Shown: piece after piece, positions 1-48,803 of the stretch
Numbering within the stretch: position 1 is the first letter of the stretch
How the letters are laid out: every line of letters starts with the position of its first letter
Notes under the pieces: generated by a model
The model's input: the letters and a program-made list of their open reading frames with translations, nothing else
What the model was told of the DNA's origin: nothing
The model's database searches: none
Made by a program: the position numbers and the translations under genes
From: Acidobacteriota bacterium
GTDB lineage: Bacteria; Acidobacteriota; Terriglobia; Terriglobales; Acidobacteriaceae
Length of the DNA stretch: 48,803 nucleotides
Assembly (NCBI GenBank): GCA_021792135.1
Contig: JAJYVF010000036.1
Location: 1-48,803 of the forward strand
Direction: 5' to 3'

Positions 1-1734
1 CAATTTTACGGGCTGCCCCTTGCGGAGATGAACCCATCCCAGGTTCGAGCCGCCCCCGAAAGTCGCCGCGACCTGCGTACCACCCAGCGAGACTCTCGCA
101 AAGATGCCGTTGGCCTTAACGCCGAGCATGTAGTCGCCCGTCTCGTTGGGATTAAGGAAACCGGTCCATTGCACAGTAAGCGCGGACTTTCCTTGCGCCT
201 GCTGAGGAAGGTTGCTCTGGTTCAAATCCACGGCGGGTTCGACGCGTGAGATAAGTAGAGAGGGCTTCGGAGCGGATGGAGAAAGGAGCGTGCCTGATCT
301 GTATTCGGCTTCGAGGCCGGATTTGCCGTTGGGCGTAGTGAACAACGCAGCGGGCACAAGACTACCTTGGTTTGAAAGGAAGTTGGTTCCGGGAACATAG
401 GTAATCTTCGCATCGGGAAACGCAGCTTTTATTCCCTCCATCACGCTGACCGGATGAGTCGGAATGCCATTGTAGTTGCCAAACAGCACGGCGGTTTGAT
501 CCGCCAGCGGACCGACAACCGCAATTCGCTTTACCGACTTCTTTATAGGCAGCACGCCATTATTCTTCAGCAGAACCATGGATTCCTCGGCGAGCCGCTG
601 CGCGAGTGCGCGATGCGCCGGGCTGTTGAGCTGCTTGGGGTCGATGTGATCGTAGGGAACCATCGACGGAGGATCAAACAGCCCCAGTTTGATCCGCGCT
701 GTGTACAGCCGGATTAACGCTGCGTCGATCGCGCTTTCGGAGAGATACCCCTCCTGCACCGCCTTGAGGTACGGCTTGTAGTCGCTGCCGTCTGCAGGGG
801 CAGTGAACCCAAAACACTCGTTGTCCATGCCGCGTTCGAGAGAGATCGCGGAAGCCTGGGCCAACGTGGGCCTGTAATGGTGACCAGTGAAGATGTCGTG
901 CACAGCATCGCAATCGGAGACCACGTAGCCCTGGAATTGCCATGCGCCGCGCAAGATGTGTTGCAGCAGGAATTGGTTGGCGCAATCTGGCTGGCCGTTC
1001 AGAGCGGTGTAAGCGCACATGATGGAATCCGCATGGCCGTCTACGACTGCGGCGCGGAAGGCAGGAAGATATGTGTCATTTAGATCGTGCTTGCTGATGT
1101 CATAGTCTGCGAAGTGACGAATTGGTTCAGGCCCGCTATGTGCATCAAAATGCTTGGGCGTCGAAATCGCGAGATAGTACTTCGCGTTGCCGCCCTGCAT
1201 CCCGGTGACAAAAGCCACGCCCATGCGCGCCGTCAGGAAGGGATCTTCGCCGTAAGTTTCCTGGCCGCGTCCCCAGCGGGGATCGCGAAAGATGTTAAGA
1301 TTCGGGGCCCAGAAATCGAGGCCATGAAAAATGGCCGAGTTTCCATCGTGCTCCGACTCTGCATACACAATGCGACCTTCGATTCCAATAGCCCTAGCCA
1401 TCTCATGAACACCCGGCACATCGAAGGTTGCAGCAAGGCCGATTGGCTCCGGGAACACAGTGGTGCCCTTCACGAAGCCGACGACTCCATGCAGGGCTTC
1501 GCTCCACCAGTTGTAGGAGGGCACTCCGAGGCGCGGAATGGCGCGCGACTCGTTGGTGAGCTGTGAGACCTTTTCCTCAAGTGTCATACGGTGCACGAGG
1601 TCGGCCGCACGCTGCTCGGGGGGCAGGTTCGTGTTCAGATACGGCGGTTGCGGCGGCTGTTGCGCGCCCGCTATGCAGGCCGCTCCGCAGCCTAACAGTC
1701 CCGTTATAAAGAACCACAACAATGAAGTTTTCAT
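1..1734 (-). CDS. Glycoside hydrolase family 3 (beta-xylosidase/beta-glucosidase type) with PA14 insertion, 3' end cut by window
   Basis: Secreted or periplasmic exo-glycosidase that probably removes terminal xylose or glucose from plant oligosaccharides. The frame is open from the ATG at 1734 to the window edge (578 codons). It begins with a hydrophobic signal peptide (MKTSLLWFFITGLLG...). GH3 motifs follow in order: NWWSEALHGV, NIFRDPRWGRGQE, KHFDAHSG and VVSDCDAV. The first Asp of the last motif, about residue 274, is the expected nucleophile. A second-domain stretch (MVLLKNNGVLPI, VVGPLAD) precedes a PA14-like module (about 455-578, with VQWTGFLNP and GDYMLGV), an insertion seen in many GH3 enzymes. 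The ALHGV and SDCDAV wording favours the xylosidase-like subgroup, but substrate cannot be read from sequence. A strong GGGAGGAG ribosome site precedes the start. The C-terminal fibronectin-like domain would lie outside the window. Confidence 0.93.
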   Translation of the reverse strand, partial: MKTSLLWFFITGLLGCGAACIAGAQQPPQPPYLNTNLPPEQRAADLVHRMTLEEKVSQLTNESRAIPRLGVPSYNWWSEALHGVVGFVKGTTVFPEPIGLAATFDVPGVHEMARAIGIEGRIVYAESEHDGNSAIFHGLDFWAPNLNIFRDPRWGRGQETYGEDPFLTARMGVAFVTGMQGGNAKYYLAISTPKHFDAHSGPEPIRHFADYDISKHDLNDTYLPAFRAAVVDGHADSIMCAYTALNGQPDCANQFLLQHILRGAWQFQGYVVSDCDAVHDIFTGHHYRPTLAQASAISLERGMDNECFGFTAPADGSDYKPYLKAVQEGYLSESAIDAALIRLYTARIKLGLFDPPSMVPYDHIDPKQLNSPAHRALAQRLAEESMVLLKNNGVLPIKKSVKRIAVVGPLADQTAVLFGNYNGIPTHPVSVMEGIKAAFPDAKITYVPGTNFLSNQGSLVPAALFTTPNGKSGLEAEYRSGTLLSPSAPKPSLLISRVEPAVDLNQSNLPQQAQGKSALTVQWTGFLNPNETGDYMLGVKANGIFARVSLGGTQVAATFGGGSNLGWVHLRKGQPVKL

Positions 1735-1943
1735 GCTCTCCTCCCGCGGCCAACATGCGGCGCACTCAGTTGTACAGCAAAAATGAACTGGTTAACCCTG
1801 GCTCACCCCACCAGGTACAAGCCTGGAGGTCAACAAATATTCTCCCCCGAAAAACTTGTTCATCTCGGATTTCAGGGCGAGGACATCAGGAGTCTCCCGG
1901 CGCCTCCGGATCTCTCATCCGAGCACCCACGAACCGCCGCTGT

Positions 1944-3161
1944 TTACTTGGCCGGCGGCTCTGGACCGTTCTTCGGCCTGCCTCTCTGTTGCGCCGCATG
2001 AAGCTCGGTAAAGATCGTGTTTTGGCTGGCCTCGTTCAGACTCTTGGTCTTCGCAAACTCCGCTTTCGCCGCATCCCGCTTCCCCAAAGCCATATACAGC
2101 CTCCCCAGACGCCAGTGCACGTCCACGTCATTCGGCGCGAGTTTAGCGGCCGTCTCTAACTGCCGCAGTGCATCCTGCTTGCGGCCGGCATCGGAATATA
2201 GGATGCCCAGATCCAGATGCGCGCGAGGCAATCCGGGTTCGATGCGAACGGCTTTCTCAAGCAAGGGCAGAGCGTCAGCCGGCTCATTCATTTGTATATA
2301 GCAATCAGCGAGGAAAGCCATGGCGTCGGCTTCATCGGGAACAATTTTAAGTTCGGCCTTGAACTCCTGCACCGCCTCTGGGAGTTTATTTTGACCCCAC
2401 AGTAGATAACCTAGCCCGAAATGCGCGTACGGCAATTGCGGATCTGCCTTGACCGCGGCGCGGAATTCCTGCGTAGCGCCGGCCTTGTTCTTCATCTCGT
2501 CGTATGCCTCGCCGGCCAGCATGTCCGCTTCTGCTGAGTTGGGATTCAATTCCAGTATCTGATGGTAAGTATCAAGCACACATGAATATTGTTTCGTCCA
2601 CATACAGCTCTGCGCGAGCAAAAAACGGTAAGGAAGATTATGCGGATCGCTCACGGTTGCTTTTCGCAGATAAGGAATCGCTTGAGCATATTCGCCCAAG
2701 CCGTAGTCGGCCAGCCCTATCAGCGTCCCCATGCGCAACGCTTCGGGCGAGAAAGGAGGCTGGCTTTTTAGTAATCGGGAAAAGATTTCGATGGCCGCCT
2801 TCATTTGGCCTGATTTGAACAGCGCAAGTCCGAGATCAAGGCGCACGCCCGGCATCTCCGCGTCAATGGCCAGCGCTTTACGATAGAGAGGCACCGCCGC
2901 CTGGTAATGCGTTTGGAGCGCCTCCAGCAAGCCCAGGTGAGCGTAAGCTTCCGCATTGTTGGGATGCATCTGGAGGACGGCGCGCCATGCGGCTTCGGCC
3001 TGTACATATTGCTTCTGCTGTTCCAGCGCCAGCGCCGTTTCCCGCTGCCGGCCGGGCGCGAGCGGCAATTGGGCCAGGCCATTGGCGATTGTAAGCAGGA
3101 AAAGTGACACTCCGACTAACCCGTATTTGACGGCCGGGCTCACGTTCACCTCTTTCCGCAT
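1944..3161 (-). CDS. Secreted tetratricopeptide-repeat protein
   Basis: A 405-residue protein with an N-terminal signal or anchor (KYGLVGVSLFLLTIANGLAQ) followed by about nine tandem TPR units covering nearly the whole mature chain. Examples are AEAAWRAVLQMHPNNAEAY, AVPLYRKALAIDAEMPG and ALPLLEKAVRIEPGLPRAHL. TPRs are protein-protein interaction scaffolds. No catalytic domain is visible, so a role in envelope assembly or partner recruitment is only inference. The ATG at 3161 has a poor ribosome site. An in-frame GTG at 3143, preceded by AGAGGTGAAC, would also give a clean signal peptide. The gene sits downstream of the TonB receptor gene on the same strand, but a terminator lies between them, so it probably has its own promoter. 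A 13-bp word shared with the receptor leader lies 27-39 nt upstream. Confidence 0.88.
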   Translation of the reverse strand: MRKEVNVSPAVKYGLVGVSLFLLTIANGLAQLPLAPGRQRETALALEQQKQYVQAEAAWRAVLQMHPNNAEAYAHLGLLEALQTHYQAAVPLYRKALAIDAEMPGVRLDLGLALFKSGQMKAAIEIFSRLLKSQPPFSPEALRMGTLIGLADYGLGEYAQAIPYLRKATVSDPHNLPYRFLLAQSCMWTKQYSCVLDTYHQILELNPNSAEADMLAGEAYDEMKNKAGATQEFRAAVKADPQLPYAHFGLGYLLWGQNKLPEAVQEFKAELKIVPDEADAMAFLADCYIQMNEPADALPLLEKAVRIEPGLPRAHLDLGILYSDAGRKQDALRQLETAAKLAPNDVDVHWRLGRLYMALGKRDAAKAEFAKTKSLNEASQNTIFTELHAAQQRGRPKNGPEPPAK

Positions 3162-3187
3162 CTTCGCTCACACAGCCGGTTCTACGC

Positions 3188-3200
3188 AATCCGCACAGTG
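3188..3200. repeat. 13-bp word AATCCGCACAGTG, copy 1
   Basis: AATCCGCACAGTG occurs here, 27-39 nt upstream of the TPR gene start. It recurs identically at 6897-6909, upstream of the TonB receptor start, in the same orientation. A shared regulator site is possible but unproven. A 12-bp match to the reverse complement also occurs inside the coding sequence near 11116, which warns that chance is an option. Confidence 0.4.
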
Positions 3201-3208
3201 AAGGTGCA

Positions 3209-3250
3209 GAAACAGAAAATAGGCGCGGCAAAACTTGCGTTGCCGCGCCT
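3209..3250 (-). terminator. Rho-independent terminator of the TonB receptor gene
   Basis: On the minus strand, an 11-bp perfect stem AGGCGCGGCAA / TTGCCGCGCCT (plus coordinates 3240-3250 and 3221-3231) encloses an 8-nt loop. It is followed directly by a T-rich tail ATTTTCTGTTTC. It begins 21 nt after the stop codon of the receptor gene at 3271, the expected position for an intrinsic terminator. Confidence 0.85.
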
Positions 3251-3270
3251 TCGTTAGGGAACATTACAAT

Positions 3271-6200
3271 TCAGAACATAAACTTGCCGCCAAGCTCCAG
3301 CACCCTGGGGCTCCAGTCGCTGGTCACCTGGCCGAAGTTCGGATCTACAGAGCCGGTATCGAGGTTCTGAAAATCAGTGTGGTTGAAGGTGTTGAATGAC
3401 TCAAAGCGAAATTGGAATCTCGGTCCTGTTTCTCGCCCCGTCAAGAAGATGTCCTTGTACAAGGACAGGTTCCAGTTGATCAAGCCTGGCCCCACCACCG
3501 CATCCTTTCTAGCATTGCCAAACCCTTCGTTCGGGCCGCCCATCCACGGCGCGACCGGCGTGGCAAAGGAACTGGTGTTGAACCATGCCTTCTGTGTCTT
3601 CGGATAACTCACCTTGGAAACCAGGTTAGGACGATCAGTCGTATCACCGCCGAGGCCTAACACGTCCGCACCGTTATAGACAATCTGAGTTGCGGTCCCG
3701 CTATGCGCCTCGGTGATTCCGGAGATCGTCCAGCCGCCTAGCGCTTCACGTTCTGCAAGACTGCCGCTCTCCCGGAAGAACGGGAGCGTATAGATGTAGG
3801 TGGCGTTGAAGATCTGGCGCTGGTCATACCCCAAGTCGGAGCCGTAATCGTAGTGGGGATCGAAGGGATCGGAAAGGATGTTCAGATCGTTTTGAACGTA
3901 GTCGAGAAGGTGAGACCAAGTGTAGGCAAACGTCATCGCAAGCCCATGTATGTTTTCCATCCGCAACGACGCCTGAAGAGAATTGTAGTTGAAGCTGGTT
4001 GTATTTTCCTCCTGGACGACGCCGGCGTATCCCGGATATTGGCGATAGAGGTTTGCGTTCACCGTACCGTTGGCAACGCCCTCGCGAAGGTCGTACGGAT
4101 TCGTTGGGTTCGCGGAATCGGTCAAAGGCAGGGTATTAATCCCCCGGTCGTTGTTCTGATCCCACCCGCCTGAGCCGACGTACTGCACCCCCATGAGCAT
4201 ATTTGCTTGGAGCTGGTGCTCGACGCCCAGGCTGTAGGTCGCGGTGCCTGGCTCTGGGTAGTGGTATTCAATGTTCGTCATTGTCGAAGGAAAGGTCTGC
4301 GAGGTGGTTTGTCCGGTCAAGACGCTGGTGTGCGGATCGGAGAAAAAGACATTGGTTGCCGAGGGCTGATAGGCAAAGGGAGGATCCAAGGCCGCATTGT
4401 ACACATCGTTGCCCTGAACACGCTCATAGAACACTCCAGCCCCGCCCCGGAGAACGGTCTTTCCGGTTCCAAAAATATCGTAGTCGAAGCCAAGACGCGG
4501 CTCGATGGTATAGTAGTCGTTCGCCACGTTATATTTGGTGAAGCCGTTCACGCCTGCTTCCCTCATGCCATTCAGATAGAAGGGTTCTCCGTTTGTATTG
4601 CATCGCTGCGTATTGCAACTGAACGTCGTAAGCGCAGACGGATTGATGGTTCCGGCGGCAGTGAGAGGATAGGGTAGCGAGTAGTTGTAATCAGCCGGCA
4701 CAAAGTTTGCCCACATGTTGTACCGCTCATAGGTGCGGGGCAAGTAGTCATAGCGAAGCCCAAGGTTCAGAACCAGCCGCGGGGTGACATGCCAGTTGTC
4801 GTTGCCGTAGAAGAAGATGTTGTTGTTCACCCAATGCTTTGGCGTCAGGGTCTGCAATTGGGTGAAGCTGTTGGCGAGACCGAGCATCCAGTTGATATAG
4901 GAGTCGTGGCTGAAGGCGCTGTTGGAGAAGGCCGCGCTTCCCTGTGTGTTTGCCTGCAACTGCTGGTTCTTGTAATCGTGCAGGATGCCAGCGCCGAATT
5001 TGAGCTCGTGGCGGCCGATCGTCCAAGAAAGATCGTCGCGGTATTCGAACCCTTCGTAGCCGTTCCTCCATGGGAAGTAGGCTTCGGTCCAGGTCGTACT
5101 CAGCGGCGCCCCTTGCAGGTCGATTTCCGGCATGTCATTTCCGGCGTTATCCGACACCGGGAAGAAGCTGGATGCCGTCCATCCGCTGGGTATTCCGAAT
5201 GAATAACCTGAAGTTGAAATCGGTGCGAGACCGATCTTATTACCGCTGTAATCAACCGAGGTTTCGTTGAGCAGGTTGGGGGCGTAGGTCTGCGTAAGCG
5301 TGATCACGACGGAGTAGGCGGGGTTGGTCATCGAGGTTCCCACCGTCGGATAGTCGTTGCCGGTCCACAAGGGCGGGAAGAACGAGGTGGAAACAGCGTC
5401 ATGGACGAAATGGCCCATCAGTTGCATCTTGCTGTTGATGGTGTGATCGATGCGCACCACGTCCTCGCGGACATAGGTGGGTTGCGGAATGGACGAAATG
5501 AACTGGTATCCATTGGACAGGTTCGGCTTGGGAAAGCCCAAATTGACTTGGCGGACGGCATTCTGATCCAAAAGGTTGGCGGGAATCACATACTGCCCGC
5601 TCGCGTTGGTCGGGAATGGCTGGCCCGGAGTCAGGCTATCGCTGGTCTCCAAACCTGTATAGGCCGTGTTGTTGGGCAGGGCTGGAACGATGGGAGCGGT
5701 TTTGTCCCCCGGAGGCAACGTGTAAAGGAGCGGCTGGCCCAGCGCCGGGAAATTACTCTTCATCACGGTGTTGATCACCGAGGGCGAGCTGCCCTGGATC
5801 AGCCTCCGCCATTCTTCGTTCACGAAGAAGAAGGTCCGTCTCTTATCGGTGTTATAGACGTGAGGGATGAACAGCGGGCCGCCCAAGTTGCCGCCCGGCT
5901 CGTTGAGCATAAACTCCGGCCGCCCATTGCCGGCCTGCTTGTTGAAATAATCGTTGGCGTTATAGTCTGTGTTCCGGTTGTATTCGTACAGCTCTCCGTG
6001 GTATTGGCTGGTCCCGGACTTGATGACCATGATAATGGTTCCGCCAGAGCCGATACCGTAGTCAGGACTGTAGTTGCTGGAGAGCGTTCTGAACTCGGCA
6101 ATCGAGTCCTGCGCAGGCAGAAGCATGTAGCACCCGCCGCAGCCGCGGTCATTCAGTTCGCCCCCGTCGAGCAGATAAACATTGTGGGTCGTCCTGGTGC

Positions 6201-6816
6201 CGTTGAAACTGAGCCCGTTTGCGGAGGTTAACGCATTGACGCCGCCAAAAGACGGAAGGGTATTGGATACGCCGGTGCCAAGAGCGGCGAGTTGGACGAT
6301 GTTGCGGCCGTTGGTTGCAAGGTTTTCTACTTGCCGCTCACCGATCAAAGTGCTCACTTCGGCGGTTTGGGTCTGCACCTGCAAGGCTTGGGCGGCGACA
6401 GTAACCGTCTGCGCTTGGGCGCCCACATTGAGCTTGGCATCCTCCTCCAGGGTTGTAGCCACGCTTACCACAATGCCCGTCCGCGTAAATTTCGCAAAGC
6501 CGGGGGCGGTGACCACCAGCGTGAAAGTGCCAACGCCGAGGTTCGCAATCCGATAGACTCCGACCGCGTTGGATTTGACGGTTCTTGTCACTCCCGTCGC
6601 GTTGGCGGTGAGCGTGATGGTGGCGTTAGGGATCACGGCGCCCGTCGTATCGGTCACCGTACCGCTAATCGTTGCATTTTCTTGACTTCGCGCCAAAGGC
6701 GTGAAAACGAGTAGTAGTACTGCGGCTACCGCTGCGCACATCGCCACGCGCTTCCGCAACGATCCGTTCTCAGACACTACCGGCAAACTGTGAATGAATT
6801 TTCCGAGCAAATGCAT
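3271..6816 (-). CDS. Oar-like TonB-dependent receptor with carboxypeptidase-regulatory domain
   Basis: A large outer-membrane transporter or adhesin-type receptor of 1181 residues. After a basic N-terminus and a hydrophobic signal (AAVAAVLLLVFTPLARSQ) comes a carboxypeptidase-regulatory-like domain at about residues 47-120 (ATISGTVTDTTGAVIPNATI, GVYRIANLGVGTFTLVV). A plug-like region follows (LATNGRNIVQLAALG, FNGTRTTHNVYLLDGGELND), then a long barrel with alternating aromatic strands, ending in GGKFMF, a typical barrel terminus. The start is well supported: GGAGG lies 7 nt before the ATG. Acidobacteria carry dozens of such receptors and their ligands are mostly unknown; carbohydrate uptake is plausible because of the nearby GH3 gene. 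It has its own promoter (7206-7234), a long leader and its own terminator, so it is probably monocistronic. Confidence 0.93.
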   Translation of the reverse strand: MHLLGKFIHSLPVVSENGSLRKRVAMCAAVAAVLLLVFTPLARSQENATISGTVTDTTGAVIPNATITLTANATGVTRTVKSNAVGVYRIANLGVGTFTLVVTAPGFAKFTRTGIVVSVATTLEEDAKLNVGAQAQTVTVAAQALQVQTQTAEVSTLIGERQVENLATNGRNIVQLAALGTGVSNTLPSFGGVNALTSANGLSFNGTRTTHNVYLLDGGELNDRGCGGCYMLLPAQDSIAEFRTLSSNYSPDYGIGSGGTIIMVIKSGTSQYHGELYEYNRNTDYNANDYFNKQAGNGRPEFMLNEPGGNLGGPLFIPHVYNTDKRRTFFFVNEEWRRLIQGSSPSVINTVMKSNFPALGQPLLYTLPPGDKTAPIVPALPNNTAYTGLETSDSLTPGQPFPTNASGQYVIPANLLDQNAVRQVNLGFPKPNLSNGYQFISSIPQPTYVREDVVRIDHTINSKMQLMGHFVHDAVSTSFFPPLWTGNDYPTVGTSMTNPAYSVVITLTQTYAPNLLNETSVDYSGNKIGLAPISTSGYSFGIPSGWTASSFFPVSDNAGNDMPEIDLQGAPLSTTWTEAYFPWRNGYEGFEYRDDLSWTIGRHELKFGAGILHDYKNQQLQANTQGSAAFSNSAFSHDSYINWMLGLANSFTQLQTLTPKHWVNNNIFFYGNDNWHVTPRLVLNLGLRYDYLPRTYERYNMWANFVPADYNYSLPYPLTAAGTINPSALTTFSCNTQRCNTNGEPFYLNGMREAGVNGFTKYNVANDYYTIEPRLGFDYDIFGTGKTVLRGGAGVFYERVQGNDVYNAALDPPFAYQPSATNVFFSDPHTSVLTGQTTSQTFPSTMTNIEYHYPEPGTATYSLGVEHQLQANMLMGVQYVGSGGWDQNNDRGINTLPLTDSANPTNPYDLREGVANGTVNANLYRQYPGYAGVVQEENTTSFNYNSLQASLRMENIHGLAMTFAYTWSHLLDYVQNDLNILSDPFDPHYDYGSDLGYDQRQIFNATYIYTLPFFRESGSLAEREALGGWTISGITEAHSGTATQIVYNGADVLGLGGDTTDRPNLVSKVSYPKTQKAWFNTSSFATPVAPWMGGPNEGFGNARKDAVVGPGLINWNLSLYKDIFLTGRETGPRFQFRFESFNTFNHTDFQNLDTGSVDPNFGQVTSDWSPRVLELGGKFMF

Positions 6817-6896
6817 GACTTGCCTCCGGGCAAAGAGTTGTTAGTCAAAACTTGATGCGGAATTCACTGCGGTCGCAAAGCCCTGCTGCCTTAGGA

Positions 6897-6909
6897 AATC
6901 CGCACAGTG
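6897..6909. repeat. 13-bp word AATCCGCACAGTG, copy 2
   Basis: Identical to 3188-3200 and in the same orientation, 81-93 nt upstream of the TonB receptor start and inside the predicted leader. Possible shared regulatory element for the receptor and TPR genes. Confidence 0.4.
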
Positions 6910-7159
6910 TGAGTCTGCGCTCTTGTGTACGGAGCTTCGCCGATTGACTTAAGCCCCATCCCTACAAAAACGCCTTTGATACCCGCCAAGAATTTCGATT
7001 CCTTCCTGATCGATACGAAAATTCTGGCTCCTCTGGCTACGAGACTCCCTAACGACCCAACAGACCCCTGAGTGTTCACTTCCGCGTAGCCCTGACAGGC
7101 GCGGACCACACGGTTGAGACTTAAGACGCGGTGTAACCGCTTTCTCAATCACCGCACGA

Positions 7160-7215
7160 TGTACTCGCTTATCAAACCAAGGTTGTACTCGTGCTTATTG
7201 CCAGTGTTGTACTCG
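7160..7215. repeat. Three direct repeats of TGTACTCG at exact 24-bp spacing (putative operator array)
   Basis: TGTACTCG occurs at 7160-7167, 7184-7191 and 7208-7215, a period of exactly 24 bp. Copies 2 and 3 share an extra 5' T (TTGTACTCG). The array overlaps the -10 hexamer and the start region of the predicted minus-strand promoter of the TonB receptor gene, so a repressor bound here would block initiation. The repeat and its spacing are seen directly; the operator role is inference. Confidence 0.6.
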
Positions 7216-7234
7216 CCTGCACGACCGTTGTCAA
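7206..7234 (-). promoter_or_regulatory. Sigma-70 type promoter for the TonB receptor gene
   Basis: On the minus strand, a perfect -35 TTGACA (plus 7229-7234) is separated by 17 bp from TACAAC (plus 7206-7211), a 4/6 match to TATAAT. Transcription would start near 7200, giving a leader of about 385 nt before the ATG at 6816. The -10 hexamer is embedded in the third TGTACTCG repeat. Confidence 0.6.
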
Positions 7235-7379
7235 GAGATTTTTTATGCAGGCTCTACCGGGCAGCTTTCCCGATCCCTTCTGTTGTCTATAAATGTTTCA
7301 TATTAAACATGTTAATTGGAGACAATCAAAATCTCTATGCCCTCGCTTTACATCCTGTCCAAGATTTCCCCTTGAAAGG

Positions 7380-7456
7380 TAAAGCCATTTATCGTGGGTC
7401 ATGAGCCTACATCCTCCGGTTCGAAAATTTTTCTTTTTAAGGCTAAAGCCATTTAT
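7380..7456. repeat. Direct repeat TAAAGCCATTTAT
   Basis: The 13-bp word TAAAGCCATTTAT is present at 7380-7392 and 7444-7456, 64 bp apart, each preceded by a similar AAGG context. It lies in the A/T-rich centre of the intergenic region. No function is evident; it could be remnant DNA. Confidence 0.45.
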
Positions 7457-7914
7457 TTGAACGAGGCCACGCATTCGTTGGAGAACCAGAGCGGAGAAGA
7501 CAGCGGAGAGAATTGCTTCAATTGCCAGTTGCATCTGGTGTATCGGGCCTTCAATTGCGACCCGCAAGGGCATGAACTTGCATAGGGAAATCGTTTTCCG
7601 CGAGAACATTTTCTCAGCGCGAAACACCGGAATGGCGGGGCGGTTTGGGCTGTTTCGGAATTTCAACCCAGACTCGGCGAAGAGACTAAATTATTGCGGG
7701 CGAAATTTGTCCTAAAGCAAAACCAGCGCAGGTGTATCCCGGAAGCGCAATTGCCGGGTCTCGGCTCGTTCGCCGCAGCGCCCGAAGGGAGACCTCTATC
7801 ATGCCAAACAACGGACCGTACAGCTTGTTTTCCCATAGAGAAGAGAATGGGCTAGCTTTCTTGCCAGTTGCTGCTACCGGGCCTACACTTGCCGTAGGCA
7901 CCAAAGGGGCATGT

Positions 7915-10900
7915 ATGCGTAGGAGAGTAATCCTTTGGCTTGCAATTCTGATGACCGTACCGGCCTTCGCCGCCAAACGCGTGACCGTCGATCAGTTAAG
8001 CCATGTGATCGTTTCTTCCCGTAAACAGAAGGATCCGAAGATTGCCCGGCGTCTCTACAATTTAGAACTGACGCAGCGGTTGAGCTCCAAGAGGCTCGTC
8101 GCTTTCGAGCAATCGCTCCCTGGGCCCAAGTCGCGCCGGGCGCTCGTGGTGCTTGCAGACCAGGCAGAATTTCTGGATCCGCCGCCCGCGGAAATTCCCG
8201 ATAAGCCGGCGCCCAGTTTCGATCAGCAACGCGCAATCATTGCCAAATCCATCGATTATGTCGAAGCCACGCTGCACCGGTTTCCGGACTTGTTTGCGCG
8301 TCGCGACACGATTCAGTACGAAGACACCCCATTTGGAGTACAGCAAGTCGATAGCGAATCTCCCCGAGGCACCTTCTCCGGTTACCAGCCGCTGCATCCC
8401 GTCAGCCGTTCGGTTGTGACGGTGCTCTACCGCGCTGGCCAGGAGATGGTCCAGAATGAGGCAGGACAGCAGAACAGCACAACTCCGGCGGCCGGTCTAA
8501 TGACGTATGGCGAGTTCGGCCCGATCTTTCCGGTTGTCTATGGAGATTTGCCCTACGGGAATCTGAGATGGAGTCACTGGGAGACCGGCCCGGCCGGTCT
8601 GGAAGCGGTGTTCCGTTTCGATGTACCCAAGCCCCACTCGCATTTTCTGGTACGATACTGCTGCATCGCCGGCAATGTCTTTCAGCAATTCCCCGCGTAT
8701 CACGGCGAGATCAGTATCGATCCATCCCAGGGAACAATTCTTCGTGTGACCCTCATAGCGGATATGGCCAAGAACGCCCCCATGACCAAAGCCGAACTGG
8801 TGCTGGAGTACGGGCCGGTTGAACTGGGAGGAAAGACATATTTTTGCCCGCGTAGGAGTATCTCCATCTCCCGCACCCGGGTACAGTGGGCTGGCGCGAG
8901 TGCGATTTCAGAAACCCCTTCATCCGCTTCCGGTGTGAACGCAGGGATTGTCCCAATGCAAACCATGATTCCAACGACCCACAGTTCAGGCGTGAGCGAA
9001 GCCGATGCTCCGCTGCAAACCATGCTGAATGAAGTGGTCTTCGATCACTATCATCTCTTTCGCGCCGACATGCATATCCTCACCGGCGACAACTCCCAGT
9101 CCGAATCGGCCGAAACGGCGGGCGAAAATGCTTCCTCCGGGTCCGCTGCATCGAATCCGGTCTCTCAGGCAGGGCCGTCAACCAGTATGAACAACCAGCC
9201 TTCGCCGGTGGCACCCGCAGCGAGCACGGTTGCGGCGGCCGAAGCGTCTCACCCGATGGCAGTCAAGAGTGCAACTCCTTCTGCCGCAACATCGCAGCCC
9301 GCGGCGCCCTATGGCGCGCCGGCAATGGCCAAGTCCGCAGCGCCCTCTTGTACGCCGGCCACAGCCCTCACTTCTACTGTGCCCAAGGAGTCCTCTGCAC
9401 CAGAGATGGCAGTTGTAGCGCCTGCGCCTTTTCTGCAATCGTCTACACTGGTTCCGGAGGCAGCCGGTAAATCGGGGTTTTCTCTCCGTGTTAATACTCG
9501 CCTTGTGAACGTAGACGTGACGGCATTCAACAAAAAGGGCCGTCCAATTACCGGCCTTACGAAGAAGGACTTCGTAGTCTACGACAACGGCAGGAGACAG
9601 ACTCTCCAATCATTCAGTCCCGTAAGCGCCGCCGCATCTCCGAGTCCCAGCTCCTTTGCCGCGGCGGCCAATCCCGTTCTCTACTCCAATCTTCCTGCTC
9701 CTTTTAGCAACGGCAGCGCGCAAGCTGCGGGCGCACCGGCTGCGGCAAGCTCGACCATTCTCCTCCTTGATCCGACGAGCCTTGACTTTGCCGATTTGAA
9801 CTATGCCCGCCATCAGATTCTCAAGTTTTTAGACCGGCTTCCCAGGTCCGAACCGGTGGGCCTCTACGTCCGGACAGGCTCCGCATTCCAAGTCCTGGCG
9901 CAAGAATCCACGGACCATGCCGCATTGAGTGCGGCGCTGCGGAAATGGATGCCGAATGCCCAGGATCTTGCCCGCGCGCAGGAGGAGGAGATGCGCAATC
10001 GGCAGCAGTTCGACACCGTTGAGTCTCCCAGCGAAATGCAGTATGTCAACGGCAACGTGCCCGGGATGATGTCAACGGCGAACAGTTCCGGCTCGCCAGG
10101 CCTAAGCACTGTCATGGTCAACCAAGGCGGAAACCCGAGCGAAGATCCGAAGCTGATGAAGGAAAGCCGAGACCCGGTTGGGCAGGCGCTTGCGGCTTTG
10201 ACCGCAGTTGCAGCGCGCATGGACGCCATCCCTGGGCAGAAGAACCTTGTCTGGGTGGCCAGCGACAACGTGCTGGCGGATTGGAGCGACCAGGCGCCGG
10301 GGATGGAGCAGGGCGAGGGCGCCAACATCATCGGCGCTCTGAGTCTGCGTGCTCAGGAGGCGCTCAACGATGCCCACGTCAGCCTCTACGCCCTGGATGC
10401 TTCCCAGTTAGAGACTGGGACGACGAATGCGAGCCTGCAGAACAACAGCGTACAGCTCAACCCTGCGGCCCTGAACGAGTACCCGGACGTGGGCGTTCAA
10501 TCGGCTCTGAAGGGCGGGCGCACCGCGGCCCAACTGCGGCAAGACGTGCACGCGGTTCAGCCGGCCATCCAGCACATGGCGGAGGCCACCGGAGGCCGAG
10601 CGTTCCCACGGGCGAGCAACATGGTTAATGAGTTGAACAGCGTGATTGAGGACGGCCATGCCGCTTACCTGCTGAGCTTCGCGCCCGACACGCCGCCGGA
10701 CGGTAAGTATCACCGGATCACGGTTACTGTTCCCACTCGGCGCGGAATCGAGCTGCGCTATCGTACTGGTTATCTCTACTCGAAAGAACCTACCACGCTG
10801 AAGGCCCGATTCCGGCAAGCGGTTTGGCAGCCTCAGGACGAAACCGGCATCGGCCTCACCGCCCACTGGGGTCAGGCTTCAGAAGGCGCTGCGGTATCGC

Positions 10901-11187
10901 TCCGGATCGCCGCTACAGACGTAGGTATGAGGCAGGAGGGCGGCCTGTGGACAGACAGGCTCGACATCTTTCTCGTACAGCGCGATAGAACGGGCATCCG
11001 TGCGATGGTGAAGGAGCAAACATTGGTGCTCAACCTGAAGCCCACCACATACCAAAGAGTGCTGTATGACGGCATCCCGTTTGCCGCATACATCGCACAC
11101 AAGCCGGACATCGGCACTGTGCGGATCGTCGTCGTCGACGAAAACTCCGGCCGGCTGGGTTCCATCACCCTTCCCGTTGCGCCATGA
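7915..11187 (+). CDS. VWFA-related domain protein (Acidobacterial type)
   Basis: A secreted protein of about 1090 residues. The start at 7915 is chosen because it gives an immediate signal peptide (MRRRVILWLAILMTVPAFA) with AAGGGG upstream; the same frame is open further 5' from 7732 but without such features. The first ~380 residues form an unrecognised domain. An Ala/Ser/Pro-rich linker follows (about 385-520). The hallmark block of the VWFA-related family comes next (about 525-570: RLVNVDVTAFNKKGRPITGL, KDFVVYDNG), then a VWA-like fold beginning ILLLDPTSLDFADLN near residue 612 and a beta-rich C-terminus. The classical DxSxS metal site is not obvious (DPTSLDF instead). The family is abundant in Acidobacteria and of unknown role; binding of envelope or extracellular protein partners is the usual guess. 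Confidence 0.9.
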   Translation: MRRRVILWLAILMTVPAFAAKRVTVDQLSHVIVSSRKQKDPKIARRLYNLELTQRLSSKRLVAFEQSLPGPKSRRALVVLADQAEFLDPPPAEIPDKPAPSFDQQRAIIAKSIDYVEATLHRFPDLFARRDTIQYEDTPFGVQQVDSESPRGTFSGYQPLHPVSRSVVTVLYRAGQEMVQNEAGQQNSTTPAAGLMTYGEFGPIFPVVYGDLPYGNLRWSHWETGPAGLEAVFRFDVPKPHSHFLVRYCCIAGNVFQQFPAYHGEISIDPSQGTILRVTLIADMAKNAPMTKAELVLEYGPVELGGKTYFCPRRSISISRTRVQWAGASAISETPSSASGVNAGIVPMQTMIPTTHSSGVSEADAPLQTMLNEVVFDHYHLFRADMHILTGDNSQSESAETAGENASSGSAASNPVSQAGPSTSMNNQPSPVAPAASTVAAAEASHPMAVKSATPSAATSQPAAPYGAPAMAKSAAPSCTPATALTSTVPKESSAPEMAVVAPAPFLQSSTLVPEAAGKSGFSLRVNTRLVNVDVTAFNKKGRPITGLTKKDFVVYDNGRRQTLQSFSPVSAAASPSPSSFAAAANPVLYSNLPAPFSNGSAQAAGAPAAASSTILLLDPTSLDFADLNYARHQILKFLDRLPRSEPVGLYVRTGSAFQVLAQESTDHAALSAALRKWMPNAQDLARAQEEEMRNRQQFDTVESPSEMQYVNGNVPGMMSTANSSGSPGLSTVMVNQGGNPSEDPKLMKESRDPVGQALAALTAVAARMDAIPGQKNLVWVASDNVLADWSDQAPGMEQGEGANIIGALSLRAQEALNDAHVSLYALDASQLETGTTNASLQNNSVQLNPAALNEYPDVGVQSALKGGRTAAQLRQDVHAVQPAIQHMAEATGGRAFPRASNMVNELNSVIEDGHAAYLLSFAPDTPPDGKYHRITVTVPTRRGIELRYRTGYLYSKEPTTLKARFRQAVWQPQDETGIGLTAHWGQASEGAAVSLRIAATDVGMRQEGGLWTDRLDIFLVQRDRTGIRAMVKEQTLVLNLKPTTYQRVLYDGIPFAAYIAHKPDIGTVRIVVVDENSGRLGSITLPVAP

Positions 11188-11270
11188 CCTGAGTCTTCCG
11201 CGGACGTGAACAACTCCAGGCTCACAGCATGGGAGAGTTAAGTTAACGTTTCGAAGTGCAGGCGAATCTG

Positions 11271-13349
11271 TTACAGGGAAGGCGCTCCCGCCTTTCCGGC
11301 GGGAGCATTCCCGTTGCACGGAACGCCACTGCACAGCGCGCCGGTGATCCCCTTGCCTTCGGTGATGGTGTAGATGCGGTCTACAGCAGGAAGCTTGATT
11401 TTCTCTACCACGCCGTCCGGCCAATGAATCTCCGCCGTGCCGGGATTGGTTGCATTGCCGATACCAAAGTGCGGCCGCATATCGTTCGACGAAAGGTAGC
11501 TGCCTCCGCTGAGCACGTCTTCGCGCTGGCGCAGGCCATCGGCGTCGAGGTAGACCGTCGTCCCCACGGCGTCGCGCGGACTCTTGGGCCCGCCGATAAG
11601 CCTCATTTCCACCCAGTGGTGATGATCCGGATTCACGTTGCGCAGCAGCACCGGAACGCCGTCCAAGTTATTGATGGCCACATCGATCTTGCCGTTGTTG
11701 AACAGGTCGCCAAAGGCGGCTCCGCGGCCCACGCTGACTTCGGCCAAGCCGGTCCCTTCGACTGCGGGGACAAGGGCGAATTTGCCGTTTTTCAGGTTGT
11801 GATAAAGCAGCGGGCGCTCGGCGTAGCTTTCTCCCCATTCCGGGTGCTTGTCCACCTGGGGATAGACATGGCCGTTGACGATCAACAGGTCCTTCCAGCC
11901 GTCATTGTCGTAGTCGAGGAATCCGTCTCCGAAGCTGACAAAGGGAATGGAAGACTGGGCAATGCCAGCCTGGTAGCTCACGTCGGTAAAATTCCCGTGA
12001 CAGTCATTCTGGAACAAAACGTTATAGTCGTCGGCAAAGTCTGTGTTCACGATATCGAGACAGCCATTGTTCAGGTAATCTCCGGCGGCGATGCCCATGT
12101 TGGCAACTTCACGCCCGTCCCCGTTGAGCGCGTATCCGCTCATGTAGCTGTCGTCTTCGAAGGTTCCATTCCCCTTGTTGATGTAGAGGTAGTTGGGCGT
12201 CGAGTCGTTGGCCACCAGTAGGTCAGGCTTGCCGTCGTTGTTCACGTCGGCAAAGAGAGCGCCAAGGGTGTAATACCGGTTGGGGCCGTTCACGCCCAGT
12301 TCTTTGCTTACGCCGGTAAAGGTTCCGTCGCCGTTGTTGTGGAACAGATGGTCGTGCTCTCCCTCCAGTCCGCGCGGACCGCACATCACATTCACTCCGC
12401 GGAACTGGCAAAAGGCATAGCCCATGGCCTTGGAGCCGGAGAGCGGAGGATTCTTAAGGTTCATATGGATATAACCGCCCACGAACAGATCCAGGTGGCC
12501 GTCGCCATCATAGTCGCCAAAGGTGGCCCCGGTAGACCAAAACGGCGTGCCTGACCCTTTGTCGATGGCCACGCCGGCTTGCTCGGCAACGTCGGTGAAG
12601 GTGCCGTCATGATTGTTGTGATAGAGGCGATTCTTACCGTAATTGGTAACGTAGATGTCTGGCCAGCCGTCGTTGTCGTAGTCGCCCACCACACAACCGA
12701 AGCCCCAACGGTCATTGGTAACGCCAACATACTTGGCAACGTTGGTGAAGGTGCCGTCGTGGTTGTTGTGGAAGAGCGCAGCCTCAGGCGGTTTGGCTTT
12801 GCCGTCGAGTGCGTCATAGGTAGAACCGTTTACGAGGTAGATGTCGAGCCAGCCGTCGTTGTCGTAGTCCAGCAGGCAGATGCCCGGACCCTTGGCTTCC
12901 AGGATCAGCCGCTTTTCCGGAGTGCCCGTCGTTTCATGCCAGACGGTAAGACCCGCCTCTTTGGCAACATTTTCAAAGACAATGGGACCCGTTTTCACAA
13001 AGCCGCCGGCGGTGATCGGACGGCCCTGGCTGTCAAAAACGGCCTGTTGAGGACCGGCATTGGCCATTCCCCCGCCTGTAGTTTGACCGCTTTGTCCGCT
13101 TGCGGCGCTCACCGGCTTCAAAATCCCGATTGTCCCCGGGAGAAGGCAGACGAACCAAGGACTGATGACCGCAAAGACAAGAAAAAATGGGAGCCACAAA
13201 CAACTCCCCTGTCTCCTTAGCTGGCTGCGCAGTGCGCCAAAGCGCAGCCGCTGGATCCGGGCCCGGTTGAATTGCAATGGCTTGTACCTCCGCAGCCATA
13301 GTACAACGTTGCTTGACCTCGCGTCGCTGTAGCCTGCGTATATGCCCAT
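11271..13349 (-). CDS. FG-GAP repeat / ASPIC-UnbV (CRTAC1-like) secreted protein
   Basis: Up to 692 residues. Several FG-GAP/VCBS blades carry calcium-loop motifs (DYDNDGWLDIYLVNG, DYDGDGHLDLFVGGY, DVNNDGKPDLLVANDST), predicting a seven-bladed integrin-like propeller. It ends in an ASPIC/UnbV domain (VGTTVYLDADG, GGSYLSSNDMRPHFGIG, IHWPDG). The ATG at 13349 has no ribosome site, and the first 50 residues it would add are not signal-like. An in-frame TTG at 13199, preceded by AAGGAGA, would start right at the hydrophobic signal (WLPFFLVFAVISPWF), so the protein may begin there with about 642 residues. It ends 84 bp from the convergent VWFA-related gene and is divergent from the kinase operon. 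The biochemical role of the family is unknown; extracellular calcium-dependent binding is inferred. Confidence 0.9.
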   Translation of the reverse strand: MGIYAGYSDARSSNVVLWLRRYKPLQFNRARIQRLRFGALRSQLRRQGSCLWLPFFLVFAVISPWFVCLLPGTIGILKPVSAASGQSGQTTGGGMANAGPQQAVFDSQGRPITAGGFVKTGPIVFENVAKEAGLTVWHETTGTPEKRLILEAKGPGICLLDYDNDGWLDIYLVNGSTYDALDGKAKPPEAALFHNNHDGTFTNVAKYVGVTNDRWGFGCVVGDYDNDGWPDIYVTNYGKNRLYHNNHDGTFTDVAEQAGVAIDKGSGTPFWSTGATFGDYDGDGHLDLFVGGYIHMNLKNPPLSGSKAMGYAFCQFRGVNVMCGPRGLEGEHDHLFHNNGDGTFTGVSKELGVNGPNRYYTLGALFADVNNDGKPDLLVANDSTPNYLYINKGNGTFEDDSYMSGYALNGDGREVANMGIAAGDYLNNGCLDIVNTDFADDYNVLFQNDCHGNFTDVSYQAGIAQSSIPFVSFGDGFLDYDNDGWKDLLIVNGHVYPQVDKHPEWGESYAERPLLYHNLKNGKFALVPAVEGTGLAEVSVGRGAAFGDLFNNGKIDVAINNLDGVPVLLRNVNPDHHHWVEMRLIGGPKSPRDAVGTTVYLDADGLRQREDVLSGGSYLSSNDMRPHFGIGNATNPGTAEIHWPDGVVEKIKLPAVDRIYTITEGKGITGALCSGVPCNGNAPAGKAGAPSL

Positions 13350-13652
13350 GCGCTACACTAGCCGTCACCGCGTAAACGTTCGCGGGAGTCTCGTCTGACT
13401 AAATCCCCCTCGCCGATTCGAATGATGGCAGCGGGGAAGGTGGCGGGCGTGCGCGCCGATCGAGTTTTCTGCGGCCAGTGACGGTGTGACAGTCCAGCGC
13501 CGAGGTCCGGATTCAGCCGGGCCGAATACGCGATCGTATACCGGACTGGATAGTTGACTCATTCAGTGGCCTCCCTGCGCGTCAATCCGAAGGTCAGAAA
13601 GCGAAAGGGAGTACCCTGTGCGCAGTCCTTTCCGCCTGACGCACATGCCTGT
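13350..13652. other. Divergent intergenic region with interrupted palindrome
   Basis: About 300 bp between the minus-strand FG-GAP gene and the plus-strand kinase operon, expected to hold both promoters. The clearest element is the interrupted palindrome ATACG-cgat-CGTAT at 13526-13539. No promoter hexamers are good enough to call. The kinase frame is open from a TTG at 13554, but without a ribosome site. Confidence 0.4.
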
Positions 13653-16600
13653 ATGGAGCAGCCGATTCGGGCCGTTGGCAAAGAGCCTTTTATCCGCATC
13701 GTATTGGCGCTTTGCTGCGCCCTGGCGCTATTTTCCGGCAACGCTACCGCTTGGGCGCTCAATCCTTCCATACCGCTGGCCGATTTGAGTAGCCAAACAT
13801 GGGTGCTGGAAAATGGTCTGCCGCAGAATACGGTTCAATCGCTGGTGCAATCGATTCAAGGATACGTATGGGTGGGGACAGAAGCCGGCTTGGCGCGCTT
13901 TGACGGCAGGGAGTTCCGAATCTTCGACCGCAGTTCGCCTGCGGCGCTACCGAGCGGCGATATCAATTGCCTGCTCGCCGCCCGCGACGGCGCTCTGTGG
14001 ATAGGAACCGAGCAAGGGCTGGCACGGTGGAAGAACGGAATCATGACGGCGTTCTCCATGCAGAGCGGGCTGCCGGGGAACGAAATTCGCACCCTGGTAC
14101 AAGCGGGCGACGGAACGGTTTGGGTGTGGACAGATGGAGGACTGGCGCGGTTGAACAGCGGCAGGTTTGAAATGGCGTCGAAGTATGGATTGCCGCCGGG
14201 TCAGACAACGGCCGTGATCGGCGATGGAGACGGAGGGTTTTGGGTAGTAAGGACGCACGGGATGGAGTTCTACAAGAATGGACATTGGACGGCAATTGCG
14301 GGGCAGCGTTCCTGGCCGCGAGACGGAGTGGTCATGGCACAGCAATTGCCGGACAACAGGCTGGCCTTGGCCGGGAACCGAAGCCTGGTGCTGACACGCG
14401 GCGGGCGGGTTTTGCGGCGCTTGACGGTTGGCAAGGAACTGCCGGGCGCGCGGATTCAGGCGCTGCTGGCCGACCGCGAAGGAAGCTTGTGGATAGGCAC
14501 CAATAAAGGACTGGCGCGGCTGGCAGCGGGCAAACTGCAATTGTTCCCGGTGGGCGATCCGCTAAGCACGGCTTCGGTACTGGCGCTCTTGGAGGATAGC
14601 GAAGGCGATCTGTGGGTGGGAACAGAGACGAACGGACTGCACATCCTGCGCGATCAGCGGTTCTTCACCTTCGACATGCGGGAGGGCCTGGTTGCAGATG
14701 GGACAACCACGGTGGTGGAAGACCGCACGGGAACGCTCTGGGTTGGAACCATGGGGCAGGGTTTGAACGCTGTGCCCCTGCGGAAAAATGGCATAGGCAG
14801 CGAGCTGTTTCCAGCGCCTGGAGCGATTCGGACCTACACGGCGCGCAGCGGCCTGGCCAGCGACGTGATCCTCTCCCTGTCTGCGGCGCCCAATGGAGAC
14901 GTCTGGGTGGGCACACCGGATGGACTCAACCGGATTTATGGAGGCCGGATCGACACATACACCTTGGTCGATGGGCTGCCTGACGACTTCATTCGCTCCC
15001 TTTTGGTCGATCGCGATGGCTCGCTCTGGATCGGGACGAGGCACGGGCTGGCGCACTGGACAAAAGGGCCCGCTGGCGGGACGCAAATCAAAATTTATAC
15101 ACACGCGAGCGGATTGGGCAGCGATCTAGTGGGTGCGATGGCGCGTGACTCGCGCGGCGACCTGTGGGTGGCGACGCTGGATGGCCTCTCGCGGTTGCAC
15201 GATGGCAGGTTCACCAATTTCACCACTGCGGACGGGCTATCGGACGACGTAGCCACGGCGCTTTTGCCGCGCCGCAACGGAACTCTGTTGATCGGCACCG
15301 AAGGCCATGGGCTGGACCAGTGGGATGGGCAGAGATTTTCCCCGGTCGTGGGTAGCGGCCTGGACCGTACCACCATACACGCCATTCTGGACGATGGCAG
15401 AGGACACCTCTGGTTTGCGACCGGGAATGGCATCGCGCGAGCCGACTGCGAGGAAACCGCCCCGGCAGGGCCCACCGCCGGCTGCTCGCACTGGATTGAG
15501 TTTGGGACCGCCGACGGCCTGCGCACCCGGCAAATGGCCACCAACAGCCACCCCTCGGCTTGGCGCTCGCGCGAGGGGCTCTTGTGGTTCGCAACCCCGA
15601 AAGGCCTCGTCGAGGTGGACCCGGCCCAGTTTCGGCTGAACACGCTGCCTCCTCCGGTGGTGCTGGAACGGTTTGCGGTGGACAATGTAGATCAACCCTT
15701 GCATGACTCGGAACCGATGTTGAGTATTGCCGCCGGGCACGTGGATTTTGAGTTCGACTATGCCGGACTCAGTTTCATCGCTCCGCAAAAGGTGCGCTAC
15801 AGGTATATGCTAGAGGGGTTCGACCGCGGCTGGACGGAAGCCGGCGCCAGGCGCTCGGCGTATTACACCAACATTCCTCCGGGACGCTACACCTTCCACG
15901 TGGAGGCGGCCAACAACGATGGGCTCTGGAATGAGGTGGGCGCGAAACTCAGCTTTAATCTGCGGCCTCATTTCTATCAGACTATCTGGTTCTACGCTCT
16001 GCTGCTGGCGGCCACGATAGGAAGCATTTTCCTGTTGCTTCGGCTGCGGCTGCGCGTTGCCGAGGGTGAATTTCGCGCCGTGCTGCGCGAACGAAGCCGC
16101 ATCGCGCGCGAGATTCATGATACGCTGGCGCAGGGTTACGTGGGGGTCTCCGTTCAATTGGAGCTGTTAGCCGAATTATTGCGCCACAAGAAGCTGGACG
16201 ATGCAGCCAAGCAGCTAGATACGACGCGGGAGTACGTGCGCGACGGGTTGGCCGATGCGCGGCAGTCGATCTGGGCTTTGCGCACGCAAGACTCCGGCGA
16301 TGAGACCCTCCCGGTGAAGCTGCGGCGTATGGCCGATCAGGCGCGAGACGCAGATCTCACCTCGCGCTTCAGTGTCTTCGGCGCGTTCCGTCCTCTGCCG
16401 CCGGAGACGGAGCGTGAACTGCTGCGCGTGGCGCAGGAAGCGATTCACAACGTGAAGAAGCACGCGGCGGCTCGTGAGCTGCTGGTCCGTTTAGAGTATG
16501 GGCAGGAGATGATCGTACTGGAAGTGCGGGACGATGGGCGCGGGGGCGCAGTGCGGCACAAGTCCGGGTTTGCACCGGGACACTTTGGGATCACCGGAAT

Positions 16601-16727
16601 GCAAGAGCGCGCCGAAGCGATGGGGGGAACGCTTGAGATCCAAAGCGCCCACGGCACGGGAACCACAATCCGCTTGCGCGTGCCCGCACCGGCGGAGGCG
16701 CAAGCGAGCGCACAGGAGCCGCTATGA
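13653..16727 (+). CDS. Propeller-type sensor histidine kinase (NarL-family kinase)
   Basis: Membrane-anchored sensor of about 1024 residues. After a signal/anchor (IRIVLALCCALALFS) there are about twelve two-component-regulator propeller repeats of the form GxLWVGTxxGLxRxxxG (two seven-bladed propellers' worth), a Y_Y_Y domain (about 715-770: YMLEGFDRGWTEAG, GRYTFHVEAANNDG), and one transmembrane helix near residues 777-800. The cytoplasmic HisKA_3 dimerisation domain has its phospho-acceptor His822 in SRIAREIHDTLAQG, and is followed by a HATPase domain with EAIHNVKKHA, DDGRG and HFGITGMQERAEAMGG. The start at 13653 is chosen because it opens directly into the signal; no strong ribosome site is seen there. 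The last codons overlap the response-regulator start by 4 bp, so the pair is translationally coupled. Such sensors often detect polysaccharide fragments, but the ligand is unknown. Confidence 0.93.
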   Translation: MEQPIRAVGKEPFIRIVLALCCALALFSGNATAWALNPSIPLADLSSQTWVLENGLPQNTVQSLVQSIQGYVWVGTEAGLARFDGREFRIFDRSSPAALPSGDINCLLAARDGALWIGTEQGLARWKNGIMTAFSMQSGLPGNEIRTLVQAGDGTVWVWTDGGLARLNSGRFEMASKYGLPPGQTTAVIGDGDGGFWVVRTHGMEFYKNGHWTAIAGQRSWPRDGVVMAQQLPDNRLALAGNRSLVLTRGGRVLRRLTVGKELPGARIQALLADREGSLWIGTNKGLARLAAGKLQLFPVGDPLSTASVLALLEDSEGDLWVGTETNGLHILRDQRFFTFDMREGLVADGTTTVVEDRTGTLWVGTMGQGLNAVPLRKNGIGSELFPAPGAIRTYTARSGLASDVILSLSAAPNGDVWVGTPDGLNRIYGGRIDTYTLVDGLPDDFIRSLLVDRDGSLWIGTRHGLAHWTKGPAGGTQIKIYTHASGLGSDLVGAMARDSRGDLWVATLDGLSRLHDGRFTNFTTADGLSDDVATALLPRRNGTLLIGTEGHGLDQWDGQRFSPVVGSGLDRTTIHAILDDGRGHLWFATGNGIARADCEETAPAGPTAGCSHWIEFGTADGLRTRQMATNSHPSAWRSREGLLWFATPKGLVEVDPAQFRLNTLPPPVVLERFAVDNVDQPLHDSEPMLSIAAGHVDFEFDYAGLSFIAPQKVRYRYMLEGFDRGWTEAGARRSAYYTNIPPGRYTFHVEAANNDGLWNEVGAKLSFNLRPHFYQTIWFYALLLAATIGSIFLLLRLRLRVAEGEFRAVLRERSRIAREIHDTLAQGYVGVSVQLELLAELLRHKKLDDAAKQLDTTREYVRDGLADARQSIWALRTQDSGDETLPVKLRRMADQARDADLTSRFSVFGAFRPLPPETERELLRVAQEAIHNVKKHAAARELLVRLEYGQEMIVLEVRDDGRGGAVRHKSGFAPGHFGITGMQERAEAMGGTLEIQSAHGTGTTIRLRVPAPAEAQASAQEPL

Positions 16728-17374
16728 CGGACAAACCGATTCGCATATTGGTAGTCGAGGACCACAACGTGGTGCGCCAAGGGCTGGTGGCCTTGCTCAA
16801 GGTGGCCGAGGGTTTGGAGGTGGTGGGTGAGGCTGCCGACGGCGTCGAGGCTGTCACCCAGTTCCGCAAGCACCAACCCGCGGTGACGCTGATCGACTTG
16901 CGCCTGCCCAAACTCAGCGGCGTGGACACAATCTTGCGCATCCGCAAGGAAGCGCCGCAGGCGCGGTTCATTGTGCTGACAACTTACGAAGGCGACGAAG
17001 ATATTTATCGCGCCATCCAAGCCGGCGCCAAAGCGTATTTGCTTAAGGGGATGACCTCGGAAGAGTTGCTGGCGGCCATCCGCACGGTGCATGCCGGTAA
17101 ATCCCATATTCCGCAGGTTATCGCCGAAAGGCTCGCCGAGCGCATAGGGGCCGAAGAGCTGACTCCACGCGAGGTCAACGTGCTGGAACAGATCGTGCAA
17201 GGCATGAGCAACAAGGAGATTGGAGCGCAACTGAAGATTTCAGAGGCCACGGTGAAGACCCACATCAACAATCTGCTGGCTAAGCTGGGTGTGACGGACC
17301 GCACCCAGGCAGCCACTGCCGCCATCCGGCGGGGCATCGTTTCACTGGATTCTTTGGGGAAGCCGAAGTCATAA
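16724..17374 (+). CDS. NarL/FixJ-family response regulator
   Basis: A DNA-binding response regulator of 216 residues. The receiver domain has acidic residues E12/D13, phospho-acceptor Asp58 in TLIDLRLPKLSG, a Thr in IVLTTYEG and a Lys in AKAYLLKGM. The C-terminal LuxR-type helix-turn-helix runs from about 148 to 212 (LTPREVNVLEQIVQGMSNKE, ISEATVKTHINNLLAKLG). The ATG overlaps the stop codon of the kinase gene (ATGA), so it is almost certainly the cognate partner. Targets cannot be named; the divergent FG-GAP gene and the downstream small secreted gene are the nearest candidates. Confidence 0.95.
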   Translation: MTDKPIRILVVEDHNVVRQGLVALLKVAEGLEVVGEAADGVEAVTQFRKHQPAVTLIDLRLPKLSGVDTILRIRKEAPQARFIVLTTYEGDEDIYRAIQAGAKAYLLKGMTSEELLAAIRTVHAGKSHIPQVIAERLAERIGAEELTPREVNVLEQIVQGMSNKEIGAQLKISEATVKTHINNLLAKLGVTDRTQAATAAIRRGIVSLDSLGKPKS

Positions 17375-17386
17375 ACGGAGAGAACC

Positions 17387-17908
17387 ATGAACAGGCCGGT
17401 TTTGTGCGGGATTCTGGCATCCTTTCTTTTAGCGCAGGCGCATGCGCAAAAGACGGTATGGCGTCAAGCCACAGCCTCGGAACTGGCGTCTGTGCTGCCC
17501 TCGCGGGCGCAGGTCGTGAACGAGCACATTGAGACGGAGATGCGTACCGCCTCCGGAATCGTGAACAGCCGCGGACAGTTTATCGCCGGGGTGGTGCTGC
17601 TGACGGCGGGATACTCGGCGGATGGCAAATATTCGCATTATCTGACGTTGCAGGCTCCTATGCGCATTGCAGGATTCATCTTGCCGCCGGGAGATTACCT
17701 CATGGGATGGACGCACGCGGGCGCCGAAGATGTTCTGTACGTTCACTTCAACGTGGCCGCAACCGGGAAGCTGGTGGGGACCGTAACAGCGAGAAGGATT
17801 CAAGGACCGGGACGGGTGGAGAGCATCCACATCTGGCCGCCGCAGGAACATAGTTTTATACAAATTGGGCGGTTCGGAATCCCGTACAGATTGGTTCGCA
17901 CCCGCTAG
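17387..17908 (+). CDS. Small secreted protein of unknown function, paralogue of the one at 26249
   Basis: A 173-residue protein with a clear signal peptide (MNRPVLCGILASFLLAQAHAQ) and a GGAGAG ribosome site just before the ATG. It starts 12 nt after the response-regulator stop and is presumably in the same operon. I do not recognise a named family. The mature part is beta-rich: a short N-terminal helix (ASELASVLPSRA), a central GYSADGKYSHYLTLQAPMRI segment, then a GFILPPGDYLMGW turn and C-terminal strands. The same arrangement recurs in the protein at 26249-26776, so the two are paralogues. A regulated envelope or periplasmic accessory role is inference. Confidence 0.85.
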   Translation: MNRPVLCGILASFLLAQAHAQKTVWRQATASELASVLPSRAQVVNEHIETEMRTASGIVNSRGQFIAGVVLLTAGYSADGKYSHYLTLQAPMRIAGFILPPGDYLMGWTHAGAEDVLYVHFNVAATGKLVGTVTARRIQGPGRVESIHIWPPQEHSFIQIGRFGIPYRLVRTR

Positions 17909-18061
17909 AGCGGCTCCAGAATTTACGGCATTTATAGGTTTCGCAAGGCGGCAGCGTGCTTTCCGGGTATAACAATTCCGGACCCACTGTAGCTGCGGCG
18001 GCACACTGGCCCGGATCATCAGCTTCACGAACCAGCAGCCTTCGTCGCGCACTGTCAGCCC

Positions 18062-18892
18062 CTAAAACAGCAGGCGCGTGGTGACAACGACTTCGTGGTT
18101 GTAAGTATAGAAGGTGCTGGTTGCAATTTGCTCACCTGCGCCCGCGCACACCGCAAGGCGGCTATGGCGATCGCCGCCTAGCTCGTGCGACACCAGCAAT
18201 CCGGGGGTAACGAAGGTTTGGGCGCTGCCGTCGTTCGGCCCGCCTTTATAGTACGTCGAGTTGAACTCGATTTGAGGCCAAAAGTACCTTGCAACGTGAG
18301 CCTGGGCGGCGATATTCCATGCGATACTGCGTCCCAGTGTTGCGGTATCGCGTGTGGGCAGGGTTGCGCCCAGCGTACTCTGCACGTCGAACCACCCAAA
18401 TCCCTTGCCCAACGCTACGTTGGGAGCCACGGTCGCGTCGGCGCTACCATTTTTGTAGCTTCCGGTGGGGAGGGTCGCGGACAGGAAGGCGCTCACAACA
18501 TAATTGCCGCTTTTCGCATTGCCGGCCAGAAAACGGTACTTCAGAAGGAACGACATATCGCCCGCGCCATTGGCCACCGTCGCTGCGCTGTGTTCGAGGT
18601 ACGGCGGAAGGTCGATGTCGAGTTCCGTATTTGCGGCCGGAATAAGGGCGAGTCCCTTGCCGCCGTCAAGGTTCCACGTTTCGACCTGGTTTGAAGTGCT
18701 TTGCCGGAAAAAATCGGCCCGATAGACCTGAATCAGCTCCACAAAGGTTGTGACCAGCGGCGGAGCCCACGCGGGTTGTTTCATTTGCGTTTGCGTGGCG
18801 CGCTTCTGCCATCGAGCGATGAATCCGTCTTGCGCCATCAGCGGCAGATGAATCGCACAGGCCGTAAGGACGACTATCGCCATCTTTTGCAT
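18062..18892 (-). CDS. Putative outer-membrane channel-like protein (MetA-pathway/phenol-degradation transporter type)
   Basis: About 276 residues from the ATG at 18892, chosen because GAGCGAGG precedes it and it begins with a signal peptide (MAIVVLTACAIHLPLMAQ). The frame is also open up to 19000 without such support. The mature protein reads as an antiparallel beta-barrel: glycine- and aromatic-rich alternating strands such as GAGDMSFLLKYRFLAG, YVVSAFLSATLPTGSYKNGS, LGKGFGWFDVQSTLGATLPT and a terminal EVVVTTRLLF. The ATLPTG...APNVALGKG signature resembles proteins annotated as phenol-degradation MetA-like transporters. The substrate is unknown. The gene is convergent with the kinase operon; no terminator is obvious in the 153-bp gap. 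Confidence 0.8.
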   Translation of the reverse strand: MQKMAIVVLTACAIHLPLMAQDGFIARWQKRATQTQMKQPAWAPPLVTTFVELIQVYRADFFRQSTSNQVETWNLDGGKGLALIPAANTELDIDLPPYLEHSAATVANGAGDMSFLLKYRFLAGNAKSGNYVVSAFLSATLPTGSYKNGSADATVAPNVALGKGFGWFDVQSTLGATLPTRDTATLGRSIAWNIAAQAHVARYFWPQIEFNSTYYKGGPNDGSAQTFVTPGLLVSHELGGDRHSRLAVCAGAGEQIATSTFYTYNHEVVVTTRLLF

Positions 18893-19083
18893 GAGACCTC
18901 GCTCCGGAGGAAGGGGAATGGAGTGTTGCGCAAATTCACTAGAGTATGACAGGCCATTAGCCCGCCGAACATCCAACTTAAGATGGAGGACGTATTCCAT
19001 CCACGCGCCGGGAAAAATCCGTCGCTGGCGCCGGCCTGTTCATTGGGCGCATGAACTCTTCAGCGGTAAAAATACTCCGCTCG

Positions 19084-20253
19084 CTACCCAGGTGAAATAG
19101 CGCGCCTTAGGGCATCGGCCACTTCCCGCTGCCGGCTTGGATCAATGCGGTTGAAAAAGGGCAGTGCCAGCATACGGGGCGCAACGGCCTCGGTAACCGG
19201 CAGCGACAGTGCGGCGCTCGCATGGCCGCGCCAGGCCGGCTGCAAGTGGATGGGCGGGAAATAGCGCCCGGTTGCGACACCCTGACGCGCAAGTTCAGAT
19301 TGCACCCGGTTGCGGTCTACGTCAATCGGGAGCCGAACCGCATAGACAAACCAACTGATGGCCCGGCGCGGGAGCTCAACTGGCGGCCGCTCGAGGCCCG
19401 GAATATCCGCGAGTAACTCGTCATACCTTTTGGCGGCAGCTTCGCGCAGCGCGAGCATCTCGTGAAGCCGGCTCAACTGCACGCGGCCAAGGGCGCAGGC
19501 CATCTCAGCGAGCCGATAGTTGTAGCCCGGCTCAGCGTGGTCAAGCCAGTCAGGTGATCGCGGACTGCTTTCCACGGCGTCTGCCAGCGGATCGCGATCC
19601 GAACTCCGCCCCTGGTTTCTCAAGCTCCGCAGCCGCCTCGCGTAAGCGGCATCGCGGCAAAGCACTGCGCCGCCTTCGCCCGTCGTAAGCTGCTTGTTGG
19701 GGTAAAAGCCGAGCACGGCGAGATCGCCGAAACTGCCGGCGCGGCGGGCGGCAGGCGGATCGCCGAATTGGGCGCCGACAGCTTCGCATGCGTCCTCAAG
19801 GATCGCCAGGCGATGACGGCGAGCGATTGCCCCAAGCGCATCCATCTCCGCCGGCACCCCAAAAGTGTGAACGACAAGGATGGCCCGCGTATGCGGAGTG
19901 ATAGCCCGCTCCACGGATGCGGGATCGAGATTGAGGCTAACCGGATCTATCTCCGCAAAGACTGGCGTGGCATGTACTTGAACCACGGCATTGGCAACAG
20001 CTATAAATGCGAACGACGGAATGATCACCTCGTCGCCCTTGCCCACCCCCAGAGCCAGGAGGGCGAGATGCAAGCCGGCTGTGCCCGAGCTGACTGCGAC
20101 CGCGTGATCGACGGAATGGTACTCCGCCAGCGATTTTTCAAAAGCCTCGAGTTCTGGCCCCAGGCTGAGCTGGGATGTGCGCAAAACGGCCGTCACCGCT
20201 TCGATCTCCGCCTCCGTAATATCCGGCGCGGCCAGTGGAATGCGCACAGTCAT
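19084..20253 (-). CDS. DegT/DnrJ/EryC1/StrS-family PLP-dependent sugar aminotransferase
   Basis: A 389-residue cytosolic enzyme expected to transfer an amino group, usually from glutamate, to a 4-keto nucleotide sugar. Fold-type I features are clear: AVSSGTAGLHLALLALG (phosphate-binding start), DEVIIPSFAFIAVANA, Asp154 in LEDACEAVGA (contacts the pyridine nitrogen) and the Schiff-base Lys187 in GFYPNKQLTTGEGG. Length is normal for the family. It is the last gene of a three-gene operon; its ATG overlaps the epimerase stop by 4 bp. With the upstream dehydratase it would make a UDP-4-amino-4,6-dideoxy sugar, as in bacillosamine or legionaminic-acid type pathways. Confidence 0.95.
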   Translation of the reverse strand: MTVRIPLAAPDITEAEIEAVTAVLRTSQLSLGPELEAFEKSLAEYHSVDHAVAVSSGTAGLHLALLALGVGKGDEVIIPSFAFIAVANAVVQVHATPVFAEIDPVSLNLDPASVERAITPHTRAILVVHTFGVPAEMDALGAIARRHRLAILEDACEAVGAQFGDPPAARRAGSFGDLAVLGFYPNKQLTTGEGGAVLCRDAAYARRLRSLRNQGRSSDRDPLADAVESSPRSPDWLDHAEPGYNYRLAEMACALGRVQLSRLHEMLALREAAAKRYDELLADIPGLERPPVELPRRAISWFVYAVRLPIDVDRNRVQSELARQGVATGRYFPPIHLQPAWRGHASAALSLPVTEAVAPRMLALPFFNRIDPSRQREVADALRRAISPG

Positions 20254-21443
20254 AGATGTTCCGCCTCATCGGAGACCGGAACCGGCTGCTTGATCAGCAG
20301 ACTGTCAAGCGAGACCGTCGTAAGCACGAGGGCTATAGTCTCGGCTGCGGTTCCATCGCCGTAGGGATTCGTCAATCCGGCAAGGCTTTTGCGGAAATCC
20401 GGGCTGAGGGCGCGGTGGATGGCAGCGTCAATTGCGCCTGTTTCCGCAGGCGCGTCAATCACATTGCGGGCGCGCTCACGGCCTTGCTGCCGGATGCCGA
20501 CATTCACTACGGGCAGAGCAAACGACGCCGCTTCCATGATTCCGCTCGACGAGTTACCGATCAACGCATCCGCTTGGCGGAGCAGGCTCCAGTAGGTGAC
20601 GGCGTCGAGGTTGACGAAGATATGAGTATGAGCGCGCGCTGCCGCCAGGGCCCGCGTGCGCTCGATGAGCGCATAACTGCCGGCATCCGCGTTGGGATAC
20701 ACGAAAATCAACTGTCCCGGAGCATCGGCGAGCGCGGCCAACAGAGCCTCAGCCTCTGCATTCGTGTCGCGCAGAATGGTGACCGGATGCCATGCGGCAA
20801 GCAGCGTCGGCGAAATGAGTGCGATGCCAAGACGCTGTTCTAGCTCGGAACGCGTGAGGAGCTTGGAGTGACGAAGATGATCCAGGGAAGGCGCGCCCGC
20901 GCGATGCACGCGCCAGGGTTCTTCGCCCATCGCGATCACGCGCCGGCGAGCGGTTGAGGTGGAAGTGAAGTGAATGTGGGCGAGTTTGGTCAGCGCATTG
21001 CGTACGGCGTCGTCGATGGCGCCCTGGCTGATCTCGCCGCCCTCAATGTGTGCAATAGGAATGCGCAGCGCCAGAGCCACAGCCGCCGGCGCCAGCATCT
21101 CATAGCGGTCGGCGATTAGCAGCAAAAGATCAGGCCGCCACGCCGTGAGAGCGTCGGCGAGACTCAAAATGGCAAGCCCGATCGTCTTCGCCATTCCTGT
21201 ATCCGTATCGGAGCTGAGCAGACACTCGATACGGGCCTGAATGGGAAAGCCGTCCCGCTCGATCCCGGTGATAGTGGAGCCGAACATGGGCGAGAGATGA
21301 GGGCCGAGCGCAAAAACGCCGAGTTCCACATCGGGATGACCGGCCAGTTTGCGCAGCGGCCAGTATAGATGACTGTAATCCGCGCGCGAGGTGGTGATCA
21401 CGCCTATCCGCCGCTTGCTGCGCGCAGCTTCGCCCCCAGTCAT
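20250..21443 (-). CDS. Hydrolysing nucleotide-sugar 2-epimerase (NeuC/LegG-like)
   Basis: A 397-residue cytosolic enzyme of the GT-B-fold epimerase family. The wording ITTSRADYSHLYWPLRKL, HIEGGEISQGAIDDA, IGNSSSGIMEAASFALPVVN and VGIRQQGRERA is that of the hydrolysing subgroup, which releases the free 2-epimer (e.g. ManNAc from UDP-GlcNAc, or the diacetamido sugar in legionaminic acid synthesis) and UDP/GDP. Its start overlaps the dehydratase stop by 4 bp, and its stop overlaps the aminotransferase start by 4 bp, so the three proteins are made together. The exact sugar and nucleotide (UDP or GDP) cannot be decided from sequence. Confidence 0.93.
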   Translation of the reverse strand: MTGGEAARSKRRIGVITTSRADYSHLYWPLRKLAGHPDVELGVFALGPHLSPMFGSTITGIERDGFPIQARIECLLSSDTDTGMAKTIGLAILSLADALTAWRPDLLLLIADRYEMLAPAAVALALRIPIAHIEGGEISQGAIDDAVRNALTKLAHIHFTSTSTARRRVIAMGEEPWRVHRAGAPSLDHLRHSKLLTRSELEQRLGIALISPTLLAAWHPVTILRDTNAEAEALLAALADAPGQLIFVYPNADAGSYALIERTRALAAARAHTHIFVNLDAVTYWSLLRQADALIGNSSSGIMEAASFALPVVNVGIRQQGRERARNVIDAPAETGAIDAAIHRALSPDFRKSLAGLTNPYGDGTAAETIALVLTTVSLDSLLIKQPVPVSDEAEHL

Positions 21444-22537
21444 GCGGGAACCTGCGCAGCGCGTTCACCGGCCAGCGACAGCAGCGCCCGGCTCGGCGTG
21501 TAGTCCGGGACCAAAGCCTGCAAGTGATGCAGCGCGCCCGCCACGTCGCGCGCATCGAGCGCGTCTCGCAGCCGGGCAAGTGCGCTGCGCAATTTGTCGC
21601 CAGTAAGCGCCGGCGAAGCGATGGAGATCATGCCCTTTGCCTGTGCGGATCGTGGCATCTCTGCCGCGGACCAGAACCGTTCCGTCTCTTTTTCACCAGC
21701 GCGCAGGCCTGTCAAATTCACGGGAATTGGGCAGCCAGGAGCGGTTTCCCGGATCATGAAACGCGCCAGATCCGCAATCCGATGCGGTGCAGACAACGCG
21801 GGAGCGAGCAGCACGGGCGGCTCCAACTCCAGCGCAGCGCGAAGCAACAGGTTCACCGCCTCATCTATCGTGACGAAATACCGGCTGGCTGCCGGATCGG
21901 TGATGGAGAGCGGACCGCCGGCCGCGATCTGGCTGGCGAATACCTCGACAACACTGCCGCGCGAAGCCAGCACGTTGCCCAGGCGCAGCGCCGTGCCGCC
22001 CGTGGAAAGAACGATCTGCTCGGCTACCCGCTTTGTAGCGCCCATAATGGATGCTGGCGCGACGGCTTTGTCGGTAGAAAGCAGAATGACACGCGCGCCG
22101 GCTGCCGCTTCCACCAACGAGAGCGTCCCGAAAACATTGTTCTCAATTGCCGCCAAAGGCTGCTCTTCGAGCAGAGAAACGTGCTTAAAAGCACCCGCAT
22201 GAAACACCAGTCCCGGCGAGTGAATAGCGAAAATCTCTTTCAGCAGAGCACGATCTCCCACACTTCCCAGCCGGAATACCGTAGGCACCGCCACGTTTGC
22301 CTCAGCCCACTGGCGCTGCAAGGCATAAAGATCGTTTTCCGACGCCTCCAGGAGCACGAGCTTGGGCGGCTCAAGCGCAGCCATGCGCAACGCGAGCGCG
22401 GAGCCGATTGACCCGCCGGCGCCAATCACAAAAACTGGCGCTTCGCGCAATCCTTCGAGCGTCTCGTAAGACGGCGGCGCTATGCCTGGGCGAGCCAGAA
22501 AACCGCCCCAGTTTAGAATCTGCGGGAAGGAGATCAT
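21440..22537 (-). CDS. SDR-family UDP-sugar 4,6-dehydratase (CapD/LegB-like)
   Basis: A 365-residue member of the polysaccharide-biosynthesis CapD group. It has the Rossmann motif VIGAGGSIGS (residues 38-47), AGAFKHVSLLEEQP, a catalytic pocket LSTDKAVAPASIMGATKR (Asp156/Lys157, with Met165 replacing the usual SDR Tyr of the YxxxK motif and Lys169) and RLGNVLASRGSVV. Replacement of Tyr by Met is normal for 4,6-dehydratases of this type. It lacks the N-terminal membrane helices of the long PglF/WbpM forms, so it is the soluble form. It is the first gene of a dehydratase-epimerase-aminotransferase operon. The ATG has no ribosome site but a TATACT lies 6 nt before it, suggesting a leaderless mRNA. 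Confidence 0.93.
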   Translation of the reverse strand: MISFPQILNWGGFLARPGIAPPSYETLEGLREAPVFVIGAGGSIGSALALRMAALEPPKLVLLEASENDLYALQRQWAEANVAVPTVFRLGSVGDRALLKEIFAIHSPGLVFHAGAFKHVSLLEEQPLAAIENNVFGTLSLVEAAAGARVILLSTDKAVAPASIMGATKRVAEQIVLSTGGTALRLGNVLASRGSVVEVFASQIAAGGPLSITDPAASRYFVTIDEAVNLLLRAALELEPPVLLAPALSAPHRIADLARFMIRETAPGCPIPVNLTGLRAGEKETERFWSAAEMPRSAQAKGMISIASPALTGDKLRSALARLRDALDARDVAGALHHLQALVPDYTPSRALLSLAGERAAQVPA

Positions 22538-22549
22538 ACCCGCAGTATA
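22538..22549 (-). promoter_or_regulatory. Possible leaderless promoter of the nucleotide-sugar operon
   Basis: On the minus strand TATACT (plus 22544-22549) ends 6 nt before the ATG at 22537, so transcription would begin at or next to the start codon. No Shine-Dalgarno sequence lies between them, consistent with leaderless translation. No good -35 hexamer is seen 16-18 bp upstream, which lowers confidence. Confidence 0.4.
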
Positions 22550-22694
22550 AGACGCGGCTGCAGGATCTTATTTCCAGCCAAGGTTTCCTATCCACAAAGC
22601 GAGGCTTCAATCCCAAAGTTCGCATACACTAACTGTTGGTGCGGTTTCAAGGATTAGGAATCCTCCGCTGCGCTGAAGAGAGTATCGGATAACG

Positions 22695-25600
22695 ATGCGG
22701 GTGCGAATTGCCGGGTATTTATTGCTTATAATCTTTTCCGCCAGGTATGCGTGCGCGGCGGCGGAAAAGCATGACAACCTGGAAGCGATACGGCTGAACA
22801 ATCAAGGCGTTGCGCTCATGGGTCAGCAGTTCACTGAGCGCGCCGCGGCGACTTTTGCTGAAGCCTTCAAGAAGGACCCAAGATTCGCGCAGGCTGAAAT
22901 CAACGAGGGCATTGCGTTCTACACGCTGCAAAAGCTGAATGACGCCGAGCAGGTGCTGCACAAGGCCATTGCCATCGACCCGAATAGCGCACAGGCCTGG
23001 TACAACCTGGGCTTGACGCAACATTCGATAAATGAGTTAGCGCAGGCAGTGGCCAGCTTCAAGCACGCGGCGGCTCTCGATCCCCACGATGCGGATTCGC
23101 TCTATTTCGAAGGCGCCTGCTATGAAGAGATGGGACAGTTCTCTAAGGCCATCCCGGTCTTTCAGAAGGTGCTTGCCATCGATCCCTTCCATGCCTCGGC
23201 GGAGTTCGGTCTGGCCCGGTCCTTGTTGCGCACGGGCCATACATCGGAGGCCAGGGAGGACTTCAAAGTTTTTCAGTACATGACGAGCACCAAGATTGGC
23301 ACGCCGATCGGCCTGACCTATGGAGAACAAGGGCACTACTCGACAGCCACGGCGGTGAAAGAGCCGGAGACCATTGAGCGCAAGATGATTCCAGTGCGTT
23401 TGGTAGCCGAGTCCATAATTTCCACGAACGCGCAGTCCGGCTGGACAACCACCGGCGGCGCGTGCATGATCGACGCCACCGGCTCCGGGCAGATGGATCT
23501 GGTGCTAATGCAGTCGGGCGCGCAGGCCATTCTCATCCTGCACCGGCGCAGCGATGGGAGCTTTGAACAGCTTGATGCACAGGCCATGGGGCTGAGGGTC
23601 AGCGGTCACGCCGTAGCCTGCGCCGTGGGAGATTACAACGGCGACAAGCTGAACGATCTGGCGGTGGCCATGGATGACGCGGTGCTTCTCTTCCGTAACC
23701 TGGGGCACGGCAAGTTCCAGAACGTTACGGCGAAAGCAGGCCTGGCGCCGCGCAACCGGCCGACTGGAATCACGTTTATCGACTACGATCACGACGGCGA
23801 CCTAGACCTCTTCCTCACTGGATCGCCCCTGAAACCCGGCGGCGAGTCCAATGTGCTTTGGCGCAACAATGGTAACGGCACGTTTACCGAGCAGACCCAG
23901 GAGACCGGATTGGGTGGAAGCGGCAAGACCGCGGCCGCAATTCTGACTGACTTCAACAACGATCGCGCCGTGGATATTGCGGTGACCGGCAATGGAGCCG
24001 CGCCCACTTTGTATATCAACCCACGCGAGGGCAAGTGGCCCACGCAGCCGTTGTATGAGGGCAAAAATCTACCTCCCACGACGGGCATCGCTGTCTTCGA
24101 CTACAACAAAGACGGCTGGATGGACATTGCCGTCACTCATGCAGGACCGCCGGGACTCACCTTGTGGCGCAATGTTGCAGCCCCCAATCACATAGCCCGG
24201 CGTTTTGAACGTGTACCGCTGCCTCTGCATAGCGCCTTGCGCGGCTGGGGCCTGACGCCCATCGACATCGACAATGACGGTTGGATCGATCTCGCCGCAA
24301 TCGTGGATACGAAATCCGGTCCCCAGGTGCGGGTCTTCCGCAACCGGGGGAACGGCACTTTTCAGGATGTGAGTAGCGCACTGGGGCTCGACAAGGTGAA
24401 GCTCAAGGCTCCGCGCGGACTGATTGCGGCCGATCTGGAAAACGACGGCGCCGCGGACCTGATTGTTACCCAGCGCAATGCGCCGCCCGTGCTGCTGCGC
24501 AATGTGGGCGCGAACAAGAACCACTTTGTACGCCTCGACCTCACGGGCAATGCCGACAACAAAACCGGATTGGGCATCAAGGTAGAGGTCTTCGCCAACG
24601 GCCTCTGGCAAAAGTGGGAGTTACCGGGTGCATCTGGCTACCAAACGCAAGGGCCGCCGCAGATTCTGGTTGGACTGGGCAAGGCCGAAGGCATCGACCT
24701 GCTGCGCATCCTGTGGCCCACCGGCGTCTTGCAGGACGAAATCAATCTGCCGCACACAGAAACCATCGCCAAGAGCGAGGTTGACCGGCGTGGCAGCTCC
24801 TGCCCGGTTTTGTTTGTGTGGAACGGGCGCAAGTACAAGTTCGTCACCGACGTGCTAGGCGCAGGAGTGATTGGACACTGGTTTACGCCCACGCGGCACA
24901 ACATTCCCCGCCCCAGCGAGTGGGTCAAGATTGACGGCGCCGATGTGGCTCCGGTGAACGGGAAAATCAGTGTGCGCTTCATGGAACCGATGGAGGAAGT
25001 GAACTACATCGACCAGGTGCGGCTGGTTGCCGTGGATCACCCCGATAACGTGAAAGTGAATCCCGACGAGCGGTTCCTCGACTATCCCCCGTTCGCTTCA
25101 GGCCGCGTGGTGGCCAGCGTGGACGCGCGGCCGCCGGCAGGGGCATGGGACGGCGAGGGCCGCAACGTGCTGGGCAAATTGCTCCGGCGCGATCACCGAT
25201 TTGCCAGCGGATTTACTCCGCTGCCGTATGACGGCTTCGCCAATCTCCATGCGTTGACGTTGGATCTGGGTAGGATCGATCCCAAGGCGCCCTTACGGCT
25301 GCTCTTGACAGGTTATGTTGACTACTTCAGCGCCACGTCGCTCTACGCGGCTTGGCAGGCGGGCGTGCGGCCGATCGCCCCCTACGTCGAGGCGCAGCTC
25401 GCTGACGGCGAATGGCGGCGTATCACCGGCGAGGCTGGATTTCCCGCCGGCCTGGAGCGCACCATCGTCGTGAACCTGACGGGCAAGCTGCCGCCCGGCA
25501 CGCACCGCATCCGCCTCATGACCAATCTCCAGATTTACTGGGACCAAGTGCTCATCGACAACCATGCCCAGGGCAAATTCCGCACCACTGAGTTGCCGCT

Positions 25601-26129
25601 CGACTTCGCCACCGAGCAGTTCCAAGGCTATCCCAAGGAGATCGACGGCGCCAGTCCTGGCGATCTCAGCTACAACTACAACCTCGTGAGCCTCACCGGG
25701 CCCTTTCAGCGCGAGCGCGGCGATTACACGCATTTCGGCGATGTAACTCCGCTTCTCAAAAACGCCGATGACCGCTTTGCCATCTTCGGCAGCGGCGAAG
25801 GCATTGCAGCGGAGTTCGATGCATCTGAGCTGCCCCCGCTGCGGCCGGGCTGGAAGCGCGATTACTTCTTCTACGCAAACGGATACGAAAAGGACATGGA
25901 CTGGTGGGATTCCGCGCCATTTACCGTGGCGCCGCTTCCGTTCCATGAGATGATCTCCTACCCGTATCCCGCGAACGAAGGCTTTCCGGCGAGCGCCGCC
26001 GCGCTTCGGTATCGCCTGAACTGGAACAATCGTTATGTTTCGGGCAAGCCCACGGGGTTGCACCTGTTCAACTATCAATGGCTACCGTCCACGCCGCGGG
26101 ACGATCGTACCGATGATATACGGAAGTAG
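22695..26129 (+). CDS. TPR / FG-GAP / ASPIC-UnbV fusion protein with long unknown C-terminal region
   Basis: A very large exported protein (1144 residues). In order: a signal peptide (VRIAGYLLLIIFSARYACA); about five TPR units (25-190, e.g. AEQVLHKAIAIDPNSAQAWY); FG-GAP/VCBS blades with calcium loops (DYDHDGDLDLFLTG, DYNKDGWMDIAVTH, DIDNDGWIDLAAI; about 230-600); an ASPIC/UnbV domain (about 608-690: GIKVEVFANG, ILWPTGVLQDEI); then some 430 residues with no domain I can name. That tail starts at a conserved-looking GSSCPVLFVWNGRKYKFVTD and includes beta-rich and aromatic-rich blocks (TGYVDYFSATSLYAAW, RIRLMTNLQIYWDQVLIDN). The ribosome site is weak. It stands alone, divergent from the sugar operon. 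Calcium-dependent extracellular binding plus protein scaffolding is inference. Confidence 0.9.
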   Translation: MRVRIAGYLLLIIFSARYACAAAEKHDNLEAIRLNNQGVALMGQQFTERAAATFAEAFKKDPRFAQAEINEGIAFYTLQKLNDAEQVLHKAIAIDPNSAQAWYNLGLTQHSINELAQAVASFKHAAALDPHDADSLYFEGACYEEMGQFSKAIPVFQKVLAIDPFHASAEFGLARSLLRTGHTSEAREDFKVFQYMTSTKIGTPIGLTYGEQGHYSTATAVKEPETIERKMIPVRLVAESIISTNAQSGWTTTGGACMIDATGSGQMDLVLMQSGAQAILILHRRSDGSFEQLDAQAMGLRVSGHAVACAVGDYNGDKLNDLAVAMDDAVLLFRNLGHGKFQNVTAKAGLAPRNRPTGITFIDYDHDGDLDLFLTGSPLKPGGESNVLWRNNGNGTFTEQTQETGLGGSGKTAAAILTDFNNDRAVDIAVTGNGAAPTLYINPREGKWPTQPLYEGKNLPPTTGIAVFDYNKDGWMDIAVTHAGPPGLTLWRNVAAPNHIARRFERVPLPLHSALRGWGLTPIDIDNDGWIDLAAIVDTKSGPQVRVFRNRGNGTFQDVSSALGLDKVKLKAPRGLIAADLENDGAADLIVTQRNAPPVLLRNVGANKNHFVRLDLTGNADNKTGLGIKVEVFANGLWQKWELPGASGYQTQGPPQILVGLGKAEGIDLLRILWPTGVLQDEINLPHTETIAKSEVDRRGSSCPVLFVWNGRKYKFVTDVLGAGVIGHWFTPTRHNIPRPSEWVKIDGADVAPVNGKISVRFMEPMEEVNYIDQVRLVAVDHPDNVKVNPDERFLDYPPFASGRVVASVDARPPAGAWDGEGRNVLGKLLRRDHRFASGFTPLPYDGFANLHALTLDLGRIDPKAPLRLLLTGYVDYFSATSLYAAWQAGVRPIAPYVEAQLADGEWRRITGEAGFPAGLERTIVVNLTGKLPPGTHRIRLMTNLQIYWDQVLIDNHAQGKFRTTELPLDFATEQFQGYPKEIDGASPGDLSYNYNLVSLTGPFQRERGDYTHFGDVTPLLKNADDRFAIFGSGEGIAAEFDASELPPLRPGWKRDYFFYANGYEKDMDWWDSAPFTVAPLPFHEMISYPYPANEGFPASAAALRYRLNWNNRYVSGKPTGLHLFNYQWLPSTPRDDRTDDIRK

Positions 26130-26190
26130 GTGTCCGATCCCGCGAGCCTGCGGCGGTGCAAGGCAAGACGCGCCGCATCTGCAGTGCACA

Positions 26191-26221
26191 TTGGATCACC
26201 GCGGCTGCGTCGCGCTATACT
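26191..26221 (+). promoter_or_regulatory. Candidate promoter of the small secreted gene
   Basis: TTGGAT (26191-26196) and TATACT (26216-26221) are separated by 19 bp, slightly long. The start would fall about 20 nt before the ATG at 26249, leaving room for the AGGGGG ribosome site. Confidence 0.35.
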
Positions 26222-26248
26222 GCACCACAATTCAACTATAGGGGGCGA

Positions 26249-26776
26249 ATGATCATGATCGAGCGGTCGATAGCGAATCTGGCGGCCAGGGGGATGTTGA
26301 CCCTGGCGATTGTAGTTTCACCCATGGCCATGAGGGCGCAAGGGAAGGCGGCGGTTCTGCAACCTGCGGCGTTGCAAAGTCTGATCCCGGCAACAGTCTT
26401 CTATCGCGGCCAGACAACAACGACTGAGTTGCGCAACTCCGGCGGGGTGAAGTTTGGCGACGGCTACTACGTTCTGGCGACCCTTGTGGATACGTCAGGA
26501 TACTCCAATGCAGTCCAGTCCAAATTTCAGGCCTATTTCATTACCGAGGTTCCGATTCGCGTCAATGGAATGAAGCTGGAGGCGGGCGTCTACGGCATCG
26601 GTTTCATCGCCGGCGGCAAGTTCGTAGTGACTGACGTGGGCAGCCACGATGTGCTCAGGGTCGATTCCGTTACCGACAGCAGCCTCAAGCGGCCTCGGCC
26701 TCTTGATGTGCTCGCGGAGCCGGGCGGGAAGTTCCGGCTCTACGAAGGCCGCACATATGTGGTCCTAAGCCGGTAG
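26249..26776 (+). CDS. Small secreted protein of unknown function, paralogue of the one at 17387
   Basis: A 175-residue protein with a signal peptide (MLTLAIVVSPMAMRAQ). The ATG at 26249 is preferred because AGGGGGCG precedes it; a second in-frame ATG follows two codons later, and the frame is open upstream to 26156 without support. The mature part matches the 17387 protein in layout: helix ALQSLIPATV, central GYSNAVQSKFQAYFITEVPI, turn MKLEAGVYGIGFIAGG, and a C-terminal strand RTYVVLSR. No named family recognised and no catalytic residues stand out. A 120-nt gap and a candidate promoter separate it from the giant FG-GAP gene. Confidence 0.85.
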   Translation: MIMIERSIANLAARGMLTLAIVVSPMAMRAQGKAAVLQPAALQSLIPATVFYRGQTTTTELRNSGGVKFGDGYYVLATLVDTSGYSNAVQSKFQAYFITEVPIRVNGMKLEAGVYGIGFIAGGKFVVTDVGSHDVLRVDSVTDSSLKRPRPLDVLAEPGGKFRLYEGRTYVVLSR

Positions 26777-26892
26777 AACTTGGAACATATGAAGGCGATT
26801 TCAGTGGACTTGCTCTTGCCGGGCCAGGCGCCCGCCTTGCCCCTGGGAGATCTCTGCTCTCCGGCGTGGGGGTGGATTTCAGAGCCAACATC

Positions 26893-28314
26893 ATGACCGA
26901 ATCCGCCTCCGGCATCCATCTCGCTCCAGCCAAGGCGCAACTGGAGCTGTTGCGCAGCGGTAGGCTCTCAGTCACGGAGTTGGCCGAGGCGCATCTGCGG
27001 CAAATCGAGCGGCTGAATCCGGCGCTGAACGCATTCGCGGACTTCGATGCGGAACGTGTGCGCGCCGAAGCCCAGCGCATGGACGCATGGACAGGCGTCA
27101 GAGGGCCGCTTTATGGGCTGCCGGTTACCGTCAAGTCGTCGATTGCTGCGGCCGGCTTTCGCTGTGAGATCGGCAGCCTGCTCCATCGCGGCGACATGCC
27201 TCGCAAAGACGCAGTTGTGGTGACGCGATTGCGCGCTGCCGGGGCCCTGATTCTGGGTACAACCAACTGCCCTGAGTTCCTGATGGCCTATGAAACGGCC
27301 AACCGGCTGTATGGGCGCACCTGCAACCCTTGGGACTTGGAACGGACGCCCGGGGGATCGAGCGGCGGCGAATCGGCGGCCATCGCCGCGGGACTGACAG
27401 CGGCGGGACTGGGCAGCGACAGCGGCGGATCGGTGCGCGTGCCCGCGCACTTCACCGGCATATGCTCGCTGAAGCCCACGCCTGGGCGCATTCCGGGTCA
27501 GGGCCACTTGCCGCCCTGCATAGGGCCGTTTTCAATTCTCGGCGCCATCGGACCCCTGGCGCGCACCATGGGAGACGTGGCACTGCTGTTTCGGACCTTG
27601 AGCGGGCAGGACCCGGGCGATCCGGCCAGTCCCCCGCTGCCGCTGCGCGAAACCAGCCTCGACGAACTGCGCGCCCATCCGATTGGCTGCTTCGAGGACG
27701 ATGGGCTGGTTCCTGTCACGCGCGAAACCCGGGCCGCCGTCGAGTCTGCGGCCCAGGCACTGCGCGAAGCGGGATTCCGTGTCGAGCCGTTCCGGCCCAG
27801 CACGTTGGAGGCGCTGCGCCGCCTGTGGTGGAAGTTCTTTGTGCAGTGCGGCGCCATGTTTTATGAGCCCGCGATTCGCGGCAAGCGTGAGCAACTGAGT
27901 CCCATCTTCCAGGAGTTCCTCGGCATAGCCGAATCGGCGCAGCCGCTCACGGCGGCGCAGTTGCTCGACGCCTGGGCAGAGCTGGACCTCGTTCGCTTGA
28001 GGACTCTGGCCGAGATGCAGAACTATCCGGTGCTGCTCTGCCCCGTGGCCGGCATTCCGGCATTTCGTCATGGCGAGCGCAGTTGGACCATCGAGGGCCG
28101 GACAGTCGAGTATCTCGACGCGGTGCGGCATACACAGTGGTTCAACGCGCTGGCCGCGCCGGCCGCGGTGGTTCCGGTGGGCAAATCGGCGGCAGGCTTG
28201 CCGATCGGCGTGCAGATTGCGGCCATGCCCTTCGCGGACGAAACGGCGTTGGGTGTCGCTGCGGTGTTGGATGAGGCGTTCGGATACAACCCGCCTCCCA
28301 TGGCAACGGCATAA
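26893..28314 (+). CDS. Amidase-signature family amidase
   Basis: A 473-residue Ser-cisSer-Lys hydrolase. It shows the amidase signature [20 protein letters not shown] with downstream [16 protein letters not shown], and the catalytic Lys in GLPVTVKSS, all in the expected order. Length is typical. It would hydrolyse a C-N amide bond of an unknown substrate (GatA-like, nitrilase-pathway or amino-acid amide type). GatA is unlikely because no gatB/gatC genes are adjacent. The start at 26893 lacks a strong ribosome site; an in-frame GTG at 26866 is possible. No signal peptide, so cytosolic. It lies just before the DAHP-synthase gene on the same strand. Confidence 0.92.
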
Positions 28315-28468
28315 CCCGCGTCTCTCCGGCGTTGCTTCCCTTCTGTCGCGGACGCGCTCTGCGGAAAATGTGATTCTGCGCAACCTGTATGCATCTCCAC
28401 CTTTCGATGGAGGCGCGGCGGCAAACGATCGCAGTACACTGGCGCTTCCCCGGATTGGAGCGCGCGGC

Positions 28469-29350
28469 GTGCGCGGCACGTGGCAAGAACGGTTTGCCGG
28501 AACCCCGGATGTCTTAAGGGGCGGACGGCGGCAGCAAACGATCGTCCCGGTCCTGGATATCGAGATTGGCGGGGATGAGTTTGTCACCATGGCAGGGCCG
28601 TGCTCGGTTGAAACCGAGTCCCAGCTTATGGCCACCGCCCGTTTTGTTTGCCGCTCGGGCGCGCGTATCCTGCGCGGCGGCGCCTTCAAGCCGCGCAGTT
28701 CTCCCTACTCCTTTCAAGGTCATGGTCTTGCGGGGCTGCAGATGCTGGCACGCGCCCGAGCCGAGTACGGCCTGGCTATCGTCACCGAGGTCATGTCGGA
28801 GTGCGACGTGCCGCTGGTGGCCGAGTACGCCGACATTCTGCAGATCGGCTCGCGCAGCATGGAGAACTACTCGCTTCTGGAGGCTGCCGCGCGCTCCGGA
28901 CGGCCTGTGCTTCTGAAGCGAGGAATGGTGGCTACGGTCGCCGACCTGCTTCACTCTGCGCAGGTGATCCTGGAAAACGGCAATCCCTATGTAATTCTTT
29001 GCGAACGCGGCATCCGCACCTTTGAAACCGCGCTGCGCAACACCTTCGATGCCGCGGCCATCGCCTTGCTCAAGCATGTCTCGCACCTGCCGGTGATCGC
29101 CGATCCCAGCCACGCGGCCGGACATCGCGCCCTGGTTCCCGCGCTGGCGCGCATTGCGGTGGCCGCGGGCGCCGACGGCCTGCTGGTTGAAGTTCACCCC
29201 GATCCCGATAAGGCTTGGAGCGACGGCGAGCAGTCGCTGGATTTCGCCGAATTCGGCGCCATGATGGATGCGCTCAATCCCTACCTCGCACTGCGCCCGG
29301 GTGCACTGGGCGAGCTGGCCGGTGCGCGGCCGATGGAGGTCGCCGGATGA
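28469..29350 (+). CDS. aroF: 3-deoxy-7-phosphoheptulonate (DAHP) synthase, class I-beta
   Basis: About 293 residues. This enzyme condenses phosphoenolpyruvate with erythrose 4-phosphate, the first step of the shikimate pathway. Key motifs of the I-beta/KDO8P-like group are intact: MAGPCSVE (metal-binding Cys), [60 protein letters not shown] (metal His) and [17 protein letters not shown]. The start is uncertain: the GTG at 28469 has GGAG 8 nt upstream and is preferred; a GTG at 28370 is an alternative. Neither choice gives the N-terminal ferredoxin-like or chorismate-mutase regulatory domain, so it would be an unregulated form. Its stop overlaps the next start (ATGA), coupling it to a haem-protein gene, which is odd for a shikimate enzyme. 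Confidence 0.9.
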
Positions 29351-30765
29351 GGGATCGGGTCTGGTTCTTTTTAATCGTCCTCAGTGCAGTACTGCTTGCG
29401 CCCTTGCGCGCCTTACCGCCCCGCACGGCGGATCGGGTGGGAGCGGATTTCATTGTCACCGCCGCACCCGTTTACATCCCTCTGGCGGAGCTGCACGGCC
29501 ATGAGCGATTCCCCCGTGGAGCACAGTTGCTGCTGGTCCGCGACGGCGAGGCCGCGCCGCTCGTGGCCGGCTTCGCCGATACCGCGGACGCCAACGTCTC
29601 CTTCGACGCCCAAAGGGTGCTCTTCGCAGGCAAACGCGCGGCCGGCGATCCGTGGCAGATTTGGGAGCTCACGCTCAAGGATGGTTCGGTACGGAAGGTC
29701 ATTGACACTCAGACCGATGCCGAGCGGCCCTTTTATCTGCCCGGCGGCCGCATGGTCTGGGCGCAGCGCACCGCCTCCGGATTCCGCATCGAGTCCGCCA
29801 GGGACGGCCATCCGCCCAAGGTCCCGTTCCTGAACCCGACCGCGGGTCCCGGCGTGCTTCCGCTCACTTACATCCAAACCAGCGCCTTTCCCACTGCCAT
29901 CCTGGCTGACGGACGCATTCTCTTTGAGTCCGGCTACCCGCTCGGAGCGGGCGCGATTCCGGAGCTGTATGTGGTTTACGCCGACGGCTCCGGCGTGGAA
30001 TCGTACCGCTGCGATCACGGCCGCGCCCGCTGGGGCGGTTCGCAACTGGCCTCTGGCGACGTGGTATTCACGCATGGCAGGTCGCTGGCGCGGTTTACTT
30101 CTGCGCTGGCGCAGGAGACTCCGGTCACCGCGCCCCCTGCTGAATACGCCGGCGCGATTGCCGAGACGGCTTCCGGCGAATGGCTGTTCAGCGCGCGCAA
30201 AGCCGGCGCAACGCATTACGCCATCGATCTGTGGAGGCCAGGCTCCCCGTCGCTGGAAAACGTACTGGCCAAGCGCGGCGAGAACCTCGTCGAGCCGGTG
30301 CTGGTGGCCCAGCGCACTCCACCCCGGCGGTTTCCGTCGGATCTGCACCCCTGGAACTACGCCAATCTGCTGGCGCTCGACTCGCGGCTGTCGCTCGCAG
30401 GGAATTTGAAGCGAACGCCCGCATCGGTCCGCCTTGAGACGCAAGACCGGAATGGCCGTGTTCAAGTCAACGGCACGGCGCCGGTCGCCCCCGACGGCTC
30501 CTTCTTTGTGAAAGTTCCCGGCGACCGCCCTATTCGCTTTCTCCTGCTCGATCGGAAGGGCGCCGTGCTGCGCCGCGAACACGGGTGGTTCTGGAGCCGC
30601 GGCGGCGAACAGCGCACCTGCGCCGGTTGCCACGCGGGACCGGCGCTCTCGCCGGAAAATCGCGTGCCTGCCGTGTTGTTGCGCACCACCACCCCGGTTG
30701 ACCTGACCGGCGATCCACTCCGCACATCGATGCGCGCCGATGTGCAGGAAGGCAACAAGAGATGA
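29347..30765 (+). CDS. One-haem propeller protein with hydrazine-synthase-alpha-like middle domain
   Basis: A 472-residue exported protein. Signal peptide at the N-terminus ([18 protein letters not shown]), then a TolB-like six-bladed-type propeller (about 40-330: [42 protein letters not shown]). Next comes a domain with [34 protein letters not shown] and a final haem c motif CAGCH (425-429) in [20 protein letters not shown]. This propeller plus NGTAP...GCH order matches the middle domain named after the hydrazine synthase alpha subunit (HzsA). HzsA itself is longer and has a second haem domain, missing here. It overlaps both neighbours by 4 bp, the downstream partners being an FG-GAP protein and a YVTN-cytochrome fusion. 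The substrate is unknown; hydrazine chemistry is not implied by the domain alone. Confidence 0.85.
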
Positions 30766-32528
30766 TCCTTCGCTCTTTGCTTTTTTTCTTGGGCGCCGTC
30801 TCGCTTGCCGCGGCGCAAAACGCCGCACCTGCGGTGCAGTCTCAGTCGAATGCCGGGCAAGCGCCGGGCCAACCGGCGATCCGCTTTGAAGACGCCACCC
30901 AGCAGTCCGGAATCCACTTCGTCCACAGCTTCGGCTCCGCCAAACTGAGTTCGCTGCTCGAAGGCACAGGCGCTGGCTGTTTGTGGTTCGACTACAACAA
31001 CTCCGGCCGCGAGTCTCTTTTCGTCGTCAACGGCCGCACGCTGCCCCCTGACATGACGCCCAATCCTCTCAAGGTCAAGCCTAATCCGCCGCCCCATGCC
31101 CATCTGTATCGTAATGACGGCAACGGTCATTTCACCGATGTGACCAAGCAAGCCGGTCTCGATCCGAATCTCTATGGCATAGCAGTCACCGCAGCGGACT
31201 ACGACAACGACGGCTATGAAGATCTGCTGGTGACCAGCTACGGCAAAGTGGTTCTTTACCACAACAACGGTGACGGCACCTTTACCGATGTGACCAAGCA
31301 AGCCGGCATCAAGGTAACCGGATGGTCCATCAGCTCCACTTGGCTCGACTACGACCGGGATGGCTGCGTGGATCTCTTCGTCGGCCGGTACGTCCAGTTC
31401 GATCCCAAATACCGCGCCTATTATGCGGCGGACAATTATCCCGGGCCGCTTGACTATGCGGGCCAAACCAACATGTTGTTTCACAACAACTGCAACGGCA
31501 CGTTTACCAACGTATCCGATAAGTCGGGAATCAGCGCCTACATCGGCCGCACCATGGGCGTGACCGCGGCGGATTTCGACAACGATGGATGGGACGACAT
31601 CTACGTCACCAATGACAACATTCCAAACTTCCTCTTCCACAACATGCACAATGGAACCTTCGAGGAGATCGCCAATAATGCCGGCGCGGCCTATGGAGAA
31701 GATGGCGAAGCAACATCGTCTATGGGTCCGGTTGCGGCGGACTTCTGGAACCGGGGAATGTTAGACCTCTGGGTGACGGACGGAAGCTATAACCGTTTCT
31801 TGAAGAATCTGGGCGCTCCGCAACTCGGATCTTCCCCGCCAAAGCCGGATTGGCAAGGGTTTGAGGATGTTACTGCGGCCAGCGGCATCTCCCAGGTCGA
31901 GGGGCAATACGTGAGCTGGGGCAGCGGCGTTTACGACTTCGACAATGACGGCCTGCTCGACATCCTGGTCCTTCACGGCGGGCTGACCCACATGATTCCG
32001 ATGGAGCACACCCTCTTCCGCGGGTTAGGGGGTGGCAAGTTTGAGGATGTGTCGCGCCAGGCCGGTCCCGTGCTGAGTGTACGCACTGTAGCGCGCGGCG
32101 CCTGTTTTGCCGACTACATGAACGACGGCAAAGTTGGCGCCTACGTGGTCAATCTCGGATCGGAGGGAACGCTGCTTCACAACGTTTCTACCAACACCGG
32201 CCACTGGGTCGAGATCAAGCTCGTCGGCGCCATGAGAAAGGGCGATGCGGGCGTGGCGGCCGGGAATCCTATAGCCAGGAGCAACCGCGACGGCATCGGC
32301 GCGCGCATCGAGGTCTTCGCCGGGGGCGTGCGCCGGACCGCAGAGCGAGTGGCAAGTTCCGGCTATCTCTCGCAGAATGACGGCCGCGTTCACTTTGGCT
32401 TAGGCAAGGCAACGGTCATCGACAAACTGGTCGTGCGCTGGCCTAGCGGAATCGTGCAGACACTCACCAATCAGCCGGTTGATGGCGTGCTCACGGTGCG
32501 TGAGCCTGGAAGAGGGGAGCCGCGATGA
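30762..32528 (+). CDS. FG-GAP repeat / ASPIC-UnbV (CRTAC1-like) protein
   Basis: A 588-residue exported protein: signal peptide ([19 protein letters not shown]), then the family opening IRFEDATQQSGIHFVHSFGS. FG-GAP/VCBS blades follow with calcium loops (DYDNDGYEDLLVTSYG, DYDRDGCVDLFVGRYV, DFDNDGWDDIYVTND), then a C-terminal ASPIC/UnbV domain (about 480-575: IGARIEVFAGGVRR, SSGYLSQNDGRVHFGLG, VRWPSGI). Both ends overlap neighbouring genes by 4 bp, so its production is tied to the haem proteins on either side. It contains two 23-bp identical DNA repeats (31134-31156, 31284-31306) encoding TDVTKQAG, 150 bp apart. It may act as a calcium-dependent scaffold or substrate-binding subunit (inference). 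Confidence 0.92.
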   Translation: MILRSLLFFLGAVSLAAAQNAAPAVQSQSNAGQAPGQPAIRFEDATQQSGIHFVHSFGSAKLSSLLEGTGAGCLWFDYNNSGRESLFVVNGRTLPPDMTPNPLKVKPNPPPHAHLYRNDGNGHFTDVTKQAGLDPNLYGIAVTAADYDNDGYEDLLVTSYGKVVLYHNNGDGTFTDVTKQAGIKVTGWSISSTWLDYDRDGCVDLFVGRYVQFDPKYRAYYAADNYPGPLDYAGQTNMLFHNNCNGTFTNVSDKSGISAYIGRTMGVTAADFDNDGWDDIYVTNDNIPNFLFHNMHNGTFEEIANNAGAAYGEDGEATSSMGPVAADFWNRGMLDLWVTDGSYNRFLKNLGAPQLGSSPPKPDWQGFEDVTAASGISQVEGQYVSWGSGVYDFDNDGLLDILVLHGGLTHMIPMEHTLFRGLGGGKFEDVSRQAGPVLSVRTVARGACFADYMNDGKVGAYVVNLGSEGTLLHNVSTNTGHWVEIKLVGAMRKGDAGVAAGNPIARSNRDGIGARIEVFAGGVRRTAERVASSGYLSQNDGRVHFGLGKATVIDKLVVRWPSGIVQTLTNQPVDGVLTVREPGRGEPR

Positions 32529-34573
32529 ACCGGACCGGGCGAAGCGGACGCGGAGTGCCGGCCCTCCGGGTGGCGGCTCTCGCTGCGCTGATTGCGGTAT
32601 TGCTGTTCATGGTGTCGTGGCGCGTCCGCTCCGTCCACGCCGCCGCTCCTCAAACCGGCGCAATTCTGGGCTACGCCTCTCCCGTGGAATTGCTGTTTTC
32701 GCCAGACGGAGCGCGGCTCTATGTGCTCTGCCAGGATAGCGGCGAGGTGCGAGTGCTGAATGCCACAACTTACGCCCCCATCAAGACCATCGCCGTTGGC
32801 CACGTGCCGCGCGGGTTCTTCCTTTCTTCCAACGGAAGCCGGCTGTTCGTAGCCAACTCCTGGGACGACACCATCTCCGTGATCGACACCCGTGCGCTGA
32901 AGGTGGTTGACACATGGCATGTGGGAATGGAGCCCTCGAGTGTGGTTGAGGGACCCGCGGGCAAGTACCTCTACGTCGCCAATCGCATCAGCAACGACGT
33001 AGCCGTGCTGAACGCCCGGAACGGCGCGGAGGTGAAGCGGCTGGCGGCCGGGCGCGGCGCGAGCTACATGACGCTTTCACCCAACCGAAGCCGGCTCTAT
33101 GTCACCCATGTTTATCCCAACCCCACGCCCTCGCGCACGCCGCCGGAATCGGAAGTCACGGTCATCGATACAGCAACCGCCGAGGTGGTCAATCGCATTC
33201 CCTTGCACAGCATTGCCGGCGTCTTTCATCTCGCGTTTACCGCCGATGGCCGGCTAGGCGTCGTGGCCGAGCTGTATCCCAAAAATCTGGTGCCGATGAC
33301 GCAGGTAGAGCACGGCTGGATCTTCGAGGATACGCTCACGCTATTTGGCCCCGATGTGGGCAACAAGACCGTCGAAGTGCCGCTGGACGACCTGGACAGC
33401 TTTGCCGCCCGTCCCTTCGGCGTGGCCATTACGCCGGATAATTCGCGCATTTATGTCAGTTGCGGCGGCTCGGAACTCGTTACCGTCATCAGCCTCCCGC
33501 ACCTGCTGCGTTATGTCCATACCCATCGCGCGCCCATCGTGTACAACCTTGCCGCCAGCGGCCATTACGTGATTAATCGTATCCCGGTGGGTCATGACCC
33601 GCGCGGCGTGGCGCTCAGCCCCCATTGGCGCCGCCTGCTGGTAGCGAACCGGCTCGACGACACCATCAGTGTGATCGATACGCACACTAACAAGATCGTC
33701 TCGACGATTCATCTCGCCGGATCGAAGAATCTATGGTCTCTGCACTTCGGCCTGCAGATGTTCGCTGCGATGACCGTCTCCTCGCCGGGGAAGAGGCGGT
33801 GCGCCGCCTGCCATATCGACGCGCGGCATCGTAATGCCAAAAGGATGAATCTGAGCGGGATCAAGGAAGCTCAGGCGCTGCGCCGCGGCCAACAGGCCTT
33901 CTATTCGACCCGCTACTCCTTTCATGGTGGTGACGCCTGCGCCAACTGCCACATTGATTCCACCTTCGACGGGCTGCAGTGGGACTTTGAGCCGGACGGC
34001 CTGGGCCGGAACATTGTGGATGTTATGGAGCTGGAAGACATCAGAGACACTGCGCCCTACGATTGGAGCGGCGTCAACCCCAACCTTCCCACCCAGTGCG
34101 GGCCGCGGACAGAATTGTTTATGTGGCGCTCACAGAATTATGGCGTCCGTACCCTCGCCGATATAACCGCCTACATCAACAGCCTGCCGCCGCGGCCCAA
34201 TCGCTGGCACCTGCCCGGCGGCAAGCTGACGCCGGCGCAGGAGCGCGGCCAGGAAATCTTCGATCGCACAGCAGATGACTTCGGCAAGCCCATCCCGCTG
34301 ACCAACCGCTGCAACTTTTGCCACAGCGGCCCGCTGGGGACCGACCACAAGAAGTTCGACGTGGGAACCAAGGGACGGCACGATGATTCAGGATTGTTCG
34401 TAACGCCGTCGTTGGCCGACATCGCCCTCACCGCGCCTTACCTGCACAACGGCAAGGCCGCAACGCTTGAGGAGATCTGGACCATCTACAACCCCCACGA
34501 CCAGCACGGCCGCACCAATGACCTGACCAAGGACCAACTGAACGACCTGATCGACTACCTGCGGACGCGATGA
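32525..34573 (+). CDS. YVTN beta-propeller fused to three-CxxCH MauG/cytochrome-peroxidase-like domain
   Basis: A 682-residue exported protein. An N-terminal anchor (VAALAALIAVLLFMVSW) is followed by a seven-bladed YVTN/NHL-like propeller (about 45-415: SPDGARLYVLCQDSGEVRVL, SNGSRLFVANSWDDTISVID, LLVANRLDDTISVIDTHTNK). A peroxidase/MauG-like cytochrome domain completes it. Haem c sites are CAACH (about 426-430), CANCH (472-476) and CNFCH (596-600), and the end has the family signature TPSLADIALTAPYLHNGKAA. The order propeller-then-dihaem-cytochrome is that of HzsB followed by HzsC, which I recall as fused in some anammox bacteria. With the HzsA-like gene two upstream it suggests a hydrazine-synthase-shaped complex, although similar YVTN-cytochrome proteins are also common in other bacteria. 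Start overlaps the FG-GAP stop by 4 bp. Confidence 0.9.
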   Translation: MNRTGRSGRGVPALRVAALAALIAVLLFMVSWRVRSVHAAAPQTGAILGYASPVELLFSPDGARLYVLCQDSGEVRVLNATTYAPIKTIAVGHVPRGFFLSSNGSRLFVANSWDDTISVIDTRALKVVDTWHVGMEPSSVVEGPAGKYLYVANRISNDVAVLNARNGAEVKRLAAGRGASYMTLSPNRSRLYVTHVYPNPTPSRTPPESEVTVIDTATAEVVNRIPLHSIAGVFHLAFTADGRLGVVAELYPKNLVPMTQVEHGWIFEDTLTLFGPDVGNKTVEVPLDDLDSFAARPFGVAITPDNSRIYVSCGGSELVTVISLPHLLRYVHTHRAPIVYNLAASGHYVINRIPVGHDPRGVALSPHWRRLLVANRLDDTISVIDTHTNKIVSTIHLAGSKNLWSLHFGLQMFAAMTVSSPGKRRCAACHIDARHRNAKRMNLSGIKEAQALRRGQQAFYSTRYSFHGGDACANCHIDSTFDGLQWDFEPDGLGRNIVDVMELEDIRDTAPYDWSGVNPNLPTQCGPRTELFMWRSQNYGVRTLADITAYINSLPPRPNRWHLPGGKLTPAQERGQEIFDRTADDFGKPIPLTNRCNFCHSGPLGTDHKKFDVGTKGRHDDSGLFVTPSLADIALTAPYLHNGKAATLEEIWTIYNPHDQHGRTNDLTKDQLNDLIDYLRTR

Positions 34574-34586
34574 AAGGACAGTGAAC

Positions 34587-35678
34587 ATGAGAGGCGTGTT
34601 CAACAAAATTTGGCTGGCCGCGGCCTTTGCGGCCGTGGCGGCTCCAGCGTTTGCCGCGGCGCCTCAGCCACCCAGAATGCCGCATTACCGCTTTGTGAAC
34701 TACACCACTGCCAATGGCCTGCCCAACAATCACGTCTACTCCGTCCTGGTGGATGGTAGCCGCATTTGGGCGGGTACGGACGACGGACTGGCGGAATATG
34801 AAAACGGCAAGTGGAAGACCTATACCACCAAGGACGGGCTGGCACAGCAGGCCGTGCTCTCGCTGGCGCTGGACAAGCGGACCGGCGATGTGTGGGTGGG
34901 AACGATGGGCGGCCTGAACCGCATTTCGGGCGGACGCATCATCGCTACTTACACGCAACTGAACTCAGGGTTGAGCAACGATATTGTCTACGGCGTGTCG
35001 GTGGAAGGCGAAAACGTGTGGGTGGCCACCGCCGCCGGAGCCTGCCGTCTGAATCTGAATACCGGTCAATGGTCGATTTATACCGATAGCAATACCCCCA
35101 TGAAGGAGATTTGGGTCTACGGCGTCTCCGCCGCGCCGGACAAGGTGTATTTCGCCGTCTGGGGCAGCGGCTTGATCGAGTATAACCAGCAAACCAAGCT
35201 CTGGGATATTTACGAAGATCCCGACCACCAATTGGAGATTGTACTTTTCAAAAATCAAGGGCTGATCCACGACATCGTATCTTCGGTCAGTTACGTGGAC
35301 AAGATCGTCTGGGTCGCCACTTACTTCGGCGACAGCCGCTACGACGGCCGCTATTGGCATAACTTCTTGACCAAAGACAGCGGGCTGCCGTCGAACTTCA
35401 CCAACTATGTAAAGGGCGTGGACGCCAACCGCGCGTGGTTCTGCACCGACAAGGGTCTGGCTTATTACGACGGCGCCAATTGGGCCGTTTACACGCCATC
35501 GCTCACCACCGGCAAGCCGGAGATGTGGGTGCGCGACGCTCAGGGCCATGTGACCCATATACCCGTCACCACCGCCCCGGCCAACAATTATATGCTCGGC
35601 ATCGATTTCCAGGGCCGCGATATCTGGGTGGCAACGGCCGGGGGGTTGAGCCACGGAATCTTCGAACCGCAACCATAA
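34587..35678 (+). CDS. Secreted sensor-type beta-propeller protein without kinase
   Basis: A 363-residue protein. The ATG at 34587 is preferred over the GTG at 34581 because AAGGA lies 8 nt before it. The signal peptide (IWLAAAFAAVAAPAFA) leads into repeats like GSRIWAGTDDGLAEYENGKW, GDVWVGTMGGLNRISGG, NVWVATAAGACRLNLNTG and DIWVATAGGLSHG. These are the same propeller type as the sensor half of the kinase at 13653, but the chain stops before any Y_Y_Y, membrane or kinase domain. It is therefore a free periplasmic propeller, perhaps a ligand-binding or structural subunit. It follows the YVTN-cytochrome gene by 13 nt and precedes the RidA-like gene by 12 nt, so it belongs to the operon. Confidence 0.88.
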   Translation: MRGVFNKIWLAAAFAAVAAPAFAAAPQPPRMPHYRFVNYTTANGLPNNHVYSVLVDGSRIWAGTDDGLAEYENGKWKTYTTKDGLAQQAVLSLALDKRTGDVWVGTMGGLNRISGGRIIATYTQLNSGLSNDIVYGVSVEGENVWVATAAGACRLNLNTGQWSIYTDSNTPMKEIWVYGVSAAPDKVYFAVWGSGLIEYNQQTKLWDIYEDPDHQLEIVLFKNQGLIHDIVSSVSYVDKIVWVATYFGDSRYDGRYWHNFLTKDSGLPSNFTNYVKGVDANRAWFCTDKGLAYYDGANWAVYTPSLTTGKPEMWVRDAQGHVTHIPVTTAPANNYMLGIDFQGRDIWVATAGGLSHGIFEPQP

Positions 35679-35690
35679 GGAGCCATCATC

Positions 35691-36191
35691 ATGAGTCCAT
35701 TTGCCGATCTTCTTGAGACCATCGCCCATGCACCGATCGAGAAACGCGCCGTTACCAATTACAGCGTGCTCAACGAGGCTTATTGTTATGCCAAACCGAG
35801 TTCCTTTTCGCGCGGCATGAGAATCGACCTCGGCAGCGTGGCCATCCTGCTCATCTCGGGCACAGCTTCCATCGACGAGAACGGCAAGAGCGTGCATATT
35901 GGCGACTTCCGCGCCCAGATGCGGCGCACCCTCGCCAACATCACCGGCCTTCTGGCCAGCGAAGGCTGCACCTGGCACGACATAGTGCGCACCACGTGCT
36001 ATCTGCGCGACATTGAGCGCGATTACGAGGCCTTCAACGAGGAGCGCACGGCCTTTTACAAGGAACAAGGGCTCGACCCCTTGCCCGCATCGACCGGCAT
36101 TCAGGCTATTCTCTGCCGGCCGGAGTTGCTGGTCGAGATCGAGGCCATCGCCATGTTTCGCACCGATAAGGCGGCAACCGGCAAGGAGTAA
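35691..36191 (+). CDS. RidA/YjgF-family protein lacking the usual catalytic arginine
   Basis: A 166-residue protein, longer than the ~130 of classical RidA because of an N-terminal extension, with a good AAGGAG ribosome site. Family wording is clear: LLISGTASIDENG, QMRRTLANITGLLASEGCTW, IVRTTCYLRDI, VEIEAIAMF. RidA enamine/imine deaminases carry an Arg in a P-A-R-S context; here the aligned stretch is P132-A-S-T, so that Arg appears to be missing while the Glu pair (149/151) remains. It may not be a standard deaminase. There is no signal peptide, so it is cytosolic, unlike its exported neighbours. It could handle a reactive intermediate or, by analogy with RidA-fold chorismatases, an aromatic precursor linked to the DAHP synthase (speculation). 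Confidence 0.9.
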   Translation: MSPFADLLETIAHAPIEKRAVTNYSVLNEAYCYAKPSSFSRGMRIDLGSVAILLISGTASIDENGKSVHIGDFRAQMRRTLANITGLLASEGCTWHDIVRTTCYLRDIERDYEAFNEERTAFYKEQGLDPLPASTGIQAILCRPELLVEIEAIAMFRTDKAATGKE

Positions 36192-36196
36192 CAGCC

Positions 36197-38233
36197 ATGT
36201 GCAATAGATGGTGGTTGGCCGCGGCCTGCCTTTGTGTGGCGGGCGGTGCGGCCGCGGCTTTATGCCAGAAACCGAAAGAGCGTCCGGTTGCGCCCGCTGA
36301 CCGTCAGGCGGCGAAGCCCTGGTGCTCGTGCGGCGCACATCCGCCGGGCCCGGAGCCAGTATGGACGGCCAAGCCGTATGCGAATACGCCGGAGGATATG
36401 GAGCCCTACGCCAAGTTCGTTAAGCCGTACTACCTCTATTACCTCCAACCGACGATCTGGAACGGGCCGGGGCGAAATATACCCGCTCCCAAGAATCTGA
36501 CCGAGGTGCGCATCGGTTTTGTCGGCCCTATTTCGCCGCGCGACCCCGACTACATCTTTGGCATGCGGATGCTGCACGGCGCGCAGTTGGCGGTGGAAGA
36601 GGCGAACGCTCGCGGCGGCTACGGCGGTAAGCCGTTCCGCCTGATGTTGCACGACGACTACAACAACTGGCAAGCGGAGGCGGTCGCCGGCAATGTCCGT
36701 CCTACCAATCCAGCCATCTGGGGCGCCGGGTTAGACCCGGCCGTCAAGTGCATCTACGACGACAAGGACTGGGCCATCTTCGGCTCCATCAGCTCGGAGA
36801 CCACCCACGAGATGTTGCGCCTGGCCCTCAAAGCCGAGATTCCCATCGTCAATTCGGCATCCACGGATCCCACCATTCCTGAAACCTCGGTCCCCTGGTA
36901 CTTCACCGACCTGCAAGACGACCGCGTGCAGAGCTACACGCTGGCGCGCCGCATCTATACCGAACTCGGCCTCAAGCGCGTCGCTATCCTGCGCGTGAAC
37001 AACCGCTATGGCCGCATGGGCGTGCCCAAATTCCACGATGCCTCGCGCCGCCTCGGACACCCAGTAGTGATCGAACAGAAATTCATGGCCGGCACCACCG
37101 ACTTTTCGCGAGAACTGAGGAACATCCAGGAGTCGCGCGCCGACGCCATTGTGCTGTGGACCGACGAGGTCCCGGCTGCCATCATCCTGAAGCAGATGCG
37201 CGCCATGGGGATGAAGCAGCGCGTCTTCGGCTCCTACCGCACCCTGGGGCCAACCCTGCTGGCCGGCGCCGGACCGGCCGCGGAGGGCTTCGAGGCCGTC
37301 TTTCCCTACAACCCCAACAGTAAAAACCCGCGCTGGCTCGATTTCAACAAGCGTTTCGAGGCCCGCTTCCACGAACCGCCCGAGCAGTTCGCCTCGCTCG
37401 CCTACGACGCCATGAACATCCTGCTCGACTCCATCTGCAAGGCCGGACTGAATCGCGTGCGCATTCAGGACGCCCTGGACAATGTGCGCCAGTACGACGG
37501 CGTGACCGGGCACATGGTCTTCGATCCCAACCAGAAGAATGTGGCGCCCATGTACATCGGCACGGTACACGATGGCGCGATCACCTACCGGCTTGCTCCC
37601 ATGTCGGAGCCGCCGGCCGCAGGGCAGTCCACCGCCGCACAGGCCGTGGCCAGCCAGGCTCCCGCGAAGCAGCCCGCGGCGGCACCCATTCCCTATGCGC
37701 GCGTGGGTGAGGATGGCATCCATTATTTCGGTCCGGCGCAGCCCGATATTCCGCGCGGCGCGGTGCGTGTCGTGCTCTTCGGCCCCGGGGCCGGCAAACT
37801 GGCGCAGTCGGCTGCAATGAAGACGCAGTTGGCTCTCGCGTCGCAAAAGGGGCGCACCTGGATGCTCCTGCCCGTGGACAGCGACCAACAGTGGGGCGTT
37901 GCTTCTACCCAACTGGTTCGTGCCTTGTGGAACGAGCACGCACTGGCGATCATTGCTTTAGGCCGCAAAGCCGGTCATTTGTCGGAACAACTGGCGCTGA
38001 AAACCTTCGTCCCGGTCGTGGCTGTGTCCGACGACCGGACTCTTACCTCGGCAGCCGTACCGTGGATATTCCGGCTCCCGGCGGGAACCTCCGCTGTAGC
38101 TGCGCTGCGCCTGCTCACGGATGCGGAGGCGCGCGGCGGGCCGAACCCCGAGCGGGTGCGGGATGTGCTGGCCTCCGGCAGCCCCGTCTCCGGATTCGCA
38201 TTTCTTCCCACCGGAGATCCGCGCAAGCGATAA
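36197..38233 (+). CDS. Orphan Leu/Ile/Val-type substrate-binding protein with second binding-like module
   Basis: A 678-residue exported protein. Signal-like N-terminus (WWLAAACLCVAGGAAAAL), then a branched-chain-amino-acid type periplasmic binding module at about 104-465 (VRIGFVGPISPRDPDYIFGM, GAQLAVEEANARGGYGGKPF, DWAIFGSISSETTHEM, VAILRVNNRYGRMGV, ADAIVLWTDEVPAA). An Ala/Pro/Gln linker (about 468-500) leads to a second part with binding-protein-like strands (AVRVVLFGPGAGK, LAIIALGRKAGHLSEQLA, PWIFRLPAGTSA). No ABC permease or ATPase gene is nearby, so it may present a ligand to the periplasmic cytochromes rather than to a transporter, as orphan binding proteins do in some alcohol dehydrogenase systems. 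A CSCGAH cluster near residue 43-48 is an unexplained possible metal site. Confidence 0.9.
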   Translation: MCNRWWLAAACLCVAGGAAAALCQKPKERPVAPADRQAAKPWCSCGAHPPGPEPVWTAKPYANTPEDMEPYAKFVKPYYLYYLQPTIWNGPGRNIPAPKNLTEVRIGFVGPISPRDPDYIFGMRMLHGAQLAVEEANARGGYGGKPFRLMLHDDYNNWQAEAVAGNVRPTNPAIWGAGLDPAVKCIYDDKDWAIFGSISSETTHEMLRLALKAEIPIVNSASTDPTIPETSVPWYFTDLQDDRVQSYTLARRIYTELGLKRVAILRVNNRYGRMGVPKFHDASRRLGHPVVIEQKFMAGTTDFSRELRNIQESRADAIVLWTDEVPAAIILKQMRAMGMKQRVFGSYRTLGPTLLAGAGPAAEGFEAVFPYNPNSKNPRWLDFNKRFEARFHEPPEQFASLAYDAMNILLDSICKAGLNRVRIQDALDNVRQYDGVTGHMVFDPNQKNVAPMYIGTVHDGAITYRLAPMSEPPAAGQSTAAQAVASQAPAKQPAAAPIPYARVGEDGIHYFGPAQPDIPRGAVRVVLFGPGAGKLAQSAAMKTQLALASQKGRTWMLLPVDSDQQWGVASTQLVRALWNEHALAIIALGRKAGHLSEQLALKTFVPVVAVSDDRTLTSAAVPWIFRLPAGTSAVAALRLLTDAEARGGPNPERVRDVLASGSPVSGFAFLPTGDPRKR

Positions 38234-38625
38234 GCCTCGGATCTTCAATCTCGATGTCTTCTGGCGCCGCCTGCCACCGGCCACTTCACAAGCCTGACCA
38301 TTTTTCTACGGCAAAACCCGAGCAGGTGTGTCCTGTTCAGTTCTGTGCACGGCCGCCGCGCATTGGGGTTGCGGCAGCTGGAGTGTCTTGGCTTTTGGAT
38401 AGAGCATCTCCGGCTTTCCAACAGGCATAGGCCGAAACATGATCGCAAGTGATAAACGCAGTCAACCTGTTTTGACCCGCGCGCTCTCCACTCGCAGGAT
38501 GAGATAGACATACATCGAATGATGGATAGGAAGACCGCTGTTAAACGGTTACTATGTTGCTGCCGGATCAGAAGAGAGGCGCTGAGTCCGCAAAGCCTCG
38601 CAAACTTCCCTGGAGGCCGAGAGAC
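38234..38625. other. Intergenic gap inside the redox cluster
   Basis: About 390 bp with no gene I believe in. It divides the cluster into two likely transcription units. The inverted repeat GTCAA-cctgtt-TTGAC (38461-38476) overlaps a -35-like TTGACC at 38472, but no good -10 follows at 16-18 bp. The next frame is open from an ATG at 38554 that has no ribosome site. No U-tract terminator follows the upstream gene. Confidence 0.4.
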
Positions 38626-41544
38626 GTGTCCATCAGACGATTCCTGATTGCTGGGGTTCTTGCCCTTGCAGGCAGCGCGCTCTATTTGTATGCGTTTCCC
38701 GCGGCTACCATTTTCTACGAGTCCGTCGTTCTGCTCCATATTCTTGCCGGGACGATCTTCCTCGTCTTCGCGTTGCCGTGGATGGCTCGCCTGATGCGGG
38801 ATCGCATCTGGTGGGAAAAGCTGGGTTGGGCGGTGGTGCTGTTCGGAGGAGCCTTCGGTGCGGCTATCATCTTTACGGGCGCGCGCCGCAACATGTGGCC
38901 CGTCCTCTACACTCACGAGGTTGCCAGCATAGCTGGCTGTGCGCTGCTGCTGTTCGTCTGGAGCGGGCGCCAGCGATGGCTTGGCCGGCTGCGCGGCGGC
39001 GCCCGGCGCGATTCGGCCCGGCTGGCCTGTTGCCTCGCTCTGGCCGCAGGCGTGGCCGCCGGAGCGTGGTGGGTGCGTACCGTGCCGTGGCAGCGTGAAA
39101 ACGTTATCTACAACCCCTCTATCGCGCCGGCTTCCATGTACCAGGAAGGCGCCGGCCCCAAGGGCCAATTCTTTCCCGCTTCGGCTATGACCGCATCTGG
39201 CAAGACTATTCCCGGAGATTTCTTCGTCGATTCAAAAGCCTGCGAAAAGTGCCATGCCGACATCTACCGCCAGTGGGAAAGCTCCGCTCATCACTTTTCT
39301 TCGTTCAACAATCAGTGGTATCGCCAGGCCATCGTCTACATGCAGGGTGTAGAGGGTGTCCAGCCTTCCAAGTTTTGCGCCGGCTGTCACGATCCGGCGC
39401 TCCTTTTCCCCGGCAAATTCAACACGCCCATTCAGAACCGCATCTTCACGCCCGCCGCGCAGGCCGGCATCGGCTGCATGGTCTGCCACTCCATCCGCAT
39501 GGTGCGCAGCACCATGGGTAACGGCAGCTATACGATTGAGTACCCGGCCCTGTTCAAGCTGGTTGACACCAAAAACCCCTTGCTGCGCAGGCTCATTGAC
39601 TTTCTCATCGAAGAGGACCCCGAGCCCCACCGCCGCACCTTCATGAAGCCGTTTATGCAAAACAACCCGGCGGAATTTTGCTCCGCCTGCCACAAGGTCC
39701 ACCTCGATGTGCCGGTGAATCACTACCGCTGGGTGCGCGGCTTTAACGACTACGACAATTGGCAGGCCAGCGGCGTGTCGGGATTCGGCGCGCGCTCGTT
39801 TTACTATCCGCCCCATCCGGAAAATTGTGTTGACTGCCATATGCACATGGTCGGTTCGAACGATGCCGGCAATGTCAACGGCTTCATTCATTCGCATCGC
39901 TTTATCGCCGCCAACACGGCGTTGCCCTTGGTAAACAAAGACCAGACCCAGCTCGAGGACACCGAGCGGTTCCTTCAGGATCACAAGGTCAGCGTGGACA
40001 TCTTCGCCATTTCGCCGGAAACCGGGGCAAACCGCATCCTACAAGCCTCGGCCGCGTCGCCCATGCAGGCGGAAACCACCTTCGCCGTGGGTGAAGAGGC
40101 CGAGCGCCACATCACGGGCATGACCGGCGAAGTGCATGTCGCTCCCGTCACCGCGCCGCTCAATCGCGTGGCGGGAATCGTCGTTCCGGGGGAAACGGCC
40201 CGGGTGGATGTGGTCGTCCGCACCCTCGGCGTCGGTCATTTCTTCCCCGGCGGCACCGTAGACGCCGTCGACTGCTGGCTGGAGCTGAAAGCCACCGACG
40301 ACCGCGGCAAGGTTCTCTTCTGGAGCGGGATGGCCGAGGATCACGGCAAAGGCCCCGTCGATCCGGGCGCGGAGTTCTACCGCTCGCTCGCCATCGACGC
40401 GCACGGCAACGCCACCGATAAGCGCAACGCCTGGGCCGACCGCGCCACCGTTTACGTGCACCTGATTCCGCCCGGCGCCGCAGACACGGTTCACTACCGT
40501 CTGCACATTCCCAGGGACGCGCATGGACACATCCACCTGCTGGCGCGGCTCAACTACCGAAAGTTCGCATGGATCAACACGCAGTTTGCCTTTGCCGGCA
40601 AGTTCTTGAGCACGGGCCCCCATGACGTTGCGCCCGCCTACGACGACCGCCGCATGGTCTTCACCGCCAGCACCGCGGATGTCTCCGGCAAGATCAAGGC
40701 CATTCCCAACCTTCCCATCGTGGTCATGGCGCAGTCCACCGCGGATTTGACCGTGTTGCGGCCCGGTGCGCCGCTGCCCACGGCAAAAATCGCCACCGAA
40801 AAGATCGATTGGCGACGCTGGAACGACTACGGCATCGGCCTCTATCTCCAGGGCGATCTCAGGGCCGCGGAAACGGCTTTCATTCATGCTACGCAGGCTG
40901 ATCCCAACAATCCCGATGGCTGGGTGAACATCGGGCGCGTGCGCCTCGATGAGGGCAATCTCGTCAGCGCCACGCAGGCGCTGGACAAAGCACTGCAGCT
41001 CTCGCCCCATTTGGCCCGCACCCACTACTTTTTGTCCCGGATTCTGAGCGAGCAGGGCAAGTATCACGCCGCCATAGCCCAGTTGAAACTCGTCATCGCG
41101 CAATATCCCTACGACCGTGTGGTGCGTAACGACCTGGGCCGCGTGTATTTTCTTGAGCGCCGCTACGCCCTGGCGCGCAGCCAGTTTCTGAAGGTCATCG
41201 CCATCGATCCCGAAAACCTGGAGGCGAATTACAACCTGATGCTCTGCTACACCGGCCTTGGCAACGACAAATTATCCGCGGCCTACCAGGAAAGATACAT
41301 GCGCTTCAAGGCCAATGAAGCTGCGCAGACGCTTACCGGCCCGTACCGCGCCAAACATCCCTTCGACAATCTGGAGAGGCAGCCGATCCACGAGCACCAA
41401 TCCGTGCCGCTGGCTGAAGCCAACGCCAACAACGGAGTGGAGAAGAACCTCGTGCTGCTGCCTTCGGCGCTGGCAACTTCAGCAAGGCAGACTCCACCGC
41501 GGCCGTCCGCGCAATGGGCTCAGCTCGGCGGAGGTGCGCGTTGA
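38626..41544 (+). CDS. Membrane-anchored five-haem cytochrome c fused to TPR repeats
   Basis: About 972 residues. The GTG at 38626 has a strong GGAGG 9 nt upstream and is preferred to the ATG at 38554, which has none. Four or five membrane segments come first (about 5-165: FLIAGVLALAGSALYLY, ESVVLLHILAGTIFLVFALP, EVASIAGCALLLFVW). A periplasmic cytochrome-c554-like domain follows with five haem sites: CEKCH (206), CAGCH (251), CMVCH (284), CSACH (352) and CVDCH (401), the first in the typical CHADIYRQWESSAH context. A beta-rich region (to about 730) and about four C-terminal TPRs finish it. His residues in two membrane helices (LLHILAG, YTHEVAS) could bind haem b and allow quinone exchange (inference). 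Its stop overlaps the next start. Confidence 0.9.
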   Translation: MSIRRFLIAGVLALAGSALYLYAFPAATIFYESVVLLHILAGTIFLVFALPWMARLMRDRIWWEKLGWAVVLFGGAFGAAIIFTGARRNMWPVLYTHEVASIAGCALLLFVWSGRQRWLGRLRGGARRDSARLACCLALAAGVAAGAWWVRTVPWQRENVIYNPSIAPASMYQEGAGPKGQFFPASAMTASGKTIPGDFFVDSKACEKCHADIYRQWESSAHHFSSFNNQWYRQAIVYMQGVEGVQPSKFCAGCHDPALLFPGKFNTPIQNRIFTPAAQAGIGCMVCHSIRMVRSTMGNGSYTIEYPALFKLVDTKNPLLRRLIDFLIEEDPEPHRRTFMKPFMQNNPAEFCSACHKVHLDVPVNHYRWVRGFNDYDNWQASGVSGFGARSFYYPPHPENCVDCHMHMVGSNDAGNVNGFIHSHRFIAANTALPLVNKDQTQLEDTERFLQDHKVSVDIFAISPETGANRILQASAASPMQAETTFAVGEEAERHITGMTGEVHVAPVTAPLNRVAGIVVPGETARVDVVVRTLGVGHFFPGGTVDAVDCWLELKATDDRGKVLFWSGMAEDHGKGPVDPGAEFYRSLAIDAHGNATDKRNAWADRATVYVHLIPPGAADTVHYRLHIPRDAHGHIHLLARLNYRKFAWINTQFAFAGKFLSTGPHDVAPAYDDRRMVFTASTADVSGKIKAIPNLPIVVMAQSTADLTVLRPGAPLPTAKIATEKIDWRRWNDYGIGLYLQGDLRAAETAFIHATQADPNNPDGWVNIGRVRLDEGNLVSATQALDKALQLSPHLARTHYFLSRILSEQGKYHAAIAQLKLVIAQYPYDRVVRNDLGRVYFLERRYALARSQFLKVIAIDPENLEANYNLMLCYTGLGNDKLSAAYQERYMRFKANEAAQTLTGPYRAKHPFDNLERQPIHEHQSVPLAEANANNGVEKNLVLLPSALATSARQTPPRPSAQWAQLGGGAR

Positions 41545-43265
41545 AGGCTTCCCGCGCCGCGTTGGCCGGCGCCGCCATCCTCGTCAGCGCAGGTCTTGCT
41601 TTGCTGCCCGTAATTTTAGCCGCGGCCGCACCGGCGAACCCGCCTGAACACATTCACTTTGCCGACATTACCCGCGCCGCGGGCATCCATTTTGTCGCCA
41701 ACAACGGCGCATTTGGCAAGAAATATCTGCCCGAGACGCTTGGCCCCGGCGTCGCCTTCATCGACTACAACAACGACGGCTGGCAGGATATTTTTTTCGT
41801 CAACGGCACGAAATGGCCCGGCCATCCCGGCCGCATCACCACGCCGGCCCTGTATCGCAACAATCACAACGGCACGTTCACCGATGTGACCAAACAAGCC
41901 GGCCTCGCTATTCCCATGTACGGGCTTGGCGTCGCTGTCGGCGACTACCTCAACAACGGCTATGATGACCTCTTCGTGACCGCCTATGGCGGAAACCACC
42001 TCTTCCGCAACAACGGCAACGGCACCTTTACCGATGTAACGAAGCAAGCCGGCCTGTCAAAGTCGGGGACCCGCGGCTTAAGCACCAGCGCCGCATGGAT
42101 CGACGCCGACCGCGATGGCCGTCTCGACCTGCTGGTGGCCAACTACGTCCAGTGGACGCCGAAGGCCGACCTGTATTGCACGATGGATGGTGTCCACAAA
42201 TCCTACTGCACGCCGGAGTCTTACCACGGCGCTTCGCTGGAACTGTGGCACAACAACGGCAACGGCACGTTCACTGACGTGACGAAGCAGGCCGGCCTCT
42301 ACGACCCGACCTCGAAAAGCCTGGGCATCGCCATACTCGACGCCAACCAGGACGGCTGGCCGGACATCGCCGTCAGCAACGACACCGAACCCAATAAGCT
42401 CTATATCAACAACCGTAACGGCACCTTTACGGAAAGGGGCATTCCCGACGGCATCGCCTACAGCGAAGATGGCGTGGCGCGCGCCGGCATGGGCATCGCC
42501 GCGGCTGACTACGACCACTCCGGCTATCCCAGCCTGCTCATCACCAACTTCTCCAACCAGATGATCGCCCTCTATCAGAATCAGAAGAACGGCCTGTTCG
42601 TAAACGTCGCTCCGACTTCATCCATCGGCCGCACCAGCCTGCTCACGCTGGGCTTCGGCTGCTTCTTCTTCGACTACAACCTCGACAGTTGGCCCGACAT
42701 CTTCGTCGCCGACGGCCACCTCGACCCCGCCATCGAGGTCATCCAGCACCGCGTCCACTACGCCGAGCGGCCACACCTCTACCGCAACACCGGCGGCAAA
42801 AACTTTGTGGACGTAGCCGCCCGGATGGGCGCCGCCTTTGACGCTCGCCGCGTCGCCCGCGGCGCTGCATACGGCGACATCAACAATGATGGCGCACCGG
42901 ATATCGTGATCACCACAAACAATGGTCCCGCGCAGCTCTTTTTGAACGAAGGCGCCACCAACCATGCTCTGCGCATCAAGCTGATCGGAACCAAATCCAA
43001 TCGCGACGGCATCGGCTCGGAGGTTTGGGTGCAGTCCAACACCACCTCGCAGGGGCAGATGCTCACCAGCGGATCGAGCTATCTGTCCTCCAGCGAGTTG
43101 GTGCTGACCTTCGGCTTGGGCGCTTCCGCGAAAGCCAATGTAATTGAAGTTCACTGGCCCAGCGGCGCAGTAACGCGGTTGACCAACGTTGAGGCAGGCC
43201 AGACCATCACGATTCGTGAAGGTTCGGGTATCGTCCATGCCGAACGGTTTCAAAAGCGCGCATAG
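41541..43265 (+). CDS. FG-GAP repeat / ASPIC-UnbV (CRTAC1-like) protein
   Basis: About 574 residues. The TTG at 41541 is preferred: GGAGGT lies 5 nt upstream, it overlaps the previous stop (TTGA), and it starts directly with a signal peptide (ALAGAAILVSAGLALLPVIL). An in-frame ATG at 41514 is the alternative. The domain order is the same as in the 30762 protein: opening IHFADITRAAGIHFVANNG, FG-GAP blades (DYNNDGWQDIFFVNG, DYLNNGYDDLFVTAYG, DANQDGWPDIAVSNDTEP), and C-terminal ASPIC/UnbV (IGSEVWVQSN, SYLSSSELVLTFGLG, VHWPSGAV). DNA repeats encoding TDVTKQAGL recur at 41880, 42030 and 42273. Coupled to the five-haem protein, it repeats the cytochrome plus UnbV pairing seen at 29347-32528. Confidence 0.92.
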   Translation: MKASRAALAGAAILVSAGLALLPVILAAAAPANPPEHIHFADITRAAGIHFVANNGAFGKKYLPETLGPGVAFIDYNNDGWQDIFFVNGTKWPGHPGRITTPALYRNNHNGTFTDVTKQAGLAIPMYGLGVAVGDYLNNGYDDLFVTAYGGNHLFRNNGNGTFTDVTKQAGLSKSGTRGLSTSAAWIDADRDGRLDLLVANYVQWTPKADLYCTMDGVHKSYCTPESYHGASLELWHNNGNGTFTDVTKQAGLYDPTSKSLGIAILDANQDGWPDIAVSNDTEPNKLYINNRNGTFTERGIPDGIAYSEDGVARAGMGIAAADYDHSGYPSLLITNFSNQMIALYQNQKNGLFVNVAPTSSIGRTSLLTLGFGCFFFDYNLDSWPDIFVADGHLDPAIEVIQHRVHYAERPHLYRNTGGKNFVDVAARMGAAFDARRVARGAAYGDINNDGAPDIVITTNNGPAQLFLNEGATNHALRIKLIGTKSNRDGIGSEVWVQSNTTSQGQMLTSGSSYLSSSELVLTFGLGASAKANVIEVHWPSGAVTRLTNVEAGQTITIREGSGIVHAERFQKRA

Positions 43266-43432
43266 CTTGCCTCGAAGATGGACCTCCCGCTTGAGTCCAA
43301 CACGGCAGGGATGGCTTCGCTGCCGGTGCGCGGATCTTTTTCCGCCTTGCATGATGGCGCAAAATACACTACAACCAAAACAATGAACGCTAAACAACAC
43401 CCTAAGCCTGTTTGGAAAAGGCGCGGAGGAAT

Positions 43433-43936
43433 ATGAAATCGATCATAGAGACACTGCCGTTCGAGGCGCCGGCGCGAGACGCTCAAGTGCGCGTTCTCCG
43501 GAAACGATTGCTAATCCCGGCGCTTGCGCCGCTTTTTATGCTGCTCACCGTTGCGGTTGCCGCACAGGACCCGGCTTTGTTGGCCAAGGCGCAGGCAGGC
43601 GACCCGGTTGCGGAAAACAGCCTTGGAGACTACTACTACGCCCTGAACACGCAGGCAGGATACACGCAGGCGGCGGGCTGGTACCGCAAGGCTGCCGACC
43701 AAGGCTATCCCAAGGCCCAATACAGTCTGGGCATCTCCTACTGCTGGCACGAGGGCGTTCCGCAGGACTATCAGCAGGCCTACTTCTGGATCGATCTTGC
43801 CATTGATGGCAAGATCAGCGACCGGAACCACTGGCTCAACTATGCCGCCTCGCATTTGACCAAGGACCAAATCGCTCAAGCGCAGGGGCAGGCGCAGGAT
43901 TGGCTGCGGTCGCATGCGGAGAAACCCGGCCCGTAA
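43433..43936 (+). CDS. Small SEL1-repeat protein
   Basis: 167 residues, with a GGAGGA ribosome site immediately upstream of the ATG. The N-terminal stretch is hydrophilic, then a hydrophobic segment (LLIPALAPLFMLLTVAVAAQ) suggests a long signal or anchor. Two SEL1-like units follow (VAENSLGDYYYALNTQAGYT, AAGWYRKAADQGYPKAQYSLG, PQDYQQAYFWIDLAI). SEL1 repeats are TPR-like interaction helices. No enzyme domain. It is separated from the FG-GAP gene by 167 bp. Confidence 0.85.
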   Translation: MKSIIETLPFEAPARDAQVRVLRKRLLIPALAPLFMLLTVAVAAQDPALLAKAQAGDPVAENSLGDYYYALNTQAGYTQAAGWYRKAADQGYPKAQYSLGISYCWHEGVPQDYQQAYFWIDLAIDGKISDRNHWLNYAASHLTKDQIAQAQGQAQDWLRSHAEKPGP

Positions 43937-44209
43937 CGCTCGCTATCATCTCGGATGCGAGCTGCTGCGGTTTGTGCCGGCGGGTTTTTGCCCCGTATTG
44001 GCAGCTTTTGCGGGGGCACGGTCTTCGGCTTCCGCGCGGTCTCCGCGGCCTTTGTCTTATACCTATTGGACAACATGGGCGCGGGCCTTCGACAATGACA
44101 ACAGCGCCGGGCGATCTTCCAGCAAAACGATGCATAGGCTTCGAGCGTGAAAGAGAGAACGAAGCGGCACGGATCGATGGGCCAGGGAGCCAGCGGCTGG
44201 CAGAAGGAC

Positions 44210-47200
44210 ATGAAGCCCAGTGTAAGACGGAGCTTTCGGGCTGCTTTCATTTTAGCGGCGGCCTGCCTGCTGACGGGATTCTTAGTCTCCATGCCGCTCG
44301 TTGCGCAACCGGCCTCTGGGTCCAGGATCGCTTGGACGGGTGAGGTAGACACCGCTGCCGGCCAACCCCAGGCGGGTGCAGTGGTGACCGTTTTCTCCGC
44401 TGCGGCGCCGCGGATAAGGCGCCGTGCGGTCACTGGCGCCGGCGGACGCTTCCGGCTTCCGGATATTCTGCCGGGGCGCTATGTGGTCACGGTGAAATTA
44501 CCGGGCCGGCCGCCGACCGCTCCGCGCCCAGTCCTTGTGACCGCCGCGCCCGCTATTCTTACGGTCTCCCATGAAAATACTCTGCATGCCGCCGCTGGGC
44601 CGGGACCCTCGACCGTTTCGAATACCGGCTTCAGCGCAACCGCGAATGAAGCCCAAGGAACGGGTGGTGAGCAGCTCTCCGGCCAAACCGTCAGCGAGCT
44701 GCCGCTGAACGGCCGCGATTTCAGCACTCTGCTGTTGTTGGCGGCGGGCACGATGACCGACGTAAACGGAGCCACGAACTTCACGCAGCAGTTCGCCATC
44801 AACGGGCAGCGCGGCGTCGAGGCGGTCTTCGCCATGGACGGCGCCGACATCGACGAGCCGGAGATGGGCGGCAGCGCCTTCAACAACTTCAACGTGGATG
44901 CAATTCAAGAGATCAAGTCCAGTTCGGGCTGGATGCCGGCCCAGATCGGGCGCGGGGCAGCAGGATTTACCAACATCATCACGCGCTCCGGCAAAAGCGG
45001 GTTTCACGGCTCTTTCTTCGAGTTTGTCCGCAACTCGGTCTTCGACGCACGCAACTTTTTTGACCACCCTTCGATTGCAGATCCGGGACGCATCCCGCCC
45101 TTCCGGAGAAATGAATTCGGATTCACCAACGGCGGTACGGTGGTGCTGCCCCATCTGTACGACGGCAGTGGCCGGACTTTCTATTTCGGCGAGTATCAGG
45201 GATTTCGCCAGTTGCTCGGAACGACTCAAGTGCTGGCGGTGCCCACCGCAGCGGAGAGAGCGGGTCAGGATGTGGTGACCTACCCGGATGGGAGCACGGA
45301 TACCCTCAGCATGCCGGTCAATCCCGCGATTGCCGCCATTCTGGCGCGCTATCCGCTGCCGGATTTGCCCACCGGCGCGTATGGGGACCGGACCTATGCG
45401 GCGCCATCGAACGTCGATACCAACGAGGATCAGTTCTCGATCCGGATCGATCAGGAAATGGGCGCGAAAGGGCAGTTCTTCAGCCGGTATACCTGGGACG
45501 ATATTCGGGGCCCGACGACGAATCCCGACCAGACGCTGTTGGATCCGAGCTTTGGCGTGCAGTATGTGAACCGGGAGCAGAATGCGGTCTTCACCTACAC
45601 CCGCACCGTGTCGCCGCGGTTTCTCTGGTCGTCCTCGCTGAGCGTGATGAGGACGACTCCCTCCTTTGTGACCCCCAACCACACGCAGCCGGCGCTTAAG
45701 TTCATTGATGGCCTGTTTGAGCCTTTCAACTCCGCGGGCGGTTCCGTCATGGCGGCCTTCGGCAACCTGTTTCAGGGGCAAGTGAACTTCTCCTGGACCG
45801 CGGGGCGGCACAACGTAAAGTGGGGGGCGGAGACGCTTCTGAACCGGGACACAACCTACTTCGGAATCAGCCCCAACGGCGAATACGACTTTGGCGGCGG
45901 GACGGTGTATTCGCCGGTATTCATTCGTTCGGCAAGTGGGAAGCACGATGTGCAGGCGGGCGATCCACTGCCGGATACGCTCAGCAGTCTGCTCCTCGGT
46001 TATCCCTACGCATATACAGTTGCGGTGGCTCCGCCTTACTCCTCCAACGGAGCGCACATCGGGCCCGCGGCGATCAACCGCGGAGACTTCAACGCCTACG
46101 TGCAGGACACCTGGAAGATCAACAGCCGTTGGGCGCTCGATTACGGTCTCCGCTATGAGCTCTACACGCCTATCACGGAACGGGCCGACCGGACCGCGAG
46201 TTTTCTCAATCCGTTTCCGGCAGCGGGCGTGGGACAGGAGTATCTCATCAACCCTCGGCCAACCTACAGGACAGACTGGAACGGCTGGGGTCCGCGCGTG
46301 CAGGCGGACTGGAACGCGCCGTTCGGCGTGCTCATGCACGTGGGCGGAGCGATCACGGTGATACCGCCCAACCTCTGGCAGGATAACTTCCTGACCGGCA
46401 CGACGCCTTTCGTAGTCTATCCGCGGGTGGATGCGTCGAAGAGCGGAGAGATCGCCTACGGATTCCAGATCACGCCCAGCGAACTGCCACAGGTCTACAC
46501 GCCCCAGGGCGTGGCTTTTCTCGCCAGCGGGAACTCTAAAGAAGTGCCGGCCAACACGGTGATGGACGTGAATCGCTATCAGGTGGACCTGGCCGAACTG
46601 GCGCCCGGCCATCAGCTATCGCTGCTGAGCCTGAGCGCGGTGGACCCCAAATTTGGAAATGCCTTACTCAACACCTGGACGCTGGGGCTGGAGCGGACCT
46701 TCGGCGGCCTCACGGCAGACGCGGCCTACGTGGGAACGTCCGCGTCCCGGCTCCCCAGAAACTCCTATCCCAATGCCTATCCGGGGGCGGGGCCGGGGTT
46801 TGCGCCGTTTACCGACTTCGGCAGCAGCGGAACGCCCTCTGGAGGCTTCGGTTTCGAAACGGTCATGGAGGCTGAAGCGCACTCGTCGTACAATGCGTTG
46901 CAAACCTCGCTTTCGGGTCAGGTTCGGCACAGCGGTCCCCAACTCCAGGCTGGCTATACCTGGAGCAAGTCTCTGGACGACGTAAGCGGCGTAGCGGGCG
47001 GAACCGGATCAGCGGGTGCGGTGGTGGTTTTCAGCCCTCAGAATCCGTTCGACAATCGCGCCGAGAGAGGTCCGTCGAACTTCGATGTAACCAACGCCTT
47101 CGCGGTGAGCGCGGTGCAGAACCTGCACATGCAGAATCTGCCGTTCTTGCCGGCGGAGGCCCGGGTGCTGACGAAGGGTTGGCAACTGCTGAGCATTTCG

Positions 47201-47689
47201 ACGATCACCAGTGGTTCTCCCTTTACGGTTCTCTCGGGGATCCAGCAGACGGGTTACGGGACGATTGGGGCAGACCGCCCCGATCAGACCGGAACACCGG
47301 ATCTCTCCACGGCGAAAAGCCCCACCCGCCGGCGCGAAGATTACTTCGGCCTCGGCGCCGGCAACGCCAGCTTCTTTTTGATCCCCATCGGAATTCCCGG
47401 CGGCACGGGGCCGAACTCCGGGCGCTTTGGGAAGCTAGGCCGCAACACCTTTCGCGGGCCAGCCTATTACGACTTCGACTTTGCGCTGATCAAGACAACC
47501 CCAATCGGCCACAGGCGCAGCGGTCTTGAGCGCGCGGACCTCCAGTTCCGCGGGGAGTTCTTCAACCTCTTCAATATCGTGAATATGGGGTTGCCCGCAA
47601 ACACCATCGAGGGATCTGGATTCGGCATCATCAGCCAGACGGCCGGCACTTCACGGCAAATTCAGTTTTCGCTCAAGATGATCTATTGA
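44210..47689 (+). CDS. Oar-like TonB-dependent receptor (second copy type)
   Basis: About 1159 residues from the ATG at 44210, chosen because it gives an ideal signal peptide (SVRRSFRAAFILAAACLLTG...). A GTG at 44147 and an ATG at 44177 are in frame and also lack clear ribosome sites. A carboxypeptidase-regulatory-like domain (TGEVDTAAGQPQAGAVVTVF, GRFRLPDILPGRYVVTVKLPG) is followed by a plug (SELPLNGRDFSTLLLLAAG, FAINGQRGVEAVFAMDGADI, VDAIQEIKSSSGWMPAQIGR) and a large barrel ending QIQFSLKMIY. It is only distantly similar to the receptor at 3271-6816. It may supply or receive the substrate of the upstream redox cluster, but it lies 4 kb after the last cytochrome and ligand identity is open. 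Confidence 0.93.
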   Translation: MKPSVRRSFRAAFILAAACLLTGFLVSMPLVAQPASGSRIAWTGEVDTAAGQPQAGAVVTVFSAAAPRIRRRAVTGAGGRFRLPDILPGRYVVTVKLPGRPPTAPRPVLVTAAPAILTVSHENTLHAAAGPGPSTVSNTGFSATANEAQGTGGEQLSGQTVSELPLNGRDFSTLLLLAAGTMTDVNGATNFTQQFAINGQRGVEAVFAMDGADIDEPEMGGSAFNNFNVDAIQEIKSSSGWMPAQIGRGAAGFTNIITRSGKSGFHGSFFEFVRNSVFDARNFFDHPSIADPGRIPPFRRNEFGFTNGGTVVLPHLYDGSGRTFYFGEYQGFRQLLGTTQVLAVPTAAERAGQDVVTYPDGSTDTLSMPVNPAIAAILARYPLPDLPTGAYGDRTYAAPSNVDTNEDQFSIRIDQEMGAKGQFFSRYTWDDIRGPTTNPDQTLLDPSFGVQYVNREQNAVFTYTRTVSPRFLWSSSLSVMRTTPSFVTPNHTQPALKFIDGLFEPFNSAGGSVMAAFGNLFQGQVNFSWTAGRHNVKWGAETLLNRDTTYFGISPNGEYDFGGGTVYSPVFIRSASGKHDVQAGDPLPDTLSSLLLGYPYAYTVAVAPPYSSNGAHIGPAAINRGDFNAYVQDTWKINSRWALDYGLRYELYTPITERADRTASFLNPFPAAGVGQEYLINPRPTYRTDWNGWGPRVQADWNAPFGVLMHVGGAITVIPPNLWQDNFLTGTTPFVVYPRVDASKSGEIAYGFQITPSELPQVYTPQGVAFLASGNSKEVPANTVMDVNRYQVDLAELAPGHQLSLLSLSAVDPKFGNALLNTWTLGLERTFGGLTADAAYVGTSASRLPRNSYPNAYPGAGPGFAPFTDFGSSGTPSGGFGFETVMEAEAHSSYNALQTSLSGQVRHSGPQLQAGYTWSKSLDDVSGVAGGTGSAGAVVVFSPQNPFDNRAERGPSNFDVTNAFAVSAVQNLHMQNLPFLPAEARVLTKGWQLLSISTITSGSPFTVLSGIQQTGYGTIGADRPDQTGTPDLSTAKSPTRRREDYFGLGAGNASFFLIPIGIPGGTGPNSGRFGKLGRNTFRGPAYYDFDFALIKTTPIGHRRSGLERADLQFRGEFFNLFNIVNMGLPANTIEGSGFGIISQTAGTSRQIQFSLKMIY

Positions 47690-47837
47690 TCTCGTTGCAG
47701 TGCGTCAGAAGTATCGTCCAGTATTCATTGCCGATTTCGTTTTTTTGGGGTCTCCTCTTGCGCACTGTACGAGGGTTGGGATTCTCAGCCTGAAACCCGA
47801 AGTTCCGTTTTCAGTTTTTGACAAATAATTTTTCTGC

Positions 47838-48083
47838 GGCGAGTTCCGGCTCAAACTCTGCATCTGGGAGCAGGCACGGCGCTTCGTGGCGGTGTGTAAA
47901 CTGGAGCGCGAAGGCCGCGGCACCAAAGGGCACAAGCTGATCGACGTGCCCGGCTACACCTTTCGCGCCTTCGTTATCACGCGCGCCATCGCTGAGGAAG
48001 CGATCGGGCGCGATTACAACCGCCGCGCCGTCATGGAAAACCGCATCGCCGAACTCAAGCATGACCTAGCCGCCGGCCGCTTC
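47838..48083 (+). pseudogene. Fragment of an IS1380-like transposase
   Basis: An open frame without a plausible start reads FRLKLCIWEQARRFVAVCKL, then GYTFRAFVITRAIAEE, RDYNRRAVMENRIAELKHDL. The MENRIAELK block with preceding Y-N-R-R-A is characteristic of the C-terminal part of IS1380-type DDE transposases, around the catalytic Glu. Only about 80 codons remain. The rest of the gene and terminal inverted repeats are not visible, and the frame runs into the 3' end of the convergent gene. It is a relic of an old insertion. Confidence 0.7.
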
Positions 48084-48803
48084 TCACTTGCTCAGCATCT
48101 CTTCGTTAGCAAGAAAACTAGTGAGAGCATCCTGCATTTTGCTCTGACGCTCGGCTGGCGGCCACGCCGAATCCCACATCAGATACCCGCCCGGTAAAGC
48201 AAAAAACTTCGGCCTGTAAGCGAGGGTGAAGGATACCGAGACCACCCACCCATTGTTTTCCATGATGTAGAGCGGCGCATTTTCGTTTCCCGGCGGCGGA
48301 TTGCGCAGATCGTTGATTTCTTGCCCTAAATGAATCAGCGCTGTGCCCAGCGAGCTACCCAGCCGGTCCTTATTGAGCGTGCAAACAAACAGCGCCCCGT
48401 CCGAGGAATCCGCCGTCCCAGGCGTGTCTGCATTGGCCAGCACGTCGTCCATGGCGCCATAGTTGATGCTTACCCCGTCCTTGATTTTTTCCTTGACGGT
48501 GGGAAATACCGCTGCGTCCTTCTGGATCGCCGTGGTCAGCGGCCCCGGACTCAATTTCGCGGCATCCTGCAGCAGAGCCGCAACGGGATCGAACAGATAC
48601 AGGCTCGACATACCCTGCCCAGACGATTCCGACGGGCCCGGCGTGAACTGCTCGGACGATCCCTTGGTGATTGCGTCCAGCTTCGCGTAATCCACCTTCT
48701 TTCCCGTTACGTCTGAAACCGATTCCAGCACCAGTTGCGCCGGATAGGCGTTCATATCGCCAAACCCGCCCAGCCCCACGATCTTGCCTCCCTTGCGATC
48801 CAG
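48084..48803 (-). CDS. Unrecognised protein, 3' part only (gene runs off the window)
   Basis: At least 240 codons, open to the window end on the minus strand. A GTG at 48779 has GGGAGG upstream, but the frame continues before it (DRKGGKIVGLGGFGDMNAY reads as an ongoing chain), so this is probably the C-terminal part of a longer protein. Visible features: a loop rich in Gly/Ser (FTPGPSESSGQGMSSLYLFD), helical stretches, and a beta-rich C-terminal section (LYIMENNGWVVSVSFTLAYR, FFALPGGYLMWDSAWPPAER). I do not recognise the family. The stop codon abuts the transposase relic. Confidence 0.7.
   Translation of the reverse strand: MDRKGGKIVGLGGFGDMNAYPAQLVLESVSDVTGKKVDYAKLDAITKGSSEQFTPGPSESSGQGMSSLYLFDPVAALLQDAAKLSPGPLTTAIQKDAAVFPTVKEKIKDGVSINYGAMDDVLANADTPGTADSSDGALFVCTLNKDRLGSSLGTALIHLGQEINDLRNPPPGNENAPLYIMENNGWVVSVSFTLAYRPKFFALPGGYLMWDSAWPPAERQSKMQDALTSFLANEEMLSK

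Follow-up and report, generated by a model that had tools for sequence, protein, structure and literature searches.

Divergent homologues of the hydrazine synthase subunits in a conserved operon of Acidobacteriota

Hydrazine synthase (HZS) was previously thought to have no relatives, as stated in PMC12758564. Homologues have since been reported, and the accessible parts of PMC12758564 and PMC10732223 assign no tested function to them. Three adjoining genes of a soil acidobacterium (assembly GCA_021792135.1, contig JAJYVF010000036.1) raise the question whether such homologues produce hydrazine or serve a different role. The genes, designated A, FG and BC, are located on a window of 48,803 nt, the whole stretch of DNA analysed, to which all coordinates refer (Table 1).

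A gene trio related to hydrazine synthase

The original prediction described three genes joined by 4-bp overlaps, and rechecking of the coordinates gave the same order (A, the FG-GAP/UnbV gene, BC) with two ATGA overlaps. As the upstream DAHP-synthase-like gene also overlaps A by 4 bp, the operon unit is larger than the trio.

Table 1. Features of the locus, with positions on the window and the basis of each assignment
Feature	Position	Strand	Basis or remark
Amidase-signature enzyme, 482 aa, linked upstream gene	26866..28314	+	Pfam Amidase, 330 bits
DAHP-synthase-like paralogue (AroF)	28469..29350	+	TIGR01361; GTG start inferred from homologues
Gene A, HzsA-like propeller and HZS_alpha middle domain, one haem motif	29347..30765	+	profiles, fold
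RCDH motif of A, residues 221-224	30007..30018	+	kept in type-1 homologues
CAGCH haem motif of A, residues 425-429	30619..30633	+	aligned with CSGCH of HzsA
FG-GAP/UnbV (CRTAC1-like) protein (FG), 588 aa	30762..32528	+	Pfam domains
Gene BC, 682 aa, fusion of an HzsB-like propeller and an HzsC-like cytochrome	32525..34573	+	sequence; fold for propeller
CAACH, extra haem motif of BC, residues 426-430	33800..33814	+	third motif in some homologues
CANCH haem motif of BC, residues 472-476	33938..33952	+	haem gamma-I counterpart by alignment
CNFCH haem motif of BC, residues 596-600	34310..34324	+	taken as haem gamma-II counterpart, by order
Regulator-type propeller protein (REGP), 365 aa	34581..35678	+	Pfam Reg_prop
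Rid-family protein (RID), 166 aa	35691..36191	+	domain search; Ser134 for RidA Arg
Substrate-binding protein (SBP), 678 aa	36197..38233	+	Peripla_BP_6

A matched the Pfam model HZS_alpha with 53 bits (cut-off 26.6), and its sole sequence match in the PDB up to E 10 was HzsA (5c2v_A, E 1.3e-7); a 24-sequence profile gave E 2.4e-25 against the same chain. A fold search with Foldseek, set beforehand as a check that might overturn the prediction, placed A nearest to HzsA (5c2v_A, E 4.6e-20, TMq 0.67), with TolB second among the PDB matches. A single CxxCH motif occurs in the 472 residues of A, in line with the predicted propeller and one-haem HzsA middle domain, and the second alpha haem (alpha-II) domain is absent. 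The product of FG comprises five FG-GAP_3 stretches and a UnbV_ASPIC domain, as had been anticipated. BC aligned with HzsB (6.7e-35) and then with HzsC (4.7e-17), in that order, and contains three CxxCH motifs, corresponding to the predicted fusion of a propeller with a multi-haem cytochrome. Its best PDB match by fold was 5c2v_B (E 5.7e-27, TMt 0.85); HzsC did not occur among the 50 fold-search matches listed, and the haem domain of the predicted model mostly had a pLDDT of 34-50. Thus, sequence relates all parts to HzsA or to an HzsB-HzsC fusion, fold does so for A and for the propeller of BC, and we concluded that the trio encodes divergent homologues of HZS alpha, beta and gamma.

Clusters of alpha, FG-GAP and beta-gamma genes appeared in print in December 2025, in a study of HZS-like clusters of clades I-IV (Hagglund et al. 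2025, PMC12758564); the trio is therefore of a known kind, and the resemblance had already been described. The arrangement that marks the HZS-like clusters of clades I-III, an alpha homologue and a fused beta-gamma protein co-located with an FG-GAP gene, was found here. According to the accessible text of that study, clades I and II share the order alpha, FG-GAP (CRTAC1), fused beta-gamma with the trio, alpha of clades II and III lacks haem II as does A, clade III has one extra haem motif and downstream SBP genes as in the trio operon, and clades I-III have Trp for His144 as in BC. In contrast to the trio, the FG-GAP gene of clade III lies upstream of alpha. The original prediction also proposed that the FG-GAP subunit takes the place of the missing alpha-II haem domain. 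We rejected this because the clade I clusters, in the same text, carry FG-GAP between alpha and beta-gamma even though alpha retains its second haem (except in O. terrae). In MAGs of Phycisphaerae and KSB1 an hzsA-like gene directly precedes a fused hzsBC-like gene, similar to the order of A before BC. These genes belong to other phyla, the accessible text mentions no FG-GAP, DAHP-synthase or Rid partner, and its authors envisage a broader enzyme family that uses other substrates (PMC10732223). A search of the open-access literature, mostly judged from listings, yielded no functional study of these clusters, and the accessible part of PMC3174227 contained nothing on this cluster.

The operon and its distribution

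Among 120 genomes of the order, A was present in 24 and BC in exactly these 24, in each case with a neighbouring pair on one contig. In a phylum set of 297 genomes, HZS_alpha was matched in 14 of the 16 BC-positive genomes compared to 31 of 297 overall, and 2 of the 16 were without A. Conversely, 17 of the 31 HZS_alpha-positive genomes were without BC at 1e-40, a count in which single BC genes may have been missed since the BC searches scored the first 4 candidates per genome (the first 10 in the order set). None of 14 control genomes matched HZS_alpha. Across loci with room for the respective gene, BC was found in 68/68, FG-GAP in 72/73, REGP in 63/64, SBP in 56/57 and RID in 57/63. The conserved adjacency and co-occurrence that the original prediction had named as a check were thus observed. 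An AroF-like gene was present in 72 of 76 type-1 loci with room, in 4 of 5 type-2 loci at another place, and at yet other places in 4 of 6 further phylum loci open to judgement. These data demonstrate a conserved Acidobacteriota operon in which the trio is accompanied by genes for a DAHP-synthase-like enzyme, the second propeller REGP, RID and SBP. In 44 of 80 loci, a total that includes contigs ending early, an amidase homologue precedes A in the same orientation. On contig 62 of the same genome, FG-BC-REGP-RID-SBP is kept without A.

The AroF paralogue scored 350.9 bits against TIGR01361 (cut-off 267.75) and so may simply serve bulk aromatic synthesis. In a small tree the type-1 and type-2 operon copies were not joined, giving no support for one shared origin. 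The arginine of RidA is catalytic, and RID has Ser134 at this position; the solved relatives listed for RID are RidA-type proteins, and it matches a chorismatase model weakly, at 33.6 bits (cut-off 325). AroF is absent from L119, L147, L148 and four type-1 loci and RID from several loci; therefore, neither is indispensable. What is new here is the operon context: an AroF paralogue and a Rid-family protein without RidA's arginine accompany the trio in several gene orders. The main text of PMC12758564 contains no occurrence of DAHP, deoxy-7-phosphoheptulonate, RidA or endoribonuclease. The partner genes hint at a job different from hydrazine synthesis.

Haem-site residues and hydrazine synthesis

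Tyr591 of HzsA, the proximal ligand of haem alpha-I, has no counterpart in A: in the alignment to CHYGSY of HzsA, Ala433 occupies its column, and the 47 rows of A homologues have Glu (41) or Ala (6) there. Conservation of the active-site tyrosine, as considered in the original prediction, was thus not observed, and hydrazine is most likely not made at the A haem. The RCDH motif is present in 77 of 79 type-1 homologues and in none of 6 type-2 rows; its C222 is one column off the zinc ligand alpha Cys303 in HMMER, with low posterior, and is placed elsewhere by MAFFT, and the type-1 profile gives no alignment of this part.

In BC, H476, W514, E530, H600 and H661 were each conserved in 47/47 rows and C525 in 44/47, being lost in loci L035, L036 and L089. 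C525, W514 and H661 aligned with residues 126, 105 and 293 of 5c2v chain C, which, by adding an offset of 39 taken from the published Cys102/His106, correspond to gamma Cys165, His144 and His332. By alignment, C525 is a candidate for the bond of the third Cys of haem gamma-I. At the His144 column, Trp replaces His in all 47 rows. CNFCH is equally invariant (47/47) and is paired with gamma-II by order, as it lies outside the HzsC alignments displayed; a third haem motif occurs in 11 of 65 homologues.

The trio thus resembles the HZS of anammox bacteria (HzsA/B/C, 5c2v) in encoding homologues of all three subunits together, in the one haem of the alpha middle domain and in the residues at the Cys165 and His332 columns; beta and gamma have also been reported fused in Scalindua HZS, as in BC. 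It differs in lacking Tyr591 and the alpha-II haem domain, in Trp for gamma His144, in the extra BC haem motif, in the intervening FG-GAP gene and in the position of alpha upstream of beta-gamma. The NCBIfam cut-offs were missed by far (NF052339, 47.3 of 800 bits; NF052342, 155 of 1250 bits). Without Tyr591 and the second HzsA haem domain, with Trp in place of gamma His144 and with scores this far below the cut-offs, the trio is, judged by sequence, most likely not a hydrazine synthase. Hydrazine synthesis was rejected as its likely function on residues and curated cut-offs, in agreement with the earlier view that anammox chemistry is unlikely. That three homologous subunits within one operon form a true hydrazine synthase of an unrecognised anammox-like organism is extremely improbable, as residues, cut-offs and the missing domain are all contrary. 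The hydrazine dehydrogenase/HAO family (PF13447) was unmatched in the same genome, but also in all 14 controls; the accessible text of PMC12758564 rejects this function for its clades.

NO reduction has been proposed for HZS gamma, and BC might reduce NO or a related species with A handling the product, either in detoxification or in forming N-N or N-C bonds. The homology of all subunits and the alignment of C525 and H661 with gamma Cys165 and His332 are consistent with such an enzyme. Trp for His144, the absence of Tyr591 and the loss of C525 in 3 of 47 rows argue against it, as does the conserved neighbourhood of the loci examined, which holds no nitrogen-oxide gene; we consider it very unlikely.

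A putative haem redox complex and its alternatives

BC also shares features with MauG, MbnH and bacterial di-haem peroxidases. CCP_MauG (PF03150) was matched in its C-terminal half (36.9 bits, cut-off 25.6), with no single stretch passing alone, and the invariant acid E530 lies near W514, which occupies the position given for the catalytic Trp of MauG-type enzymes in the accessible text of PMC12758564. BC matched the solved di-haem enzyme 6e1c (6.1e-10), the MbnH-type model TIGR04039 (44.7 bits, cut-off 362.85) and the PQQ-associated propeller model TIGR03866 (119.9 bits, cut-off 287.3). Unlike the MauG group, it is fused to an HzsB-type propeller, its H661 aligns with HZS His332, and its sequence is nearer to HzsC than to MauG (1.1e-4).

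We tentatively propose, as a reading that falls somewhat short of probable, that A, FG and BC form an extracytoplasmic haem complex of the MauG/peroxidase type, possibly acting on a shikimate-derived aromatic. The three proteins would be exported and assemble into a haem redox complex. The CNFCH haem of BC, probably with bis-His ligation (H600, H661), would exchange electrons with a catalytic CANCH haem bearing the candidate third Cys bond (C525), the Trp (W514) and the acidic E530, so that chemistry of the MauG/bacterial-peroxidase type would take place on an HZS layout. From there, an oxidising equivalent or a small reactive species might act on a substrate at the A haem. More speculatively, this substrate could be a small aromatic or a related compound derived from shikimate; the dedicated DAHP-synthase paralogue and the Rid-family protein would supply it, and the SBP would bind it outside.

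Alternatively, BC could oxidise residues of A, FG or REGP and thereby mature its partner, as in protein-modifying systems of the MauG/MbnH kind. The TIGR04039 and 6e1c matches, the MauG-type Trp and acid in 47/47 rows and several predicted exported partners within one operon point in this direction; however, the greater closeness of BC to HzsC, the conserved haem that A has of its own and the lack of a role for AroF and RID make it distinctly unlikely.

Contig 76 carries an A-BC pair with genes for a GMC oxidoreductase and a Gluconate_2-dh3 protein next to it downstream. A and BC might act as electron acceptors and relays for a periplasmic sugar or alcohol dehydrogenase of the GMC/gluconate-dehydrogenase type, whose substrate the SBP would sense or bind. 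A GMC gene comes next in 3 of 5 type-2 loci, and the remaining two stretches end too early to show it; the TIGR03866 match of BC and a weak TIGR03863 match of a type-2 SBP (21.1 bits) fit as well. The contig-76 GMC and subunit-3 proteins were unmatched by tblastn in 80 type-1 loci, and the DAHP-synthase and Rid genes are left unexplained. Its agreement with type 2 and contig 76 is the reason for retaining this electron-transfer role, which we regard as rather unlikely.

Extending the proposed peroxidase-type complex to a whole pathway on the HZS scaffold, the AroF paralogue and the atypical Rid protein would make a shikimate-derived aromatic, which the exported A-FG-BC complex, with its HZS-style cross-linked haem, would oxidise or couple, perhaps to a nitrogen species, outside the cytoplasm; in type 1, the RCDH motif of A may restore the zinc site of HzsA. 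We consider this full version quite unlikely; if true, the HZS fold would have a function outside anammox, and the reaction would be a candidate for the ancestral chemistry of the fold. The recurring partners (AroF paralogue, Rid protein and SBP), together with a named strain, provide handles on a non-anammox role of the scaffold and bear on its evolutionary origin; the strain is Occallatibacter savannae AB23, in which the trio module was also found (locus L087).

Relationship of the trio to hydrazine synthase

The three genes, originally predicted to encode proteins shaped like the subunits of hydrazine synthase (HZS; alpha HzsA, beta HzsB, gamma HzsC), lie at the predicted positions in the window sequence, with neighbouring genes sharing 4 bp. 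The HzsA-type domain expected in the first protein, A, was recovered as HZS_alpha (53 bits, cut-off 26.6), and HzsA was the sole solved relative of A up to an E value of 10 in a single-sequence search. A profile of 24 A homologues aligned with HzsA (5c2v_A) over two collinear stretches at 2.4e-25; its next matches were TolB propellers (2.8e-8). The middle protein, FG, has the predicted FG-GAP/UnbV domain content. The third, BC, matched HzsB and then HzsC along its length, in agreement with the predicted propeller-cytochrome fusion; an archaeal plain YVTN propeller (1l0q_A) outscored HzsB in both searches.

A fold search with the A model (mean pLDDT 81.6) returned HzsA as top PDB match (E 4.6e-20, TMq 0.67, TMt 0.43). 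The BC model (mean 70.5) was of good quality for the propeller and of poor quality for the haem domain, and its top fold match was HzsB (E 5.7e-27, TMt 0.85). No HzsC occurred among the 50 fold matches listed for BC, so the kinship of its haem domain was assigned by sequence alone. Clusters of the order alpha, FG-GAP, beta-gamma have already been described in PMC12758564, which has Paludibaculum in clade I. In PMC10732223, hzs-like genes were reported from other phyla, a broader enzyme family was suggested, and anammox was proposed as possible for some Phycisphaerae. Anammox had been considered unlikely here, and nothing in the present genome analysis supports it.

Coordinates of the features discussed (L-numbers, homologous loci)
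Feature	Location	Position	Strand
TPR + FG-GAP/UnbV protein	window	22695-26129	
AroF, DAHP-synthase-like paralogue	window	28469-29350	
A, HzsA-like	window	29347-30765	+
FG, FG-GAP/UnbV	window	30762-32528	+
BC, HzsB/HzsC-like fusion	window	32525-34573	+
REGP, regulator-type propeller	window	34581-35678	
RID, Rid-family	window	35691-36191	
SBP, substrate-binding protein	window	36197-38233	
Multi-haem protein	window	38554-41544	
L031	contig 76	191-6254	
L032	contig 48	6934-9194	
L034	contig 62	320-8413	minus
L035, A		9546-10964	
L035, BC		to 14775	

Conserved and replaced active-site residues

Facts on the HZS active site were drawn from PMC12607021. CxGCHxGP was kept in 79/79 A homologues. The active-site tyrosine of HzsA was not conserved, the Tyr591 column of A being occupied by Glu (41 of 47 rows) or Ala (6 of 47). 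RCDH, which contains C222 of A, was present in 77 of 79 homologues (missing from L035 and L037) and in none of six rows from a divergent A group, type 2. Its Cys lay one column off alpha Cys303 in HMMER, at low confidence, and elsewhere in MAFFT; the profile of the window-like loci (type 1) left the region unaligned.

H476, W514, E530, H600 and H661 of BC were each found in 47/47 rows and C525 in 44 (exceptions L035, L036 and L089); CGPRTE occurred as an exact string in 56, and a third haem motif in 11, of 65 homologues. By published numbering (offset 39), C525, W514 and H661 correspond in the alignment to gamma Cys165, His144 and His332. For HZS-like clusters, PMC12758564 describes a missing Tyr591 and Trp for His144, and for clade I a Cys165 equivalent. 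L035, which has the closest A among the best 80 of 206 relatives, lacks both RCDH/C222 in A and C525 in BC, and L036 lacks the BC cysteine only. The joint loss in L035 hints at a possible link between these sites.

Distribution and gene neighborhood

Within the order, HZS_alpha was detected in 24 of 120 genomes, and the identical 24 carried BC (E 1e-40). The adjacency expected of the genes was conserved, with an A and a BC within a few kb of each other on a single contig in 24/24. Within the phylum, HZS_alpha was found in 31 and BC (1e-40) in 16 of 297 genomes; of the 14 common to both lists, 11 had A and BC close together on one contig, and three (G214, G267, G336) had them on different contigs of assemblies of at least 650 contigs each. 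As the surveyed genomes share kinship, these co-occurrence counts are not independent trials. BC occurred without A in two phylum genomes (G128, G379), and HZS_alpha without BC at 1e-40 in 17 of the 31. Many HZS_alpha matches in these 17 fall in frames of 700-1400 aa; thus, the domain is also present in other, larger proteins.

The type-1 set was drawn up with the A profile and comprised 80 loci, the best of 206 relatives. Partners were counted per gene at loci with enough contig, leaving out L050, whose A frame was removed by the overlap filter. A was accompanied by AroF in 72/76 loci, FG in 72/73, BC in 68/68, REGP in 63/64, RID in 57/63 and SBP in 56/57. Forty-four of the 80 have an amidase upstream. 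Upstream of the window operon is a TPR + FG-GAP/UnbV protein with homologues at similar distance in many loci (uncounted). Downstream, a multi-haem protein has five CxxCH, a cytochrome c554-type region and TPRs; only 4 of the best 80 (of 206) A loci contained a match.

Type 2 (L115-L119) comprises G078 and four genomes from a different family within the order, with A about 30% identical, followed by FG, BC and REGP. Further along, RID was detected in four of the five loci (all but L117), an intact AroF in four (all but L119), SBP in all five, a second SBP in four (not seen in L118, whose stretch ends there), and a GMC oxidoreductase in three (in L118 and L119 the stretch stops short of that position). 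Ten further phylum loci were L143-L152, the last without A. BC was accompanied by REGP and SBP in L143-L150. AroF, in varying placement, was present in L143, L144, L145 and L150, and none was found at L147 and L148; L146, L149 and L151 (contig ends) were outside the count. RID occurred together with A in L143, L144 and L150. In L147 and L148, FG separated A from BC; in L143-L146 and L149 it lay upstream of A, the arrangement published for clade III HZS-like clusters.

AroF, Rid-family proteins and a proposed function

The best-supported reading is that the proteins would form a haem complex built on the HZS plan, with chemistry like that of MauG and peroxidases. They would assemble with one another and be exported, FG may be a member of the complex, and the substrate may be aromatic. 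The association with AroF is the new clue that tells most, since the gene reappears at various positions and belongs to more than one AroF subfamily. Neither DAHP nor RidA occurs in the main text of PMC12758564.

Operon AroF scored above the DAHP-synthase cut-off, as did two other DAHP synthases on contigs 77 and 58, which makes the operon copy an additional one; it has GSRSMEN where the other two have GARNMQN. An additional DAHP synthase is often a sign of dedicated supply to a product derived from chorismate, as in phenazine clusters. The operon Rid-family proteins have a conserved N-terminal stretch in common, and of the 64 sequences aligned, at least 97% carry Ser at the position of the catalytic Arg of RidA; they represent an unassigned Rid subfamily.

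The genome holds three A copies, on the window, contig 48 and contig 76. The contig 76 locus has a divergent A-BC pair and, after it, a GMC oxidoreductase and a Gluconate_2-dh3 protein; the contig 48 locus has AroF-A only. Contig 62 carries FG-BC-REGP-RID-SBP without A, with a degraded AroF fragment upstream; this set and the AroF-A of contig 48 may be the halves of a single former operon.
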